Assembly (NCBI RefSeq): GCF_003478035.1 | Contig: NZ_QUEP01000010.1 | Location: 62,334 to 126,333 of the forward strand | Length of the DNA stretch: 64,000 nucleotides | DNA from: Clostridium sp. OF03-18AA | Lineage (GTDB): Bacteria > Bacillota > Clostridia > Lachnospirales > Lachnospiraceae | Reading direction: 5' to 3' | Shown: one piece after another, positions 1 through 64,000 of the stretch | How the letters are laid out: every line of letters begins with the position of its first letter | How positions within the stretch are numbered: position 1 is the stretch's first letter | Notes under the pieces: generated by a model | Told to the model about the DNA's origin: nothing | The model's input: the letters and a program-made list of their open reading frames with translations, nothing else | The model's database searches: none | Program-made: the position numbers and the translations under genes

Positions 1-1
1 C

Positions 2-796
2 CTTGCCATCAACGGAATCGTGGCACAACAGCTCTCCGTGGAAAACAATATCATCGGTGAAAGCCTTTCCGGTTACCTTCCGCTCTGGGGCGCATACGCC
101 ACAGCCATGACGCTCTTCTCCATCGGTGCCTACTTCCTGCTCGGAGGTCTTCACCCGAAAAAGATGGAAAACGCTGCGACACCGCACTTTACGGGATTTG
201 ATAAGAATCAGACTCTGACACTCGCCGCGATCCTCGTGGTCCTCATCGGCGTAATCTTTTTTGGACAGAATATCGGACTGATCTCCTTCGCGTGCGCGGG
301 TGTTCTCTTAATGCTCGGCGCTGTCGACCAGAAAAAAGCCATCGCTGCTGTTCCGTGGAGCACGATCATCCTGATCTGCGGCATGTCCGTCCTGATCAGC
401 GTTGTCAATACCTGCGGCGGCATCGCATTCTTATCTGACGGTCTTGAGAACATCATAGGCGAGAGAACTGCCCAGCCGATCATGATGGTACTCGGCGGAC
501 TTATGGGCGCTGTCTCCAGTGGTACTGGAGTCGTTATGCCGACCCTGATCCCGCTCTCCGCGGAACTGAGCCAGACCTTAGGCATCTCCTCCATGAGCAT
601 CGTGATCGGTGTCATCGTTGGAACCAACGGCGTCGTCATCAGTCCGCTGTCCACGGTCGGCGGCATCTGTGTCGGCTGCGCACCGGAGTCTGTTGATAAG
701 GACAAGCTTTACAACCAGCTGCTGCTTGCTGCTGTCAGCTTTATCGTGATGAGCGTTGTTCTTTCCTTTATCGGAGTGTTCCGGATCTTTGGTTAA
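2..796 (+). CDS. SLC13/MatC-like dicarboxylate permease, C-terminal part (5' end outside window)
   Basis: The frame is open to the left edge, so the gene begins upstream; the GTG at base 20 is an internal Val, not a start. The visible 264 residues form several hydrophobic segments, and the last third carries the small-residue, Ser/Thr-rich stretches (SSGTGVVMPTL, GVVISPLSTVGG) typical of DASS/SLC13 and MatC-type carboxylate carriers. The expected role is ion-coupled uptake of a di- or tricarboxylate across the cytoplasmic membrane. The substrate cannot be read from this fragment. It converges on the giant surface-protein gene, with a shared hairpin between them. Confidence 0.75.
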   Translation, partial: LAINGIVAQQLSVENNIIGESLSGYLPLWGAYATAMTLFSIGAYFLLGGLHPKKMENAATPHFTGFDKNQTLTLAAILVVLIGVIFFGQNIGLISFACAGVLLMLGAVDQKKAIAAVPWSTIILICGMSVLISVVNTCGGIAFLSDGLENIIGERTAQPIMMVLGGLMGAVSSGTGVVMPTLIPLSAELSQTLGISSMSIVIGVIVGTNGVVISPLSTVGGICVGCAPESVDKDKLYNQLLLAAVSFIVMSVVLSFIGVFRIFG

Positions 797-837
797 AGCT
801 TCCACGTTCCGTTTTACGTATTATCCGTATAAACATG

Positions 838-880
838 AAAATCCGCAGGTTCCCATTTTTAGGATCCTGCGGATTTTTTG
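838..880. terminator. Rho-independent terminator, bidirectional
   Basis: AAAATCCGCAGG pairs with CCTGCGGATTTT, followed by a T run on the + strand and preceded by A residues that serve as the T run on the - strand. It lies between convergent genes and can end both. Confidence 0.85.
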
Positions 881-888
881 TTCATGTC

Positions 889-3800
889 TTATTTTTCTTT
901 TGCTTCAAGTCCATCCCATGCACCGTCTTTGTCGACATAATATCCATCCGGTGTCCTGATTTCTCTGTACATGGAGCCAAGCGGCACAGCTCCGGATGTC
1001 TTTGACAAGTAGTACCATTTTCCATTGATGAACTGCCAGCCTGTGAGCATTGCTCCACTCGCCGGATCGAGATAATACCAGAAGCGTCCTGACTCATCGT
1101 AATACCAGCCAATCTGCATTCCGGTCTTTTCATTAAGCAGATACCATTTTCCGCTTGCGCCATCGAACACCCAGCCGGTCTTCAGATAGCCGTCAGAACC
1201 GAAAGCCCACCATTTTCCGTCTTTCTGGATCCAGCCCAGCTTTTCACCGTTCTGATCACTGATCTTTTCTCCTGCCGGATAGGTGCCGTCCTTGAATTCG
1301 AACCACCAGCCCTTATTATCGCGTTTCCAGGTTCCCTGTGCATCGTTTTCGGAAGAGCTGTTGTTAGAAACATTCTTTCCAAAGTTCGTTGCCGCCGGGT
1401 TCTTTGTGCTGCCGGAACCGCCGGAATTGTCGGAATCATCGGATCCACTGCTTGCCCTGCGGACTGCATGAAGTGTTCCGTTCTCAAAGTGGATCTCGTA
1501 ATTCTCAGATGTCAGACCAGACGGCTGTATCGCGTAATCGCCCGCCGCGCTGTCTGGCGCATATTCACAGGTAAACTGCAGGCTGCCGTTCAGCACATCC
1601 GCGGTATCTGTTCCTGCAAATCCTTCGTAGAGGACTGTGTACTCCGGAATCGCATCTCCAACTGTGACATTCTGATCCACTGCTTTTACACTGAGCGGTG
1701 CTTTTTTGATCTCAAAGGAGAATGTCTGGCTTCCAGCCTCGTAGTTCTTTCCGGCTTCCGTATGAACTTCCACCGTGTAGGTTCCGGCATTCATCGGCGC
1801 TTCCGTTAAGATCTCGCTGCCCTTTTTGATCGTCACGGTCATGTTTCCATCGCTGTCCGTCCATGCCTCCGGCGCGGTGTTTTTCGCGTCATAGACACGG
1901 TTTAACTGATCCAGATTCCGAAGTTCGAACTCCGGCTTCGCCTGGGATACGGTCAGTTTTCCTGGCTGATATGTGATCTCATAATTTCCGTTTTCAGCGG
2001 TAAGTCCCGACGGGATGATCTTGTACTCGTCCACATCGCTGCCGGCCGCATAAGCGCACTCGTAGGAGAGTGTTCCGCCGAGGACTTCTGTGTTTTCTCC
2101 GTTTACGAAACCTTCGAACGTGCTGCTGTATACCGGCGGTTCGTCCTTATAGGTCACGTTTCTTGATTCTGCCGTCACAGTGAGCCGTGCCGGGGTGATC
2201 GCAACGGTTGCGGAGCCGCTTATGGTGTCAAAGTTTTTCTTTGTCACCGTGTAGTATACGGTATAGCTGCCTGTGTTCTTGTATACAGGGCTTTCTGTGA
2301 GCGTGCAGTTATCTTCGGACTCACCGTAAAGGATCTCACCGTCTCCAGCGTTTCCGGTAAGAGTGATCTTGATTCCGTGGGACTTTCCGTCGTAGATTCC
2401 TGTATATCCGGCTGCGTCAACGCCTGTGATCGAGGCATTTTTGATCTCGATTTCAAAGCTGCCGGATACGGAATCATGGTTTGCTGCGGATGCAGTGTAA
2501 TATACCGTATAGATGCCGGCGTCGGTGAAGGCAGGAGCATTTTTTAATGCCTGCGTTTCGTCTGCGGCCTGTTCTGCTGTGAGGCCATAGCGGAAGGTGA
2601 TAGCCGTGCCACCGATCGTACTTCCTGTTGCCGCGACTTCCGGCAGCTGTTCCTTTCCATTGTAGGTCAATTCACTAATCTGCCATACAGAAACGTTCTG
2701 AATTTTGGCATTTTCGATCTTTGCATCGCTGCATGAGACATTGGAAAGCTCACTCGCTGTAAGTTCATAGCAATCCTCAAATTTGGAATCCAACGCAATG
2801 CCTGTAACATTCACAGTGTTTGTTCCAGCGTCCTTGGATGTCCATGTGAAAGTTCCCTTTGCCTCTAATCCCGCCGCATCCTCTGAGAGGATCGGGTTTC
2901 CGTCAGCGGAGCTGAGGGTGAGCGTTCCTTCAGCCTTTGTACCTCCATCATAGGTCTTTGACTGGAGCATGTTTACAGAAGGAACGAGCCGCGCTTTGGA
3001 GACTGTAAATGCGACCGGGGTGCTTTCCGCTTCCTTGTAATTTTGGCTCTGGCTTACGACTGCCTTTACATACCAGAGTCCAGGTTTATTCTCTGCATTC
3101 CATTCCTTATATTCACCGTTTTCGTTACTACTGTAGATGTATTTAATTTCTCCTGTGGTGTCCGCTGCCGTGAGCTCCGGCTTCGGTGTTTCTCCGTAGC
3201 GGATATCCGGGCATGTTACTGTGGAGATTGTGTTTGAAGCGCGATATATCTTTAAATCTGTCCCTATGCGTACAGGATTTTCCTGCGCTTCCACATTCTT
3301 TCCACCGCTGCTGGTAATTCCCATATAATAAGTTGCATATTCTTGATCCGGATCTGCATTGACCTCATAATGTCCTTCTGCATTTCTCGAAACCTTCTGG
3401 GTCAACTCTGCGTCACGATACAGTTCAAACCGGATCTCTCCATAACCTGTCACCGTATGTCCGCCAACGGAATAAGCGTCCTTTATTCCCGGTTTAAGGT
3501 AGTCCTCTTCATCTTTTCCATAGTCGATGCTTGTTACAGTCTGAAACCAGTCAGGATTGAACGTGGCTTTCTTGATCGTTATCTCTCCAATCCGCAAATT
3601 TGTAACACGTTCAACTCCATTTTCACTATTGGTGCTTACATAGATTCCATAGGTTCCTGCTGCCGCCGGAGCACCGATGAAATTATCATCATCCTCTGCA
3701 CCAACTTTTTCCTTATACTGAACAGCACCGATGCCAAACGATCCTTCTTTTCCCTCTACAGGTCGCACTTCTATCTCATGTATATCACCATTATGTGTAT

Positions 3801-6800
3801 AGGTAAATTCAGTGGATCCAACTATCTGGAAATCATCCGTTGTCAGCGTGCGTTTGAGAGTCTTAAATTTGACTGTCTGCATTTCCGACACATCATTATT
3901 ATCATTCTCTGCTACAAGATAATATGTATATGACGTATCAACAGAGAGATTATTCAATTCAATAGAAAATTTACCATTTTCTACATCTACTGTTGCAAAG
4001 CTCGCCTTACTATCCTCTTTCTTTGCTTCTGCTCTGAGCGCTTCTCCAGTGTATCCTTGATAATTAGAATTTGTATAGTATACTTTTGTTCCATCTGAAG
4101 TTCCCTTTATAGTCGCAAAATTCTCTTTGATATCATCAGATGATATTGCTGCGTCAAACTTAACCTGATATCCTGCGTAAAGTTCAATTTCCGGTATTTG
4201 ACCTTGTGGATTTAACCTATCTTCGACAAGATGATTCACTGTTACTGTTGTATCTGTCGCAGTACCATTTCTGTTTGAATCTTCTTTGTACCTCCATACT
4301 GAAAAAGCCGCACCATCTGGCAACCCGAGATTGCTCAAATAGCTTCGATGACTATTGTCAAGATTCAGAAGATATTCATCGTAAAACGGAGCCGCTTCGC
4401 TGCTTTTAGTATAATACTTCACGTGAACCGTATAAAGATTTGGTGCGCTGAACGCATAAATCTCAGTGGTTTCCGGATTTTCAGAAATCATACGCTCATT
4501 ATATACTGCAAAGATTGGAGTCTTTCCGCCTGACAGTGTAATATGTTTAAGGAGATCCCGATAATTTGAGGTCGAGGCTTTGAAAAGCTTCATGTTCGCC
4601 CCTGTTTCATTTCCGTCCCACGGGAGATTAATTTGAAGGTTTTCTTCTCCTGTTGCCGTTGCCTTTGTAAAATCGATCTCATTTATTTTTGATGCACTTT
4701 CGATCTTCATAGATGCGAACGGGAAATTTCCTTTAACCGTAAATTTTGCAGTCCCGCTGACACTGTTTTTCTCCCAAGCCATATAAACATCCGGCTGATT
4801 CTTACCACCGGAAATTGTTCCGCCTGACAAGGTAATTTCATTAAGTTGGGTATGCTTTAAACCATACTCTCCGCCTTTGATCGTTCCCCCTGTCATCTCG
4901 AACTTAGCATGGTCTTTCTGTAATCCGCTGCTTCCAAGTCTGTTTATATAAACAGCTGTGTTATTTGTTGACTCAATCCGTCCATCATTCATTGTTACTG
5001 ATACTCCACCAATTGCACTGATCGCATATCGATTTTGCGAAGAATAAACGGACTGATCTACAATATGCGCATTACCATCTACAATCAGATCTGCAGAGGT
5101 CAATGTGATAACAGACTCATTCGCATTATCTGCATTCACAGTTCCAATAATCTCCCCACCTGTAATATGGATCGTACTTTTTGTCTCTCCATTGAAACCG
5201 CTGCAGTTAATTTCAGATTCCAAAGTTCCCGTTCCAACAACATTTACTTTTCCAGTGATCTTTCCCTTAAGCAGAACCGGTTTATCGTCAGCGTTGCCTG
5301 AATCTACTGTAATATCTCCATCAATTGGATTTTCTGTTCTTCCCACACTGATTTCTAACCCATCCGTTCCAGTGTTTCTCATCAGAATTTCATCTATAAT
5401 TCCGGATACTGTAACTTGGGCTTTAGTGTACTTGACCGTCTCTACTTTCTCAGTCCCATCCTCAGTTTTGTCATACGTAATCGTAACCTGATACTTTTCC
5501 GGATCGGAAGGTAACTGGATTTCCGCACTTTTAATATTTCCTGCCGGAATCAAACTGGATTCAGCCTTTGGATCCATAATACGGATATAGTTGCCCACCG
5601 CTCTCGCTTCGTAACTCTGATACTTGTACGCATATCCTACATTAGAATTATGATTGACAATGCTTAAATGAATCCCTTCGACTAACGTCTCCATGTTCCC
5701 GGATGAACCTTTGATCCAGTTTTTCAATGATGAACTGGCCTCCATTGCAAGGTCACTTACCACAAATTTGAATGAGTCATTTATCGTTTTTAAATCCACT
5801 GCGACAATAGTAGCACAAGATTTAGCACTGTAACCATAATATATCGATCCATGCGTATTTCCACCTGCAGCAGATATATCAATATTATCTGATAATGATA
5901 ATTTTGTCTTATCTGACATTAAAATCGCAAAAGCTCTTCCCGATGAATTAGTGTTCTCGGCATAAATTTTTCCGCCACTGATAGAAACCTCTTCGCTTTC
6001 TTGAATTGCGGCGGTATCATTAGTGTTCGTTTCTATGTAATTAACCTCTCCCCCACTTATATCTATTTTTTTTATGCCAGACAGCTGACCATTCCATATA
6101 CCGTCGGTTATTTTAATATGACCATGTCCACCGTTTCCGAAGCCTCTTCCCTTGATCGTTCCTCCCTTTAAACAAACGGTATCTTTTGCCGTCAATTCAA
6201 ACCCGGCAGTGAGCTCCCCAGCTTCTTGTTCAAATAACACTGTAGCATCTTTTGCATCGTTCTTTCTATAATATAGATAATTATCATCAACCGTTGTTAT
6301 GTTGGCCTTATTATGTACTTTATAGTCACCATTCGCTCCAATATAAAATGCAGCGCCAGCGCTATTTTTCTTATACGAACCAGTCAATGTCAATTCACAG
6401 CCTTGTTTAAGGACCGGTCCATCACCGCTAATACTGATATTCTTAAAATCAATCGTTACTTTCTTATCCACACTATTATTCAAAATCGTCTCTATCGCAT
6501 CAGTCAGATCCTTTACGCTCGTCCCATCGCCTTCCAGACTTCCTCCACTGACCTGAAACGTTCCATCTGTTGCCTGGCTGATCGTATATATTCCTCCCGT
6601 AACCGGCTCCACATTCATCGCACGCTTAGCCATTTTCCTCTTCGTCTCCGGGATCTCTTTCCCATTTGATGCTGTCGCGGTCTCCTTCTCAAGGTCGGAC
6701 TCGGTCGTCTCGTTTGAATCCACAGTTGTATCCCGCTTCTCAGCCGCATTGGACGCGCTGGCTGTCTCGGCCTCGGTTTTTTTATTCTCTTCTTCCAGTT

Positions 6801-6921
6801 TTTTTTCCAGCGCAGGGATCGTCTCCGCTTTCGCCATAATTCCCATATCGCCATGATTGACCAGAAGGACTGCAATCAGGACTGCTGCGGACATACGTTC
6901 ATACCATTTTCTCTTTCTCAT
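889..6921 (-). CDS. Giant secreted surface protein with beta-helix-like, MBG-type and cell-wall-binding repeats
   Basis: The start is taken at the second of two close ATGs because AAAGGGGG lies 8 nt before it; this gives 2010 residues beginning MRKRKWYERM, a signal peptide ending near AKAE. An acidic Glu/Thr/Ala-rich linker follows (to about 100). A long region to about 830 repeats G-G-x-I and S-G-G-x-I turns, as in right-handed beta-helix proteins. Then come Fn3/Ig-like stretches and MBG-type modules (for example near 1600-1830, with an EGF.NGE motif and GxL endings). A Ser/Gly linker precedes about 150 residues of aromatic/Gly wall-binding repeats (GWWFEF, GKWYYL, TGWQF). There is no LPXTG motif, so wall attachment is probably non-covalent. 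A role as adhesin or glycan-binding protein is inference. The C-terminus resembles that of the protein encoded at 33.5-40.1 kb. Confidence 0.85.
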   Translation of the reverse strand: MRKRKWYERMSAAVLIAVLLVNHGDMGIMAKAETIPALEKKLEEENKKTEAETASASNAAEKRDTTVDSNETTESDLEKETATASNGKEIPETKRKMAKRAMNVEPVTGGIYTISQATDGTFQVSGGSLEGDGTSVKDLTDAIETILNNSVDKKVTIDFKNISISGDGPVLKQGCELTLTGSYKKNSAGAAFYIGANGDYKVHNKANITTVDDNYLYYRKNDAKDATVLFEQEAGELTAGFELTAKDTVCLKGGTIKGRGFGNGGHGHIKITDGIWNGQLSGIKKIDISGGEVNYIETNTNDTAAIQESEEVSISGGKIYAENTNSSGRAFAILMSDKTKLSLSDNIDISAAGGNTHGSIYYGYSAKSCATIVAVDLKTINDSFKFVVSDLAMEASSSLKNWIKGSSGNMETLVEGIHLSIVNHNSNVGYAYKYQSYEARAVGNYIRIMDPKAESSLIPAGNIKSAEIQLPSDPEKYQVTITYDKTEDGTEKVETVKYTKAQVTVSGIIDEILMRNTGTDGLEISVGRTENPIDGDITVDSGNADDKPVLLKGKITGKVNVVGTGTLESEINCSGFNGETKSTIHITGGEIIGTVNADNANESVITLTSADLIVDGNAHIVDQSVYSSQNRYAISAIGGVSVTMNDGRIESTNNTAVYINRLGSSGLQKDHAKFEMTGGTIKGGEYGLKHTQLNEITLSGGTISGGKNQPDVYMAWEKNSVSGTAKFTVKGNFPFASMKIESASKINEIDFTKATATGEENLQINLPWDGNETGANMKLFKASTSNYRDLLKHITLSGGKTPIFAVYNERMISENPETTEIYAFSAPNLYTVHVKYYTKSSEAAPFYDEYLLNLDNSHRSYLSNLGLPDGAAFSVWRYKEDSNRNGTATDTTVTVNHLVEDRLNPQGQIPEIELYAGYQVKFDAAISSDDIKENFATIKGTSDGTKVYYTNSNYQGYTGEALRAEAKKEDSKASFATVDVENGKFSIELNNLSVDTSYTYYLVAENDNNDVSEMQTVKFKTLKRTLTTDDFQIVGSTEFTYTHNGDIHEIEVRPVEGKEGSFGIGAVQYKEKVGAEDDDNFIGAPAAAGTYGIYVSTNSENGVERVTNLRIGEITIKKATFNPDWFQTVTSIDYGKDEEDYLKPGIKDAYSVGGHTVTGYGEIRFELYRDAELTQKVSRNAEGHYEVNADPDQEYATYYMGITSSGGKNVEAQENPVRIGTDLKIYRASNTISTVTCPDIRYGETPKPELTAADTTGEIKYIYSSNENGEYKEWNAENKPGLWYVKAVVSQSQNYKEAESTPVAFTVSKARLVPSVNMLQSKTYDGGTKAEGTLTLSSADGNPILSEDAAGLEAKGTFTWTSKDAGTNTVNVTGIALDSKFEDCYELTASELSNVSCSDAKIENAKIQNVSVWQISELTYNGKEQLPEVAATGSTIGGTAITFRYGLTAEQAADETQALKNAPAFTDAGIYTVYYTASAANHDSVSGSFEIEIKNASITGVDAAGYTGIYDGKSHGIKITLTGNAGDGEILYGESEDNCTLTESPVYKNTGSYTVYYTVTKKNFDTISGSATVAITPARLTVTAESRNVTYKDEPPVYSSTFEGFVNGENTEVLGGTLSYECAYAAGSDVDEYKIIPSGLTAENGNYEITYQPGKLTVSQAKPEFELRNLDQLNRVYDAKNTAPEAWTDSDGNMTVTIKKGSEILTEAPMNAGTYTVEVHTEAGKNYEAGSQTFSFEIKKAPLSVKAVDQNVTVGDAIPEYTVLYEGFAGTDTADVLNGSLQFTCEYAPDSAAGDYAIQPSGLTSENYEIHFENGTLHAVRRASSGSDDSDNSGGSGSTKNPAATNFGKNVSNNSSSENDAQGTWKRDNKGWWFEFKDGTYPAGEKISDQNGEKLGWIQKDGKWWAFGSDGYLKTGWVFDGASGKWYLLNEKTGMQIGWYYDESGRFWYYLDPASGAMLTGWQFINGKWYYLSKTSGAVPLGSMYREIRTPDGYYVDKDGAWDGLEAKEK

Positions 6922-7002
6922 ATTCATTTCCCCCTTTATGACAGGTTCTTTCGGATTATACTTGCGAAATTTCAGACCATTCCACGATTCATAGTTGATT
7001 TT

Positions 7003-7031
7003 ATTATACGGCTTTGCTGTTCCACCCGCAA
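7003..7031 (-). promoter_or_regulatory. Sigma-A-like promoter of the 2010-residue surface protein
   Basis: On the - strand TTGCGG and TATAAT are separated by exactly 17 bp, about 80 bp upstream of the start codon. The -35 is poor (TTG only well matched), which fits an activated promoter, and a direct repeat lies just upstream. Confidence 0.5.
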
Positions 7032-7043
7032 TTCTTTCTACAC

Positions 7044-7076
7044 AAGATGTCAAAATTCCGCATAAGATGTCAAAAT
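7044..7076 (-). promoter_or_regulatory. Direct-repeat activator-site candidate (two copies, 20-bp period)
   Basis: Two identical 13-bp copies of AAGATGTCAAAAT (+ strand) start exactly 20 bp apart. The proximal copy ends 12 bp upstream of the -35. The same 13-mer lies at the same distance from the -35 ahead of the other giant surface gene (40189-40201). Two same-face direct repeats next to a weak -35 are typical of response-regulator activation; the regulator is unknown and none is encoded nearby. Confidence 0.55.
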
Positions 7077-7115
7077 CAGGAATGATTCTCAGGAAATAAC
7101 TCCCGTTTTTTTCAT

Positions 7116-7145
7116 GTATAAACTGTCCTGTTTTCGTGAATCATT
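7116..7145 (+). promoter_or_regulatory. Possible forespore sigma (SigF/SigG-type) promoter for sigG
   Basis: GTATA followed after 15 bp by GTGAATCATT is a partial match to the SigF/SigG pattern (GYATA, about 15 bp, GGNNANNMTR). It lies about 35 bp upstream of the sigG start. The second G of the -10 motif is absent, so this is tentative. Confidence 0.35.
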
Positions 7146-7178
7146 TTTCTATGAAAACAAATTGCGGAGGTTCTTATC

Positions 7179-7955
7179 ATGGCAGGATATAAGGTTGAAA
7201 TCTGCGGGGTAAATACTTCTAAACTCCCGCTTCTGACGAATGAGGAAAAAACCGACCTTTTCAGACGGATCCAGAATGGAGATACGGACGCAAGAGAAAC
7301 ATATATTAAAGGAAATCTGAGACTTGTCCTGAGTGTGATCCAGCGGTTTTCGGGCAGCAGTGAGAATATCGATGATCTGTTCCAGATCGGGTGCATCGGT
7401 CTTATCAAGGCCATCGACAATTTTGATCTGTCACAGAATGTGAAATTTTCAACTTATGCGGTTCCGATGATCTTAGGTGAGGTACGGCGGTATCTGAGGG
7501 ACAATAATTCGATCCGGGTGAGCCGGTCTCTCAGGGACACAGCTTACAAGGCTCTCTCTGCGAGAGAATTTCTCACGAAGAGAAATCTCAGGGAACCTAC
7601 GATCATGGAAATTGCGGATGAGGTTGGGATCTCAAAGGAGGAAATCACCTACGCGATGGACGCGATCCAGAGTCCGGTAAGCCTTTATGAACCGGTTTAC
7701 ACGGACGGAGGGGATCCGCTCTGTGTGATGGATCAGATCAGTGACAAGAAAAACCGGGAGGAAAACTGGGTGGAACAGCTTTCTCTTAGTGAGGCAATGA
7801 AACGGCTGCCGGCAAGGGAGCGGAAGATCATTGATATGAGATTTTTCGAAGGAAAGACGCAGACGGAAGTAGCGGGGGAAGTCGGGATCAGTCAGGCGCA
7901 GGTATCCCGGTTGGAGAAGAACGCACTGAAGACTATGAGGAATTATCTGAATTAA
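7179..7955 (+). CDS. sigG: RNA polymerase sigma-G factor, late forespore
   Basis: The 258-residue protein opens with KVEICGVNTSKLP, the SigG N-terminal signature. Region 2 (NLRLVLSVIQRF, then DDLFQIGCIGLIKAI, KFSTYAVPMI) and the region 4 helix-turn-helix (TQTEVAGEVGISQAQVSRLEK, near the C-terminus) are intact. SigG directs forespore gene expression after engulfment. GGAGG lies 8 nt before the ATG. In many Clostridia and Bacilli sigG follows spoIIGA-sigE; here it is alone, with its own terminator, divergent from a surface-protein gene. Identification is firm. Confidence 0.95.
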   Translation: MAGYKVEICGVNTSKLPLLTNEEKTDLFRRIQNGDTDARETYIKGNLRLVLSVIQRFSGSSENIDDLFQIGCIGLIKAIDNFDLSQNVKFSTYAVPMILGEVRRYLRDNNSIRVSRSLRDTAYKALSAREFLTKRNLREPTIMEIADEVGISKEEITYAMDAIQSPVSLYEPVYTDGGDPLCVMDQISDKKNREENWVEQLSLSEAMKRLPARERKIIDMRFFEGKTQTEVAGEVGISQAQVSRLEKNALKTMRNYLN

Positions 7956-8010
7956 AAAAGACGTTTTCACGTGGATATCCAACGATACTCCGCTGTGAAA
8001 ACGTCTTTTA
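7954..8010 (+). terminator. Rho-independent terminator of sigG
   Basis: A 16-bp perfect arm (AAAAGACGTTTTCAC and its complement) encloses about 24 nt, beginning at the sigG stop codon and ending in TTTTA. Confidence 0.8.
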
Positions 8011-8067
8011 TTTACATGATTTTCTTAATTTTCAGCTATTCTGTGCCTTACCGGCACACGCTCTTTC

Positions 8068-9420
8068 CTATTTCGCTGTCTCCCCATATCTGGTCAGCAG
8101 TTCCATGTAGAAGTCGATGCTGTCCGCCAGCTCTTCCACTCCGGTAAACTCGTCAACGGCATGAACATGGTGGTCTCCCTTCGCGTAGATCGTGGAGAAA
8201 CGGTATACACGTTCACTCATGTCATAGACAAATCTTGCGTCTGTTCCGCCGAGCATCATCTCCGGACACGGGATCACATCGCCGTAGATCCTGCTGCTGA
8301 TCTCGACGAGAAGATCCTTGATCGCTCCGTCATACAGAGATGTCGGGGACGCATTGCTGCCCTTGAGGACACGGACTTCCACCTCAGCCGGCACGATGTC
8401 TTCCAGATGTTTCTTTACACTCTCAACGGTATCCCCGGTGAGGATGCGGCTGTTTACGACAGCTGTGACCTTCGCCGGAAGAATATTTGCCTGAGCGGAA
8501 CCTGAGAGCATCGTCGGAACGACCGTCGTGTGGAACATTGCATCGAGAGCCGGATCTTTCTTGAAATACGGAACCAGCTTTTCAAGATTCTCATCCGGAT
8601 TCTTGAGAAGCTCTGCAAGCTCCGGATTTTCTTTCACCATATACGGAGCAAGAACTTCAAAGCGGCGGCGGATCGTATCCGTCACACGGTACGGCATTGG
8701 ATTCTCCTGAATCGCGATCAGTGCTTTTGCGATCATGGTCGTCGCGAAATTCTCGCCCGGACGGCTGGAATGTCCGCCTTTTGCCGTGTAGGAAAGTTCA
8801 AAATCCACATATCCTTTTTCGCAGAGTCCGATGGTGCAGAGTCCTTTCTCATCGATCCCGTAATCGCTTCCCGGGCGGACTCCGCCGCCTTCATCTAAAA
8901 CAGCACCGAAGCGGATCCCTGTCCCACGGAGCGTCTCCGCCGGAATCTTTCCGCCGGCTACCTCCTCCATATATCCATAGGAGAGATACAGATCATAGTC
9001 CGGTTCGTAACCCTTTTCGAGAAGTGCCTCAACAGCCTCCAGCTGTCCGATGAGGTTGCTCTTGCAGTCGCTGGAGCCGCGTCCCCAGATCTTTCCATCC
9101 GCGATGGTTCCGGAGTATGGCGGATACGTCCACTTTTCAAGGTCACCTTCCGGGACAACATCCTGATGCGCCATTAGAAGAAGCGGAGCAGCGCCGGATT
9201 TTCCGGTTCCCTTCCAGTGATAGAGAAGTCCGGCCTGATCGGTATGTTCCAGAGTCAGATGTTTATGTACCAACGGGTAGGTTTCCTTTAAATATTCATG
9301 GAATGCGTCAAATTTTGTATAGTCAGTCAGTGAATGATCCGCGTTTGATACGGTTGCGAAGCGGACCGCACCTGCAAGGTGTTCTGCGCTGATCTGCGGA
9401 TCGATTGTATGTTTTCCCAT
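8068..9420 (-). CDS. M20 family metallopeptidase (carboxypeptidase/aminoacylase-like)
   Basis: The start is set at MGKHTIDPQ (450 residues) because AAAGGAG lies 8 nt before that ATG; a longer in-frame extension has no ribosome site. M20 landmarks are present in order: LLLMAHQDVVP (metal His and Asp), GRGSSDCKSN (bridging Asp), GYMEEVAGG (general-base Glu pair), a dimerisation domain around GKGGHSSRPG-type residues, and a C-terminal GDHHVHAVDE His. It should hydrolyse peptides or N-acyl amino acids in the cytoplasm with two zinc ions. It lies 56 bp downstream of the thioesterase-like gene and is probably cotranscribed with it. The exact substrate is not predictable. Confidence 0.85.
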   Translation of the reverse strand: MGKHTIDPQISAEHLAGAVRFATVSNADHSLTDYTKFDAFHEYLKETYPLVHKHLTLEHTDQAGLLYHWKGTGKSGAAPLLLMAHQDVVPEGDLEKWTYPPYSGTIADGKIWGRGSSDCKSNLIGQLEAVEALLEKGYEPDYDLYLSYGYMEEVAGGKIPAETLRGTGIRFGAVLDEGGGVRPGSDYGIDEKGLCTIGLCEKGYVDFELSYTAKGGHSSRPGENFATTMIAKALIAIQENPMPYRVTDTIRRRFEVLAPYMVKENPELAELLKNPDENLEKLVPYFKKDPALDAMFHTTVVPTMLSGSAQANILPAKVTAVVNSRILTGDTVESVKKHLEDIVPAEVEVRVLKGSNASPTSLYDGAIKDLLVEISSRIYGDVIPCPEMMLGGTDARFVYDMSERVYRFSTIYAKGDHHVHAVDEFTGVEELADSIDFYMELLTRYGETAK

Positions 9421-9476
9421 ATGCTCTTCTCCTTTTTCTGTCAGATCCTGATTGTCCTGTAACTTTTCTGCAGCTC

Positions 9477-10202
9477 TTATTCTGTTTTCTTCTCCGCCTT
9501 CTCGCTCATCGCCTTGGAGTTTACGATAATACGCAGGTGGGAACCTTCTCCACATTTGCCTTTTTCATCATGTACTTCGATATCGAACCAGAGCTTTCTT
9601 CTCTCGATGCTGCGAAGCTTCGCTGTAGCTGTCACTTTCATGCCAACCGGTGTCGGTGCTAAATGGCGGCAGTGGATCTCCGCTCCGACTGTCGTCTGCC
9701 CCTCTTCGAGGTAAGATTTTGCAAGCTCCAACGCCGCATCCTCCATCAGCGCCACCATATTTGGTGTGGAGAGGATTTTCGAACCGGCGCTGCCGATACG
9801 TTTTGCGGTCATCTCATCTGTGACCGTCCAGGTCAGGCTGTATGTCGGTGCATAGAGATCTTCCTTATCTGTCAGGATCGCAGCAACCGCTGTGCATGCC
9901 GGGCAGTCACAGAATCTTGCGCCTTCTGCTTTGATCTTCTTCGCATGCGCCTCGATTCCGGCTGCCTTCTCAGCACCGAAGATCTTCTTTCCATCCTCAG
10001 ATCCTGCGAAAGCGATCAGACCGTCGATCGGGATAATATCTGCCGCGATCTCCTCGATCAGCGCTTTTGCCGCCTCATCCTGTTTTTCCGTATTGACAGC
10101 CGCAAGCCAGTTGTTTGCGGCTTCCTTTGCCTCAGCACAGCAGGACGACGCATCTGCAAGTGCTTTTACTTTCTCGATCATTGCCTCTGTTTTGTTCATC
10201 AT
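9477..10202 (-). CDS. Two-part protein: small Cys-containing N-terminal domain fused to FlK-like hot-dog thioesterase
   Basis: The C-terminal half (about 115-230) matches the fluoroacetyl-CoA thioesterase (FlK) family: STPNMVALMEDAA supplies the Thr/Glu region and CRHLAPTPVG the catalytic-type His. The N-terminal 110 residues are helical, with a CDCPAC cluster near 98-103; as I recall, similar stand-alone clostridial proteins are often misannotated as Hsp90-like. Two adjacent ATGs follow GGAGG (5 and 8 nt spacing), so the first residue is uncertain. A thioesterase acting on a small acyl-CoA, possibly protective, is the likely activity. First gene of a two-gene unit with the M20 peptidase. Confidence 0.7.
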   Translation of the reverse strand: MMNKTEAMIEKVKALADASSCCAEAKEAANNWLAAVNTEKQDEAAKALIEEIAADIIPIDGLIAFAGSEDGKKIFGAEKAAGIEAHAKKIKAEGARFCDCPACTAVAAILTDKEDLYAPTYSLTWTVTDEMTAKRIGSAGSKILSTPNMVALMEDAALELAKSYLEEGQTTVGAEIHCRHLAPTPVGMKVTATAKLRSIERRKLWFDIEVHDEKGKCGEGSHLRIIVNSKAMSEKAEKKTE

Positions 10203-10287
10203 TTATTCCTCCGTTCATCTTTTCAGACTACCGCTTGTGCCGCCAAATCAATTTTTCGGCCGGACGCTTCTCTGAATTTCATCTTCA

Positions 10288-10333
10288 GGAACAGTCCTGT
10301 TCCCATTCTATCGCAGTTATTTTAAAAATTCAA
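10288..10333 (-). promoter_or_regulatory. Sigma-A promoter with a 16-bp palindrome over the start site
   Basis: TTGAAT and TAGAAT are separated by 17 bp on the - strand, upstream of the thioesterase-M20 unit. Immediately downstream of the -10 is GGAACAG-TC-CTGTTCC (10288-10303), a perfect 7+2+7 dyad covering the expected transcription start. It resembles an operator but has six bases between GAAC and GTTC, not the four of a Gram-positive LexA box. Confidence 0.5.
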
Positions 10334-10413
10334 TCAGCTTTTTTATCTGTTTTCAGACCTTTTCCCGGTATTGGGATCGTTTCTCTCAAATTTTCACCGG
10401 ATTATTTCCAGAT

Positions 10414-10695
10414 TCACAGATTCTCCCTGCTGCACGCCTGCAGCTGGTGTTCATGCTCGTACTTCTCCTTCGTCGCAAGCCCTCCGCGGATATGCCGTTC
10501 CGCCTTATTGATATCCAGAACCACCCGCGCCTGCGCTGCCAAAGAGGGATCGATATGGATCAGCCTGTCAGTCACATCCTTGTGCACCGTACTTTTCGAA
10601 ATTCCAAACCGTTTTGCTGTTTGTCTCACCGTCGCATTCTCATCAATAATATAGTTCGCGATCTGAATCGCCCGCTCTTCAATATATTCCTTCAT
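10414..10695 (-). CDS. spoIIID: Sporulation transcriptional regulator SpoIIID
   Basis: This 93-residue protein has the SpoIIID layout: YIEERAIQIANYIIDENATVR, then the helix-turn-helix KRFGISKSTVHKD (about 28-40), then a basic tail RHIRGGLATKEKY. SpoIIID controls mother-cell genes between SigE and SigK. The ribosome site is GAGGGG 8 nt before the ATG, but AGGGG-CAA-CCCCT can fold over it (see findings). The gene stands alone between a terminator and the thioesterase promoter. Confidence 0.95.
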   Translation of the reverse strand: MKEYIEERAIQIANYIIDENATVRQTAKRFGISKSTVHKDVTDRLIHIDPSLAAQARVVLDINKAERHIRGGLATKEKYEHEHQLQACSRENL

Positions 10696-10778
10696 AGGGG
10701 TTGCCCCTCGATGATATTTTTACCATCTTATTACCTGATGTGAAAATTTATACGCGGGCAGCGAGAAATACAGGATAA

Positions 10779-10829
10779 ACAACAAAAGTGCAGACCTGAG
10801 AACTTTCCGTAAAGAACTCAGATCTGCAC
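10779..10829 (-). terminator. Rho-independent terminator of the isochorismatase-like gene
   Basis: A 13-bp stem with one mismatch (GTGCAGAYCTGAG and its complement) is followed on the - strand by TTTTGTTGTTT, about 30 nt after the stop codon. Confidence 0.8.
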
Positions 10830-10860
10830 ATACCTTTCCCGTCTGTATTATTCTTTCTTC

Positions 10861-11391
10861 TTACTTCACAACGATCTGGCAGCTTCTCATAGTCTCCAGA
10901 GCCGCCTCATGTCTTTCCCTCGTAACGCCTGCCGCACATGCGGAATCCACGAAGACCGGTGTCTCCGGAAGGAACGCCTTGATCAGGAGCGCATTTGAAA
11001 CCACACAGATATCCGTGCAGAGTCCCACAAGCTCGATGGACTCGATCGGTGTCTTCTTATTTTTCTCAAGAAGATCTTCCGCCAGCTCCGGACATCCGAA
11101 GGTAATTTTCTCGTAAGTCGCCGCGTCACGCTCTATGGCGATCTTCTCAAGCTCCGGGATCAGGTCCCAGCCGTCTGTCCCCTTAATACAGTGAGGAACC
11201 GGAAGAAAATGTCCCTCCTGAGTATCCATATAGTTCTCGAAATGTGTGTCCTTCGTAAAGATCACTTCCCCGTCAAACGTTTCCGCCTTTTTGACAACAG
11301 CCGGAACGATTGCCTCCGCATCCTTACTGCCGAGACTTCCATTCACAAAATCCTTCTGCATGTCCACAACGATCAAAATTTTTTCTGCCAT
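10861..11391 (-). CDS. Isochorismatase-fold cysteine hydrolase, nicotinamidase-like
   Basis: The start is MAEKILIVVDMQ (176 residues), with AAGGGAG just upstream; the longer frame overlaps the promoter. The catalytic triad of the family is visible: Asp10 (VVDMQKDF), Lys95 (YEKITFG) and Cys129 (GLCTDICV). Metal-ligand positions typical of PncA are also present: Asp48 and His50 in TKDTHF, His67 in PVPHC. The most likely reaction is hydrolysis of nicotinamide to nicotinate for NAD salvage, although related amidases share the fold. It is monocistronic, with its own promoter and terminator. Confidence 0.8.
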   Translation of the reverse strand: MAEKILIVVDMQKDFVNGSLGSKDAEAIVPAVVKKAETFDGEVIFTKDTHFENYMDTQEGHFLPVPHCIKGTDGWDLIPELEKIAIERDAATYEKITFGCPELAEDLLEKNKKTPIESIELVGLCTDICVVSNALLIKAFLPETPVFVDSACAAGVTRERHEAALETMRSCQIVVK

Positions 11392-11433
11392 AACTCCCTT
11401 TCCTTTCTCCGAATCCGGATCTATCTGATTCCG

Positions 11434-11462
11434 AGGATACCCCAGATCACCCGGCATGTCAA
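11434..11462 (-). promoter_or_regulatory. Sigma-A promoter of the nicotinamidase-like gene
   Basis: TTGACA, 17 bp, TATCCT on the - strand, about 45 bp upstream of the start codon. Confidence 0.55.
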
Positions 11463-11488
11463 GCCATTTTCTCCCGACGATCCCCTGA

Positions 11489-11530
11489 TCAAAAAATGCT
11501 TTCCGGGCATTCTCCCAAAAAGCATTTTCT
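11489..11530 (-). terminator. Rho-independent terminator of the sortase transcript
   Basis: AAATGCTTT pairs with AAAGCATTT around a 16-nt loop, followed by TTTTTT on the - strand, 30 nt past the sortase stop codon. Confidence 0.75.
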
Positions 11531-11559
11531 TTCTTCCAATCTACTATTATGGAGATTTC

Positions 11560-12399
11560 TCACGGTTCACTGATTCTCCTGGCTGCCACCACAAACCGAC
11601 CATCCTTCGTGTGATAACTGCATGTGGACAACATCAGGATCTGCTCCCCGTATTCCGGGATGATCCCCGTTTCATAGTCAGAATTTTCCTGAAGCCATGT
11701 GATCAGCTTCCCGTATTCCTCCTCTGAAAGATCCCCTCCGGACCGGTAATAGCGGAATCCTTCCTCATCTTCGTAGAGGACTCTGCTCTCCGCAGCTGCA
11801 AACACCTCATACTCCCGCACTTCACCATCCACAAAAAACTCAATGACCGGATGTTCCGTCTGCCATTTCTCCGACTTGTAGTCATCCAGGGTCCCAAACA
11901 TGGAACCATTTTTCATGTTGTGTCCATACACGATCATACAGGTGCTGTCCTTATCCGACAACTGCCCAAGGAACGGGGTTCCACCCGACGAGCGGGATCC
12001 GTCAAACGCTCTATGCAGGTAATATTCCGGATCGGATGCTCTGCTCATTACCGGATAATCGATCCGCGTTCCCGGGATTTTCAGCCATCCGACATAGTCC
12101 GGGTTCTGCTCCGCCAGAGACGCATAACCGGCAGCCTCCCTCAGGAGTTCCTGTTTTTCTTCTGCCTCCGCCGTATTTTCCACTTTTGTCGTGTGATCAT
12201 CCGCCGGATCCACGATGGAGTCCTTCTGTTCCGCAGTCTCCATATAGTCAGAAGCGGCTTCACTCAGTTTCCTGAATGCCGCCGCCTCCTTTCGTGCCTC
12301 GAAGATATCACGACCTGCCATATAGGCGGAGAAACAGAAGATCCCGCCGAAAATAAGGACTCCGATCCGATACCACAACGGATTTTTCTTTCTTTTCAT
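11560..12399 (-). CDS. srtB: Class B sortase
   Basis: The 279-residue protein has an N-terminal membrane anchor (about 10-28), an Ala/Glu-rich stalk, and the sortase barrel. Catalytic residues are His160 (YGHNMKNG), Cys260 (LSTCSY) and Arg268 (DGRFVVAARR). The order and spacing fit class B sortases, which join surface proteins to the wall through a C-terminal sorting motif. The preceding open frame ends in a typical sorting signal (PKTGD, hydrophobic segment, RKK), the only such signal I found in the window. It probably shares a transcript with the MATE gene upstream. Confidence 0.9.
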   Translation of the reverse strand: MKRKKNPLWYRIGVLIFGGIFCFSAYMAGRDIFEARKEAAAFRKLSEAASDYMETAEQKDSIVDPADDHTTKVENTAEAEEKQELLREAAGYASLAEQNPDYVGWLKIPGTRIDYPVMSRASDPEYYLHRAFDGSRSSGGTPFLGQLSDKDSTCMIVYGHNMKNGSMFGTLDDYKSEKWQTEHPVIEFFVDGEVREYEVFAAAESRVLYEDEEGFRYYRSGGDLSEEEYGKLITWLQENSDYETGIIPEYGEQILMLSTCSYHTKDGRFVVAARRISEP

Positions 12400-12461
12400 T
12401 TCTTAGCTCCCCATGTTCTGATCCGCCTGCAGTCCTGGATATCCACGGCCCTGCAGACTCC

Positions 12462-12611
12462 TCACTCCTGTTCTTTTTTCCTGGTCATAAAGAGGATTCC
12501 CGCAGCCGAGATCCCCATCATCAGGAACCAGAAATTCCGGTGTGTTTCATCTCCCGTCTTTGGAGCATCCGGATCCGGTCTTCTTAATTTCTTCAAAACT
12601 GTAGCTGTCAC
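12462..12611 (-). pseudogene. Orphan cell-wall sorting signal, probable stub of a sortase substrate
   Basis: The 49-codon frame starts with a GTG overlapping the MATE stop codon and encodes a short polar stretch, then DAPKTGDETH, a hydrophobic run (FWFLMMGISAAGILFM) and TRKKEQE. That is a complete C-terminal sorting signal with a PKTGD-type motif. There is no signal peptide or mature domain, and upstream the frame runs antiphase inside the MATE gene. It is most simply the 3' end of a surface-protein gene whose body was lost. Translation through GTG coupling is possible but not supported by a clear ribosome site. Confidence 0.6.
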
Positions 12612-13951
12612 GAAAGTTCTTTTTCGATCTTCTTTATAACAAATAAATAAGAAATTCCTGTAAATAAAGCTGCTGCGATCCATGCCGCCGGATCTGCGAA
12701 GCACGCCAGCGGATAACTCAGAAGCTGGATCGCCGCCATTGAGACCAGCAGTCTCGCGATCAGTTCCGACACACCGCCCATCATCGGGAGAAATCCGTAA
12801 CCGCATCCCTGCATAATGTTGCGGAAAATAAAGATCGTGCAGAGCGGCAGGAAAAAGACCGCCGTCATGTAGCAGTATGTTTTTGCCCACGGCATCATAG
12901 CCCCAAGGTCTACGTCTCCTGTAAAGAAGAGCCCGAGACACGGCTTTAAGAGTGCGCACATCAGTGCCGCTGCGGCAACGGAGTAGACAAATTCCGCGAG
13001 GAGCGCAGATCGCACGCCTGACTTGATCCGCTTGACATCTCCGCTTCCATAATTCTGACCACCGTAGGTCGCCATCGTCTGTCCCATGGCGATCATGCCC
13101 TGGATCACAAGACTCTGGAGCTTCGCCGCAGCCGTATAGGCCGCAACCGCCACGGAGCCGAAGAGGTTGATAGCGGACTGCATGATCATAGTCCCCGATG
13201 CAGTGATCGCGAACTGGAACGCCATCGGGATCCCGGCCGCAAGCTGGTTTCTCGTGTCATTTCCGTGGATCTTCCAGTGTTCCCTATCAGGCTTTAAGGA
13301 TGGAACCTTAACCCAGATATATCCCACGCAGAGCACCGCCGAGATCGCCTGGGACAGATTCGTCGCCCAGGCAGCCCCCGCTACGCCCATACCGCCTCGG
13401 ATGATAAAAAGCAGATCCAGTCCCACGTTCAGACAGGCGGAAAATATCAGGAAAAACAGCGGGACCTGACTGTTTCCGACCGCACGCAGGTACGAAGAAA
13501 ACAGGTTATAGAAAATATTCGCCGTAAGTCCAATGCTGATCCCCATAATATAGGTATAGGCATCACGAAAAATATCTGCCGGTGTGTTCATCAGATGGAG
13601 CAGCGGATTCATAATGCACACGCAGAACACCGTCATGATGATCGCTGCGATCACAGACAGGAGAATTCCGTTTGCCACACTGCGTTTCACGCCTCTGGCA
13701 TCATTGGCACCATATCTCTGCGCAGTCAGGATCGAGAATCCTGCCGTGATCCCCTGTGCAAATCCCGTTGTCAGGAACATGATCGTTCCGGTTGAGCCGA
13801 CCGCCGCCAGCGCTCCCGCGCCGACATATCTGCCCACGATGATCGTGTCCGCCATATTGTAAAGCTGCTGGAAAACATTTCCGATGACCAGCGGGATCGT
13901 AAACCGCAGGATCACCGGCAATGGTCTTCCCTTTGTCATATCAAGCTGCAT
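12608..13951 (-). CDS. MATE family multidrug/sodium antiporter
   Basis: The start MQLDMTKGRPLP (447 residues) follows AAAGGA by about 9 nt. Twelve hydrophobic segments and MATE signatures are visible: PLVIGNVFQQLYNMADTIIVGRYVG near the start, NLFSSYLRAVGNSQVPL, and the second-half repeat with GMIAMGQTMATYGGQNYGSGD. It exports cationic drugs or metabolites in exchange for sodium or protons. The 3' end overlaps the GTG of the sorting-signal stub, suggesting readthrough transcription into the sortase gene. Confidence 0.9.
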   Translation of the reverse strand: MQLDMTKGRPLPVILRFTIPLVIGNVFQQLYNMADTIIVGRYVGAGALAAVGSTGTIMFLTTGFAQGITAGFSILTAQRYGANDARGVKRSVANGILLSVIAAIIMTVFCVCIMNPLLHLMNTPADIFRDAYTYIMGISIGLTANIFYNLFSSYLRAVGNSQVPLFFLIFSACLNVGLDLLFIIRGGMGVAGAAWATNLSQAISAVLCVGYIWVKVPSLKPDREHWKIHGNDTRNQLAAGIPMAFQFAITASGTMIMQSAINLFGSVAVAAYTAAAKLQSLVIQGMIAMGQTMATYGGQNYGSGDVKRIKSGVRSALLAEFVYSVAAAALMCALLKPCLGLFFTGDVDLGAMMPWAKTYCYMTAVFFLPLCTIFIFRNIMQGCGYGFLPMMGGVSELIARLLVSMAAIQLLSYPLACFADPAAWIAAALFTGISYLFVIKKIEKELS

Positions 13952-14104
13952 GGTTGTTGGTCCTTTCCTCTTAATCATAGTTACATTTCCGGTTTTATCT
14001 GATACTATTTCCGCCAGATCATGCCTACGCATACAGTTGGAAATTTCTGCAGGCGACAGTCGCCAAGTTCTCGCGTAAGCGCGGACTTTGGCTCGTTGTT
14101 CGCG

Positions 14105-14141
14105 TAAAAAGAATATGCCTGGCTCTGTGAAAGCCAGGCAT
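14105..14141 (-). terminator. Rho-independent terminator of the cytidylate-kinase-like gene
   Basis: ATGCCTGGCT and AGCCAGGCAT form a perfect 10-bp stem with a 7-nt loop, followed on the - strand by ATTCTTTTT. A further imperfect dyad (GCCAAGT with ACTTTGGC, inner CGCG/GCGCG) lies at about 14070-14100 and is unexplained. Confidence 0.8.
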
Positions 14142-14196
14142 GGAACCTGTATTTTCCGCCTCCGGTCGATTCACCGGCGGTGTTTTGCTCAGGTCA

Positions 14197-15249
14197 CTAT
14201 TCTGATTTCTTATCGTTCTTTTTTTCATGGTCACGCCCGATCATTCGCAGAATGAAATCAACGGTACCGTCAATTCCGTAGCTTGCGCTGTTGATACAGA
14301 GATCGTAGTTGTTCGCGTTTCCCCAGCTTCTTCCGGTATAGAAATTGTAATAATGCGCATGTTTTTTGTCAAGTTTTTTCAGGAAATGGCGCGCTTTTTT
14401 CCGGTCTAATTCGGAGTTTACCTCGATCGCGCGCTGGATCCTCTGCTCGATCGGTGCAGTGATATAGATACTGATATGCGGAATACCGTTGTTCGTTAAG
14501 ATCGCATCGGCACAGCGGCCCATGATAATAAAGTCTTCCTTTTTCGCCATATCACAGATCAGGTCGCTCTGGTTGAAGAAGACGGCATCCTGACGGTTCA
14601 GGCCGTGGTAACGGCTGAAATATTTGATATGATCCTTCAGGGACATATGGGTCACTGCCTCAAACTCGCTCGCCGGACTCTGCTGCAGTTCCTCAGAGAC
14701 GTGGGCATATCCCGCCGCGTCACGGATCGTCTTATCCTTCTCCGCGTCGAGGCGTTTTAATACTGCCTCGAAAATATCGGCATCGTAATAGTTAATATGA
14801 AGCTTATCCGCAAGTTTGAAGCCGACATCGATTCCGCCGCTTCCGTATGTCCAGCTGATGCAGATAATCAGGTGGTCGTCGTTGGAGAAACGGTTCGCTA
14901 CGTTGAAACTGTTTAACTTCGCGAGGATCGGGTCGATCACATCGCCGCTGGCGAAGCTTGTCGGAAGACTCATGACCTCATTGAGGATGCGGTTGTACTC
15001 GGTCATACACATCGCGCGTTCTTCTTTATCCTCGATGGTGCGGGCCATGTTCGCGATCAGCCCAAGCTCGCTGCGGACCAAATGTCCCTGCGGTCTTGTT
15101 GTGAGTAACTCTGTAAGTTCGTTGACGCAGCGCTCTCTGTCACGGTTGAATACACGTCCCAGGGAGGAACCAAGGTGGACATAGACCTCCGCGTCCAGAT
15201 CGTAGATATGTTCTGCCAGTTCTTTGATTTCTTCTTTCGTTGCAGCCAT
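14197..15249 (-). CDS. Cytidylate-kinase-like protein with extra N-terminal domain
   Basis: Residues from about 125 resemble the cytidylate kinase-like family: LIICISWTYGSGGIDVG forms a P-loop-like strand, followed by a DADIFEAVL segment, IIMGRCADAIL, and a lid-like APIEQRIQRAIEV. Classical GxxGxGKS is not present, so true CMP kinase activity is doubtful. The first 120 residues are helical and not recognised. GGGGGAGG lies 5-6 nt before the ATG. It starts 15 bp after the antiporter stop and is surely cotranscribed. In such pairs the kinase-like protein may act as a nucleotide sensor; that is inference. Confidence 0.7.
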   Translation of the reverse strand: MAATKEEIKELAEHIYDLDAEVYVHLGSSLGRVFNRDRERCVNELTELLTTRPQGHLVRSELGLIANMARTIEDKEERAMCMTEYNRILNEVMSLPTSFASGDVIDPILAKLNSFNVANRFSNDDHLIICISWTYGSGGIDVGFKLADKLHINYYDADIFEAVLKRLDAEKDKTIRDAAGYAHVSEELQQSPASEFEAVTHMSLKDHIKYFSRYHGLNRQDAVFFNQSDLICDMAKKEDFIIMGRCADAILTNNGIPHISIYITAPIEQRIQRAIEVNSELDRKKARHFLKKLDKKHAHYYNFYTGRSWGNANNYDLCINSASYGIDGTVDFILRMIGRDHEKKNDKKSE

Positions 15250-15264
15250 ATTTCCTCCCCCTTC

Positions 15265-16710
15265 CTATAAAAAGAATACCAGAGTATCCACAATGAATAC
15301 CGGAACAAGAATTCCAAGGGACCAGATCAGATATCCGAAGAACGAAGGCATCCGGATACCGTTCTCATCCGCAATGGATTTGACCATAAAGTTCGGCGCG
15401 TTGCCGATATATGTATTCGCGCCCATAAATACGGCACCGCAGGAGATCGCTTCCAGCATCTTGACCGGAACGGTTCCGAGGGCCGTCACCATGCCCTGTG
15501 ACAATCCTAATGCGCCTGCTGTTGTCAGGAATACCAGATAGGTCGGCGTATTGTCGAGGAAGCTGGATAACAGACCGGTCGCCCAGAACATCTCAAACGG
15601 TTCTGTGATCCCAAGCTCCGCTCCGTTTGCCTTTAAGATCATAAGCGCCGGCTGCATCGTAATAAAGATACCGACGAACAGAACTGCGACCTCGTGGATC
15701 GCGCCCCAGGTAAAGTGGTTCTCTCGGCGGATCGATCCATCCGTCGTCTTAAAGGACAGGAATGCGGATACAAGGATGATCACGCACTCAATGATCGCCG
15801 GATAGGATAATGTAACTTCTCCGAACACATGAATCCCGAGGACATTTCCTGCGGCATCCTGAAACATCGGCATGGACGGCAGGGTACCGCTTAAGATAAC
15901 GGCGATCACGATCATAATGATAAAGATCAGGTTGTGGCCGCCGCGGATCTTCACTTCAGTACCCGGTTTGCTGATATCCGGTTTTAAGCCTGCCGCGATA
16001 TCTTTTCTGTATGCCTTCATATCAAAATGATAGAAGATGAACAGCAGGATGATCATATTGAAGATCAGGATCGGTAAAAGCTTTAAGCTCCAGAAAAACG
16101 GGACACCCCGCATGAATCCCATGAGCAGCGGCGGATCTCCGATCGGAGTCAGGCAGCCGCCCATATTTGATACCATAAAGATAAAGAAGATCACGATATG
16201 ACGTCTTCTCTTTCTCCACGCGTTCATCTTGATGATCGGACGGATCATTAACATACTGGCTCCGGTGGTTCCGATCCAGCTGGATAACAGGGTTCCGAGT
16301 GCCAGAAGTCCCACATTGATCCTCGGGGAACCAGCGAGATCACCTGACAGGGTAATATTACCGGACACACAGAACAATCCGAAAAGAAGGACGATGAATG
16401 TCAGGTAGTCGTTTATGATACATTCCAGTGTCGTCTCCGCCGCCTTCGGCACACCGTACTTCACGGCGAACGGGATCAGGAACAGCAGGGACCAGAACAC
16501 GACCGCGTGCGGCTGGTGCGCCTCCCACCACTCTGCTTTCACAAGCGGAAGAACCGCAATGCAGAGCAGGAGTCCTGCAAATGGAATACAAAGCCATAAC
16601 GGCGTCTGTGCTGCCGCCCCGGCAGCCTCTGGTTCTGCCGCAAGCGCTGTAACTGCAGTCTGGTTTAAGACCGCCAGAAGTCCTGCGCAGAATGCAAATA
16701 ATTTCTTCAT
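15265..16710 (-). CDS. NhaD/SLC13-like sodium:proton antiporter or anion permease
   Basis: The 481-residue protein has an N-terminal signal-like hydrophobic stretch and about 12 membrane segments. Ion-transporter superfamily motifs are GTTGASMLMIRP and NMGGCLTPIGDPPLLMGF in the first half, and SSFLDNTPTYLVFL plus GANTYIGNAPNFMVKSI in the second half. The latter pairs are typical of the NhaD/CitMHS-like antiporter group. GGAGG sits 7 nt before the ATG. It heads a two-gene operon with the cytidylate-kinase-like gene. Whether it carries Na+/H+ or a carboxylate cannot be decided here. Confidence 0.75.
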   Translation of the reverse strand: MKKLFAFCAGLLAVLNQTAVTALAAEPEAAGAAAQTPLWLCIPFAGLLLCIAVLPLVKAEWWEAHQPHAVVFWSLLFLIPFAVKYGVPKAAETTLECIINDYLTFIVLLFGLFCVSGNITLSGDLAGSPRINVGLLALGTLLSSWIGTTGASMLMIRPIIKMNAWRKRRRHIVIFFIFMVSNMGGCLTPIGDPPLLMGFMRGVPFFWSLKLLPILIFNMIILLFIFYHFDMKAYRKDIAAGLKPDISKPGTEVKIRGGHNLIFIIMIVIAVILSGTLPSMPMFQDAAGNVLGIHVFGEVTLSYPAIIECVIILVSAFLSFKTTDGSIRRENHFTWGAIHEVAVLFVGIFITMQPALMILKANGAELGITEPFEMFWATGLLSSFLDNTPTYLVFLTTAGALGLSQGMVTALGTVPVKMLEAISCGAVFMGANTYIGNAPNFMVKSIADENGIRMPSFFGYLIWSLGILVPVFIVDTLVFFL

Positions 16711-16776
16711 GGGTAAACCTCCATGTAATCAGCTTTTATGAGCCATTACTCTTTTTTTCGCTCAACACGGCTACTG

Positions 16777-16805
16777 ATTATAACAACTTTCCCGCACAAA
16801 TACAA
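16777..16805 (-). promoter_or_regulatory. Sigma-A promoter of the antiporter operon
   Basis: TTGTAT, 17 bp, TATAAT on the - strand, about 70 bp upstream of the start codon. Confidence 0.6.
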
Positions 16806-16810
16806 GTACG

Positions 16811-17117
16811 ATTCTTCCAAATAATTGCCAAATTTCCGCTTAGAAAATCAGCACTTTTGCTAAAATGGAATATATTTCGTATTGTGAAATTTCAGACAAT
16901 GGGATTTTATCTCATTTATTTTACAACGTTAAAGCATTGGCCTGGCAGACCGCCGCATTCCATTATTCTGCGCCATGTACTGCTTTTTTCGCGGGTTTTC
17001 ACGCCCTGCAAGAATGCCGTAAATGGTATTCTAAAAAAGCAGCACGGTTCTTTGATGGATGATCAGGTACCGAAACTGCTTTTGTTTTATTAAATATATG
17101 TGTTTTATGTATTTTTA
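16811..17117. other. Intergenic stretch without recognisable features
   Basis: AT-rich spacer between the antiporter promoter and the end of azlD. A 65-codon + strand frame (from 16865) has no ribosome site and no recognisable similarity. I see no hairpin ending azlD here. Confidence 0.5.
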
Positions 17118-17426
17118 CTACACTAAGAAAAATTCCGTAATGAATACCATCGCGCAGCAGATCACCGCAACGGACAGGAGACTTCTTCCGCACCACGCCG
17201 CGATGATTCCGATGACCAGCGCCAGCGCCGCCGACACCGTACTGTTTGTGGCGGAGAGGATCGCCGGGAACGTCATAACAGCTAACGTCACATATGGGAC
17301 GTAATATAAGAATGACTGGATAAACTGATTTTTGATCGGTTTCCGGATCAATGTGAGCGGCAGGACACGGATCAGGTAAGAGACACCCGCCATCACCGCA
17401 ATATAGAGATAAATATTCTTTTCCAT
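17118..17426 (-). CDS. azlD: AzlD-type branched-chain amino acid exporter subunit
   Basis: This 102-residue hydrophobic protein has four membrane segments and the AzlD pattern (AGVSYLIRVLPL near the start, FLYYVPYVTLAVMTFP in the middle). AzlD works with AzlC in exporting branched-chain amino acids or analogues. It lies 92 bp downstream of azlC on the same strand. The best purine-rich site (AGAGGAAA) is about 15 nt from the ATG, so the start is a little uncertain. Confidence 0.85.
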   Translation of the reverse strand: MEKNIYLYIAVMAGVSYLIRVLPLTLIRKPIKNQFIQSFLYYVPYVTLAVMTFPAILSATNSTVSAALALVIGIIAAWCGRSLLSVAVICCAMVFITEFFLV

Positions 17427-17518
17427 GTTTTTTATGTATTTCCTCTTAATTTAACGATACAGTTTTCGTAAATACTTCTTTTTCTTACAAATAGAACTGC
17501 TTTCTACTATATATACAG

Positions 17519-18328
17519 TTAAGCTCCCTGTTTTGCTGCACCTGCAGAAGAATTATTTTTTCCTTTCTGGTTTTCTTCTTGAACCTCGATCTCACTGTCC
17601 TCTGCCGGATGCGGGAAGAGAATCGCTGCTGCGGATGAGAGCACAACAGTCAGGATGATCGTTCTCGTGCCGCTGGAGATCGATGAGATACCCGGCAGAT
17701 GCTCCGCAAGGTAGCTCGCCGCAAAACTGATGGCGATAAGCCCCGCAAGGATCCGGCTCTTTCTCGCCGGCGGAATGATGATCGCGAGGAACATTCCGTA
17801 GAGCGCCACGCTGAAGGCGCTCACAAGACGCCACGGCATCAGATTACCTGCCAGCGCACCGAGGGCTGTTCCGACAGCCCAGCCGGGAAGCGCTAATGCG
17901 ATTGCCCCGTACATATACCATGGATTTAAGTAGCCCGGTCTTGCGATCGTAATTCCAAACAGCTCATCGGTAATATCAAAAGCCATGAGAAGCCTGTGGA
18001 AAAACGGCATATCCGGATCCATTCTCTGGCTCATGGCACAGCTCATCAGTAAATATCTCGCATTCGCGATCAGTGTCACGATCGCCATCTCGATATACGC
18101 AGCCCCCGCAGCGATCATCGTAAAGCCCGCGTATTCCCCTGCGGACGCGTTGCAGAGTGCGCTTGTGATCATTCCCTGAATCGGTGTCATCCCGACATTC
18201 CGCGCCACGATTCCCAGTGAAAAAGATACCGCAAAATACCCGAGCGCAATCGGCACCCCGTCCCGGGCTCCATCCCGGAATGCCCGCCGGTTTCCAACAC
18301 TGGCGATTGAAAACTTGTTGTTCCCCAT
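17519..18328 (-). CDS. azlC: AzlC-type branched-chain amino acid exporter
   Basis: The 269-residue membrane protein matches AzlC: FRDGARDGVPIALGYFAVSFSLG near the start, SALCNASAGEYAGF, the ARYLLMSCAMSQRM loop, and FDITDELFGI. The C-terminal 30 residues are charged and cytoplasmic. GGGAGG lies 6 nt before the ATG. With azlD it forms a two-subunit exporter of branched-chain amino acids. No adjacent Lrp-type regulator is present. Confidence 0.9.
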   Translation of the reverse strand: MGNNKFSIASVGNRRAFRDGARDGVPIALGYFAVSFSLGIVARNVGMTPIQGMITSALCNASAGEYAGFTMIAAGAAYIEMAIVTLIANARYLLMSCAMSQRMDPDMPFFHRLLMAFDITDELFGITIARPGYLNPWYMYGAIALALPGWAVGTALGALAGNLMPWRLVSAFSVALYGMFLAIIIPPARKSRILAGLIAISFAASYLAEHLPGISSISSGTRTIILTVVLSSAAAILFPHPAEDSEIEVQEENQKGKNNSSAGAAKQGA

Positions 18329-18396
18329 AATATTCCTCCCTCAAACAGAAACAGCAGACATCCTGTCCTGTTTATGCGCTGCCATTCCGCGTAAAT

Positions 18397-18434
18397 TAGC
18401 GGCACCCAGGAATTTTCATCCAGAGCTGCCGCTT
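18397..18434 (-). promoter_or_regulatory. Hairpin in the presumed azlC leader
   Basis: AGCGGC and GCCGCT pair around a 26-nt loop about 70-105 bp upstream of azlC on the - strand. It is not followed by a T run and lacks T-box landmarks, so its role is unknown. Confidence 0.3.
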
Positions 18435-18478
18435 TCCATTATTCTGACATCATTGTCTATACGGGCATGAAAGAAGCC

Positions 18479-18594
18479 CAAACAGTAACTGATTTTGCCG
18501 ATGCTTCGCATTCCAAATCGGCAAAATCCACTGCCACCACTGTATTTTACGGAATTTTCAGGTCAGAAAATTCCTACCTGTGTGCAATGACCAA
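18479..18594 (+). repeat. Dispersed hairpin repeat R1, copy A
   Basis: This intergenic segment is about 85-90 percent identical by eye to 60805-60915. It contains two strong dyads: GATTTTGCCGAT with AATCGGCAAAATC enclosing the small ATGC-TTC-GCAT hairpin, then GGAATTTTC with GAAAATTCC. No coding frame is conserved. A partial copy lies between feoA and feoB (49191-49262), and the first hairpin alone recurs at 32075-32104. Confidence 0.75.
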
Positions 18595-18617
18595 ACATGT
18601 ACAGTATACTCTTCTTC

Positions 18618-18646
18618 TTTACATTCGTAAAGCCACTGTTTATAAT
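18618..18646 (+). promoter_or_regulatory. Sigma-A promoter of the SLC13-like permease gene
   Basis: TTTACA, 17 bp, TATAAT. The start codon is nearly 200 bp downstream, so the transcript would have a long leader that contains repeat R2. Confidence 0.55.
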
Positions 18647-18692
18647 AATTACAGAAGTTTTGCAGTTGTTCCCATCCCGCAGGATAGGCAGT

Positions 18693-18787
18693 GACTCTGA
18701 TAGGATTTGTCAGCTTCGCTGACCAGAATCACGCACCAAGTCTCTCGGATGTTCGACTTGAATTGCAGAGCGGCACTTTGTATACAG
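18693..18787 (+). repeat. Dispersed hairpin repeat R2, copy A
   Basis: The segment matches the reverse strand of 52295-52392 over its whole length, with scattered substitutions and small gaps. It contains GTCAG-CTTCG-CTGAC inside an outer GAYTCTG/CAGAATC pair, and then CAAGTC with GACTTG. The other copy lies between convergent genes, so the repeat is probably not specific to this leader. Confidence 0.7.
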
Positions 18788-18842
18788 TTTTTTCTGTCTT
18801 CTGCCGCATGCATGATATTTATATAAGGAAGGTAATCGATCC

Positions 18843-19952
18843 ATGTCATTCATAAAAAAAGAACCAGTCCTTTCCGCGGCAGCGGTTCTGGCGGTCCTCT
18901 CCATGTTTTTTGTCGCTCCGTCACCGGAGTATCTGTCTTACATTGACTTCCGCACTCTGGCACTCCTCTTCTCCCTGATGACGGTGGTCGCCGGGCTGAA
19001 GGAGATCGGTCTGTTCCGTTATCTCGGATCATCCCTGCTCGCCGGAATGCATTCCACACGCCAGCTTGCCTTCACCCTGACAGCACTCTGCTTTTTCTCC
19101 AGCATGCTGATCACGAACGACGTGTCCCTGATCACATTTGTCCCGTTTTCCATCCTGATCCTCAATATGGCTGGACTTCCGGAACTCATGATCCCCGTGA
19201 TCGTCCTGCAGACTATCGCCGCGAACCTCGGCAGCATGGCAACACCCATCGGGAATCCACAGAACCTGTATCTCTACTCTTCCTTTGGCCTCTCTGCCGG
19301 TGAGCTTGTGGGATACATGCTGCCATTAACGGTACTCTCAGCCCTGCTGCTTGTAGCTGCCGTTTTTCTGCTGAAAAATAAAGCCATCACCCTCAGCCGA
19401 ACCTCCCTTCACCAGGACGGCTGTCCCACGAAGACTTCTCTGATCTTCTATCTGGCGCTTTTTCTCGTCTGTCTGGGCTGCGTCGTTCGGATCTATTCCT
19501 GGCCGGTCATGTTTTTCATCATCCTGGCCGCTGTTCTCATAAAGGACCGCTCGCTTTTTATCCGGGTCGACTACTTTCTGCTCCTGACATTCGTCTGCTT
19601 TTTTATCTTTATCGGCAATATGGAACGGATCCCTGCGATCTCCGGACTCCTCACGAAGCTGATCTCCGGTCATGAATTTCCGGCAGGTGTTCTCTTAAGC
19701 CAGTGCATCAGCAATGTCCCCGCGGCAATCCTGCTCTCTGGCTTTACCGGTGCAGTGCGTCCTCTGCTTTTTGGTGTGAATGTCGGCGGTCTTGGAACCC
19801 TGATCGCATCCATGGCAAGCGTGATCTCCTACCGGGCATACGCTGAGATTCCGGAAGCAAAGTCCGGAACGTACATGATGGTATTCACCCTTTACAATCT
19901 CATATTTCTCATAATTCTGTGCGCGGCGGGGTGGATGCTGCTCTCTCTGTAA
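18843..19952 (+). CDS. SLC13/ArsB-like anion permease
   Basis: The 369-residue protein has about 10 membrane segments. The first half carries SSMLITNDVSLITFVP and NLGSMATPIGNPQNLYLY, and the second half SQCISNVPAAILLSGF with NVGGLGTLIASMASVISY; these paired hairpin motifs define the ion-transporter superfamily members related to ArsB, CitMHS and SLC13. AAGGAAGG lies about 9 nt upstream of the ATG. The substrate is unknown. The gene stands alone with a strong terminator after it. Confidence 0.75.
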   Translation: MSFIKKEPVLSAAAVLAVLSMFFVAPSPEYLSYIDFRTLALLFSLMTVVAGLKEIGLFRYLGSSLLAGMHSTRQLAFTLTALCFFSSMLITNDVSLITFVPFSILILNMAGLPELMIPVIVLQTIAANLGSMATPIGNPQNLYLYSSFGLSAGELVGYMLPLTVLSALLLVAAVFLLKNKAITLSRTSLHQDGCPTKTSLIFYLALFLVCLGCVVRIYSWPVMFFIILAAVLIKDRSLFIRVDYFLLLTFVCFFIFIGNMERIPAISGLLTKLISGHEFPAGVLLSQCISNVPAAILLSGFTGAVRPLLFGVNVGGLGTLIASMASVISYRAYAEIPEAKSGTYMMVFTLYNLIFLIILCAAGWMLLSL

Positions 19953-20036
19953 ATCAAGTGTGCGGATGGTTAAATCATTACGTCTGTAATAGAATTTCAT
20001 ATTGTGATATAGAATGCAATACTTTTTCGCTTTGTG

Positions 20037-20077
20037 ATATTGTCCAGGATTTTCCGATTCTGGACAATATTTTTTTG
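20037..20077 (+). terminator. Rho-independent terminator of the permease gene
   Basis: ATATTGTCCAG and CTGGACAATAT form an 11-bp stem followed by TTTTTT. Confidence 0.85.
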
Positions 20078-20108
20078 CAAATTTTACGTTAAAACCAGTT
20101 TCAAGGGC

Positions 20109-20137
20109 TTGACATTCTGTACAAAATTCCATATAAT
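20109..20137 (+). promoter_or_regulatory. Consensus sigma-A promoter of the crotonase gene
   Basis: TTGACA, 17 bp, TATAAT, a perfect match to consensus, 55 bp upstream of the start codon. TTGTGATAT occurs twice just upstream (about 20002 and 20033) and a CCATATTGTGG-like motif (reverse strand) lies downstream near 20149; these may be regulator sites. Confidence 0.8.
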
Positions 20138-20192
20138 GAAATCAGTTCCACAATATGGTATATAAAGAGAGTAAATAGGGAGGAGATATCCT

Positions 20193-20999
20193 ATGGCAGA
20201 CTTGATCTACGAAGTACACAACCACCTTGCACGCATCACACTGAATCGTCCGAAGCAGCTCAACTGTTTCAGCGAGGAGATGATCCGTCTCTGGACAGAA
20301 GCGTTGGAAGATGTCCGTGACAACGATGATGTATATGCACTTCTGCTTTCCGGAAACGGAAAAGCGTTCTGCGCAGGCGGTGACGTCAAGGCAATGGCAG
20401 CCGGTGACGGATTCTTCGAAAGTCATGAAGATATCTCCTCCACAGCCCTCGCAAGAAAGAATTCACTCTGGAAGGGAATCCAAAGAATTCCGCTTCTTTT
20501 AGAAGAAATCGATAAACCGGTGGTTGCCAAGATCCATGGTGCCGCAGTCGGTGCCGGTCTTGACATGGCTCTCATGTGCGATGTGCGGATCGCCGGGGAG
20601 AGTGCTTCCATGTCGGAAAGCTATTTTAATGCCGGAATTGTACCTGGTGACGGCGGAGCATATTTCCTGCCCCGTCTCGTCGGCCGGGACAAAGCTTTAG
20701 ACCTGTTCTGGACAGCCCGCACATTAAAGGGAAAAGAAGCCGCGGATATGGGACTCGTTACCCACTGTGTCCCGGATGCAGAGCTTGACGCGTTTGTGGA
20801 TCAGTATATGGAAAAACTTCTGGCAGCGCCGCAGCAGGCTATGCGCCTCACAAAACGCGCAGTCGTACAGGGTGAGCAGAGTTCTCTGCGCGCCTCCTTA
20901 GATCTTATCTCCTCTTTCATGGGAATCGTCACCGAACTCGACGACTACCGTCAGAGGACCAGCGCCCTCGTTGCGAAAATGCAGCGGAAAGCGCAGTAA
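20193..20999 (+). CDS. Enoyl-CoA hydratase/isomerase (crotonase) family protein with altered active site
   Basis: The 268-residue crotonase fold is intact. The oxyanion-hole motifs are FCAGGDVK (59-66) and HGAAVGAG (115-122). Against rat enoyl-CoA hydratase, the two catalytic Glu positions hold Asp124 (GLDMALMCD) and Tyr144 (SESYFNAG), so ordinary hydratase chemistry is unlikely; PGDGG (151-155) adds an Asp nearby. It may be an isomerase, hydrolase or other crotonase. GGGAGGAG precedes the ATG. It is monocistronic behind a consensus promoter and no other beta-oxidation gene lies nearby. Confidence 0.85.
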   Translation: MADLIYEVHNHLARITLNRPKQLNCFSEEMIRLWTEALEDVRDNDDVYALLLSGNGKAFCAGGDVKAMAAGDGFFESHEDISSTALARKNSLWKGIQRIPLLLEEIDKPVVAKIHGAAVGAGLDMALMCDVRIAGESASMSESYFNAGIVPGDGGAYFLPRLVGRDKALDLFWTARTLKGKEAADMGLVTHCVPDAELDAFVDQYMEKLLAAPQQAMRLTKRAVVQGEQSSLRASLDLISSFMGIVTELDDYRQRTSALVAKMQRKAQ

Positions 21000-21045
21000 A
21001 ACAGCCCATCAACAATCCTTAATTTCAGATAGAAACCCATCACAC

Positions 21046-21084
21046 AAAAAGCGGCTCGTCCCATTGCGGGAAGAACCGCTTTTT
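21046..21084. terminator. Rho-independent terminator, bidirectional
   Basis: AAAAAGCGG and CCGCTTTTT arms around a loop with further pairing, lying between the convergent crotonase and PatB-like genes. Confidence 0.8.
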
Positions 21085-21099
21085 GTATTTATGTATTAA

Positions 21100-22323
21100 C
21101 TACTTCTCTTCTCCATGATACTTCTCTGTATGTTTCGTATTGACTGCCTCGCAGATCCTCTTTAAACCTTCCTCAAGAGTTGCGCGTGGGCATGCAAGGT
21201 TCAGGCGGATAAATCCATCTGAATGCTGTACAAACATATTTCCGCCTTCGAGAAGAACGCCTGCCTTGTATGCAAAGAACAGCGGAAGAACTTCATCCGG
21301 TTCAAAATATTTGCTGAGATCTACCCAGGCAAGATACGTTGCCTCAGAAATACGGAAGGTTGCTTTTGGAAGATGCTCTTTTAAGTATTCCTGCGTAAAT
21401 TCAAAGTTTCCATCAAGATAAGCACGTAACTCCTGAAGCCATGCATCTCCGCCCTCGTATGCGGCCTGGGCAGCTGCAATGCTCAATGGGTTATCAAAGT
21501 TATAATGTTTGGAAAGCCAAATGTTTTTTAATCCCTCATCACGGATCATGACATTGGAGATCATGAGACCTGCAAGGTTGAATGTCTTACTCGGCGCCAT
21601 GCATGTTACAAGCTTTTTATAGTCCGGCATAACCTTTCCCAGCGGAATATGCTTCTGATCAAGCCGGAGCAGATCACAGTGGATCTCATCAGAAATCACC
21701 CACATATCGTTCTTTTCAATGATCTCACCGATTTTCTTTAACTCCTCTTCCTTCCATACACGTCCACTTGGGTTGTGAGGATTGCAGAGGATAAAGAGCG
21801 TTGTTTTCTCATCTGCCGCTTTCTTTTCAAGATCCTCATAGTCAATGGTATAGTATCCATCTGTGTTGATCAGATCGGAGCAAACAGACTCGCGGTGGCT
21901 GGCATCTGCCGCATATTTAAAATATGCATAGGATGGGGTCAGGAAAAGAACCTTTTCATCCGGTTTGCAGATATACTCAACCATCTCAAACAGAGCCGGG
22001 ATAATACCGTTGGACATTACCAGTTCTTTGCGGTCGAATGTCCAGTCGTATTTGCTCTTGCACCATGCCGCGAATGCGTCATAATAGCTCTTCTCAAAAA
22101 CTCTTGTGTAACCGAAAATACGCTTTTCCAGTCTCTTTTTAATTCCGTCGATGACAACATCCGGTGTGGCAAACTCCATATCCGCCACCCACATACGGAT
22201 AAACTCTTCATCCTGATACGGAAATTTCATGGTCTCATCCGCATGGAAGATATAGTCACGGAAACCATCCGTGTTCATTGCATTCGTATGACGTCTGTCA
22301 ATGATCTCATCAAAATTATACAT
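21100..22323 (-). CDS. MalY/PatB-type PLP-dependent C-S lyase (cystathionine beta-lyase) / aminotransferase
   Basis: The 407-residue protein is of usual length for the MalY/PatB branch of fold-type I enzymes. Key residues: MWVADMEFATP near 44-54, NPHNPSGR (181-188), SDEIH (211-215), and the Schiff-base Lys246 in MAPSKTFNLAGL. Members cleave C-S bonds of cystathionine or cysteine conjugates, or transaminate. GAGGAAAA lies 6 nt before the ATG. Downstream is a shared terminator; upstream is the ABC-transporter remnant, perhaps once part of the same peptide or sulfur-amino-acid uptake locus. Confidence 0.85.
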   Translation of the reverse strand: MYNFDEIIDRRHTNAMNTDGFRDYIFHADETMKFPYQDEEFIRMWVADMEFATPDVVIDGIKKRLEKRIFGYTRVFEKSYYDAFAAWCKSKYDWTFDRKELVMSNGIIPALFEMVEYICKPDEKVLFLTPSYAYFKYAADASHRESVCSDLINTDGYYTIDYEDLEKKAADEKTTLFILCNPHNPSGRVWKEEELKKIGEIIEKNDMWVISDEIHCDLLRLDQKHIPLGKVMPDYKKLVTCMAPSKTFNLAGLMISNVMIRDEGLKNIWLSKHYNFDNPLSIAAAQAAYEGGDAWLQELRAYLDGNFEFTQEYLKEHLPKATFRISEATYLAWVDLSKYFEPDEVLPLFFAYKAGVLLEGGNMFVQHSDGFIRLNLACPRATLEEGLKRICEAVNTKHTEKYHGEEK

Positions 22324-22373
22324 ATCGTTTTCCTCGCAATTTCATTATTTTTACTGTAATGATTCCTATTTAT

Positions 22374-22748
22374 CTACTGGATTGTTACAGCCTGTCTGAT
22401 CTTTTTATACTCTTCAAACTCACTGTCTGAGCAGTAGATCATGTGACCCGGGCTTACTTCGTGGTAAGATGGTCTGTTCTCATCACTGTAATTGTGAATC
22501 GACGGGTCATAATGGATTTTTACCCTTTTCTTCTCCTTGATCGGATCCGGTTCCGGAATCGCCTATAAAAGCGACCGGGTATACGGATGCAGCGGGTAGC
22601 GGAACAGCTCATCCGCATTTGCCATCTCTACAAGCTTTCCAAAGTACATAACTCCGATCCGGTCGTGGGAAAATATCATCCAGATCATACCAATACAGAC
22701 TCCTGTGATCATATGGAAACGTATCGTTTTCATGGAAAGCTTTGTCAT
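22374..22748 (-). pseudogene. Remnant of an oligopeptide ABC transporter ATPase (OppF/DppF type), chimeric and interrupted
   Basis: An ATG with AAAGGAG 7 nt upstream opens a short hydrophobic peptide ([16 protein letters not shown]) that runs directly into [15 protein letters not shown] and [15 protein letters not shown] sequence ([12 protein letters not shown]), the end of an Opp ATPase after Walker B. A TAG then interrupts the frame where Ser is expected, after which AIPEPDPIKEKKR and the rest of a C-terminal extension continue to a natural stop at 22374. Most of the ATPase, including the Walker A region, is missing. It is a deletion fusion plus nonsense mutation. The regulatory region upstream still looks intact. 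Confidence 0.8.
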
Positions 22749-22776
22749 TCGTTTTCTCCTTTCCTCTTGTCGTTTT

Positions 22777-22816
22777 TTGCACAAAAAAGAGGGGATGCTG
22801 ATCTCTTTTTGTGCAA
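22777..22816 (-). promoter_or_regulatory. Stem-loop in the leader of the ABC remnant
   Basis: TTGCACAAAAAGAG pairs with CTCTTTTTTGTGCAA (one bulged base) around a 12-nt loop, a few nt upstream of the ribosome site. It overlaps one arm of the larger inverted repeat (22788-22802), so the two structures exclude each other. Confidence 0.55.
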
Positions 22817-22864
22817 TATGCTTTGCTATGAACACATTGTACCAATCAGCATCCCCTCTGTCAA
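22788..22864 (-). promoter_or_regulatory. Sigma-A promoter whose spacer is one arm of a perfect 15-bp inverted repeat
   Basis: On the - strand TTGACA, 17 bp, TACAAT. Bases 22845-22859, filling the spacer, read as the exact inverse of 22788-22802 (AGAGGGGATGCTGAT), which falls in the early transcribed region. Two operator half-sites 57 bp apart, or a regulatory hairpin, would explain this. Confidence 0.6.
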
Positions 22865-23046
22865 AACGCCTATTGTTTCCTCAGAGTGGATTTTTTATAT
22901 TTATTTTTGAATGAAAATAAACTTTTTTGACCGATCCTCCAAAATTATATCCTTCTCACCAAAAAATCCCCTAATTCTTTTTAGAATATGATTTTTAGGA
23001 AACCTGCCAGTTACATTTTTCATACTATCCGGCATTGTTTTTTCCG

Positions 23047-23754
23047 TCAGGTGATCGCCATCATATTGTAAAGTTTCATCACCCGGATGTCCTCTTTTGA
23101 TATTTTTAAAGAGGATAAAAGTGCATCATCCTCTTTCAGTTTTTCTTTTGAGAACAGCATCTTTGCTGCGATCGGCATCATAGGTCTGGATGAAAACCCA
23201 TTAAACAGTCCCCATTTTGTATCTGAATCAAGATATGACGCCAGTAACTGGGCGCTTGCCTTCTCCATCGGAGAGTCCTGATTTACAAGGTGGATATTAG
23301 TAACTGCGTTATAATGTTCCATGTATCCCCAGTATGTATTTTCACATTTCTGGTAGTGCGCGTAATCCTTAAAATTCATATACATCATAACTTTATCACG
23401 GTTTCTTTCGTCTTTTGAGAGAAGGTCAAATACACAGCGTATTAACTGATTGCTCCTTCCATCAAATATATATCCATAAAAACGGTTTCTTCCCCGAAAG
23501 AATGCCGGACAAAACTCGTTCTGCATTTCCTTTCGTTCAAATGATCGCTGTGAGAGAAGCTGCTCTACATGGACACCGATCGCGTCCGCGATCTCGTAGA
23601 GCGTTTCAACGTCCACGGCAATCTCTCCTTTTTCATATTTCGAGATCGTTGATTTACTTTTGCAGATCTTTTCCGAAAGTTCGTCCTGCGTAAGATTCTT
23701 CGCTTTTCTGTAGTTTCTTATAAGTCCTCCGATCTCCCGGTTTAATTCCGACAT
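23047..23754 (-). CDS. XRE-family transcriptional regulator with large C-terminal domain
   Basis: Residues 8-65 form a lambda-repressor-like helix-turn-helix (IRNYRKAKNLTQDELSEKICKSKS, ISKYEKGEIAVDVETL). The remaining 165 residues are rich in aromatic and charged residues and not recognised; such domains in clostridial XRE proteins often sense peptides or act as stress sensors. AAGGAAGGGAAG precedes the ATG. The nearest downstream promoter on the same strand is the dyad-containing one at 22.84 kb, a plausible target. Confidence 0.75.
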   Translation of the reverse strand: MSELNREIGGLIRNYRKAKNLTQDELSEKICKSKSTISKYEKGEIAVDVETLYEIADAIGVHVEQLLSQRSFERKEMQNEFCPAFFRGRNRFYGYIFDGRSNQLIRCVFDLLSKDERNRDKVMMYMNFKDYAHYQKCENTYWGYMEHYNAVTNIHLVNQDSPMEKASAQLLASYLDSDTKWGLFNGFSSRPMMPIAAKMLFSKEKLKEDDALLSSLKISKEDIRVMKLYNMMAIT

Positions 23755-24025
23755 TGTCTTCCCTTCCTTTCCCGTAATAGTACCGCCAGCGGTCCCTGCT
23801 CTTCATCTCTTTCTGTGTTATTGCAAGTGTCGTTAAAATCCAGATTTTGATAAAATATGACTGTTTTCTTTCCTTTTCCCTTTATTTTAGCACAATACTA
23901 CTTTAAATTCTATTCCAAATGTAAAATTTTTGCAAAAAGTTTCTTTTAAAGAAACTATTGGGATTTTGACTTTCTTCTCTGAAATCATTAAACTGGAGAT
24001 ATCTTAAACGAAAAGGAGATTCGCC

Positions 24026-24263
24026 ATGCTGTGTATTAAAAATGGTACCCTTCATACCGCAGTTTCAAAAGAACTGGTTTTGGCTGATATTCTTATTGAT
24101 GCCGGTCCTTGAACATAAAATCCCATTAAAGGCTCATGCACACCAGGCAAACGATATTTTCAATGCGATCCGTGTCGCAAAAGAGTTTGGTCTTGATATC
24201 ACTCTGGAGCATGTCACTGAAGGTCATCTCATTGTAGATGAGCTTGTAAAAGAAAACTTTCTT
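24026..24263 (+). pseudogene. Decayed paralogue of the amidohydrolase at 32.2 kb
   Basis: AAAGGAG and an ATG open MLCIKNGTLHTAVSKELVLADILIDAG, which matches the start of the intact 379-residue amidohydrolase. The frame then stops, and a different frame continues with PVLEHKIPLKAHAHQANDIF through LEHVTEGHLIVDELVKEN, matching residues about 209-260 of the paralogue. About 180 residues are deleted at the junction and the whole C-terminal third is missing. The metal-binding HCH motif has been lost. TTGACT, 17 bp, TAAACT upstream could still be a promoter. Confidence 0.9.
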
Positions 24264-24292
24264 TATAATTTTGCTTCCTCAATATTCATTAT

Positions 24293-24335
24293 ATAGCCCC
24301 CTCCCTGGTCTTTCCAAGGCGGGGGGCTGGTTTAT
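24293..24335. terminator. GC-rich hairpin between convergent units
   Basis: AGCCCCC and GGGGGGCT enclose a further CTGG/CCA pairing. T runs on either side are short, so terminator function is likely but not certain. Confidence 0.5.
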
Positions 24336-24340
24336 CGTAT

Positions 24341-25598
24341 TTAGCGAGTCCGCTCCTCTTCCATCACCTCATGGACCTTCTTGCGGATCATCGCCGCCTG
24401 ATGCGGCGTAAGTGTTCCACCTCCCATTCCCCAGGTGTGGGAGACAGGCACAAAGTCTGCTTTCGGCATCTCTCCAAAAACAATTTCAAAGCAGACGCAG
24501 GCAGAAATATAATTTCCAAGATTATTCTGGTGTCCAAAATCTCCTGTTTTCTCTTCTGCGAGATATGGATCTCCGATTCCACACTTCACGACTTCATGAT
24601 ATGCTCTCACCACCGGTGCCAGCAGGATTCCCTTATTTTCCGGTTCTTCACAGAGATGTCGGTACCACTCCATATTTCTCTCCACCATCTCCTGCTCCGA
24701 CAGGGTCAGCTGATATCTCCATCCATCCCGTTCATACCAGTCTCCCACATTTCCTATTTTCCATGGTTTCGCTGTCTTATCCCGGAAAAATCCATACTGA
24801 TAAGCATGAGGTGCCCACAGAACCATCTTCGCGTGTTTTTCTTCTGCCCTTTTCTTCAGGATTCTGACTGCCTTCTCCATATTTTCCCGCAGAGAATAGT
24901 CCTCTGCTCCCGGCTTTCCGCTATGGGTTGACAAAGCCTCATCACTGTTTCCCGCAAAAAAAGCAAAAATCATATTCCTCATTCGCGTCTAATACCTTTT
25001 GGCACTGCTCAGCACGTTCCATGCTCTCCGGGATCAGTCCCGCATACTGGGCAAGTCCCGTTCCTCCCCAGTAGCTGTATGCCACCTGCGCATGGTATCC
25101 GTCCGCCTCCGCCATCTGACGAAAATATTCATATGTACTGTCCCAGAGTCCCGTAAAGCTGTTTCCGGTGAAAGCCACTCTCGGTCCGTCCGCAATATAA
25201 CTTAATGTTACTTCTGCTGCCGGATCCTCAGACACCCAGGTATGGGACCGCTGCCATGTTTTCCTTTTTTCTTCATCTCTCCATACAAGCGCATGAAAGG
25301 GTTCTCCACAATAAATTCCCGATTTTTCATCATACAGTCCCGGATCTATGATCTGTTCTTTTCCTTCATAAAAGGAAGCCGCATGAAACGGAGGGATATT
25401 TTCTGTACGATCTCCGCTCTTCCATGTTTCATGCGCCTCGATTCTCCCGATAAACTCTGTCCGTTTTTTTCCAGCGTATTCTGTTGTTACCGTAATATTC
25501 CCGACACGGAACGTGTTATGATTTGCGACCTGGATTTCTATTTCTTTATCTTTTCTATATGTTACTGTCATTTCCAGATTATCATAACTATATCTCAT
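24341..25598 (-). pseudogene. SGNH/GDSL-like (DUF4886-type) protein split by a frameshift
   Basis: The first part starts at MRYSYDNLEMTV (GGAG 8 nt upstream) and carries an N-terminal beta-rich region, then VAFTGNSFTGLWDSTYEYF, where GNSFT is the SGNH nucleophile motif. The frame ends soon after NEEYDF. The next frame continues without loss: FAFFAGNSDEAL through VSHTWGMGGGTLTPHQ to a normal stop. Removing one T from either of two T runs (TTTTT and TTTTTTT, about 24955-24970) joins them into about 418 residues. This may be inactivation, phase variation, slippage or sequencing error. SGNH proteins hydrolyse esters; here a carbohydrate-related role is only a guess. Confidence 0.75.
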
Positions 25599-25786
25599 AG
25601 ATGATCTCCTTCCTGCAATTGCCCTTTGTGGCTGATTGATTCCCCGCTTACCCTGTCTCTGTGTCTTAGAATAAGACAACAGCCGCCTCTGAGATCAGGG
25701 ACGGCTGTCGATCGCAACCGCCTACAATTCTAAGCAGTTACTGAACATAAGGGGTATATGAAAAATTATATAATGAGGGGGCTAAA

Positions 25787-26935
25787 TCACATATCCTTGA
25801 CAGAACCGTCAAAGTACCGTTTTGCGGAGTTGCTTCCACGCTCATGAAGCGGATAAAGCTCTGATGCGTTCTCCGAAAGTTCCACACCGATACCAGGTTT
25901 GGATGGAATTTCCAGATATCCGTCCTTGAATTTTAACGGTTCCTTCACCATTGCATCTTCCTGACCATTCAGGCAGAAGCCCGGAAGCTCCTGAATTCCA
26001 AGGTTTGGAATACTTGCACAGATCTGCAGGCATGCTGCTGTCGATACCGGTCCTAACGGATTGTGCGGGATCACGAGAACATCGTGTGCCTCCGCGATCG
26101 CAGCTACCTTCTTCGCGGTAGTGATTCCACCGATAGCACATACATCCGGGCGGACATACTGGGCAGCATGGCGGCTCATCAGGACTTCAAACTCCCTGAG
26201 GCTTGTGAAACGCTCACCGGTAGCAATCGGTACGCCGATTTTCGAAGCAACCTCTGCCATGGTATCGTAATTGTCTGGTGTCACCGGATCTTCCAGAACC
26301 ATCGGGCGGTATGGCTCGACTGCACGTCCGAACGCAACTGCTTCCGGAAGTGTCATTCCGCGGTGTGCCTCTAATATGAAATCGAAATCATATCCCACGG
26401 CTTCTCTGCAGATCTTCACTTTTTCAAGTTCCATCTCGATACGACCGGAGAAATATTCGTCATGGCCTTCTTTTAAGGACTTGTCATTTCCGTTGACAAA
26501 AATCTTCGCTGCTGTAAATCCCTGTTTCTTCAGGTCAATATAGCGCTTCGCCAACTGTTCCGGATCCTTATCCCGCACCATCGGAGATGCGTAAACACGG
26601 ACCTTATCTCTTGTGAGACCGCCAAGCAGCTCGTAAACCGGTACGCCGAGAGCTTTTCCCTTGATATCCCAGAGTGCAATGTCGATCGCTGAGATCGCAC
26701 TCATCACGACAGATCCCCGGAAATAAACAGACCGGTAAAAATTCTGATTGAAATCTTCGATCCGGAATGGATCTTTTCCTATTAAATATTCTTTGAACTT
26801 TTCGATCGCCGCAGCTGTCGCCATCAGGTAACCCCAGTTGCCCGCCTCACCGAGCCCGACGATCCCTTCATCCGTGTAAACCTGGACGAAAAGATAATGC
26901 TTCGCAAAAATCAGTTTCACATCTGTGATCTTCAT
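25787..26935 (-). CDS. Enolase-superfamily dehydratase, galactonate-dehydratase-like
   Basis: The 382-residue protein has the mandelate racemase/muconate lactonizing two-domain architecture. Metal ligands are Glu189 (ILEAHRG), Glu215 (VLEDPV) and Glu241 (ATGERF); acid-base His residues are His191 and His291 (PHNPLGP). The spacing equals that of D-galactonate dehydratase, but the first ligand is Glu rather than Asp. It should dehydrate a sugar acid or hydroxy-acid. It follows the permease by 20 bp and shares the ttdAB transcript, which suggests tartrate or a related sugar acid as substrate. GGAGG lies 7 nt before the ATG. Confidence 0.85.
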   Translation of the reverse strand: MKITDVKLIFAKHYLFVQVYTDEGIVGLGEAGNWGYLMATAAAIEKFKEYLIGKDPFRIEDFNQNFYRSVYFRGSVVMSAISAIDIALWDIKGKALGVPVYELLGGLTRDKVRVYASPMVRDKDPEQLAKRYIDLKKQGFTAAKIFVNGNDKSLKEGHDEYFSGRIEMELEKVKICREAVGYDFDFILEAHRGMTLPEAVAFGRAVEPYRPMVLEDPVTPDNYDTMAEVASKIGVPIATGERFTSLREFEVLMSRHAAQYVRPDVCAIGGITTAKKVAAIAEAHDVLVIPHNPLGPVSTAACLQICASIPNLGIQELPGFCLNGQEDAMVKEPLKFKDGYLEIPSKPGIGVELSENASELYPLHERGSNSAKRYFDGSVKDM

Positions 26936-26955
26936 TGTTTTTCCTCCTGACAGAC

Positions 26956-28245
26956 TTAGAACGCCGGATATACCGTCATTGTGTAGAAAATGTTCACGAC
27001 TGCGAGCAAAATACAGATCAGCCAGCCGCTCTTAAAGAGTGCCTTCAGGTCATATCCACCTTCTCCCATGCACATGGCAACAGCCGGAGTCGCCATCGGA
27101 GTCATGAAAGCAGTCTGACAAGCGGATGCCACGCACATGACGAGTCCCATCGGCGCAGCCCCCAGGGACTGGCAGGTCAGAAGACAGATCGGGATAAATA
27201 CTGCCTGGACAGAACGGTTTAACATAAACTGGGTCATCAGGAACGGAATTACAAAGAACAGTGCTCCGAGAAGGTAATTGTTGTGGGTTCCTCCGACTGC
27301 TGCAGCAAGCCATCCCCCGATCGCCTCGCCTGCTCCGGTGTTCACAAGACCATTTCCCAGGGCGAGCGCTCCTGCGTAGAGGATCAGCATTTCCCACGGG
27401 ATCTCTGACAGTGCTTTTTTCTGATCTACAACTCCGAACATTGCCATGAGGATGCTTCCCGCGAGTGCGATCCACCAGGACGCAATGTGAAGCTGTGTGG
27501 AGAAGATCAGACCGAGCATGGTGACGATGAAGATCACGATTCCGATCCTGTCAACGGTCGGCGATAATTTGCTGGAGATATCTTTCTGCTCCTCGATCTC
27601 GGCCAGATCGGAGACCGCCTGCTGCGGACACATCTTCGGTCCGATCGTCATCGCCCAGATCAGGCAGAGGATGATCACCGGGAATCTCGCGAAGAAAAAG
27701 CTGATCGGGGTAAATTCCAGCCCGGTGAACTGATATGTCTCGAGATATCCGTTAAACTCTCCCGCTTTCTGGATCGAAGTCGGAAGCGGAAGTGCAAAAC
27801 AGCAGGCAACCACGATCACCATCAGCGGGAAAATGTATTTTGAACGGCTGTATCCCGTCCTGTCACATAATGCGCAGAGGAGCGGACCAATGATCGCGTA
27901 GACCACCATCGGGCTGTTCATAAAGTTTGTCAGGAGCACTCCCAGCAGGAGATATCCGAAATATACCTTCATAAAAGAACCATTTGTCAGCTTCAGGAGC
28001 CAGTCACACATCAGTTTTACAAGAGATGTGCGGCGGAATCCCGACGCCACCATGAAACAGGCGCCCATCAGGATCGTGTTGACATTTGCGAATCCCCCAA
28101 GTGCTCCGTTCGCATCCACACACCCGGTAATGTAAAGTGCGCTGAGTGATAAAAGTGCCGTGACCCACATCGGGATCTTGTTGATGATATAGCTCAAAAG
28201 TGTCAGTGCAAAAATGACCATACAGATGACCAGTTTGTTATCCAT
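26956..28245 (-). CDS. SLC13/DASS-type carboxylate permease (probable tartrate uptake)
   Basis: The 429-residue protein has about 12 membrane segments, with FMNSPMVVYAIIGPLL in the first half and QTAFMTPMATPAVAMCMG in the second, typical of divalent-anion carriers. It lies between ttdB and the dehydratase in one operon, so import of L-tartrate or a similar hydroxy-dicarboxylate, perhaps in exchange for a product, is a reasonable inference. GGGGGAG precedes the ATG. In E. coli the analogous ttdAB operon includes the tartrate/succinate antiporter TtdT. Confidence 0.8.
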   Translation of the reverse strand: MDNKLVICMVIFALTLLSYIINKIPMWVTALLSLSALYITGCVDANGALGGFANVNTILMGACFMVASGFRRTSLVKLMCDWLLKLTNGSFMKVYFGYLLLGVLLTNFMNSPMVVYAIIGPLLCALCDRTGYSRSKYIFPLMVIVVACCFALPLPTSIQKAGEFNGYLETYQFTGLEFTPISFFFARFPVIILCLIWAMTIGPKMCPQQAVSDLAEIEEQKDISSKLSPTVDRIGIVIFIVTMLGLIFSTQLHIASWWIALAGSILMAMFGVVDQKKALSEIPWEMLILYAGALALGNGLVNTGAGEAIGGWLAAAVGGTHNNYLLGALFFVIPFLMTQFMLNRSVQAVFIPICLLTCQSLGAAPMGLVMCVASACQTAFMTPMATPAVAMCMGEGGYDLKALFKSGWLICILLAVVNIFYTMTVYPAF

Positions 28246-28319
28246 CTTGTACTCCCCCGTATTATCTGAACCTGCAGCGATCTATGGAAGCATCTCTTTG
28301 ATCTGCTGCTTTCTTCCAG

Positions 28320-28946
28320 TTATTTGATGAAACTTACCTGCGGATAGATTTCCTCTAACGCCTTGTCTTTTTTCTCATTAAATGTAACCTTATTTTCCTC
28401 GAAGAGATTTCTTCCGTCCGGATCGATCGAAACGATGAGCGGTCCCAGTTCGTTTACCTCACAGTGCCACAGCGTTTCCGGCATTCCGAGATCCCTCCAC
28501 TGTGCCTCCACGATCCTCTCTACATGAGTCGCAGCCACAACCGCGCATCCGGCCGGGAATACACAGTGGATCGCTTTGAAATTCTTACATGCACATTCCG
28601 TATTCGGTCCCATTCCGCCTTTTCCGATGATCACGCGGACCCCGGTCTGTTCCACAAACTCTTTTTCAAACTTTTCCATTCTCATACTTGTCGTCGGTCC
28701 GATGGAAACCATCTCAAACTGGTCATTTTCAAGCGGCCGGATGATCGGTCCGGCATGGAAGATCGCTGCATCCTTTACATCGACCGGGAGTTCCCTGTGC
28801 TCTTCCACGAGACGGCGGTGTGCCACATCGCGGCAGGTCGTCATGCTTCCGTTTAAATATACGATATCACCGACATGGATTCCTTCCAGATCCTCAGCGC
28901 TGATCGGTGTTGTCAGAATTTTTTTTCCGTTCTTTACCTCAACCAT
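28320..28946 (-). CDS. ttdB: L(+)-tartrate dehydratase beta subunit
   Basis: The 208-residue protein matches E. coli TtdB closely in remembered sequence: [87 protein letters not shown]. This is the C-terminal-type domain of class I (Fe-S) fumarase/tartrate dehydratase, carrying substrate-binding residues. It pairs with TtdA to convert L-tartrate to oxaloacetate. Its ATG overlaps the ttdA stop codon region, indicating translational coupling. Confidence 0.92.
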
Positions 28947-29848
28947 TATAAAGTCACCTCCGAATGTGTTGTGATCGTGTAATTTAAGTCTTTATCAAAG
29001 ATAATGTGTCCGCGGCGGTGGGACCAGCATCCAACATTTACTGCTACACCGATGGCAGATGGATGTCTTGCGGTATTCTCGATATTAACACCCATAACAG
29101 ATGCTTTTCCGCCCATTCCCTGCGGTCCGAGACCGATATCATTGATACCTTTTTCAAGAAGTGCTTCCATCTTTGCAGCGCGCTCATTCTCATTGTGGCT
29201 TCCGATCGGACGCATCAGTGCTTTCTTGGAAAGAAGTGCTGCGGTCTCGACAGATGTTGCGACGCCGACGCCAACAAGAAGCGGAGGACATGCGTTTAAG
29301 CCATAGCTTGTCATAACGTCAAGGACGAATTTCGCGACGCCCTCATATCCGGCACCTGGCATTAAAACCATCGCCTTTCCAGGAAGTGTGCATCCGCCGC
29401 CTGCCATGTAGACATAGATCTCACACTGGTCGCTGTTCGGGACGATATCCCAGAATACGGTCGGTGTTCCTTTTCCGACGTTCTTTCCGGTGTTGTACTC
29501 ATCAAAAGTCTCAACACTGTTGTGGCGGAGCGGGGCATCCACAGTCGCACGGACAACCGCTTCCTTTAAAAGAACTTCCAGATCATCGATCAGCGGGAAC
29601 TTTGTTCCGCATTTTACCCAGAACTGGATCACACCGGTATCCTGACAGCTCGGTCTGTTTAACTCAGAGGCTAATCTCTGGTTTAAGTTCATTGTCTCAT
29701 AGATGGACTTTGCAAGCGGGTTTGTCTCCGCCTCTGCTAATTCTGAAATTTTTGCCTTTACATCGTCCGGGAGATGCTTTCCGATATAGTCCGTAAAATG
29801 GGCGATATATGTGGTAAGTTTCTCCACCTGCTCCTCTCTGTTCATCAT
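28946..29848 (-). CDS. ttdA: L(+)-tartrate dehydratase alpha subunit, 4Fe-4S
   Basis: The 300-residue protein holds the iron-sulfur domain of class I hydro-lyases. Cluster cysteines are Cys68 (NRPSCQDTG), Cys187 (NACPPLL) and Cys274 (VGCWSHRRG), and the sequence tracks E. coli TtdA ([37 protein letters not shown]). With TtdB it dehydrates L-tartrate; a fumarase role is less likely given the resemblance to Ttd and the operon. Two tandem ATGs follow AAGGAGG; either may start. The cluster is oxygen-sensitive, consistent with an anaerobe. Confidence 0.92.
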
Positions 29849-29959
29849 ATAACCTCCTTAAAATTTTTTGACTGTCCGTGCTTTAATTTTGACTTCCGGC
29901 AGCCATTTGCTTTTCGTCTGCATGTTGATTTCTTGTATTTGATATTTTATTTTTTATCA

Positions 29960-29967
29960 TGTATACA
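29960..29967. promoter_or_regulatory. Candidate GntR operator upstream of ttdA
   Basis: TGTATACA is a perfect 8-bp palindrome lying just downstream of the probable ttdA promoter. The same GTATAC core occurs in AAGTATACTT upstream of gntR. FadR/FCD-type regulators bind short T/G..A/C palindromes of this sort. Confidence 0.5.
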
Positions 29968-29979
29968 ATTTATGCATTT

Positions 29980-30036
29980 AAAATAAAACAGTATGATGAA
30001 AAAGTCAATACCAATTTTACTTTTTCATCATACTGT
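29980..30036 (-). promoter_or_regulatory. ttdA promoter overlapping an 18-bp inverted repeat (possible gntR terminator)
   Basis: TTGACT, 17 bp, TATTTT reads on the - strand. A perfect inverted repeat, ACAGTATGATGAAAAAGT (29988-30005) and its complement (30019-30036), has one arm inside the promoter spacer. On the - strand the same hairpin is followed by TTTTATTTT, 45 nt after the gntR stop, so it may instead end gntR. It may serve both roles. Confidence 0.55.
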
Positions 30037-30080
30037 CTAATTTGTAGCTTATGTTTTTGTGCATTATAGATAAATTGTAT

Positions 30081-30728
30081 TTATTCTCTGTACCGTGTCA
30101 GCATATCCTCTAGGCTTCTCCTGATATGTTTCTCCATCTGCGCTCTCGCGGTCTCCGCGTCCTTCGCCGCAATCGCCTCATAAATTTCCTTATGTTCCGC
30201 AAACGATTTCTTCGCGTACTCCCTCTCCGTCGTCTGGACTCCCATGGAAAGTCCATTCCAGAGTTCTGAGAGCATTGTCACAAGCTTCTCATTCCCCGAC
30301 GCATTCCAGATCTCGTAATGGAACGACTGGTTCATATCCGAATATCTGCTGCTGTCTCCGGAAGCGATCATCTCCTCCGATACCTTCAGACAGTTTTGCA
30401 GGGCAGAGAGATCTGCCCCGTTTTCCACGCAGAGCACACAGGCGTACCCTTCAAGCACTGCCCGGATCTGATAGTGATCCCGCAGCGTCTTTTCCGTAAC
30501 CCCTAAAACGATGGCTCCTTTATTCTGTTTCAGTTCCAAAAGCCCATCCCTTGCGAGGATCTGAAATGCCTCCCGCACTGGAGTGATCGACACCCCAAGC
30601 TCCTGAGCCGTCGCCTCGAGCGCCAGCGTCTCGCCTTCCTTAATCTGTCTCGATATGATCGCCTTTCTGAGCGCCGAAGCAACCCGCTCCCTCGCAGGCA
30701 TCAGTTTTACCGGTTTTAATCCAAGCAT
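30081..30728 (-). CDS. GntR-family regulator, FadR/FCD subgroup
   Basis: The N-terminal winged helix (about 10-75: RVASALRKAIISRQIKEGE, LGVSITPVREAFQILARDGL) is followed by an all-helical FCD ligand domain with the usual metal-binding His pattern (MNQSFHYEIW, SFAEHKEIYEAI, MEKHIRRSLE). FCD regulators commonly sense hydroxy- or keto-acids. It sits directly upstream of ttdAB on the same strand, so control of tartrate use is likely. A GTATAC palindrome 32 bp upstream of its own start suggests autoregulation. Confidence 0.88.
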   Translation of the reverse strand: MLGLKPVKLMPARERVASALRKAIISRQIKEGETLALEATAQELGVSITPVREAFQILARDGLLELKQNKGAIVLGVTEKTLRDHYQIRAVLEGYACVLCVENGADLSALQNCLKVSEEMIASGDSSRYSDMNQSFHYEIWNASGNEKLVTMLSELWNGLSMGVQTTEREYAKKSFAEHKEIYEAIAAKDAETARAQMEKHIRRSLEDMLTRYRE

Positions 30729-30759
30729 ATGATTCCATCCATTTCAAATATTATGGCAT

Positions 30760-30769
30760 AAGTATACTT
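30760..30769. promoter_or_regulatory. Candidate GntR autoregulatory operator
   Basis: AAGTATACTT is a perfect 10-bp palindrome 32 bp upstream of gntR, sharing GTATAC with the ttdA site. A CATAAT box lies just downstream of it on the - strand. Confidence 0.5.
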
Positions 30770-30981
30770 CCGAAATCCGGACAGCGCAAGTAGCTTCCCG
30801 CTAATTTCCAGCACTTAGGCAGTGGCATATTTCCCATTTACTGTCTCACAGGCCCATTTAAGTTTTTCCGGAAGTATCGCTCCCTGACACACAAGTTTCA
30901 GACGAATAAAACCTTCGGAATCCCCATCAGACCACGACAATACTAAAACGATTCACATAACCTATAACCACAAACTCTTTA

Positions 30982-31010
30982 TTGTCACATTTCAAAAACC
31001 GATATATAAT
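30982..31010 (+). promoter_or_regulatory. Sigma-A promoter of the D-2-hydroxyacid dehydrogenase gene
   Basis: TTGTCA, 17 bp, TATAAT, 60 bp upstream of the start codon. The remaining 200 bp of the divergent gntR spacer (30771-30980) holds nothing I recognise. Confidence 0.65.
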
Positions 31011-31070
31011 GGATATAGCGCCAAAGCACGCACAATTTTCTTATTATCATTTTCGCAGGAGGATTTACCC

Positions 31071-32021
31071 ATGAGCGACAAGACCGTTGTATTAAACGCA
31101 AAAAAAATGAACTTTGACGGAAATCTCGACTTTTCTGTTCTCTCTTCCGACGTGACCGTCTACGATGATACCACACCGGAACAGCTCTTAGAGCGCATTG
31201 AGGGAGCTGATATTATCGTCACAAAGGAGATGCCGGTAAACGGTGACCTGATCCGCAAATTTCCAGCTTCCGTAAAGCTGATCTGTGAGGCCGGTACCGG
31301 ATACAACAATCTGGATCTTGATGCCGCAAGGGAGAAGGGGATCACCGTCTGCAATATCCCGGCATACAGCTCCGAGCGCGTAGCCCACACAGCGATCATG
31401 ATGATCTTAAATTTAAGCTCCACCATGCAGGTCCAGATGAAAATGCTGGCAAACGGAAACCATGATAACTTTACGAAAAATCTCCAGGTTCCGCACGTTG
31501 AGGTAAACGGAAAGACTTTAGGAATCATCGGTGCCGGACATATCGGAAAGACTGTAATGAAGATTGCAAAAGCTCTTGATATGAATATTCTCGTGTATAC
31601 AAGAACACCGAGAGCCGACGAAGACGGCATCCACTATGTGGATCTTGAGACAGTCTTAAAGAACAGTGACTATGTTTCCCTGCACTGCCCGTTAACTCCG
31701 CAGACAAAGCATATGATCAATAAAGAGACTCTTGCGCTCATGAAGCCGACCGCATTCCTGATCAATACCTCCCGCGGTGCTCTCATCGATGAACCGGCTC
31801 TGATCGAAGCGCTTGAAAAGCACCAGATCGCAGGCGCAGGCCTCGACGTCCAGGAAACTGAGCCGCCGAAAGCCGACAACCCGCTTTACACCCTCGACAA
31901 CGTGATCCTCACCCCGCATATGGGCTGGAAGGGACTTGAAACAAGACAGCGCCTCGTTTCCATCCTTGCCGGAAATGTAAAGGGATTCCTTGAGGGAACA
32001 CCGGTGAATGTAGTTTCATAA
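31071..32021 (+). CDS. D-isomer-specific 2-hydroxyacid dehydrogenase
   Basis: The 316-residue protein has the usual two-domain fold. The nucleotide motif GAGHIG is at 154-159; catalytic residues are Arg235 (NTSRGALID), a Glu in VQETEPP (262 or 264) and His283 (LTPHMGW). The residue after the second beta strand is YTR (176-178) instead of the usual Asp, which favours NADP(H). It interconverts a 2-keto acid and its D-2-hydroxy acid. AGGAGG precedes the ATG. It sits between the tartrate operon and the amidohydrolase with its own promoter and terminator, so pathway membership is uncertain. Confidence 0.87.
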   Translation: MSDKTVVLNAKKMNFDGNLDFSVLSSDVTVYDDTTPEQLLERIEGADIIVTKEMPVNGDLIRKFPASVKLICEAGTGYNNLDLDAAREKGITVCNIPAYSSERVAHTAIMMILNLSSTMQVQMKMLANGNHDNFTKNLQVPHVEVNGKTLGIIGAGHIGKTVMKIAKALDMNILVYTRTPRADEDGIHYVDLETVLKNSDYVSLHCPLTPQTKHMINKETLALMKPTAFLINTSRGALIDEPALIEALEKHQIAGAGLDVQETEPPKADNPLYTLDNVILTPHMGWKGLETRQRLVSILAGNVKGFLEGTPVNVVS

Positions 32022-32030
32022 CTCAAATAT

Positions 32031-32073
32031 AAGGAACTTTTCATCTTTTAAGATGAAATAGTTCCTTTTTTTT
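32031..32073 (+). terminator. Rho-independent terminator
   Basis: AAGGAACT and AGTTCCTT with an inner TCATCTT/AAGATGA stem, followed by eight T residues. Confidence 0.88.
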
Positions 32074-32074
32074 A

Positions 32075-32104
32075 TTACTGTTTGCGCAAAGCGTGAATCG
32101 TAAC
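32075..32104. repeat. Isolated first hairpin of repeat R1
   Basis: TTACTGTTTGCGCAAAGCGTG followed by AATCGTAA matches the reverse strand of the left hairpin of R1 copy B (60786-60814) at roughly 24 of 29 positions. It lies between a terminator and the next promoter. Confidence 0.45.
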
Positions 32105-32133
32105 TTTTTTTAACTACTGTACGGAAAGAATCC

Positions 32134-32162
32134 TTGAAATATTCTCGCAATTCATGTATGAT
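32134..32162 (+). promoter_or_regulatory. Sigma-A promoter of the amidohydrolase gene
   Basis: TTGAAA, 17 bp, TATGAT, 32 bp upstream of the start codon. Confidence 0.65.
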
Positions 32163-32194
32163 GGAGTTATGATTTGAAAAGAGGAGGAATTCCC

Positions 32195-33334
32195 ATGATT
32201 TGTATCAAGAACGGAACACTTCACACAGCGGTATCAAAGGAAACTTTTATCGCTGACATCCTGATCGACGGCGGAAAGATCGTGAAGATCGGAAAAGGTC
32301 TCTCTGCTGACGGTGCTGAGGTTATCGACGCCACCGGACTCCAGGTTTATCCGGGATTTGTTGAGGCCCACTGCCATATCGGTCTTGACGGCTACGGGAT
32401 CGGCTACGAGGGACATGACTACAATGAACTGAATGACCCGGTAACTCCACAGGTACAGGCGATCGACGGAATCAACCCGTTTGACCCGTGTATGAAGATG
32501 GCCGCGAAAGCCGGTGTTACCTGCTTCGCAACCGGTCCAGGCAGCTCCAACTCCATTGGCGGAACCTTCGCTGCTATCAAACCGGTTGGAACCCGTGTTG
32601 ACAATATGATCGTTAAATTCCCCGTCGCTATGAAATGCGCTTTCGGTGAAAACCCGAAACGCTGCTACCAGAAACAGGGAATCTCCAGCCGTATGACAAA
32701 TGCCGCAAAAATCCGCGAGGCTTTAAATAAAGCGAAGGTTTACAAGGCAAAGATCGAGGCTGCCGGTGATGACGCCTCCAAGCTTCCGGCTTACGACCAG
32801 AAGTCCGAAGCTCTGATCCCGGTATTAAACCATGAAATCCCGTTAAAAGCCCATGCCCATCAGGCAAACGATATCTTCACTGCGATCCGTATCGCGAAAG
32901 AATTCGGTGTCGGCCTGACTCTGGAGCACGTGACAGAGGGCCATATGATCGTGGATGAACTCGCAAAGGAAAATCTCCCGCTCGCGGTAGGTCCGACCTT
33001 CGGACATGCCTCCAAATTTGAGCTCCAGAATAAGACCTGGGAGACACCTGGCATTCTCGCGAAAGCCGGATGTCATGTTTCCATCATCACAGATGCGCCG
33101 GTAACTCCGCTCCACTACCTGCCGCTCTGCGCAGGGCTCGCTATCAAAGCCGGTATGGACGAGTATGAGGCACTCCGCGCCGTAACCATCAACCCGGCCG
33201 AGCATATCGGCATCGCTGACCGTGTCGGTTCTCTGGAAGAAGGAAAAGACGCCGATGTTGTCATTGTTGACGGCTGCCCGTTTGATGTGACAGGCGTGAT
33301 CCAGCACGTTTTGATCAATGGTGAAGAAGTTTAA
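32195..33334 (+). CDS. Amidohydrolase, imidazolonepropionase-like
   Basis: The start MICIKNGTLHTA (379 residues) has GGAGG 7 nt upstream. Metal-dependent amidohydrolase motifs are His59-Cys-His61 (VEAHCHIG), His220 and His222 (LKAHAHQAND), His245 and His250 (LEHVTEGH), and Asp300 (ITDAPVTP). The N-terminal beta-sandwich and C-terminal return (GSLEEGKDADVVIVD) fit the COG1228 group. It hydrolyses a cyclic or linear amide in the cytoplasm; the substrate is unknown. A broken paralogue lies 8 kb upstream. It is monocistronic. Confidence 0.85.
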   Translation: MICIKNGTLHTAVSKETFIADILIDGGKIVKIGKGLSADGAEVIDATGLQVYPGFVEAHCHIGLDGYGIGYEGHDYNELNDPVTPQVQAIDGINPFDPCMKMAAKAGVTCFATGPGSSNSIGGTFAAIKPVGTRVDNMIVKFPVAMKCAFGENPKRCYQKQGISSRMTNAAKIREALNKAKVYKAKIEAAGDDASKLPAYDQKSEALIPVLNHEIPLKAHAHQANDIFTAIRIAKEFGVGLTLEHVTEGHMIVDELAKENLPLAVGPTFGHASKFELQNKTWETPGILAKAGCHVSIITDAPVTPLHYLPLCAGLAIKAGMDEYEALRAVTINPAEHIGIADRVGSLEEGKDADVVIVDGCPFDVTGVIQHVLINGEEV

Positions 33335-33387
33335 TGAGACTGCCTTTCATTGATTATTTCTCTGAATTTTTAGGTTCATAAATGATA

Positions 33388-33438
33388 AAAACTCCCTCTC
33401 TGCGCGTTTATCCCATAAACTGCAAAGAGGGAGTTTTC
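33388..33438. terminator. Rho-independent terminator, bidirectional
   Basis: AAAACTCCCTCT and AGAGGGAGTTTT form a perfect 12-bp stem between convergent genes. Confidence 0.85.
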
Positions 33439-33466
33439 TCACTTCACCTGGCTGTTCTCTTATTTA

Positions 33467-36400
33467 TTATTTTGTCTTTCCGTCCCAGCTGCCATCTTCC
33501 GTCACAAAATACTCATCCGGCGTTTTTCTTCCGATAAACATCATTCCTCTTGTTCCATCAGAAACCGGATTGAAGAAATACCATCTTTCATTGATGAGTA
33601 CCCAGCCAGTCTGCATTCCGGAATTTTCGTCCATATAGAACCAGCCCCTATAACCGGCATCATAGAAAAGTCCAACACGCAGATATCCCTGCTCATCAAA
33701 TGTATACCAGCTTCCGTTGATCAGTTCCCACTGATGCTCAACCGTCTGCATATTATCGTGCTCTCCCACGATCATCTTTCCTGCCGCATAACTGCCATCG
33801 CTGTATCTCAGCCACCAGCCATTCTTATCCTTCATCCAATGGCTGTGTCCATCGTTTACCGCTTTGTTCGCAGCGCCCGGGATAATTCCCTTTACAGGAT
33901 CAATATATCCCTTTTTACTGTCACGGCTGATATCCGGCTTTCTTTCACTGATCTCCGGTTTGGAAGAGTCTGAACTGGATGAACCAGTTCCACTTCCTGG
34001 TCTTGAGCCATTGTTTTCTCCAGAATTTCCACCATCTCCAGGCTTTGTGCCGTTATCTTCTCCAGCATTTCCGCCATCTCCAGGCTTTGTGCCGTTGTCT
34101 CCTCCAGTATTCCCGCCATCTCCGGGCTTCTCCGGTCCGTCCACAGGCGGCTTTTCTGCCAGTTTCGGAGTTCTTCCGGAAACCTCCGCCGCAGGTCCCG
34201 CATTTTCTGTCTCCGTCTCCTTCAGACGGATCCATCCGTGATACAGGGTATCCGGCTGGCAGTCATCTTTCCGGTTGTTGTCTGACCAGGTGGTACCGTC
34301 AAAACTGTACTCTGCGCCCTCGACAGCCCCGATCTCAGCTGTGAATGTTTTTTCATCACCATTCAGCTGGAACGTAATCGTTCCCGCAATCGGATGCTGC
34401 TCATTCTTGTCATTCAGAGAGATTACGACCTGAATATCCGGTATCTCATAGTTTTCCGTAAGAACGCCACTGACCCGGATCACTGCTGATGCTCCGATCT
34501 GTAATCTGTCATTCTTCTTCAGCGCGAATTTTAACTGCGTCCCCTCTACGGCAATTTTCTCTTCCAGGATGCCGGACTCATCAGATATAATATCGGCATT
34601 TCCGCCAGAAATCTCTCCACAGTCTTCCGGGAATCCGGAAAGAACGATCTCCTGCTCTCCGCTTATTCCATAGCTGTACGCCTCAGAGATCTCCGGAACA
34701 GAGGGCGCTTCGGCTTTTTTGATGCTCTGTCCATCAAGAATGAACTTTCCTGTTTGATCCAGAACGTAATTCTTTGCATTTTCCGTATCGGATAAGGAAA
34801 CCTCTACAAAAGCTTTTTTATCTGTTCCCGCATTTGCATCTTCAAATTCTGCTGCTGCAGAATAATCCTTTGACTCCAGAGTATCTCCGTTTGCAAGACC
34901 GCCAAAGCTTACTGATCTCACATTCACGTCAGTTCTTCCGTCATAGATTTTTTCCTCCAGTACAATGCCCGCCACAATCACCGTTTTGGGAATAATATTC
35001 CAGGAAGAAATATTCTCTCCTTTCTGTGAGTCATCCTCATAAAAAGCTTTTACAAGATAACTTCCCACTGTTTTCGGTGCTTCCGTACTCCATGTATTTC
35101 CACCATCCACACTGTACGTGTAAGCCCATGTCTCATCTCCATCCACATTTCCCGCAAATGTTCCCTTCGGAACTGGTGAGCTGCCATATTCCACATCAGG
35201 TATCGTCACAGATATCTGCTTATCCACGATCGTTTTGTCTGCCACTGTCACCGTTTTTGTCTCGGAAGTTTCAATATATCTGCCATCAACAGCAGCTGTT
35301 TTCGCCGTGATCGTGATGATCGTCCCGACAGCGGTCCCAATAGGGATCTGGATCTCATTTCCTGAAGCAGTCTGCTCAGCTCCATCCCCGATCTGATAAG
35401 AAATTCGGATCTCCGGTACATCCTCAAGTGCAGGAGAAAACGCATTTTTCGCTTTTGCCGAAACAGTTATCCACTTTCCTGCAACCTGTGTCTCCCGGTC
35501 AAGCTCCATAGTGAGATCTGGTTTTGCCGCCGAAACAGTAACCGAAACTTCTTTTTCAGTCGCTCCCGTGTAGTTTTTCGTATCCTCCGGGGTAAATACT
35601 ACTGCGCAGGATGTATCTGGATAAAGTACAGAATCTGGATCCTTAAAGCTCCATTTTCCATCCACGATCATCTGCCCTAATCTATAATTTGGATTGATCA
35701 CCTTTCCTCCAGAGATCACCGCATCTTTCAGGGACTGTCCATACTGAATATTTACCGCAGGATCCTCCTCGACTCTCGGAGTTGCCGGCAAAACTTTAAT
35801 CTTAATTTTATTGTAGATCGTCTCATATGTATCGCGGTACTCTGGCTTTGGCGTAAAGTGGCACAGAGCTTCATCTGTTCCCACTTCCGGCCATGCGACA
35901 TCAAAACCAAAGTCTCCAGGTATATCTCCAGATTTTCCGCCCTGCAGTCCGGCATTTGATGCCTGTTGACCATAATGGATCTCCTTTATAGCTTCCGGCC
36001 ATTTTACAATCTGTGGATTACGTTTTTTTACAGCCACTGAGATCTGTCCACTCTTGACCCGGAATCCGTTTCCGTAATATTCCGCATAGATCTCATGTGT
36101 TCCCAGCGGGAGAAGTTCTTTTCCGATCGGAAACGATGTTTCGCCTCCCGTTGATGTGATCGGACTTCCCACCGCGGCTTTATCTACATAAAACCGGATC
36201 TGTCCACTCATTCCTTCCGGAACCGTCATCACAGCCGAAACAGAATCTCCAACTTCAATTTCTTTTGAATCAACCACAAGACCTGTCTGGATCTGTTCCA
36301 CTGTTACCTCGGCGGATGCAGTTTTATTATATGACCTTAAGCTCGCTGTCACGCTGAGTGTTTCCGCTTTCTCATCCGCACCCACCGTCAGGATTCCCAG

Positions 36401-39400
36401 GGAGCTGATCTTTGTATCGCTGCTGGTATTTCCGGATACCCGCCAGTCCACCGTCGGATCCTTTGCTCCTTTAACAGCTGCGGTAAACTGTTTTGAACTT
36501 CCAGGATACATTACCTCCGTCTCCGGCGTCAGTGAGATCGAAGCGTCCTCTCCGCTCTCATCGGCCTGAAAATAAATGACCGCGCAGCGTCCCATCCTTT
36601 TGGTCTTCTGATTGATCTCCTGCGCTGTAACATTCTCATCTGCGGAACTCAGTCCGTGCATGATCAGCGCTTTCTCATCAATAAAAAACTCCACATCATC
36701 ATTTTTTGAGCCTGCCCCGACACCGCTGGTCGTATTTTCGCCAGAGCCCCTGCTTCCTCCCTTTGCGTCTGTCCTTCCGCCGGTGATCGTTATCCTGCTC
36801 TTCGCCCAGCTATTATATCCGATTCCGATACCGGCAGAGCCCTGGCCTCCGACAGCCTTTACGGTTCCGCCGGAAATACTGATATTGACATTTCCGCCTG
36901 CCTGGTTTGCGCTTCCGATGCCGGCACCTCCCCAGCCGCCGTCAGCTTCCACGGTACCTCCTTCGATCGAAATGGAGAAATTTTTGTTTTGTACACGCGC
37001 GTCTCCGCCGATTCCTGCCGCTTCATATTCACCTTTAGCGATAACTGTTCCACCTTTTACAGTAATGGAACCGCCTCTGATTCCGGCATGATTGATCTCG
37101 CCAGACTTATTTCCTTCTGCACGCAGTGTTCCCGCAGAGCTTCCATCCCCCTGAATGCTCGTGATCGTGAGATAAGAATTGTCCTGCACATACACACAGT
37201 TCGATTTTTTGGAACACATGGAGTTTTCCCCATCCAGGATCAACGTCACATTTGCTTCATCCTTGATCCTGAGCGCACAGTCTCCATTCACTTTTACGCT
37301 ATGGAGCGTAATTACAGGTTTTCCGCCCTGAACCGTGATCTGATTTCCAGTCGTCTCAATGCCCTCTTTCAGGGAGATCTCGTATTTTTCGCTGCCCGTT
37401 ATGGTCAGTGTTTCGTTCTCATATTTATAATCTGTTCCCAGGATTCCACCGCTCACGATGAAGTCACCGGTGAGTCCTTCGCCCTTATACTGGGCTGTGA
37501 CCACAGCATCTTCTGATCCGATCGTGAATTTTGTCGTGCTGCTGTAGCAGTTTTCAAAGGTTCCTGAGCCAGAATCCAGCGTCCATGATGAAAATTCTGA
37601 TCCCGCCGGTAGAGATGCCGTGATCTCGATTATATCCCCAGTTCTATAAGCTCCGCTTCCAGTTCCATTATTTACCGTGAGGCTGTGCCCGGAAACATAG
37701 ACCGCCTTTACGGACAGGCTGCTGTTTACTTTAAGCTGTGCCGTTTTCTGACTGGCCGTTCCGTTTAAGAATTCTCCGTTTCCGTTCGTGATCTCCCAGC
37801 GATCGAAACATAATTTTTCCGAAGATTTATCTTTCGCTGTGATCGTGACAGTGCTGCCCGGCGCATAGTTTTCCTGTCCCGGGGTGATGGTTCCGTCAGC
37901 AACTGTAACAGAATATCCACCTGTATAGTTCGCCTTGATCTCTGTATCCACATCGGACATCGTAAATGTTGTTCCGGAAGACAAAGGATCCGCAAACGTT
38001 CCGCTTCCTTTTTTAACCGTCCATCCTGCAAAATACAAGGTTTCTCCGGCTCCATCCGTGATCTTGGCACTCGCGCTGACCGGCACTTTCTCACCTTCCG
38101 CAAATTCGGACTCTGTTGAGGTGATCGTTCCTCCCGTAACAGTAAGGTTATGCGGTGTTCCAAACTTTACACGCATATACTTCTCTGACACGGGCTCATA
38201 TTTTTCTTCCCCGCGCAGCCCGAGAACCGCGCTTCCCGGAGCTGAGTTTCCTGTATACAGTGTCGCTGTTTTTCCATTTTCAGGCGCTATCGTGATAGGA
38301 CTCTGACAGATTTTTCCTGTGTCTCCGGACACCGTCGCTGTGACATTTCCTCCTGTGATCCGGATATTCGGTTCCGAAGCAACATCAAAGTCTGTCGATC
38401 CAATACAATAACCGCCCTCGCTCTTGATCAAGTTTACATTTCCACCGGAAATGACCAGATTATCTGCGCTTCCCGTACTTGCGCTGCCGGCAGCACCAGC
38501 TCCCAGACAAGTTCCATCTCCATTTGACCGCAGGGTCAGATCACCCCCGGAGATCGTAATATTTTTACCTATCGGCACTGAATATAAAGAGTAGCTTCCA
38601 CCGATGGCCGCTGACCCGGAACCGGCTGTGGCATCCAGACTTCCGCTTCCTGTTATCTCCAGCGGAGTCCCATGATTATCGATCGCCGCCGCAAGCTCAG
38701 CGCCCTTAAGAATATTTCTGCCCTCCAGCTTTAAGGTCACTTTTTCAAGTCCCGCATCGATATCAATTGCAGGAACATTCTGTGCCTTCGGATAAATATT
38801 GAGCTGTTTCAAAGTAACGGTACAGCTGCTCTTGATCTCAATAAATTCACTTGTCGCTGTCCCAGAATATTTCATTGTAACTGTATATGGACCAGATCCG
38901 GCGATCTCAACTCTTCCGTTTCCAGAATAGGTAACGCCTTCTTCCGGAGTAACGGTAATCTTCCCATTTCGTGTCTGTTCTCCATATCTGATCTTCACAC
39001 GGGTTCCCGGATACTTGATGGTCTGCTCATTTCCAATATCGACCGTGTATATTTTGGTTGGATCAACTCCAAGGAATTCTGCCGTTGCTTTTTCTTTTTC
39101 ACTGGCTTTTAATGTAAAACTATTATCCGTACCATCGACCGTCTCTGGACCGATTGCAACAGCTTTCACTGTACTGTTATACTCTCCGCCCCATGCCTCT
39201 ACATCTCCACCGGAAATCACAATAGAGCCCGATGTTCCCTTATATCCACCACCGATTCCAGCTCCAACAGATGCTGCGGCGTAAACGGATCCACCAGCGA
39301 TTGTAATCATACCACCGCCAATTCCCGCCGAACCAGATCCGATTCCGGCTCCACTGTCCGATTCCGTTCCTTTTTCCGGTCCTTTATCTGTCAGCCTCAT

Positions 39401-40108
39401 TCCAGAACAAGCTGCCACCGTTCCGCTTTCAATCGTGATCTTGCCATGTCCCTCTCCGCTGTTTCCTCCGATTCCAGCTCCATAAGCGCGCGCAAACGAA
39501 TACAGGACATCCTGATCAGATCCTGCCCGGATCGTCAGGCTGCTTCCTTCCGGCACATGGATCGCCGCGCCGGAGTTGCTGACTGTATACAGGTTATTCA
39601 TTCCGGAGAGAACCAGCGTCACATCCGCTCCCTCTTCAAGTTCAATACAGGACATTTTAACTGTATTCGCATTTGCGGTTTCAATTGACACACCCTTTAA
39701 AGTGATCGTCGCAGAAACATCCTTCTTCACCGTGATCACATGATCCGTTATATGGGCCGTTCCAGTCGTCTTTTTATATGTGCCGCTGATCGTGTAATCG
39801 CCATCCCGATCAATGATCACTTCCCCATTCTTCAGATCATACTCCTTTGCGGCACTCAATGTCCTGAGAAGCGCATTGGAGTCCGATGCCTTAAGCTTCA
39901 ATAATTCATCTTTTTTCGCCCTCTGCGGTTTTCTCACCGTGTCTGACTGTGTCGCTTTCTCCTTCACTGCATCACTCGCCGTATATACTTCAAAATCAGT
40001 ATCCGGTCGAATCATAGCTGATTCCGCATACACTGGTGATATGATCGTGGATCCCACCATCACTGCCGTCAATAATCCTGCCATCCATCTTCTAAAATTA
40101 TATCTCAT
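33467..40108 (-). CDS. Giant secreted surface protein with Ig/B-repeat-like modules and wall-binding repeats
   Basis: GGAGG 8 nt before MRYNFRRWMAG fixes the start, giving 2213 residues with a signal peptide ending near VYAES. The N-terminal half alternates beta-helix-like segments rich in G-G-x-V and GAGIGG turns with three or so modules of the listeria B-repeat type (GGTITSTESEFAEGEKV, FAGWTVKKGSG and similar). Later modules resemble Ig-like and MBG-type domains. A Gly/Pro/Asn linker of three 14-residue repeats precedes about 125 residues of wall-binding repeats (NGWWLRYSDG, GSWYTFDEQG, ERWYFFN). The last 20 residues resemble those of the 2010-residue protein (PDEYFVTEDGSWDG). Adhesion is inferred. 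Confidence 0.85.
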   Translation of the reverse strand: MRYNFRRWMAGLLTAVMVGSTIISPVYAESAMIRPDTDFEVYTASDAVKEKATQSDTVRKPQRAKKDELLKLKASDSNALLRTLSAAKEYDLKNGEVIIDRDGDYTISGTYKKTTGTAHITDHVITVKKDVSATITLKGVSIETANANTVKMSCIELEEGADVTLVLSGMNNLYTVSNSGAAIHVPEGSSLTIRAGSDQDVLYSFARAYGAGIGGNSGEGHGKITIESGTVAACSGMRLTDKGPEKGTESDSGAGIGSGSAGIGGGMITIAGGSVYAAASVGAGIGGGYKGTSGSIVISGGDVEAWGGEYNSTVKAVAIGPETVDGTDNSFTLKASEKEKATAEFLGVDPTKIYTVDIGNEQTIKYPGTRVKIRYGEQTRNGKITVTPEEGVTYSGNGRVEIAGSGPYTVTMKYSGTATSEFIEIKSSCTVTLKQLNIYPKAQNVPAIDIDAGLEKVTLKLEGRNILKGAELAAAIDNHGTPLEITGSGSLDATAGSGSAAIGGSYSLYSVPIGKNITISGGDLTLRSNGDGTCLGAGAAGSASTGSADNLVISGGNVNLIKSEGGYCIGSTDFDVASEPNIRITGGNVTATVSGDTGKICQSPITIAPENGKTATLYTGNSAPGSAVLGLRGEEKYEPVSEKYMRVKFGTPHNLTVTGGTITSTESEFAEGEKVPVSASAKITDGAGETLYFAGWTVKKGSGTFADPLSSGTTFTMSDVDTEIKANYTGGYSVTVADGTITPGQENYAPGSTVTITAKDKSSEKLCFDRWEITNGNGEFLNGTASQKTAQLKVNSSLSVKAVYVSGHSLTVNNGTGSGAYRTGDIIEITASLPAGSEFSSWTLDSGSGTFENCYSSTTKFTIGSEDAVVTAQYKGEGLTGDFIVSGGILGTDYKYENETLTITGSEKYEISLKEGIETTGNQITVQGGKPVITLHSVKVNGDCALRIKDEANVTLILDGENSMCSKKSNCVYVQDNSYLTITSIQGDGSSAGTLRAEGNKSGEINHAGIRGGSITVKGGTVIAKGEYEAAGIGGDARVQNKNFSISIEGGTVEADGGWGGAGIGSANQAGGNVNISISGGTVKAVGGQGSAGIGIGYNSWAKSRITITGGRTDAKGGSRGSGENTTSGVGAGSKNDDVEFFIDEKALIMHGLSSADENVTAQEINQKTKRMGRCAVIYFQADESGEDASISLTPETEVMYPGSSKQFTAAVKGAKDPTVDWRVSGNTSSDTKISSLGILTVGADEKAETLSVTASLRSYNKTASAEVTVEQIQTGLVVDSKEIEVGDSVSAVMTVPEGMSGQIRFYVDKAAVGSPITSTGGETSFPIGKELLPLGTHEIYAEYYGNGFRVKSGQISVAVKKRNPQIVKWPEAIKEIHYGQQASNAGLQGGKSGDIPGDFGFDVAWPEVGTDEALCHFTPKPEYRDTYETIYNKIKIKVLPATPRVEEDPAVNIQYGQSLKDAVISGGKVINPNYRLGQMIVDGKWSFKDPDSVLYPDTSCAVVFTPEDTKNYTGATEKEVSVTVSAAKPDLTMELDRETQVAGKWITVSAKAKNAFSPALEDVPEIRISYQIGDGAEQTASGNEIQIPIGTAVGTIITITAKTAAVDGRYIETSETKTVTVADKTIVDKQISVTIPDVEYGSSPVPKGTFAGNVDGDETWAYTYSVDGGNTWSTEAPKTVGSYLVKAFYEDDSQKGENISSWNIIPKTVIVAGIVLEEKIYDGRTDVNVRSVSFGGLANGDTLESKDYSAAAEFEDANAGTDKKAFVEVSLSDTENAKNYVLDQTGKFILDGQSIKKAEAPSVPEISEAYSYGISGEQEIVLSGFPEDCGEISGGNADIISDESGILEEKIAVEGTQLKFALKKNDRLQIGASAVIRVSGVLTENYEIPDIQVVISLNDKNEQHPIAGTITFQLNGDEKTFTAEIGAVEGAEYSFDGTTWSDNNRKDDCQPDTLYHGWIRLKETETENAGPAAEVSGRTPKLAEKPPVDGPEKPGDGGNTGGDNGTKPGDGGNAGEDNGTKPGDGGNSGENNGSRPGSGTGSSSSDSSKPEISERKPDISRDSKKGYIDPVKGIIPGAANKAVNDGHSHWMKDKNGWWLRYSDGSYAAGKMIVGEHDNMQTVEHQWELINGSWYTFDEQGYLRVGLFYDAGYRGWFYMDENSGMQTGWVLINERWYFFNPVSDGTRGMMFIGRKTPDEYFVTEDGSWDGKTK
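33990..34125 (-). repeat. 42-bp tandem repeat encoding a 14-residue linker
   Basis: Three units of 42 bp encode PGDGGNxGxDNGTK variants. Units differ at several silent and coding positions, so this is not a very recent expansion, but copy number may vary between strains. Confidence 0.8.
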
Positions 40109-40146
40109 GCGATCCGCCTCCCTCTTATCTTCAAGTCTCTGTCGCC

Positions 40147-40176
40147 AGAATATCATTAGAAAACAAGGCGTGTCAA
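40147..40176 (-). promoter_or_regulatory. Sigma-A-like promoter of the 2213-residue surface protein
   Basis: TTGACA, 18 bp, TATTCT on the - strand, about 40 bp upstream of the start codon. Confidence 0.45.
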
Positions 40177-40188
40177 TCGGTTCGACAC

Positions 40189-40220
40189 AAGATGTCAAAA
40201 TTCTGCACGAAATGCAAAAG
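40189..40220 (-). promoter_or_regulatory. Activator-site candidate shared with the other giant surface gene
   Basis: The 13-mer AAGATGTCAAAAT recurs exactly, 12 bp upstream of the -35 as in the 7-kb promoter. A degenerate second copy (8 of 12 positions) starts 20 bp further upstream. Identity with the other promoter extends over about 20 bases around the proximal copy. Confidence 0.55.
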
Positions 40221-40253
40221 AAAAGACCAGGAACATCTCTGCCCCTGGTCTTT
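40215..40253 (-). terminator. Rho-independent terminator of the 469-residue wall-binding protein
   Basis: AAAGACCAGG and CCTGGTCTTT form a 10-bp stem followed by TTTTCTTTT on the - strand. It touches the distal activator-site copy of the next gene. Confidence 0.8.
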
Positions 40254-40287
40254 CAAAAAATCCTTTATCATTTATCCTGGATCCATA

Positions 40288-41697
40288 TCAGTCATTCTCA
40301 AATACCGGCTCAGTCGGCTCGCCGTAATCTTCCGTGGAGCTTGCTGCCTCGTCATTGATATGCGTCAGGATCCCGCTGGAATTCACTTTATATTTGTTTC
40401 CATCGCGGTCCTTTACCGTCGTATTCTTGGAGATACGTCCGGAGCTGTTTACCACATACGTCTGATAACTGCCGTTTCCATTCGGAATGCTGATCAGCGC
40501 ATAGCGGCTGGAGCTGTCTGCCTGCTGAAGTTTTCCCATATAATAAAGGTATCCGTTCTTCACGCCGTTTGTTCCGCGGCCTGCATAGGTCCCTTCATTG
40601 AAATAAAACGTGATCTTATTTCCATCGCCTTCCTCAACGGTCATTTTTCCTTTTACTGAGGTTCTGGATGACTTATCAAAGTAGTAGGACGTATATTCGC
40701 TGGTCGATCCGATCCGTACCTTCTTTAATCCTTTGACCGGATTTCCTTTCTGGTCGAAGAGATACGTCTTTCCATTGATGCGGACAAAATCGCTCGTGGA
40801 CGCTTTTCCGTCTTCCGGTCCGGTCTTTGGCTCGCCGTTTTTATCAAAATAATACCATACGACCGGCTCATCCACATTGTCCTGAAGCTGTTCCGGCGGG
40901 TTTAAGGAAAGCCAGCCGGGGATCGCCGCGCCGACCGTAGCGTTCTGGATCCCGCTCTCCGCGAAATATCTCCAATCCGCAATCGAACTCTTACTTGAAT
41001 TTTCCGGATCACCTTCTAAATACACCCAGCCGGTGCGCATCCGTCCGTCTGCGTCAAAGCAATAGTATTTTCCATCGATCTTTGTTACCTTATACTCTCC
41101 GCCGTCATCGCTGGTCGACGGACTCTGCTTCTTTCCGCTTGCGGAAAAATAGAACCAGTACTTTCCATCATCGCTTTCCGTTCCGTAAAGGCTGCTGTCC
41201 TCGTCCTTCGGTTCCAGATATCGCCATCCTGTCACCATCGCTCCGCTGGAGCTTAAATAGTAATCCCCATCTTCGGTCCAGCCGGTCTGCATGATTCCGT
41301 CAGCGTCAAAGTAATAACTTTTTCCATCGATCTTCTTCCAGGTGTCCTTTGTGACTTTTCCGCTGGAACCGAAGTAAAACCAGTAGGTCTGACTGTCTCT
41401 GCTGTACGGGGACACGATCTGCATCCACTTATCCGCCACCATGATTCCGTTAGCATCCACATAGTAATCGTTGTCGGCCCAGCTGTTGACCGCCATTTCA
41501 CCGCTGTTGTTTAAATATCTCCAGAGATTGTCCGCGCCCTTTTTCCACTCATTCGTCACGCGGTTTCCGTTTTTATCAAGATACGTCCATATATTATTGG
41601 AAAGCGCCCAGCCTTCCGCTGCGTAGGCGTTCATCGTCAGACATCCGAAAGTCAGGACCGCCGCTGCTGCCAGTATTCTTAACCCTTTTTTCTTCAC
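40288..41697 (-). CDS. Secreted protein made mostly of cell-wall/choline-binding-type repeats
   Basis: A GTG start is chosen because AAGGAG lies 9 nt upstream and the product (469 residues) then begins MKKKGLRILAAAAVLTFG, a clean signal peptide ending AYAAEG. The rest is a run of aromatic/Gly repeats (NIWTYLDKNGN, NLWRYLNNSGE, KSYYFDADGIMQTGW, YYLSSSGAMVTGWRYL and so on), as in pneumococcal choline-binding and glucan-binding proteins. No catalytic domain is visible. It could be a wall-anchored structural or spacer protein. It lacks the shared activator element found before the two giant genes. Confidence 0.85.
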   Translation of the reverse strand: MKKKGLRILAAAAVLTFGCLTMNAYAAEGWALSNNIWTYLDKNGNRVTNEWKKGADNLWRYLNNSGEMAVNSWADNDYYVDANGIMVADKWMQIVSPYSRDSQTYWFYFGSSGKVTKDTWKKIDGKSYYFDADGIMQTGWTEDGDYYLSSSGAMVTGWRYLEPKDEDSSLYGTESDDGKYWFYFSASGKKQSPSTSDDGGEYKVTKIDGKYYCFDADGRMRTGWVYLEGDPENSSKSSIADWRYFAESGIQNATVGAAIPGWLSLNPPEQLQDNVDEPVVWYYFDKNGEPKTGPEDGKASTSDFVRINGKTYLFDQKGNPVKGLKKVRIGSTSEYTSYYFDKSSRTSVKGKMTVEEGDGNKITFYFNEGTYAGRGTNGVKNGYLYYMGKLQQADSSSRYALISIPNGNGSYQTYVVNSSGRISKNTTVKDRDGNKYKVNSSGILTHINDEAASSTEDYGEPTEPVFEND

Positions 41698-41981
41698 TCG
41701 CTCCGTCTCCTTCCTGTACCCCAAAAGGCGCATAACTATCGCCAACATCCATTCCGGATCAGCTTCGCCGATGGGATTTCTGCCTTCCGGCCGTATTTTT
41801 CATTTCGCAATACATCTGATTTTATTTTACCAGTAACTCCCTGATTATTCAACAGAAAATACCTGTCAATTCTCTTAAGTCCCCACCACAGTTCTGCCGC
41901 ATTCCCGCCACAGAAAGACACATTTTCCGTTCATGTTCCCCATATTTCCGCCAACATCCCGCATTCCATCCCCACTCCTAT
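41698..41981. other. Intergenic stretch between divergent genes
   Basis: TTGACA occurs on the - strand at 41864-41869 but no good -10 follows at the right distance. I see no other clear signal until the promoter at 41982. Confidence 0.4.
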
Positions 41982-42010
41982 TTGACAGTATCCCCCGAAT
42001 CTATTATACT
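41982..42010 (+). promoter_or_regulatory. Sigma-A promoter of the methyltransferase-trk operon
   Basis: TTGACA, 17 bp, TATACT, near consensus; the first start codon is 77 bp downstream. Confidence 0.75.
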
Positions 42011-42086
42011 AATATATCATAGGCATTTTATGCCCCTGATCTGTTTTTACGCAAAAAAAGTCTAAAGAAAGAGATGGAATACAATT

Positions 42087-42947
42087 ATGTGGATAGCAGA
42101 TGGATGGAAGGACTATGAAGTCATCGACTGTTCCGGCGGTGAAAAGCTGGAGCGTTGGGGAAAATATATTCTGGTCCGTCCGGATCCCCAGGTTATCTGG
42201 GATACCGATAAAAAGGCACCACAGTGGAGAAAGATGAACGGCCACTACCACAGAAGCTCAAAAGGCGGCGGCGAGTGGGAATTCTTCAGTCTCCCGGAGC
42301 AGTGGAGCATCAACTACAAAGGCCTGACCTTCCAGTTAAAGCCCTTCAGCTTTAAGCACACCGGTCTTTTCCCGGAACAGGCGGCAAACTGGGACTGGTT
42401 TGGCGAAAAGATCAAAAACGCGGGACGCCCGGTCAAAGTCTTAAACCTCTTCGCCTACACCGGCGGAGCGACACTGGCAGCCGCGAAAGCCGGAGCTTCC
42501 GTGACCCATGTTGACGCCTCCAAGGGCATGGTCGCCTGGGCAAAGGAGAACGCGAAGTCCAGCGGCCTTGAGGACGCACCGATCCGCTGGATTGTGGATG
42601 ACTGCGTAAAATTTGTAGAGCGTGAGATCCGCCGTGGAAACCACTACGACGCGATCATCATGGACCCGCCTTCCTACGGAAGAGGCCCGAAGGGCGAGAT
42701 CTGGAAGATCGAGGACGCAATCTACCCGTTAGTAAAGCTGTGTGCAAAGCTCCTCTCCGACAAGCCGTTATTCTACCTGATCAACTCCTACACAACCGGT
42801 CTCGCCCCGGCGGTGCTGACTTATATGCTCGGAACAGCCGTTGTTCCGCAGTTCGGCGGAACTGTAAGCTCCGAGGAGATCGGACTTCCGGTTACAAGTT
42901 CCAAACTCGTACTCCCGTGCGGCGCTTCCGGACGCTGGGAAGCGTAA
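42087..42947 (+). CDS. Class I SAM-dependent methyltransferase, RlmI/RlmK-like
   Basis: The 286-residue protein has the Rossmann SAM site VLNLFAYTGGATLAAAKAGA (about 117-136), an acidic strand end (VTHVDASKGMVAWAKENA), and the catalytic-type DPPSYGRG motif near 193-200. This is the arrangement of 23S rRNA cytosine/guanine methyltransferases of the RlmI group, but the N-terminal PUA domain is absent. An RNA target is likely. It is first in an operon with trkA (24 bp apart) and trkH; the functional link is not obvious. Confidence 0.8.
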   Translation: MWIADGWKDYEVIDCSGGEKLERWGKYILVRPDPQVIWDTDKKAPQWRKMNGHYHRSSKGGGEWEFFSLPEQWSINYKGLTFQLKPFSFKHTGLFPEQAANWDWFGEKIKNAGRPVKVLNLFAYTGGATLAAAKAGASVTHVDASKGMVAWAKENAKSSGLEDAPIRWIVDDCVKFVEREIRRGNHYDAIIMDPPSYGRGPKGEIWKIEDAIYPLVKLCAKLLSDKPLFYLINSYTTGLAPAVLTYMLGTAVVPQFGGTVSSEEIGLPVTSSKLVLPCGASGRWEA

Positions 42948-42971
42948 TTAATTGAAAGGACCGGTAAACAT

Positions 42972-44330
42972 ATGAAGATCATCATTGTCGGCTGCGGAAA
43001 GGTCGGCGTGAGCCTTGCGGAGCGCTTAAGCGCCGAGGGCCACGATCTCGTTATGGTCGATATGAATCCGCAGAAAGTGGAACATCTTTCCAACCAGTTT
43101 GACGCCCTGGGAATCGTTGGAAACGGCGCCAGCTTCAATATCCAGCAGGAGGCCGGTGTGGAAAGCGCGGACCTCTTTATCGCTGTCACCGGCGAGGACG
43201 AATTAAACCTCCTCTGCTGTCTGATGGCGAAGAAGACCGGACATTGTGACACCATCGCCCGCGTAAGAAACCCGCTCTATAATAAGGAGATCCGCTTCAT
43301 TCAGGAAAAGCTCGGACTCTCCATGATCATCAACCCGGAGCTGACGGCGGCCAGAGAGATCTTAAAGCTCTTAAAATTCCCGTCCGCCATCAAGATCGAC
43401 ACCTTCGCAAAGGGACGTGTCGAGCTTCTCCGTTTCCGCTTAAAACCTGAGATCGGTTTCGGCGGAAAAACTGTCATGGATATCATGCGACAGTTAAAAT
43501 GCGATGTCCTGATCTGTGCCGTTGAGCGCGGATCCGAGGTCGTGATCCCGAACGGAAGCTTTGTCCTTCAGGATACGGATATCCTCTCTATCGTGGGATC
43601 GCTTGAAAATACGGCTCAGTTTTTTGAAAAGATCGGTCTCCGCTCAAAATCCGTAAAAAATTCCCTGATCATCGGCGGCGGCACCATCGCCCACTATCTC
43701 GCCCAGGACCTCTTAAAGATCGGGTTCCGTGTCCGGATCATCGAGCAGCGGAAAGAGCGCTGTGATTACTTAAGCGAGGTGATTCCCGGCGCTGACATCA
43801 TAAACGGGGACGGAAGTGATCGGGATCTTCTTCTGGAAGAAGGCCTGACCTACGCCGATTCCCTTGTAGCCCTCACCGGACTTGACGAGGAGAATATCTT
43901 CCTCGCCCTCTACGGAAAGCTCCACTCCAATGCAAAGCTCATCGCAAAGGTCAATAAGATCGCCTTCGATGACGTGATCGACAGCTTCGGTATCGACAGC
44001 ATCATCTACCCGAAGTACCTGACGGCAGACTATATCTTACAGTACGTCCGTGCCCGCCAGAACACCATCGGCTGCAACGTGGAAACGCTGTATAAGATTC
44101 TGGACGGCCGTGCCGAAGCACTGGAATTCTCCATCAAAGAGGATTCCGCTGTCACGAATGTGCCGCTTATGGACTTAAACTTAAAGGACAACCTTCTGAT
44201 CTGCTGCATCAACCGAAACGGTCAGATCCTCACCCCCCGCGGTCAGAATATGATCACGGTCGGGGATACCGTGATTCTCGTGACCACAAACCGCGGTCTC
44301 GGTGATATCCGGGATATCTTAAAATCATAA
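42972..44330 (+). CDS. trkA: Trk potassium uptake system, TrkA
   Basis: The 452-residue protein has two tandem RCK units. The first begins IIIVGCGKVGVSLAERL with GxGxxG at 7-12; the second begins LIIGGGTIAHYLAQDLL near 230. Each is followed by a TrkA-C domain. TrkA is the cytoplasmic nucleotide-binding gate of the TrkH channel-like transporter. AAAGGA precedes the ATG and trkH starts 12 bp after the stop, so the two are translated from one message. Confidence 0.95.
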   Translation: MKIIIVGCGKVGVSLAERLSAEGHDLVMVDMNPQKVEHLSNQFDALGIVGNGASFNIQQEAGVESADLFIAVTGEDELNLLCCLMAKKTGHCDTIARVRNPLYNKEIRFIQEKLGLSMIINPELTAAREILKLLKFPSAIKIDTFAKGRVELLRFRLKPEIGFGGKTVMDIMRQLKCDVLICAVERGSEVVIPNGSFVLQDTDILSIVGSLENTAQFFEKIGLRSKSVKNSLIIGGGTIAHYLAQDLLKIGFRVRIIEQRKERCDYLSEVIPGADIINGDGSDRDLLLEEGLTYADSLVALTGLDEENIFLALYGKLHSNAKLIAKVNKIAFDDVIDSFGIDSIIYPKYLTADYILQYVRARQNTIGCNVETLYKILDGRAEALEFSIKEDSAVTNVPLMDLNLKDNLLICCINRNGQILTPRGQNMITVGDTVILVTTNRGLGDIRDILKS

Positions 44331-44342
44331 AGGAGCGATTCC

Positions 44343-45785
44343 ATGAATTATTCGATGATCTTTTATATTATCGGCTGGATTCTGGACGTGGAGGCGGCGC
44401 TTCTCGTGCCGTCCCTGGCAGTCTCCCTGATCTACCATGAAAGCTGCGCGCTGGCATTCTTCATCACGATCGTCCTCTGCCTGATCCCAGGTGTGATCCT
44501 TGTCCGCAAGCAGCCGAAAAACAAGGTATTCTACACAAGGGAAGGTTCCGTGACGGTTGCCTTAAGCTGGATCGTCATGAGTATCATGGGTTCCATCCCG
44601 TTCCTCTTAAGCGGATCCATCACAAATCCGGTAGATGCCCTGTTTGAGACTGTGTCCGGATTTACGACGACCGGTGCCAGCATTCTTCCCGCCGTGGAAC
44701 CGCTTCAGCACGGCATCCTGTTCTGGAGGAGCTTTACACACTGGATCGGCGGTATGGGAGTTCTCGTGTTCCTTCTCTGCCTGCTTCCGCTTACCGGAAG
44801 CGGCTATCATATGAACCTCATGAAAGCAGAGAGCCCGGGCCCCTCTGTCACAAAGCTGGTCCCGAAGGTGCAGTCCACCGCAAAGATCCTCTATGGACTC
44901 TATCTGTTCCTGACGGTTCTGGAGTTTGTTCTCCTGCTTGTGGGACAGATGCCGGTGTTTGATTCCCTGTGTACCGTTTTCGGCACCGCGGGAACCGGAG
45001 GTTTCGGTATCAAGAATGACAGCTTCGGAAGCTATTCCACCTACCTGCAGGGCGTAGTTACCGTGTTTATGATCCTTTTTGGCATCAACTTTAACGTGTA
45101 CTTCCTCTTCTATATGAAAAAGCCGAAGGAAGCACTGCGCTGCGAGGAGGCGCGATGGTACCTCGGGATCATTGCCGCGTCGATCCTTGTCATCACGTTT
45201 TTCGTCCGGGATTTCTTCGACAGCCTGTTCCTCGCGTTCCACCATGTCGCGTTTCAGGTTGCTTCCATCATCACGACCACCGGCTTCGCCACCGTGGATT
45301 TTAACCTCTGGCCAACGATCCCGAAAACGATCCTGGTGCTCTTAATGTTTATCGGTGCCTGCGCGGGAAGTACCGGCGGCGGCATTAAGGTGTCCCGTGT
45401 CGTGCTGTTATTCCGGTCCCTGACAAAAGAGCTCTCCCAGAGTCTCCATCCGAATCAGGTCCGCAAGATCCATTTTGAGGGACGCGCGGTGGATCATGTG
45501 GTCCTCCGCTCCGTAAATGTCTTCATGGCGGCATACATCCTGATCTTCGCTATTTCCGTGCTGCTCATCGGCATCGACAACTTCGATCTTGTGACAAACT
45601 TTACCGCCGTCGCGGCGACCTTAAACAACATCGGACCGGGATTGGAACTTGTAGGCCCGGCCCAGAACTTCGGGCTCTTCTCCAACTTCTCCAAGCTGGT
45701 CCTGACCTTCGATATGCTTGCCGGACGTCTGGAGCTGTTCCCGCTGCTGCTGCTTTTCTATCGTGGTACGTGGAAGAGATTCTAA
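44343..45785 (+). CDS. trkH: Trk potassium uptake system, TrkH membrane subunit
   Basis: The 480-residue protein has about ten membrane segments and four pore-loop repeats. Selectivity-filter stretches are visible as SGFTTTGASILP, GTAGTGGFGIKN, ITTTGFATVDFN and NNIGPGLELV, each with the central Gly. It forms the potassium-conducting dimer regulated by TrkA. AAAGGAG lies 7 nt before the ATG. A strong hairpin ends the operon. Confidence 0.95.
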   Translation: MNYSMIFYIIGWILDVEAALLVPSLAVSLIYHESCALAFFITIVLCLIPGVILVRKQPKNKVFYTREGSVTVALSWIVMSIMGSIPFLLSGSITNPVDALFETVSGFTTTGASILPAVEPLQHGILFWRSFTHWIGGMGVLVFLLCLLPLTGSGYHMNLMKAESPGPSVTKLVPKVQSTAKILYGLYLFLTVLEFVLLLVGQMPVFDSLCTVFGTAGTGGFGIKNDSFGSYSTYLQGVVTVFMILFGINFNVYFLFYMKKPKEALRCEEARWYLGIIAASILVITFFVRDFFDSLFLAFHHVAFQVASIITTTGFATVDFNLWPTIPKTILVLLMFIGACAGSTGGGIKVSRVVLLFRSLTKELSQSLHPNQVRKIHFEGRAVDHVVLRSVNVFMAAYILIFAISVLLIGIDNFDLVTNFTAVAATLNNIGPGLELVGPAQNFGLFSNFSKLVLTFDMLAGRLELFPLLLLFYRGTWKRF

Positions 45786-45864
45786 TTATGCAAACATTAC
45801 CAATAATAGATGTAATTTTGACAATTTGACTGATCCGTGTTGAAAAATCTGATTGCCGGAAATA

Positions 45865-45920
45865 AAAAGTGGATATCCCAGAGTCACATCATGGACTCTG
45901 GATATCCACTTTTCTTTTTG
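45865..45920. terminator. Rho-independent terminator, bidirectional
   Basis: AAAAGTGGATATCC-CAGAGTC and its complement make a stem of about 20 bp between convergent trkH and the ZIP gene. Confidence 0.88.
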
Positions 45921-45983
45921 TTTTTCTGTCTTTTTTCCACCGAACAGCGGGCAGACAGATGACACTCAATCGTCCATATTGTA

Positions 45984-46763
45984 TCACCCAAGTGCCACGT
46001 CAAGCATCATCATCAAGGCAAACCCGACTGCAAACCCGATGGTTCCGATATTCGAGTGCTCTCCCTCCGCAGTCTCCGGGATCAGCTCCTCCACCACCAC
46101 ATACATCATCGCTCCAGCCGCAAAAGCCAGCAGATAAGGGAGAATCGGAGCAAGAAGACGGTATAAAAGCAGTGTCAGAACGGCAGCAGCCGGTTCTACC
46201 ACCCCGGAGAGCGTCCCATACAGAAAGGAACGGTTCTTGCTTATTCCTTCACTGTGGATCGGCATGGAAACGATCGCTCCCTCCGGGAAGTTCTGAATCC
46301 CGATCCCGATTGCCAGAGCATACGCTCCCGCCAGCGTGATCCCGCTGTTTTCCATAAGGAGCCCGGCAAACATGACTCCCACCGCCATTCCCTCCGGAAT
46401 ATTATGGAGTGTTACCGCTAAAACAAGCATCGTCGTTTTTTTCAATGTACCGGATATCCCCTCCGGCTTCTCTGTTTCAAATTGAAGCTGTGGCACATGG
46501 CCATCAAGAAACATCAAAAACAGGATCCCGCAGAAGAATCCGGCCACAGCCGGCAAAAAAGCAAGACGCTCCAGATTCGCGGAAATCCTCATGGCCGGAA
46601 TCAGAAGAGACCACACGGAAGCTGCCACCATAATACCGGAGGCAAAGCCCAACAATCCCTTTTTCACGTGATCCCGGATCCCATTCCGCATAAAATAAAC
46701 GCTTGCTGCCCCTATTGTTGTCCCGGCAAATGGAATCAGGATTCCAAGAATGATCATTCCCAT
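45984..46763 (-). CDS. ZIP-family divalent metal transporter (GufA/ZupT-like)
   Basis: The start MGMIILGIL (259 residues) is preferred; the upstream GTG frame would contain its own ribosome site (AAGGAG). Eight membrane segments are visible. Metal-site motifs are TLHNIPEGMAVG, IGIQNFPEGAIV and VVVEELIPE, as in ZupT and GufA. It imports zinc, iron or related divalent ions. Its neighbour is the feo region on the same strand, though a terminator separates the two. Confidence 0.88.
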   Translation of the reverse strand: MGMIILGILIPFAGTTIGAASVYFMRNGIRDHVKKGLLGFASGIMVAASVWSLLIPAMRISANLERLAFLPAVAGFFCGILFLMFLDGHVPQLQFETEKPEGISGTLKKTTMLVLAVTLHNIPEGMAVGVMFAGLLMENSGITLAGAYALAIGIGIQNFPEGAIVSMPIHSEGISKNRSFLYGTLSGVVEPAAAVLTLLLYRLLAPILPYLLAFAAGAMMYVVVEELIPETAEGEHSNIGTIGFAVGFALMMMLDVALG

Positions 46764-46869
46764 TATTTTTATCTCCTTCACTCTGTAAAGACCTTCCGAA
46801 TCACGGTCAGATCTTCACAATTCTCCTTCTATAAGCTATGAATCCTCCCATCAAACCGTGTAATACGGA

Positions 46870-46925
46870 AAAGAAAAGATCCAGAACCAGAAGTAACATA
46901 TACTTCTGACCTGGATCTTTATCTC
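46870..46925 (-). terminator. Rho-independent terminator of feoB
   Basis: AAAGATCCAG with CTGGATCTTT and inner AGAAGT/ACTTCT pairing; TTTTCTTTT follows on the - strand. Confidence 0.75.
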
Positions 46926-46975
46926 AGCTGAGAAGGCTCCTACCTCTGTTGGTGGTGAGTAATGGAGTACTGGTA

Positions 46976-49159
46976 TTATGCTGCTACAGAGCGGCGGGAT
47001 GCCTTCTTCTGGTTCTTATATGGATCCGGACGGAACAGCATATAGAGGAATCCGAGAAGAACAACAACAGCTGCTGCTGTGCCGATTCCGAAGGAACCAC
47101 CTTCCATAAGAAGTCCGAACTGGTAGAACATCAGTGCTACACAGTAAGCGAATACGTTCTGGAAGATGATTGCAAACCAGAACCACTTTCTGGACTGCAT
47201 CTGCTGGGCCATTGTGGAAATAGCCGCCAGACACGGGGAGTTTAACAGGTTGAATACAAGGAAGGAGAAGGCTGCTGCCATTGTCGGGAACCAGTCTCTG
47301 ATCGCGGCTGCGACAACGTCTGTCTCCTCGGAGAGATCCTCGCTGACATTAGCAAGGACACCCATTGTGGAAACAATACCCTCTTTTGCGGAGAATCCGG
47401 AGATCGCCGCTGCAACGCACTGCCATTTGCCCCATCCGAGAGGAGCAAAGATCCATGCAAGAGCGCTTCCAAGAATCGCCATCAAGCAGTTTTCTGTATC
47501 TTCTACCATACCGAACGCACCATTCTCGAAACCAAATGTGGAGAGGATCCACATGATCACGCAGGCAAGGAACAGGATCGTTCCGGCTTTCTTAATGAAG
47601 CCCCACAGACGCTCCCAGGTGTGCATGAGAACAGTCTTGGCTGACGGAATGTGGTATGCCGGTAACTCCATAACGAACGGCGCTGCCTCGCCGGAGAACG
47701 GTTTTGTCTTCTTTAACATGATCGCTGCTACAAGAACGCAGGCGATACCTAACGCGTACATTAAGAATGCTGTATTTCCCGCATCGGAGTAATCTCCGGA
47801 TGTCCAGCCGACCATGATGCCGCCTAAAAGAGCGATGACCGGAAGCTTCGCGCCGCACGGAATAAATGTGGCTGTCATAATGGTAAGACGTCTGTCGTTA
47901 TCATTTTCGATGGTCTTGGAAGCCATGATACCCGGGATACCGCAGCCGGATGCGATCAGGAGCGGAATGAAGCTCTTACCGGAAAGTCCGAAGTGACGGA
48001 ATACACGGTCCATGACGAATGCGATACGTACCATGTATCCGCAATCCTCAAGGATGGAAAGCATTAAGAATAAGAGTGCCATCTGCGGGAGGAATCCGAA
48101 TACAGCGAAGAGTCCGCCGAGGATACCATCTACAACAAGGCTCTGGATGAAGTCGCTTGCGCCTGCTGCCGCGAGTGCCGCGCCTGCCCATTCCTGAATG
48201 CCGCCGCCGAATGTATCATTTGCCCAGTCTGTACCCATGGTACCAAGTGTGCTTACGCAGATGTAGTAAACGAACCACATTACTGCCGCGAAGATCGGGA
48301 TACCTAAGATACGGTTTGTAACGATCTTATCGATCTTATCGGAGGTAGAGAGCTTCTTGCCGGATTTCTTAACGGCTTTGTCGATCACGCTTCCGATGTA
48401 TGTATAGCGCTCGTCTGTGATGATACTCTCTGTATCGTCGTCCTGCTCTTTCTCAAGACGGGTAACCTCCGTGTTGACCGCTGCCATAGCGGATGCCGGA
48501 AGATGTAACTGCTCGATGACCTTGCTGTCCTTCTCAAGAAGCTTGATCGCAAACCATCTCTTCTGGTCTGCGTCCACAGCATCACCGACAGCCTCCTCAA
48601 CCTTCCCGATCGCATTCTCAACGCTTCCGGAGAAGATGCCGGCCGGGTTCTTCCACTCATTCTTCTTCGCTGCCTCGATCGCCTTCTCGACAACCTCCTT
48701 AAGTCCTGTGCCCTTTAATGCGGAAGTCTCAACAACTTCACAGCCGAAGATCTCGGAAAGCTTCTTCACATCGATCTTATCCCCGCTCTTTGCAAGCAGG
48801 TCAGCCATGTTTAACGCGATCACGACCGGAATGCCGATCTCGAGGATCTGGGTCGTCAGATATAAGTTTCTCTCAATGTTTGTCGCATCTACCAGATTGA
48901 TGATCGCCTGCGGTTTCTCGTGAACGAGGTAATCACGGCTGACCACTTCCTCCAGTGTGTACGGGGAAAGGGAGTAAACACCCGGAAGGTCTGTGATGAT
49001 GATCTCTTCACCGCTCTTGGCAGATTTTAATTTACCTTCTTTTTTCTCTACTGTTACACCCGGCCAGTTTCCGACGTACTGGTTCGCTCCTGTGAGGGCA
49101 TTGAACATGGTCGTCTTACCACAGTTCGGGTTTCCGGCTAATGCAATTTTGATAGCCAT
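46976..49159 (-). CDS. feoB: Ferrous iron transporter FeoB
   Basis: The 727-residue protein has an N-terminal G domain: G1 GNPNCGKT (9-16), G2 GVTVE (34-38), G3 DLPG (57-60), G4 NMAD (117-120). A helical GDI-like domain follows, then the membrane domain with two Gate motifs (LFLMLSILEDCGYMVRIAF, SGCGIPGIMASK) and a basic tail. It is the GTP-dependent Fe(II) importer of anaerobes. AGGAGG precedes the ATG. feoA lies 115 bp upstream, the gap holding a copy of repeat R1. Confidence 0.96.
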   Translation of the reverse strand: MAIKIALAGNPNCGKTTMFNALTGANQYVGNWPGVTVEKKEGKLKSAKSGEEIIITDLPGVYSLSPYTLEEVVSRDYLVHEKPQAIINLVDATNIERNLYLTTQILEIGIPVVIALNMADLLAKSGDKIDVKKLSEIFGCEVVETSALKGTGLKEVVEKAIEAAKKNEWKNPAGIFSGSVENAIGKVEEAVGDAVDADQKRWFAIKLLEKDSKVIEQLHLPASAMAAVNTEVTRLEKEQDDDTESIITDERYTYIGSVIDKAVKKSGKKLSTSDKIDKIVTNRILGIPIFAAVMWFVYYICVSTLGTMGTDWANDTFGGGIQEWAGAALAAAGASDFIQSLVVDGILGGLFAVFGFLPQMALLFLMLSILEDCGYMVRIAFVMDRVFRHFGLSGKSFIPLLIASGCGIPGIMASKTIENDNDRRLTIMTATFIPCGAKLPVIALLGGIMVGWTSGDYSDAGNTAFLMYALGIACVLVAAIMLKKTKPFSGEAAPFVMELPAYHIPSAKTVLMHTWERLWGFIKKAGTILFLACVIMWILSTFGFENGAFGMVEDTENCLMAILGSALAWIFAPLGWGKWQCVAAAISGFSAKEGIVSTMGVLANVSEDLSEETDVVAAAIRDWFPTMAAAFSFLVFNLLNSPCLAAISTMAQQMQSRKWFWFAIIFQNVFAYCVALMFYQFGLLMEGGSFGIGTAAAVVVLLGFLYMLFRPDPYKNQKKASRRSVAA

Positions 49160-49190
49160 TTTTCATCCTCCTATTTTCCTGCACTTATAT

Positions 49191-49262
49191 TGCTGCTGTC
49201 CACATTCCGGGCGGACAGCAACCAGGTTTTGCCAATGCTTTGCATACACATCAGGCAAAACA
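49191..49262 (+). repeat. Dispersed hairpin repeat R1, partial copy between feoA and feoB
   Basis: GCTGTCC/GGACAGC forms the left hairpin and GTTTTGCC/GGCAAAAC, enclosing ATGC-TTT-GCAT, the second, in the same order as R1 copies A and B. Base pairs differ while pairing is kept. The third hairpin is absent. It would be transcribed within the feoAB message. Confidence 0.55.
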
Positions 49263-49274
49263 TTTATCCCGTCA

Positions 49275-49499
49275 TCAGACTGTAACGACTTCGACACTTT
49301 CCGCATCGTCTCTTCTCAAAGACAGTTCATATCCACGGACCGTGATCTCGACCGGATCACCGAGCGGTGCTACTTTACGAACGTAGATCTCGCTGTTTTT
49401 GGTAATGCCCATGTCCATGATTCTGCGGCGGAATGCGCCCTCTCCGTTGATCTTTACAACTTTAACCGTTGTATGTACCGGAACTTCACGTAATGTCAT
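49275..49499 (-). CDS. feoA: FeoA-family SH3-like protein, feoB partner
   Basis: This 74-residue small beta-barrel has the FeoA pattern: VKINGEGAFRRRIMDMGITKNSEIYV and a C-terminal YELSLRRDDAESVEV. FeoA is a small cytosolic protein needed for FeoB-dependent iron uptake. GGAG lies 5 nt before the ATG. It heads the feoA-feoB transcript, downstream of two abutting palindromes and separated by a hairpin from the other feoA-type gene. Confidence 0.92.
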   Translation of the reverse strand: MTLREVPVHTTVKVVKINGEGAFRRRIMDMGITKNSEIYVRKVAPLGDPVEITVRGYELSLRRDDAESVEVVTV

Positions 49500-49586
49500 G
49501 TCTTCTCCTTTCTATCCTTGTGGATCGCTCCTGCGGTCCGGATCCATTCCCCCTGTCCTTTGTGAAATTTTTCCAAAAGCTTTTGA

Positions 49587-49614
49587 TTAGCTATTGCTAA
49601 TTAGTGCATACTAA
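49587..49614. promoter_or_regulatory. Two abutting 14-bp palindromes upstream of feoA-feoB
   Basis: TTAGC-TATT-GCTAA is followed with no gap by TTAGT-GCAT-ACTAA. The outer TTAG/CTAA spacing recalls DtxR-family metalloregulator sites (TTAGG..CCTAA) and differs from a Fur box. It lies about 90 bp upstream of feoA, with an AT-rich -10-like TATGCA inside it on the - strand. Confidence 0.5.
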
Positions 49615-49621
49615 CCGTTGG

Positions 49622-49652
49622 GGAAAAAGCAAAGTGGGAAATCTCCCACCTG
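49622..49652 (-). terminator. Probable terminator after the second feoA-type gene
   Basis: GTGGGA and TCCCAC form a short stem followed by TTTGCTTTTT on the - strand, separating the upstream feo transcript from feoA-feoB. Confidence 0.55.
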
Positions 49653-49745
49653 AACTTTCATCATCCATAACTGCCCCATTCTTCCCAGTCTGCACTTCCT
49701 TGCGGATAATGCAAACTACTGAACAGTTACCGTCTTTTTTCACAG

Positions 49746-49961
49746 CTACTGCACCATAACGTGCTTTGCCATCTCCTTGTTGATCGCGACTCTGGAATCC
49801 TTGATGTTTACGATCAGGTTTCCGTTGAGTTCAGAGATCACTGTCACTGCCGCGCCGTCCACGAAGCCAAGATTCGCGAGGAATCTCTTTGTGTCCTCTG
49901 CTCCGCCGACACGCTGGATCATACCGGTCTCACCGGCACGTAAAAATGTCATTGGCATCAT
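49746..49961 (-). CDS. feoA: Second FeoA-family protein
   Basis: This 71-residue protein has the FeoA fold pattern (GETGMIQRVGGAEDTKRFLANLGFVDGAAVTVIS, with ELNGNLIVNIKDSRVAI). It diverges clearly from the other FeoA here, so the pair are not recent duplicates. Clostridia often carry two feoA genes. GGAGG is 4-7 nt before two adjacent ATGs. It follows the Cys-rich gene and is read from the Fur-box promoter. Confidence 0.9.
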   Translation of the reverse strand: MMPMTFLRAGETGMIQRVGGAEDTKRFLANLGFVDGAAVTVISELNGNLIVNIKDSRVAINKEMAKHVMVQ

Positions 49962-49989
49962 GTTTCCTCCTCTTTACACGCCCATCCAC

Positions 49990-50166
49990 TCAGACCTTGT
50001 GAGCTTTCGGAGCTGTATCGTAATGGACACTGCCGCATCCGCTGCACCCGGAGCAGGAACCGCAGCAGCCCCCACAGGAACCGCTCTTCTTCTGTTTCCG
50101 GATGCTCTTTATCACACCGATCACGGCCATAGCAACCAGCAACAAAACAATTACATCTGTAAGCAT
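49990..50166 (-). CDS. FeoB-associated Cys-rich membrane protein
   Basis: The start MLTDVIVLLLVAM (58 residues) has AAAGG 8 nt upstream. One membrane helix is followed by a basic stretch (KSIRKQKK) and a Cys-rich tail, GGCCGSCSGCSGCG. This matches the FeoB-associated Cys-rich family thought to assist iron delivery in Clostridia. It is first in a short transcript with the second feoA, directly under a Fur box. Confidence 0.88.
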   Translation of the reverse strand: MLTDVIVLLLVAMAVIGVIKSIRKQKKSGSCGGCCGSCSGCSGCGSVHYDTAPKAHKV

Positions 50167-50208
50167 TTCCATCACCTTTCACCAAACCATTTGTGGGAAC
50201 AGTCGTAT

Positions 50209-50263
50209 TGATAACGAATATCAATTTCAAATGAATTATATGACTTCATCCCCCACTTGTCAA
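50209..50263 (-). promoter_or_regulatory. Consensus sigma-A promoter with Fur box
   Basis: TTGACA, 17 bp, TATAAT on the - strand (50235-50263). TGATAAC-G-AATATCA at 50209-50223 matches the 7-1-7 Fur consensus TGATAAT-N-ATTATCA at 12 of 14 positions and would cover about +5 to +19. Iron repression of the first feo transcript is expected. Confidence 0.75.
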
Positions 50264-50384
50264 CTGGTATTTAATAATTTTTTAAGATTTTACAGGATGG
50301 TTTTACTTGCTTTCCAAAGGTTTTCCATTTAAAATGATAGTATATCTGCGTCAATATTTCTGTCTTGTCTGAATTTGCTTTTAT

Positions 50385-50406
50385 ATTGTTAAAATTCGCC
50401 AACAAT
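50385..50406. promoter_or_regulatory. Dyad upstream of the flavodiiron protein gene
   Basis: ATTGTT and AACAAT, six-base perfect arms 10 bp apart, lie 140 bp upstream of the fprA start. It is a little wider than a Rex site (TTGTTAA-N4-TTAACAA). I could not find a convincing promoter in 50264-50548. Confidence 0.3.
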
Positions 50407-50548
50407 AGGAATATATAGGTCCAGATAATTTTATTTTTCGACCTTTTGTGACTCTTTCAGAAGCCCGTACCTTTCCGGTATTTCACCGTTCTCGTTCTGG
50501 CAGATTCGGAAAACGCCACAGCAATATTAATATCAGGAGGTTTCTAAC

Positions 50549-51751
50549 ATGAATAACATAAGAAAGCTTACAGATTCTCTCTTCTGGGTCGGCGTCAATG
50601 ACCGCCGCATCGCTCTCTTTGAAAATGTTTATCCGGTTCCTACGGGAATGTCCTATAACTCTTACGTTCTTCTTGACGAGAAGACAGCACTCTTCGATAC
50701 CGTGGACGCGTCCTTCACCCACGATTTTCTCGAAAATGTGACCGCCGCCTTAAACGGCCGCACTCTGGACTATCTGATCGTAAACCACATGGAGCCGGAC
50801 CACTGTGCATCCATCGCCGATGTGATCGCCGCTTACCCGGAGGCAAAGATCGTATGCACCGCAAAGGCTGTGGGAATGATGAAACAGTTCTTTGATTTTG
50901 ATGTGGACAGCCGCGCGATTCCGGTAAAAGAGGGCGATACCCTCTCTCTTGGCTCCCACGAACTTACCTTCGTGATGGCCCCGATGGTACACTGGCCGGA
51001 GGTTATGGTTACATACGAAAAGACAGAAAAGATCCTGTTCTCCGCTGATGCCTTCGGTTCCTTCGGCGCTGTCGACGGAAATATCTTTGCTGACGAGATC
51101 GACGATAAGGGTGCCTGGCTCTCTGAGGCGAGACGTTATTATACAAATATCGTTGGAAAATTCGGCATGTCCGTACAGGGTCTCTTAAAGAAGGCTGCCG
51201 GACTCGAGATCCGGATGATCTGCCCGCTCCACAGCGTGATCTGGAGAGAAGATCTCCCATGGCTCATCGATAAATACCTCAAATGGAGCTCCTATACACC
51301 GGAAGAGAAATCTGTAACGATCGCCTACGGATCTGTTTACGGCCATACGGAAAAAGCTGCCGATATCCTTGCCGGAAAGCTTGCTGACCGCGGCATCCGC
51401 CATATTTCCGTCTTTGACGTTTCCAAGACCCATCCGTCCTACATCATTGCAGACGCGTTCCGTACCTCCGCGATGGTCTTTGCATCTATCACCTACAATG
51501 GCGGTATCTTCTGCAATATGGACACACTTCTCCACCAGCTTGCAGCCCACGGTCTTACAAACCGTACCGCGGCCCTGATCCAGAATGGAACCTGGGCGGC
51601 AACCACCTCAAAGCAGATGGGTGAAATCCTCGGTACAATGAAAAATATCCATGTACTCGAGGCAGATGTAACCATTAAATCAGCCTTGAAAAATAATCAG
51701 GAAACTGAGCTTGACGCACTTGCAGACGCAATTGCCGCATCATTACAGTAA
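50549..51751 (+). CDS. fprA: Flavodiiron protein FprA (oxygen/NO reductase)
   Basis: The 400-residue protein has a metallo-beta-lactamase-like di-iron domain then a flavodoxin domain. Iron ligands are His80, Glu82, Asp84 (NHMEPDH), His148 (VHWPEV), Asp167 (SADAFG) and His228 (PLHSVIW). The FMN loop is YGSVYGHTEKAA near 261-272. The enzyme reduces oxygen to water or NO to nitrous oxide, protecting anaerobes. AGGAGG precedes the ATG. A flavodoxin gene follows by 15 bp and may donate electrons. Confidence 0.93.
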   Translation: MNNIRKLTDSLFWVGVNDRRIALFENVYPVPTGMSYNSYVLLDEKTALFDTVDASFTHDFLENVTAALNGRTLDYLIVNHMEPDHCASIADVIAAYPEAKIVCTAKAVGMMKQFFDFDVDSRAIPVKEGDTLSLGSHELTFVMAPMVHWPEVMVTYEKTEKILFSADAFGSFGAVDGNIFADEIDDKGAWLSEARRYYTNIVGKFGMSVQGLLKKAAGLEIRMICPLHSVIWREDLPWLIDKYLKWSSYTPEEKSVTIAYGSVYGHTEKAADILAGKLADRGIRHISVFDVSKTHPSYIIADAFRTSAMVFASITYNGGIFCNMDTLLHQLAAHGLTNRTAALIQNGTWAATTSKQMGEILGTMKNIHVLEADVTIKSALKNNQETELDALADAIAASLQ

Positions 51752-51766
51752 ATGGAGGAAATGCCA

Positions 51767-52273
51767 ATGAAATATGCAATCGTTTATTCCAGTAAAACCG
51801 GAAATACTGCAGCACTCGCAGATCGTCTCCATGATATCCTTCCGCATGAGCACTGTGTTTATTTCGGTGATACGTCCCATTACTCCCCGGAGCTTGGTGC
51901 GGATCTTATCTTCGCCGGCTTCTGGACCGATAAAGGAAGCTGTGATGACAGGACACGGATCTTCTTAAAAAACCTTCAGAATACAAAGATCGCTCTTTTC
52001 GGCACAGCCGGATATGCAGCTCCTGATTACATCCACTCGATCTTAAAGCAGGCAGAGGCAAATATTCCCGTAAACAACACCGTTCTTACAGGCTTCGTCT
52101 GCCAGGGAAAAATGCAGCCGGCAGTCGCCGATAAATTTGCCGCAATGCTCGAAAAGGACCCGGAGGACGCGAAGGGAAAGCTTCTTCGCGATACGTACAC
52201 AGAAGGTCTCTCCCATCCGAACGAAGAGGACTTCGCAAACTTTAAAAAGTGGGCTGAAGGCTTTATCCACTAA
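51767..52273 (+). CDS. Flavodoxin-family protein
   Basis: The start MKYAIVYSSKTGNTAAL (168 residues) has GGAGG 8 nt upstream. The FMN phosphate loop SSKTGNTA and the second-loop FGTAGYAAPDY are typical of flavodoxins. It lies directly after fprA in the same transcript, which suggests an electron carrier for it or a partner in oxidative-stress defence. Confidence 0.85.
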   Translation: MKYAIVYSSKTGNTAALADRLHDILPHEHCVYFGDTSHYSPELGADLIFAGFWTDKGSCDDRTRIFLKNLQNTKIALFGTAGYAAPDYIHSILKQAEANIPVNNTVLTGFVCQGKMQPAVADKFAAMLEKDPEDAKGKLLRDTYTEGLSHPNEEDFANFKKWAEGFIH

Positions 52274-52294
52274 TTGATCGTCATATAAAACACA

Positions 52295-52392
52295 CTGTAT
52301 GGATCCGCACGGCAGTCAAATTCAAGTCGAAACTTCCGTGAGACTTTGCACGTGATTCTGGTCAGTGAAGCTGACATATTCCTATCAGAATC
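52295..52392 (-). repeat. Dispersed hairpin repeat R2, copy B
   Basis: Read on the - strand it aligns with 18693-18787 over the full length. Here the outer pair GATTCTG/CAGAATC is perfect around GTCAG-CTTCA-CTGAC. It lies between the flavodoxin stop and its terminator, so it is in a 3' untranslated region. Confidence 0.7.
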
Positions 52393-52397
52393 ATGAA

Positions 52398-52437
52398 ATG
52401 CCGGATGATCGGTCTTCCCGATCACCCGGCATTTTTT
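52398..52437 (+). terminator. Rho-independent terminator of fprA-flavodoxin
   Basis: ATGCCGG-TGATCGG pairs with CCGATCA-CCGGCAT, with a tetraloop and six following T residues. Confidence 0.85.
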
Positions 52438-52458
52438 CATACTCAGACTTTGATCCAA

Positions 52459-53874
52459 TCAGTCTTTTACTCTCGGCAGCATTCTTCCACCGTATCCGAT
52501 TGCAAAGATCTCACCATTCTCATTTTCGAAGAATCTCACGTAGCCATCCTTATCCGGGTTGCGCACAATCCCTAAAAATTCCTGCACCGGCACAAATCGA
52601 AGAAGCGTCTCTCCCTCTTTGACTGCCAGATTTCCATCTTTTTCAAAGATCGTGATATTGTTATCTTCATCTGAACGGAAGGTGCCGCACATCGCCTTTC
52701 TCTTTTCCGCATCCCACTCCGTCTCCTGATAAACAAATCGGTCCTCGATCGGATTTCTTCCATGATACATCCGCATTGCTGCATCCGCAATCGTGCTAAC
52801 CGGCACGCCCGACGTGTTGCACAGTACCATAACGCCCACTCCGGCATCATACGACCAGGATAAATTCGACGAAACTCCTGGCAGGCTTCCGCCATGCTCC
52901 ATAACCGTCAGGTCATCCAGCTTCTTCTGCGAAAGACCAAAGCAATAATGGCTCTCCGGGCGATAATCGATTCTTGGGCGGCACATCGTCCGTACACCCT
53001 CCTGGGAGAGGATCCTTGTTCCATCGATTCCCTTTCCGTAATTCAGATACATGCAGATGTATTTTTTCATGTCTGCAAGCGTAGATTTCAGGGAACCGGC
53101 TCCGCCAAGAGAAAATGCATTGTCATGGTAATCTCTGCCGGAGGTCATGACACCTTTTTGCATTTTGTAGAGAATTGCCGCATTCGCATCCGCTGCCGGT
53201 CTTACATACTCTCCGCTGCTCCGCTCCATATGAAGAGGCTCAAGAATATGTTTTTTCACATATTCCGCAAAGCTGTTCTCCCCGCCGACACGACGCACGA
53301 TCTCCGATAAAAGTCCAAAACCATCATTGCAATAGCTCATGTAGTTTCCCGGATCTCCGATCAGACCGCCGTTTTCCTTTGTCTGGGCATCCAGCAGCTC
53401 AGCTACTGCCTTTGTTCCTTCCAATGCGATCTTCTCACAGAACGCAAAATCCCCTGTCTCATTTTCATCCAGTCCTGCCTTCTGCGCGATCTCATTGATG
53501 ATCGTGCGGTGCATCGGATAAAAGCCCGCTGTGTGACATAAAAAGTGCCATACCTTTATCGGTTTCTGATTACGGTTTGTAAATTCCGGAATATATTTGC
53601 TCACCGGATCATCCAGATCTACTTTTCCGGCTTCGACTAACTGCATGATCGATAAAGCCACAAAGGATTTCGTGACGGACGCTAATCCGAAGATCGTATC
53701 CTCATCGATCGGCAGTTTTCTCTCCTGATCCCGGTATCCAAAAAACTTTTCATACTGAGTCTTTCCATTTCGGTCAACGATCGCAACCGCGATTCCCACT
53801 GCGTTGGAACGTTCCTGTATTCTGGATACAAGTTCCTCAAAAAGAAATCTTGACGCATTTGTGATTTTGTTCAT
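52459..53874 (-). CDS. Serine hydrolase, beta-lactamase class C/penicillin-binding family
   Basis: The start MNKITNASRF (471 residues) follows GAGGAG. Active-site motifs are Ser66-x-x-Lys69 (ASVTKSF), Tyr181-x-Asn183 (SYCNDG) and His327-Gly-Gly (EHGGSLPG), all in normal order. A C-terminal 100-residue beta domain is present. There is no signal peptide, so action on cytoplasmic or imported peptides or esters (D-amino-acid peptidase, esterase) is more likely than antibiotic resistance. The gene has its own promoter and a leader dyad related to that of the M20-capA operon. Confidence 0.88.
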   Translation of the reverse strand: MNKITNASRFLFEELVSRIQERSNAVGIAVAIVDRNGKTQYEKFFGYRDQERKLPIDEDTIFGLASVTKSFVALSIMQLVEAGKVDLDDPVSKYIPEFTNRNQKPIKVWHFLCHTAGFYPMHRTIINEIAQKAGLDENETGDFAFCEKIALEGTKAVAELLDAQTKENGGLIGDPGNYMSYCNDGFGLLSEIVRRVGGENSFAEYVKKHILEPLHMERSSGEYVRPAADANAAILYKMQKGVMTSGRDYHDNAFSLGGAGSLKSTLADMKKYICMYLNYGKGIDGTRILSQEGVRTMCRPRIDYRPESHYCFGLSQKKLDDLTVMEHGGSLPGVSSNLSWSYDAGVGVMVLCNTSGVPVSTIADAAMRMYHGRNPIEDRFVYQETEWDAEKRKAMCGTFRSDEDNNITIFEKDGNLAVKEGETLLRFVPVQEFLGIVRNPDKDGYVRFFENENGEIFAIGYGGRMLPRVKD

Positions 53875-53898
53875 GGGTACTCCTCTCATTTTTTCTGT

Positions 53899-53978
53899 GC
53901 GCACCTGATGATGAGCCGATTCTTACACAGGTGCGCTGTCTTTATATTGATTATATCGATTCCGATCGTTTTCTTCAA
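53899..53978 (-). promoter_or_regulatory. Promoter plus 5'-end dyad of the serine hydrolase transcript
   Basis: TTGAAG, 17 bp, TATAAT on the - strand (53950-53978). The predicted 5' end carries AAAGACAGCGCACCTG, then TAAGAATCGGC, then CAGGTGCGC; GCGCACCTG and CAGGTGCGC are a perfect 9-bp stem. The first 30 bases match the leader of the M20-capA operon at about 24 positions. Confidence 0.6.
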
Positions 53979-54031
53979 GTTCTTCCCTGTCCCGATCAAT
54001 TTCGCTCAGGACTTTACTCTTTCTATCTCCT

Positions 54032-55327
54032 TTAAAGTCTGATCGTTCCTACACCGTCTTTAATTTCCATCTCAGTTCCGTAAGGTTTTGAAAGCTCTGC
54101 CAGGTATGCCAGTACTTTCTCATCACCGGTCAACACCGGAACTCCTTTTTGCGGCCTTTTTTCTGTCATTCCAAGAGAAATCGGATACAGTTTGATTTCT
54201 GTCACATGTCCGTCTTCCATGGTCCAGCCTGCCATCACGGATAACCAGATCTCCGGAAGCACTCCGTATCCGGCCGTGCCGTTTTTACTACGGGCATCCA
54301 TATAAGCACCTACCTTGGTATCCAGCGGCATTTTTTTATTCATGTATGCATCGTAAGGCTGCTTTTCCACAGTTTCTGTCTCAAAAAGGAAATTTCCCAG
54401 ACTGTAGAAGATAGGCGCTCCGTGATAGATCTCAATTCCACGAAGTTCATGCGGTCCGTGTCCGATTACCGCATCTGCTCCCGCATCCACACATCTTCTT
54501 GAAAATGTCTCAAGGAACATGGATGGAACCGTTGTGTCCTCCCCATCCGTCTCATGCCCGTGAAAGCTTACAAGAACGATATCTGCCTGTTTTTTTGCCT
54601 CAATGATCTCCTTCTCGACACGTTCCATATCAGCCGGGAATGGAACGCTCTCGATCCAGTCTTTTTCATCCAGCACAAATTTGTATGTTCCAAAGGGCAG
54701 TGTTCCGGAAGCCGGCGGATTCTTATATCCATTTTTAACGGACCGCTCCATTGTTGCGTTGATCTTTGTAAGCGCCGCCAGTTCTTCGGCTTTTTTATAG
54801 TTCTCTTCCGTGACATGGTAAATCGTTTCATATCGCAGCGGATTTAATCCCGGTCTTCCGACCAGTTCCGCGCTCTGTCCACCAGCCATTCCTGACTCAT
54901 GGAAGCTTGAAGAGACTGCGATCATTGCGACACGTCCGTTTTTCGTCTCCAGATAGCATGGTTTTGATGCCTCGGAAAGATTTTTTCCTGTTCCGGCAAA
55001 GATCATGTCTCTCTCTTCGAGATTCCGGATGGTCGCAAGAACGCCTCCATGACTGTAGTCGCAGGAATGATTATTTGCTGTATTAAACAGATTAAAACCA
55101 AACGATCTCATATCATCAAGGGTTCTTGGATCTGCCATTGCCCAGGTTCCTCCGGAAAATGCTGCCGGATATCCTTCCTCATTGTGGAATGTCATCTCCA
55201 GATTCGAAAATTTCACATCATACTGACTGATCACGTCTCTGACCTGCTCAAATCCTTCATAACCGCCTTCCGGAAATCTTCTTGTGATAAACGCATCACC
55301 TGTAGCAATCAGTGTCATTTTCTTCAT
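54032..55327 (-). CDS. CapA-family (PGA_cap) metallophosphatase-like protein
   Basis: The 431-residue protein shows the CapA/PgsA motifs: TLIATGDAFI (metal Asp), FSNLEMTF, NTANNHSCDYSHGG, VSFHGHE and VIGHGPHELRGIEIY with SLGNFLFE. CapA proteins are linked to poly-gamma-glutamate synthesis or turnover, but many clostridial members are uncharacterised. No signal peptide is visible, which argues against an exported capsule role. It starts 3 bp after the M20 peptidase stop, so the two are coupled; they may act in sequence on a gamma-glutamyl or other peptide. Confidence 0.85.
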   Translation of the reverse strand: MKKMTLIATGDAFITRRFPEGGYEGFEQVRDVISQYDVKFSNLEMTFHNEEGYPAAFSGGTWAMADPRTLDDMRSFGFNLFNTANNHSCDYSHGGVLATIRNLEERDMIFAGTGKNLSEASKPCYLETKNGRVAMIAVSSSFHESGMAGGQSAELVGRPGLNPLRYETIYHVTEENYKKAEELAALTKINATMERSVKNGYKNPPASGTLPFGTYKFVLDEKDWIESVPFPADMERVEKEIIEAKKQADIVLVSFHGHETDGEDTTVPSMFLETFSRRCVDAGADAVIGHGPHELRGIEIYHGAPIFYSLGNFLFETETVEKQPYDAYMNKKMPLDTKVGAYMDARSKNGTAGYGVLPEIWLSVMAGWTMEDGHVTEIKLYPISLGMTEKRPQKGVPVLTGDEKVLAYLAELSKPYGTEMEIKDGVGTIRL

Positions 55328-55330
55328 AAT

Positions 55331-56596
55331 CTATTTTCCCTCCACAACAGAATTAGTCTCCCCGTCGATTCCTGCTGCCATCATCAATACCATAAATGCC
55401 TGCTGAACTGCCTTATATGAGTCGGTGATCGGAAACTTTTCATGAACACTATGATTCATTATATTCTTTCTATTTTCATCCGGTGCAAACGCGCGTCCAA
55501 GACAGATCGATGGAATTCCTTTCGAAACCGCTACGTTCGCATTTGTGCAGCCACCTTTATGGAATACCGGTTCAATATCCAGAGACTTCAAACCAAGCCA
55601 CGCGGATTCTACCAGTGGTGTATGGGAATCCTGAACTCCGCCCGGAACCTGACTGATCAGTTTTTTATCCCATGTGATCTCATCTTTTCCCCATTTTTCT
55701 GTTTCTTCCCGGCATGCTTCTTCGATCGCGTCAAAAATTTTTGTGCGAAGCTTTGCAAGCTCCTCCGGTGAATTTGATCTGAAATTAAATTTGATGGTTG
55801 CCTGCGATGCGATCGCATGCACTCCGGCCGCAGTTCCACCGTGGAAATTTGAGACACAGAAGCTTGTCTTCGGATCTGATGGAACTGTAAAATCAGCGAT
55901 CTTCGCAACTGCTCTGGCTGCTGCATGGATCGGCTGTGCCATCTCGCCAAACGCTCCAAACGCATGACCGCCGATACCATAAAAGTTGACCTCGTAGGTC
56001 TCTCCGCTTGTCGCCTCGAAGATCAATACACTCATGTCATTGTTATCAATTGTGAGTGAAATATCAATGTCGTCATTATCATTCAGGAAATCTTTCATTC
56101 CGCCGAGGCCGCCCATACCTTCCTCGCGGGTAGTTGCCACAAATACAATGTCTCCGAATGTCTTGATCTCGTTCTGATTCAATGCTCTTAAAAGTCCCAA
56201 CAGCATTGCCAGTGCTCTCGTATCATCACCGATTCCCGGTGCGTAGAGGAATCCGTCTCTCTCCTCTACGCCATGTACCGTTCCAAATGGAAAGACTGTA
56301 TCCAGATGACCCTCGATCAATACCTTCGGTCCTTTGCCGCTTCCTTTTCGAAGGCCAACAACATTTCCACCGCGGTCAATGTGAACATTTTCAAGACCAA
56401 GAGCTTTAAATTTTTCCATCATAACCGCTGCGCGTTTTTCTTCCTCCCCCGTCGGAGCCTCTATGAGAACCAGTTCTTTCTGTTCTTCAATCGTATTCCT
56501 CTCATCTTCCTGTATAAATTTCATAGCTTCCTTTACACATGGAATACTCATTGTATATTCAAACTGTTTTTTTACCCGCTCTGATACCTGATACAT
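55331..56596 (-). CDS. M20 family peptidase (PepT/ArgE-like)
   Basis: The 421-residue protein has the two-zinc M20 core: LIEGHLDTVFP, APGIGDDTRALA, TTREEGMGGLGG, SLTIDNNDMS and a C-terminal MNHSVHEKFP. It should release amino acids from small peptides or N-acyl amino acids. AGGAGG lies 8 nt before the ATG. Operon with capA; the transcript begins with a structured leader, and a LysR gene lies just upstream on the same strand. Confidence 0.87.
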   Translation of the reverse strand: MYQVSERVKKQFEYTMSIPCVKEAMKFIQEDERNTIEEQKELVLIEAPTGEEEKRAAVMMEKFKALGLENVHIDRGGNVVGLRKGSGKGPKVLIEGHLDTVFPFGTVHGVEERDGFLYAPGIGDDTRALAMLLGLLRALNQNEIKTFGDIVFVATTREEGMGGLGGMKDFLNDNDDIDISLTIDNNDMSVLIFEATSGETYEVNFYGIGGHAFGAFGEMAQPIHAAARAVAKIADFTVPSDPKTSFCVSNFHGGTAAGVHAIASQATIKFNFRSNSPEELAKLRTKIFDAIEEACREETEKWGKDEITWDKKLISQVPGGVQDSHTPLVESAWLGLKSLDIEPVFHKGGCTNANVAVSKGIPSICLGRAFAPDENRKNIMNHSVHEKFPITDSYKAVQQAFMVLMMAAGIDGETNSVVEGK

Positions 56597-56655
56597 GCTT
56601 CATCCTCCTTTTGTGATCAACAACTACTGGTAACAAAAATGATATAAACACGACA

Positions 56656-56736
56656 AAAGCGCTCCTTTTTAAGAAGGTCTTTCAGGCCTTCACCATAGCT
56701 TCATATGGCTGATTCTTAAAAAGATGCGCTTTCTTT
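56656..56736 (-). ncRNA. Structured leader candidate of the M20-capA operon
   Basis: The predicted transcript 5' end folds into a long stem: AAAGCGC with GCGCTTT and TTTTTAAGAA with TTCTTAAAAA, separated by a small internal loop. Inside are CCATA-TGAAGC-TATGG and GAAGG with CCTTC, the latter competing with the outer stem. The 5' 30 bases resemble the serine hydrolase leader. It could be a regulatory RNA or a DNA operator; I do not recognise a known riboswitch class. Confidence 0.5.
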
Positions 56737-56745
56737 TATAGGTTA

Positions 56746-56774
56746 ATTATATATTAATTATATTTATTGTTCAA
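56746..56774 (-). promoter_or_regulatory. Sigma-A promoter of the M20-capA operon
   Basis: TTGAAC, 17 bp, TATAAT on the - strand; the start codon is about 150 bp downstream. Confidence 0.7.
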
Positions 56775-56830
56775 ATATTATTCATGAATAACTTACATTC
56801 TCATTTCGAATGAATTTGGCACAATTTTAT

Positions 56831-57706
56831 TTATTCTTCTTTGATACTATTAAAATATTTTTCCGTGTATTTACAGAATTCCTCCAATTCTTCTGTCATT
56901 TTTAGATCTTTCTGCAGGATCAGATACAGAGATCGTTTGAATTCGTTGTTATCGATCGGCCGGTAACAGACATTTTCAAAATCTGTCTCGCTTCTCAGGT
57001 GATCTCTCCAGGAATACCTTGGCCAGATGGCGATTCCTAACCCCTCCTGCACCATGCGCCTCAAAATATTAACAGTATCACATTCAAATGCAATATCCGG
57101 AATAATCCCTTCTTTTTCGAATATTGCGTCTGAAATCGTCCGGATACTTCCTCCACTTCTCAGCATAACAAATTTTTCATTTCTGATATCCGACAACCTG
57201 ACTTTTTCCACATTTCTCAACCACGAATCTTTATGAAACGCGAGACACAATGGCTCTTCCATCAATTTTACTGCATTGCTGAACACATACTGAGGCAGTG
57301 TACTTCGAATGCAGACATCCCACTTCGTTGCCTCTCTGCGATCTAATACCTGAAAAAAAACATCCGGATTTTCCTCCCGGAATTCGCGAATCAGTTCCGG
57401 AACAAGCAGTCCTCCGGTCAAAACATTCAAACGGATCAGTTTCTTCTTCTGTCTATTGTGGAATTCCAACGGAAGCCGTTCTATTTCCTCAAGCAAAGGA
57501 ACCACCCTTTCCTGCAATAAATACCCATCATGGGTAAGCACACAGGATCTTCCGTTTTTCCGGAGCAGTTCTGTTTTTAATTCGCGCTCCAGTGATTGGA
57601 TCGCCTTACTGATGGAAGGTTGGGATACATTCAATTCCTGCGCCGCCATCGTGATATTTTCATATTTCGCCGCATATACAAAATATCGAAGCTGATATAG
57701 TTCCAT
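56831..57706 (-). CDS. LysR-family transcriptional regulator
   Basis: The ATG of MELYQLRYFVYAAKY is chosen (291 residues) because GGGGGAG lies 8 nt before it. Residues 1-60 form the winged helix (ITMAAQELNVSQPSISKAIQSLERELKTELLRKNGRS), followed by a two-lobed effector domain. It is upstream of, and on the same strand as, the M20-capA promoter, a probable target, and downstream of the 2-hydroxycarboxylate transporter. The effector is unknown. Confidence 0.9.
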   Translation of the reverse strand: MELYQLRYFVYAAKYENITMAAQELNVSQPSISKAIQSLERELKTELLRKNGRSCVLTHDGYLLQERVVPLLEEIERLPLEFHNRQKKKLIRLNVLTGGLLVPELIREFREENPDVFFQVLDRREATKWDVCIRSTLPQYVFSNAVKLMEEPLCLAFHKDSWLRNVEKVRLSDIRNEKFVMLRSGGSIRTISDAIFEKEGIIPDIAFECDTVNILRRMVQEGLGIAIWPRYSWRDHLRSETDFENVCYRPIDNNEFKRSLYLILQKDLKMTEELEEFCKYTEKYFNSIKEE

Positions 57707-57737
57707 CTTTGCCACTCCCCCGTTTGTAATGCATAAT

Positions 57738-57763
57738 GTAACTGTTCAGTGCCTCACAGTTAC
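57738..57763. promoter_or_regulatory. Perfect 8-bp dyad upstream of the LysR gene
   Basis: GTAACTGT and ACAGTTAC enclose 10 nt, 30 bp upstream of the LysR start. It resembles the left hairpin of repeat R1 (TTACTGTT/AACAGTAA) but could be an autoregulatory site. Confidence 0.35.
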
Positions 57764-57784
57764 GGGCAAAAATCCCATACTTTA

Positions 57785-57820
57785 CTAAAACAAGCACAGC
57801 AGGTGCAAAAGCCTGCTGCT
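57785..57820 (-). terminator. Possible terminator of the 2-hydroxycarboxylate transporter
   Basis: AGCAGG and CCTGCT stem, with TGTGCTTGTTTT following on the - strand; the stem is short. Confidence 0.4.
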
Positions 57821-57840
57821 CACAATACAGAATCCAGATC

Positions 57841-59103
57841 CTACCCCACCATCTGCACTAATATTCCTCCAATCGTCAGCATCAGCGCTCCGCAGGATCT
57901 TGTAACGATCTGCGCAAATGGCAAAAGCTCCATTCTATGCGCACTGCTCAAAACAGCTACATTGCCGGAACCGCCCATATTTGTTGTACACATCCCCGCT
58001 GCGATGGCAGATTCCAGTGGGAAAAAGCCAACCAGCTTTCCAAGAACTGACGCCGTAAACGTAATGATCCCCACGATGAGTACCACCGTGATCAGATATA
58101 ACGGTGTCAAAGTCTTTAAAATTGTATTCAGATCGATCAGGGTAAAGCCGATCCCAGCAAGTGCCGCCGCCGTCCAGCTCTTAATGGCAAACTGCCCCCA
58201 CTCTCTTGCCGCATCCTCCAGCTCTTCGGACATGATGCCGGTTCCCTTCACGAGCACGACCGCAATGATCATCCACGCATACGTCGGGATCACAGGAACA
58301 AATCTGTGTAAGATCGCGCCAAGCTGATAAAAGGCAAACGCAATGATCATCCCGGTGCATAAAGACGCAAATGTCGGCTTCAATGGCGGTGTCTTTTTCA
58401 CCGTTTTTCCATCATTCACCAATACACCGTTTCCGGTCGTCTCCGGATGTTTTTTTCCGAAGTTGTTTAAAAGACCGCCAAAAATAATCGCTACACAGTT
58501 TCCAAGTACCGTGGCCGGTGCCATCTTTGTCAGCACATCCGCCGCTTCCACGCCGAGCGCCTGGGAATACATGGCAGAAAGAGGAACTGTACCCGCTGTC
58601 ATTCCGCCGCTGGTCATAGGCACTCCGATATAAAGGATCCCGCCCCAGAAACCTTCCCCAAGGATGATCCCCATAATTCCTGAAAGCAGAATTCCCATAG
58701 AAAGAGAGATCACCGCCACCGGCAGAAGCTTCACGGTAGCCCTGAGCAGAAGATTCCGGTCGATATTAAAGAGACTGCCGCAGATCAGCGCCGCGATATA
58801 AAAGATCAGGAAGCCACTGTCATTGACAAAATAATCGAGCGTCTCAAGCGTCTGCTCAGGAATCAGTCCGCCTGCCGTGAGGATCGCAGAACCGAGAATA
58901 CAGATCACAGATCCTCCGAGATACGTCTTCACCACCGGTACGTTATTTCCAATCGCATTTAAGCCCTCACCGAATACCATCAACACCAAAAACGCCGGAA
59001 CCAGACTCTTCGGGACACAGCCCGTAAACATGCATGCCGCCGTCAGTGCCAGAATGAGGACATACAATGGCAGCGGAAACCCCGCCACTTTAAAATCCTT
59101 CAT
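57841..59103 (-). CDS. 2-hydroxycarboxylate transporter (2HCT family, CitS/MaeN-like)
   Basis: The start MKDFKVAGFPLPLY (420 residues) has GAGG 6 nt upstream. The two inverted halves carry the family hairpins: TSGGMTAGTVPLS in the first and CTTNMGGSGNVAVL in the second (the GGxG pair). 2HCT carriers take up citrate, malate or lactate with sodium or by exchange. It follows greA by 22 bp and is probably read from the greA promoter. With ttdAB and the SLC13 carriers it adds to the carboxylate theme. Confidence 0.9.
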   Translation of the reverse strand: MKDFKVAGFPLPLYVLILALTAACMFTGCVPKSLVPAFLVLMVFGEGLNAIGNNVPVVKTYLGGSVICILGSAILTAGGLIPEQTLETLDYFVNDSGFLIFYIAALICGSLFNIDRNLLLRATVKLLPVAVISLSMGILLSGIMGIILGEGFWGGILYIGVPMTSGGMTAGTVPLSAMYSQALGVEAADVLTKMAPATVLGNCVAIIFGGLLNNFGKKHPETTGNGVLVNDGKTVKKTPPLKPTFASLCTGMIIAFAFYQLGAILHRFVPVIPTYAWMIIAVVLVKGTGIMSEELEDAAREWGQFAIKSWTAAALAGIGFTLIDLNTILKTLTPLYLITVVLIVGIITFTASVLGKLVGFFPLESAIAAGMCTTNMGGSGNVAVLSSAHRMELLPFAQIVTRSCGALMLTIGGILVQMVG

Positions 59104-59125
59104 ACTCAACCTCTCTCTGCCTTCT

Positions 59126-59629
59126 TTAAAAACTCCGGATCGCATCGCTTCCGTCATCCACGGTCTTCTCCAGACGCTTGATGATCACGTCATATCCGGC
59201 CCTGTCATTCACCTGCACATGTACCCGGTCGCCGACCTTATGCCCCAGAAGTGCCCTTCCAAGCGGGGACTCGGAACTGATGAGTCCCTTTAAGGAATTT
59301 CCGCGGATCGTCGTAACGATCTTATAGGTCTCCGTCTCATCGTCATCCTCAAAATACACGTCCACCGTGTTGTAGAGACCGACCTCATCGTCTTTTGACT
59401 CATCAGAGACCACCTTCGCCGTCCGGATCATTCTCTCCAGATACCGGATCCGGCTCTCATTCTTGTTCTTGTCCTTCTTCGCTGCATAATATTCAAAATT
59501 TTCACTTAAGTCGCCCTGGGCTCTCGCCTCTTTTACCGCCTCGATCGCCTCTTTCCGGACCACAAGTTTCCGGTATTCGATCTCCTCTTCCATCTTCTTT
59601 ATATCATTTTTTGTTAACTCATCATACAT
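59126..59629 (-). CDS. greA: Transcription elongation factor GreA/GreB family
   Basis: The 167-residue protein has the N-terminal coiled coil (about 5-75) with the acidic tip GDLSENFEYYAAKKD, where Asp and Glu contact the polymerase active site, and a C-terminal FKBP-like domain (SPLGRALLGHKVGDRV). It rescues backtracked RNA polymerase. The length and tip favour GreA. A second, conventional greA may exist elsewhere, as this copy is paired with a transporter gene. Confidence 0.88.
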   Translation of the reverse strand: MYDELTKNDIKKMEEEIEYRKLVVRKEAIEAVKEARAQGDLSENFEYYAAKKDKNKNESRIRYLERMIRTAKVVSDESKDDEVGLYNTVDVYFEDDDETETYKIVTTIRGNSLKGLISSESPLGRALLGHKVGDRVHVQVNDRAGYDVIIKRLEKTVDDGSDAIRSF

Positions 59630-59692
59630 AGTTTTTCCACTTCTTTCCTGAATTCTTTTAACACTATCTTATCTCATTCCTGCCTTAAAAAC

Positions 59693-59800
59693 AAGCCCTG
59701 AGGAATCCGGCCCCTGCAAATATACCGGCAGTCTTACACTGTGCGCATCCTTGGCACGTTCGTGCCTTTTGTGTAGCAGGGAATTCCCCGGAATTTCCTG
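59693..59800. repeat. Cluster of small palindromes between greA and TauE
   Basis: GGCACG-TT-CGTGCC (59753-59766) and CAGGGAATTCC with GGAATTTCCTG (about 59777-59800) lie close together. The arrangement recalls R1 (several hairpins with a GGAATT-type last one), but the bases do not align well enough to call a copy. Confidence 0.4.
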
Positions 59801-59804
59801 TTAC

Positions 59805-59843
59805 ATAAAAAGAGCCGGTCCGCAGTAAGACCAGCCCTTTTGT
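59805..59843 (-). terminator. Rho-independent terminator of the TauE gene
   Basis: AAAAGGGCTGGTC pairs with GACCGGCTCTTTT using G-U pairs on the - strand transcript, followed by TTTTTATG. Confidence 0.7.
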
Positions 59844-59886
59844 ATGGGTAAACAAAAACAGGTAAACCTTATTGAATTTTATGCCT

Positions 59887-60657
59887 TTAACCCCACAGAT
59901 GATTCTGCCAGGCAAATTTGATCACAGTGAGGATTACTACGACTAACATCACCGGTTTGATGATCTTCTCGCCCTTCCTGATCGCCAGATTAACGCCGAC
60001 GAGGTTTCCTGCAATGGCACAGAGTGCTGCCGGACAAGCGATCTCATAAGCGACATTTCCCGTTTTCACATAGCTTACAAGGGCGATGGCATTCGTAAGT
60101 ACGATGAGGACCTTACCGTTACCGGACGCACATCTCGCATCATAGTGCATGATCATCGTAAATGCGATGATCGCTACGGTACCGATCCCCGGGCCGAAAA
60201 GACTGTTGTAAAATCCCATGATCACGCCGACGATCAGGGCCTGAATAACTGTTTTTTTTGAGATCTCGCTTCTCATGATCACGTTTCTCGCATCCGTCTT
60301 TCTGAGAACCATGATGAGGGCGATCACCGGAAGTGCCACCGTGATGGCCTTCTGGATGCTCTCCTCCGGAAGGAGAAAGATGATCTTTGTTCCAATCCAT
60401 GCCCCCGTCATCGCCGTGATGGCTGAGACCAGTGCGATCCTCAGATCGACCATGTTGTTTTTAAAATACTTGATTGCTGAGACCAGGTTTCCAAGACCTG
60501 CCTGCAGCTTGTTGCAGCCGTAAGCCGAGCGGACCGGCAATCCGATCATTAAGTATGTCGGCAGCGCAATCAATCCTCCACCTCCGCCGATGGAATCAAT
60601 AATACCCGAAATAAAGAAGATCGGGCAGATGATAAGCAATGTTTTTAAGTAACTCAT
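59887..60657 (-). CDS. TauE/SafE-family anion (sulfite/sulfonate) exporter
   Basis: The 256-residue protein has about eight membrane segments and the family motif GGGGGLIALPTYL near 24-36, with FYNSLFGPGIGTVAII repeating it in the second half. TauE/SafE proteins move sulfite, sulfoacetate or other organic anions. AAGGGAGAAGG precedes the ATG. A LysR gene is transcribed divergently across a 370-bp spacer, a usual arrangement for regulator and target. Confidence 0.85.
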   Translation of the reverse strand: MSYLKTLLIICPIFFISGIIDSIGGGGGLIALPTYLMIGLPVRSAYGCNKLQAGLGNLVSAIKYFKNNMVDLRIALVSAITAMTGAWIGTKIIFLLPEESIQKAITVALPVIALIMVLRKTDARNVIMRSEISKKTVIQALIVGVIMGFYNSLFGPGIGTVAIIAFTMIMHYDARCASGNGKVLIVLTNAIALVSYVKTGNVAYEIACPAALCAIAGNLVGVNLAIRKGEKIIKPVMLVVVILTVIKFAWQNHLWG

Positions 60658-60785
60658 TTCCTTCTCCCTTTTTGCACAGCCTACGTTCTTTCATCATCTC
60701 CGGGAAACTGTCTCCACTGTGCTGCTGTTTGTATTTGCTGTTATTTTGATCCGTCAAAAGCTCTCTTCCCGGCACATAAATCCTT

Positions 60786-60916
60786 TTACTGTTCACGCCT
60801 TGCGCAAACAGTAACTGATTTTACCGATGCTTCGCATTCTGAATCGGCAAAATCCACTACCACCACTGTATTGTACGGAATTTTCAGTTCAGAAAATTCC
60901 TACCCGTGTACAGTAA
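60786..60916 (+). repeat. Dispersed hairpin repeat R1, copy B (most complete)
   Basis: The element is bounded by TTACTGT and ACAGTAA (perfect 7-bp terminal inverted repeats; the match extends to CACG/CGTG). It contains three dyads: TTACTGTT/AACAGTAA, GATTTTACCGAT/ATCGGCAAAATC, and GGAATTTTC/GAAAATTCC. It is about 131 bp and lacks a coding frame, so it looks like a small non-autonomous mobile element or a structured intergenic repeat. No target-site duplication is obvious. Confidence 0.7.
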
Positions 60917-60940
60917 TTTTTATTCCCTCCCTTGATCATC

Positions 60941-60969
60941 TTGAATATACCATGGATCTCATATATAAT
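60941..60969 (+). promoter_or_regulatory. Sigma-A promoter of the LysR gene at 61.0 kb
   Basis: TTGAAT, 17 bp, TATAAT, 60 bp upstream of the start codon. Confidence 0.65.
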
Positions 60970-61029
60970 CAAATTTATAATATTGATATTTTTCATTAAA
61001 TATATTTATGTGCAAAAGGAGTCCCCCAC

Positions 61030-61995
61030 ATGTTCCAATCCAAAGACTACATTTACGAGATTTACCGCTGCGGCAGCTTCTCCGCCGCGGCCAAAAACCT
61101 CTACATCACCCAGCCCGCTATCAGCATCGCAGTAAAAAAAGAAGAACAGGAGTTAGGCCAGCCCATCTTTGAGCGTTCTTCCTCCCGTCTTCTTTTAACT
61201 GACGCCGGCCGCGCCTACATCGATGCCGTGGAAAAGCTCCACCGCATTGAAGAGGATCTGAAGGTCTACTGCAACGACCTCTCAAACCTCAAAACAGGGG
61301 CTCTGAGGATCGGCGCCTCCAGTTTTTTTCTCTCCAGCATCGTTCTCCCGGTCGTTGCCGAATACAGCCGCCGCTATCCCGGAATCTCTCTGGACGTTCA
61401 GGAAGCGCCATCTCTTGAATTACAAAAGCGTCTCGCGAATGAGGCGCTCGATATCCTCGTGGATCCGGTGGACCAGCAGGGTGACACCTTCGACTCCGTC
61501 ATCCTCTTCGAAGACCACTTTCTCCTCGCTGTCCCAGATGCTCCAAATTTCTTTGCCTCTATGGGAATAAAAAAAGACCTTCTTCCTGCGGCATTCACCG
61601 CCGATGAGATTCGCCGCGGTGTTCATTTAGATCCGGCTGCGCCTTCCGTCTCCCTCTCTTCCTTCGCAAAGGCCCCTTTTCTGCTGCTCCGCCCGGAGAC
61701 CATTGCCTACGAGCGCGCCGTAAGGCTCTGTGCCCAGAATGGCTTTGCCCCAAATATCCGCCTGCAGTTAGATCAGCTCGCCACCGCCTACCGCTCCTGC
61801 GGTGCCGGTCTCGGTGTCACACTCCTGTCTGACACCGTTGTCCGCATGTCTGACCACGATGAACCCGTCGTTTTTTACAAACTGGACTCCGATGATGTAA
61901 GCCGTGACATCGCTGTTATGTGGAAGAAAAAGAGATATGTATCAAAGGCTATGGAAGAATTTACGAATCTGGCGGCAGAGATGTTTTCCGGCTAA
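61030..61995 (+). CDS. LysR-family transcriptional regulator
   Basis: The 321-residue protein has an N-terminal winged helix (GSFSAAAKNLYITQPAISIAVKKEEQELGQ, about 15-45) and a LysR effector domain starting near 90 (GALRIGASSFFLSSIVLP). It is divergent from the TauE-type exporter, its likely target. AAGGAG lies 8 nt before the ATG. Codon use is more GC-rich than in neighbouring remnants. Its 3' end overlaps the end of a decayed lysR on the other strand. Confidence 0.9.
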   Translation: MFQSKDYIYEIYRCGSFSAAAKNLYITQPAISIAVKKEEQELGQPIFERSSSRLLLTDAGRAYIDAVEKLHRIEEDLKVYCNDLSNLKTGALRIGASSFFLSSIVLPVVAEYSRRYPGISLDVQEAPSLELQKRLANEALDILVDPVDQQGDTFDSVILFEDHFLLAVPDAPNFFASMGIKKDLLPAAFTADEIRRGVHLDPAAPSVSLSSFAKAPFLLLRPETIAYERAVRLCAQNGFAPNIRLQLDQLATAYRSCGAGLGVTLLSDTVVRMSDHDEPVVFYKLDSDDVSRDIAVMWKKKRYVSKAMEEFTNLAAEMFSG

Positions 61996-62465
61996 ATACT
62001 TATAACGTCCTCAACCGTCCGTATATATTCTTTACATTCCTTTTCAAACTGCTCAATCAGTTCCTTTTTCTTTAAAAATGCATGCAGGAATAATACTGAA
62101 AGAATTAGGAATCCGTAAAAGTTCCGGTATCAGCTCCGTTGTATCCGTCACCATAAGCGGCAGGTCTAACGGGTTCATCTGCTTCTCATGCCACTCCACA
62201 AACCCCGTTCCCCAATCAAAATAGATTTCATTGAAACGCTTTAACTGCTGTGCTTGCACAACCTCAGGGTAATCAGAAACGCTTTTTGAACTAAGCAGAA
62301 ATAACGGTTCCCTAAAGATCGGCACAGCCTCCACCGCCTTCGAATAAAAGACACGCGGGGCAATTCCGATGTCTGTCTCCCTGTTCTCCAACATCGAAAT
62401 AATGCGGTCTGTCCAGTGTGTCGCTAATGTGATTGAAAGTTTTCCTTTCCCAAGAAGTTCTCTGT
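61992..62465 (-). pseudogene. Decayed LysR regulator, C-terminal part only
   Basis: One frame reads ELLGKGKLSITLATHW, then MLENRETDIGIAPRVF through ELLRIPNSFSIIPAC, the second half of a LysR effector domain. Near 62080 it must shift frame to continue FLKKKELIEQFEKECKEYI and end at 61992. The DNA-binding domain and first lobe are absent. Two lesions (5' truncation and frameshift) make function unlikely. Confidence 0.75.
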
Positions 62466-62508
62466 AAACAGTGTTTTTCTATATTTATTGTGAGATAAAT
62501 TTTCTGTT

Positions 62509-62547
62509 AAAAAGCTGCTGCACAACTTTCTGGCAGCAGCTTTTCCT
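62509..62547 (-). terminator. Rho-independent terminator
   Basis: AAAAGCTGCTG and CAGCAGCTTTT form an 11-bp stem just after the RidA-like stop, followed by TTTTT on the - strand. Confidence 0.85.
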
Positions 62548-62554
62548 TCTTAAT

Positions 62555-62815
62555 CTAATATTTTATACTTCCTACCCCCGCAATGACCGCAATCTCCACC
62601 GGCGCTTCTCCCGGAAGAACCGCAACACCGACAGCCGCACGGCTTCCAACACCAGATTCACCAAGCTCCTCGCAGAAATACTCAGACGCGAAATCCGCGA
62701 TCTTCGGCTGCTTTGTAAAATCCGGCTCAGAGTTTACATAAACTGTAATCTGCATGATCTGTACGATCTTCTCGCCCTCTTCCAGCTTATTTTTTGCAGC
62801 TGTGAGCGCATTCAT
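62555..62815 (-). pseudogene. RidA/YjgF-like protein lacking its N-terminal third
   Basis: The 86 residues match the C-terminal part of the YjgF-like RidA family: NALTAAKNKLEEGEKIVQ, ITVYVNSEPDFTKQPKIADFASE, GSRAAVGVAVLPGEAPVEI. A full-length member would have 60-70 more residues, and no ribosome site precedes the ATG. The stop of the upstream hydrolase is only 46 bp away, so the missing part was deleted. RidA proteins remove reactive imines; this copy is probably inactive. Confidence 0.75.
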
Positions 62816-62861
62816 TTATATAGTTTTCCAAATTTGTCCATTCATTCAATCATCTATAAAA

Positions 62862-64000
62862 TTAAAATCCATTTTCATCCAGTTTTAACACAGTCTGATA
62901 CAGAACATCCGCCCCCATATCGATATGTTCCGGTTTTGTATATTCGTCGCCCTGATGGCTGATACCCTTGACACTCGGGACAAAGATCATACCGATCGGA
63001 ACTCCTTCGTGGGCCATCGAATTTGCGTCATGGCCTGCACCGCTGGGCATGATGATATGGCTGATTCCCTTTTCTGTGCAGACATCGTCGATCAGTTTGA
63101 TCAATCTCGGATCACACGGTGTGGAATATTTGGCACCGGTATTTACAAATTCAAACTCACAGTTCGGAATCTCTTTTGCGAGTGCCTGAATATCTGCATA
63201 GAACTGATCTGTTACAGCTTTGTCCATATGACGCATCTCAAAGTTCGCCACAGCCTGTCCCGGAATTACATTTTCCTGTCCGGGTGATACAGAGATCTTT
63301 CCGACCGTAAATACAAGCGTGTCGTTCAGTTCTCTTGCCCGCTCTTCTGCTGCTACGATCAGCTTTGCCATTCCGACAAGCGCATCTTTTCTGTTAGCCA
63401 TCATCGTTGTGCCCGCATGGTTGCTCATGCCTTTTGCCGTTACCTTATAGTCGATGATGCTGACGATTCCGCTGACAACGCCCACATCTATTCCTGTATG
63501 ATCGAGTTTATCGCCCTGTTCGATATGATATTCCAGATAACACTCATACTTGCTGATATCTCTCTTGGCTGCTTTTGCTTTTTCCGGACTGCAGCCAAAC
63601 TTTGCTAATTTTTCCGCATATCCGGGAATGTCTGGATCAAGCATCCCTGTCACGCATCTGCTTCCAAATGTACCGCCAAGAATACTGGACTCTTCCATAT
63701 TAAAGCCCCAGATCTCCAATGGATGGCGCAGGGTACGTCCTTCTTCCTTTAAGCGGGCCGCAACTTCCAGGGCACCGGTCACACCCAGCATTCCATCATA
63801 AACACCGCCCTGCATAACTGTATCCATGTGGGAACCGAGCACGATGGATTTTGCTTCCGGGTCACTCCCCTGCAATACGCCATGAAGATTTCCCACCGGG
63901 TCAGTCTCCACCTGCATTCCCAGCTCCTGCATGCGTCCTTTTAAAAACTCAAGCACTTGGAAATATTTTTCTGAAAATCCCAGCCGTGTGATCGAACCGT
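62862..64000 (-). CDS. M20 Zn-dependent hydrolase of the N-carbamoyl-amino-acid/allantoate amidohydrolase group (5' end outside window)
   Basis: The frame stays open to the right edge (RLGFSEKYFQVLEFLK precedes the apparent GTG), so the start lies outside. Visible motifs: VLGSHMDTVMQGG, YDGMLGV, FNMEESS, EYHIEQG, and PSGAGHDANSMA near the end, typical of allantoate amidohydrolase and N-carbamoyl-L-amino-acid hydrolase (AllC/HyuC). It hydrolyses carbamoyl or ureido groups. The adjoining truncated RidA-like gene fits a nitrogen-salvage locus. Confidence 0.85.
   Translation of the reverse strand, partial: GSITRLGFSEKYFQVLEFLKGRMQELGMQVETDPVGNLHGVLQGSDPEAKSIVLGSHMDTVMQGGVYDGMLGVTGALEVAARLKEEGRTLRHPLEIWGFNMEESSILGGTFGSRCVTGMLDPDIPGYAEKLAKFGCSPEKAKAAKRDISKYECYLEYHIEQGDKLDHTGIDVGVVSGIVSIIDYKVTAKGMSNHAGTTMMANRKDALVGMAKLIVAAEERARELNDTLVFTVGKISVSPGQENVIPGQAVANFEMRHMDKAVTDQFYADIQALAKEIPNCEFEFVNTGAKYSTPCDPRLIKLIDDVCTEKGISHIIMPSGAGHDANSMAHEGVPIGMIFVPSVKGISHQGDEYTKPEHIDMGADVLYQTVLKLDENGF

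Follow-up and report, generated by a model that had tools for sequence, protein, structure and literature searches.

The window, a stretch of 64,000 nucleotides from Clostridium sp. OF03-18AA, carries a minus-strand gene cluster in which two transcripts, one for an M20-family peptidase with a CapA protein and one for a serine hydrolase, begin with related leader sequences. The genes were assigned as follows.

56831..57715, minus strand: LysR-family regulator, 55% identical to the regulator beside the leader in L037 (genome G004)
55331..56596, minus strand: M20-family peptidase; nearest solved structure poly(aspartic acid) hydrolase 7ljh (E 6.5e-57)
54032..55327, minus strand: CapA/PGA_cap protein; nearest solved structures 8gq9, 8gqa and 8itg (E 9.2e-68), also 8ith and 8gqb
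52459..53874, minus strand: serine hydrolase, Pfam Beta-lactamase PF00144, S12-type fold

The ATG start of the hydrolase was chosen by eye from the preceding GGAG and from relatives of the protein; the GTG start given in the ORF list, at 53904, falls inside the leader hairpin described below. In a structure query lacking its last 10 residues, the hydrolase was found to resemble S12-type enzymes, including D-peptidases, D-amino acid amidase and beta-lactamase-fold esterases. The sole NCBIfam match of the CapA protein was the MslH lasso-peptide epimerase model at 259 bits, below the cut-off of 700, by which the protein is not an MslH epimerase member. A 2-hydroxycarboxylate (citrate-type) symporter is encoded upstream of the LysR gene (57841..59157, minus strand).

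Related genes were found in other genomes in the order LysR, substrate-binding protein, two permeases, two ATPases, M20, CapA and serine hydrolase. The relatives with this order are Enterocloster hominis (L002, L030), bacterium 1XD42-76 (L004) and an uncultured Clostridium (L001, on a contig that ends soon past the hydrolase start). Identity to the window proteins in three relatives was 73-79% for M20 and 78-80% for CapA. The transporter genes of the relatives lie between LysR and M20 and are of the Dpp/Opp type. The best NCBIfam models were DppA for the L004 binding protein (155 bits against a cut-off of 1005) and Opp2B for an L004 permease (335 bits against 350), and these scores suffice for the transporter type but not for a precise name. 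The scan covered the L004 binding protein and this one permease; the other transporter genes were named by eye, and the second ATPase call rests on the ORF list and the matches of the other ATPase. The window has no Dpp genes between LysR and M20, and there the hydrolase is preceded by a promoter of its own. It was also noted that in three relatives the Dpp-type genes follow LysR, on the opposite side from the window's symporter. The original prediction had described the two genes as otherwise unrelated, and this has to be revised, as M20, CapA and the hydrolase form one conserved cluster. Together with a Dpp-type importer, the cluster suggests that peptides with D- or unusual linkages are taken up and degraded. 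The window cluster may serve the breakdown of D- or beta-linked peptides, given its MslH-like CapA protein and poly(aspartic acid)-hydrolase-like M20 peptidase.

We assessed the promoters of the two window transcripts and the sequence that follows them, which comprise the following features.

56746..56774, minus strand: M20-CapA promoter, TTGAAC (56774..56769), 17-bp spacer, TATAAT (56751..56746)
53950..53978, minus strand: serine hydrolase promoter, TTGAAG (53978..53973), 17-bp spacer, TATAAT (53955..53950)
53915..53945, minus strand: shared 31-base stretch, 24 of 31 bases identical to 56708..56738

Both promoters had been described as TTGAAS-17-TATAAT, and this pattern is present on the minus strand at 53978..53950 and 56774..56746. 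The shared stretch (53945..53915 against 56738..56708) is the best ungapped 31-mer of the two intergenic regions and begins 4 bases past the -10 in the hydrolase transcript and 7 bases past it in the M20 transcript. The claimed likeness of about 24 in 30 bases at the transcript starts was borne out, and 24 or more identities were reached in none of 2000 dinucleotide-shuffle pairs (maximum 22, mean 18.5). The spacers between -35 and -10 agree at 4 of 17 positions in a hand count. Such divergence of the spacers, with leaders still alike, suggests selection on the leader and not recent copying. A degenerate pattern covering both sites, derived from them and hence not independent of them, matched nowhere else in the 64 kb when as many as 3 mismatches were tolerated.

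Other repeats were noted elsewhere in the window. A common upstream element with GAATTTTGACATCTTGTGT occurs at 7036..7075 and 40181..40219 (both minus strand; 85% over 40 bp) and precedes two very large surface proteins with wall-binding repeats, as judged by eye (ORFs 889..7053 and 33467..40198); the first of these genes has a second TTTTGACATCTT about 22 bp away. The GAATTTTGACATCTTGTGT element is listed as coding (MTSCVE) and looks like a shared regulatory repeat. At 29988..30036 (minus strand) a perfect 18-bp inverted repeat, ACAGTATGATGAAAAAGT/ACTTTTTCATCATACTGT, is followed by a T-rich stretch, placed by hand, and lies upstream of ORF 28946..29848, whose product resembles a fumarate hydratase subunit by eye.

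The shared stretch lies within hairpins that differ in size between the two transcripts.

56654..56734, minus strand: full M20-CapA leader hairpin, P1 arms 56734..56713 and 56675..56654
About 56709..56692 (P2) and about 56690..56674 (P3), minus strand: inner hairpins of the M20 leader, from predicted folds
53898..53937, minus strand: short hydrolase leader hairpin, arms GCGCACCTG (53936..53928) and CAGGTGCGC (53907..53899)

In the M20 leader, GCGCATC and GGAGCGC are paired arms that include one A.A mismatch and one T.G pair. They form the bottom of a stem of about 20 bp, unmentioned in the original prediction, that closes two inner hairpins to form a three-way junction, and UUUU stands at the end of the P1 3' arm. 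The hydrolase dyad GCGCACCTG/CAGGTGCGC forms 9 Watson-Crick pairs around a 20-nt loop, and there is no U run downstream of this hairpin. It had been claimed that the GCGC arm pairs downstream in both leaders despite base differences, which agrees with the 9 perfect pairs of the hydrolase and the approximately 20 of M20. GCGC-based arms pair in both leaders, but the original description needs correction in that the stem sizes differ, and so does the placement of TAAGAATC, which is loop in the hydrolase leader and mostly stem in the M20 leader.

The 84 nucleotides past the M20 promoter fold best of 22 promoter-like sites in the window (-27.4 kcal/mol, median -13.5), and the four other low-fold-energy promoters that were inspected by eye were found to be unlike the leader. 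The hydrolase hairpin has a fold z-score of -2.49 (5 of 200 shuffles as good), or -3.43 with four more bases (1 of 200). The 84 nucleotides past the hydrolase promoter reach -18.8 kcal/mol and rank 7th of the 22 sites, and the short hairpin is therefore notable for its likeness to the M20 leader and not for its stability.

A short-word BLAST search of the loci in hand with both window leaders matched L001 and L004 about 6 kb upstream of M20, directly ahead of the substrate-binding-protein gene that comes first in the operon. In L001, L002 and L004, the operon transcripts open with AAAGCGCTTCTTTTTAAGAA or a variant, directly past the TTGGAC-TATAAT promoter of the orthologous operon. Their leaders close two inner hairpins, of the CCAT/ATGG and GGGG/CCCC types, and carry on the 3' side TTCTTAAAAAGGAGCGC or a variant, followed by a T run. 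Further copies were thus found near hydrolase and peptidase genes, the check proposed with the original prediction, and they head the orthologous operon in three other genomes. The distance from the -10 to GCGC is 14-16 bp in all four operon promoters. P1 is preceded by 2-7 unpaired nucleotides, counted from the assumed +1, in four of the five leaders (window M20, window hydrolase, L001 and L002); folding predictions for L004 at full length place the outermost 5' bases in other pairings, and nucleotides 5-10 of the L002 leader are largely unpaired in the ensemble. In the stabilizing 5' stem-loops of ompA, papA and aprE, structure matters more than loop sequence. Among the four operon copies the loops and junction vary in sequence and length, a pattern that would be expected of a structural element. 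Short frames that start at ATGG in P2 can be read by eye in all four leaders; these were rejected as an upstream ORF, their lengths being unlike and no ribosome-binding site being visible.

A covariance model (R1) was built from the L001 and L004 leaders only, with those of the window M20 and L002 left out. R1 found the window M20 leader at 51.6 bits (E 2.7e-11) and the L002 leader at 34.1 bits (E 1.5e-6). Terminator-like hairpins score 23-38 bits with this model, so that the L002 assignment depends on position and context no less than on the score. As expected of a palindrome, the sites from which R1 was built are matched on the antisense strand too. MFE z-scores were -4.55 for the window M20 leader, -7.32 for L004, -7.51 for L001 and -3.39 for L002, and none of 200 shuffles folded as well for any of the four.

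The covariation proposed as a check on homologues was found to be weak. Pairing is kept in L002 though much of P1 has changed in both arms, and the hydrolase copy keeps its pairs through changes from T-A or T-G to A-T and from T-A to G-C. The alignment of four sequences contains two two-sided pair changes, a number matched by 30 of 500 shuffles, and 92.6% paired cells, matched by 11 of 500. A +2 slide of the alignment exceeds the true register both in covariation score and in pair types, and a +3 slide does so in two-sided pairs. A wobble asymmetry of 15 G-U against 4 A-C over all helices was given little weight, as the helix borders come from sense-strand folds and several of the G-U pairs share ancestry; more weight was placed on comparing sense with antisense folding, where the operon leaders divide 3 to 1.

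We also considered whether the hydrolase dyad is a decayed or chance look-alike, with only the M20 leader functional. The dyad is short, has neither junction nor LysR box, ranks 7th by fold energy, and is absent from the R1 matches at E <= 1. In addition, the hydrolase of L002 (the cultured Enterocloster hominis strain BX10) has no leader of this kind of its own, and in L004 the hydrolase frame overlaps CapA and leaves no space for a separate one. We nevertheless regard a look-alike as the least probable of the readings considered here, since a 24/31 identity at nearly the same place past the -10 was matched by no shuffle pair and the 9 perfect pairs include two-sided changes relative to the operon copies. 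The hydrolase leader instead reads as a shortened second copy of the operon leader.

Searches for additional copies indicated that the leader is rare. Under stricter filters, 5 of 397 genomes of the family matched R1 at E <= 0.01, and three of these matches are the operon leaders. R1 matches beside lysS (G135) and murF (G096), genes named by eye, were rejected as terminator-like hairpins, as was a match in L048. Weaker R1 matches were recorded in L044 (13422-13464, 24.9 bits) and L005 (13.8 bits). No second leader copy was found in G001, G002, G003, G004 or G024 at E <= 0.5. In Copromonas (L044), the M20-CapA-hydrolase cluster occurs with no LysR or Dpp match in 19 kb, a distant substrate-binding protein aside, and no R1 leader match was found near the cluster; in G024 the hydrolase stands alone in 19 kb, again with no R1 leader match. 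The hydrolase itself was found at E <= 1e-190 in 4 of 397 genomes.

Following the LysR protein, we found 1 of 116 relatives of G004 at E <= 1e-50 (G004 itself), 1 of 392 genomes of the order at E <= 1e-70 (G002) and 1 of 2 in the genus of G001 (itself). Following M20 gave 1 of 278 genomes of the class at E <= 1e-120 (G002). None of these searches, whose genome samples overlap, yielded a new leader. Proteins 98-99% identical to the window's LysR and hydrolase fall into clusters of 2638 and 3718 sequences, and the window organism may therefore be common. LysR proteins of sister species (P0125-P0132) are 78-79% identical.

Motif searches were similarly sparse. With at most 1 mismatch, the motif pattern matched 1 of the 397 genomes of G002's family (L017), against 0 in the backward control. 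This match was rejected, as about 2 chance matches are expected by a rough hand estimate and it lies downstream of an apparent T-box leader. A shorter pattern with at most 2 mismatches gave 11 places in G001-G005 against 5 in the backward control, of which those in L011, L013 and L016 were rejected as apparently coding sequence by eye. The shorter pattern had 12 exact matches in viral contigs, where no hydrolase or M20 relative was found and the P1 pattern was unmatched. It was separately noted that the apparent T-box leader in L017 (1500..1720, minus strand; G150), recognized by eye, precedes a substrate-binding-protein gene and that the look-alike lies downstream of its terminator. In a Pyramidobacter MAG (L005, about 2490..2580), an M20 relative that is 62% identical has a TATAAT-like promoter followed by a hairpin, AAAACGGCT...AGCCGTTTT, which by eye bears no evident sequence likeness to the M20 or hydrolase leader.

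No Rfam 15 family reached its gathering score anywhere in the window. When both window leaders, L004 and L001 were scanned at loose settings, there were only sub-threshold matches to unrelated families, the best being mir-1011 (E 0.016; 23.9 bits against a threshold of 60) at L004 145-198, overlapping the hairpin end. In the open-licence literature, nothing relevant to this operon or leader was found. We conclude that this is a genuine, rare and undescribed 5' leader with a shortened second copy. Of the original proposal of a shared leader RNA outside the named classes, the recurrence in three genomes, the folding beyond shuffles and the lack of an Rfam match are in its favor, while the weak covariation is not.

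Two candidate sites for the regulator encoded next to the leader were located before the M20 promoter.

56797..56811, minus strand: candidate LysR box ATTC-N7-GAAT (T-N11-A type), 37 bp from the M20 -35
56789..56780, minus strand: second dyad, ATTCATGAAT, before the M20 promoter

According to passages of PMC11739112, proteins of the LysR type have two binding sites, one for recognition and one for activation, often of the form T-N11-A. ATTC-N7-GAAT lies 36-37 bp upstream of the -35 in all four operon promoters (window M20, L001, L002 and L004), with an extra copy 20 bp further up in L004. The second dyad before the -35 is an exact ATTC-N2..4-GAAT in three operon promoters and imperfect in L004. 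The upstream box is the sole exact copy in L001 and in L002. The window holds 2 copies (49420 and 56797) against 2.64 expected by chance, and therefore the argument is the shared position and not rarity. The LysR gene adjoins in the window, L037 (G004), L045 (G002) and L046 (G001), and the G004 protein is 64% identical to that of G002 and 66% to that of G001. Judged from sequence, the M20-CapA/Dpp operon thus has both an adjacent LysR gene and a T-N11-A box upstream of the -35. No such box was found in the 101 bp examined upstream of the window hydrolase promoter. Initiation at the operon promoter may be explained by LysR, whereas the sequence shared past the start is not.

The start-site dyad had also been put forward as an operator, in which case LysR or another repressor would bind it as DNA and block RNA polymerase. 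Consistent with this, by eye the 5' arms of L001 and L004 contain TTC-N7-GAA, which has the half-sites of the LysR box, and the window M20 leader contains a degenerate version; in addition, the conserved TAAGAATC has no constant structural place. Both window leaders also fold equally well or better as antisense: the M20 leader reaches -31.9 antisense against -28.6 sense, and the 47-nt hydrolase hairpin -16.4 antisense against -13.5 sense, where one arm base is missing, or -18.2 with four more bases. However, the sense strand folds better by 11-12 kcal/mol in three of the four operon leaders (L001, L002 and L004), and L002 retains the stem but not TTC-N7-GAA. The box upstream of the -35, present before M20 and not before the hydrolase, is the better operator candidate. 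The operator claim was accordingly not supported, a start-site operator appears improbable, and in our judgement action as RNA is well ahead of it.

Action as RNA could take the form of attenuation, with P1 and the U run as an intrinsic terminator at about +80 that a peptide, protein or stalled ribosome opens for read-through. In the four operon leaders U4-U5 directly follows the GCGC-type base, one G later in L004 and past GGCG in L002, with A's facing the U run in each, and this run at the end of P1 suggests termination instead of protection. The base of P1 is also terminator-like, in that R1 detects terminator-like hairpins beside lysS, murF and a wall-binding-protein gene, all three named by eye. 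On the other hand, the hydrolase copy has no U run, the P1 stem is much longer than usual and closes a junction, and no competing pairing common to the leaders was noticed in predicted folds. P1 was also unlisted by a simple terminator scan, whose loop limit of 8 would exclude it anyway. We consider attenuation unlikely, though more probable than a start-site operator.

The three-way junction at the head of a transporter and peptidase operon could alternatively act as a ligand-binding riboswitch that senses a peptide or amino acid. Here the variable sequence and length of the junction and loops leave no conserved core visible in four full copies, the hydrolase copy has no junction, and the Rfam scans gave neither a match at gathering score nor a near one at loose settings. 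A riboswitch is therefore very improbable.

The leader most likely acts as RNA after initiation, and protection of the 5' end is favored over terminator-type attenuation because few nucleotides from the assumed +1 are unpaired in four of five leaders, the loops differ, and a GC-based 5' stem is common to the full and short forms. Our preferred reading, to which we assign a probability of about 0.42, is that of a 5'-terminal leader RNA of a peptide-utilization operon, with initiation controlled by LysR and the 5' end protected after initiation. Judging from orthology and from where the boxes lie, a LysR-family activator made by the neighboring gene would control initiation through the boxes upstream of the -35. 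The transcript would then open within a few bases with the long P1 stem closing the three-way junction of P2 and P3. In the window lineage, where the Dpp genes are not between LysR and M20, the hydrolase would be expressed from its own promoter with a shortened leader. After initiation the leader would act as RNA that sequesters the 5' end; mRNA decay that depends on this end would then be slower, and the levels of the two transcripts would stay matched. We infer the transcription start, the RNA action and the protection from decay, whereas the presence, position, recurrence and predicted folding of the leader were directly observed.

Several known systems resemble this arrangement in part. 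mRNA-stabilizing 5'-terminal stem-loops are represented by ompA, papA and B. subtilis aprE among the works in the reference list of PMC3997798. Like these stabilizers of E. coli (ompA, papA) and B. subtilis, the leader is predicted to form a stem-loop a few nucleotides from the 5' end; unlike them, it is a long stem closing a three-way junction, is tied to one operon family, and recurs, shortened, ahead of another gene in the cluster. The operon leader shares with intrinsic-terminator attenuators a long GC-based stem with U4-U5, but the second copy, at the hydrolase, has no U run, and no shared antiterminator was noticed. As at LysR-type promoters, a LysR gene lies directly upstream on the same strand, with a box 36-37 bp above the -35 and a second dyad before it, but these boxes leave the post-start dyad unexplained. 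The structured 5' leader on a transporter and peptidase operon is reminiscent of Rfam riboswitch and leader families, from which it differs in matching none at gathering score.

It is tentatively possible, though somewhat doubtful, that the leader represents a new family of cis-acting RNA, in which a 5'-terminal three-way-junction leader travels with a LysR-controlled operon for peptide catabolism. A gene of the cluster that gains its own promoter would carry the leader along in minimal, single-hairpin form, and two separate transcripts would in this way come under one control after initiation. If it does act as RNA, the leader would be a compact case in which one regulatory RNA structure serves more than once inside a divided gene cluster, with a natural minimal form (9 bp) beside the full form with long stem and junction in the same genome. 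This would be a handy pair for separating the role of the 5' hairpin, whether protection, attenuation or operator, from the control of initiation by LysR. It would also connect a Dpp-type importer of gut bacteria with three further proteins, of which one is peptide-epimerase-like, one is an M20 peptidase resembling poly(aspartic acid) hydrolase, and one is a hydrolase of the S12 type.
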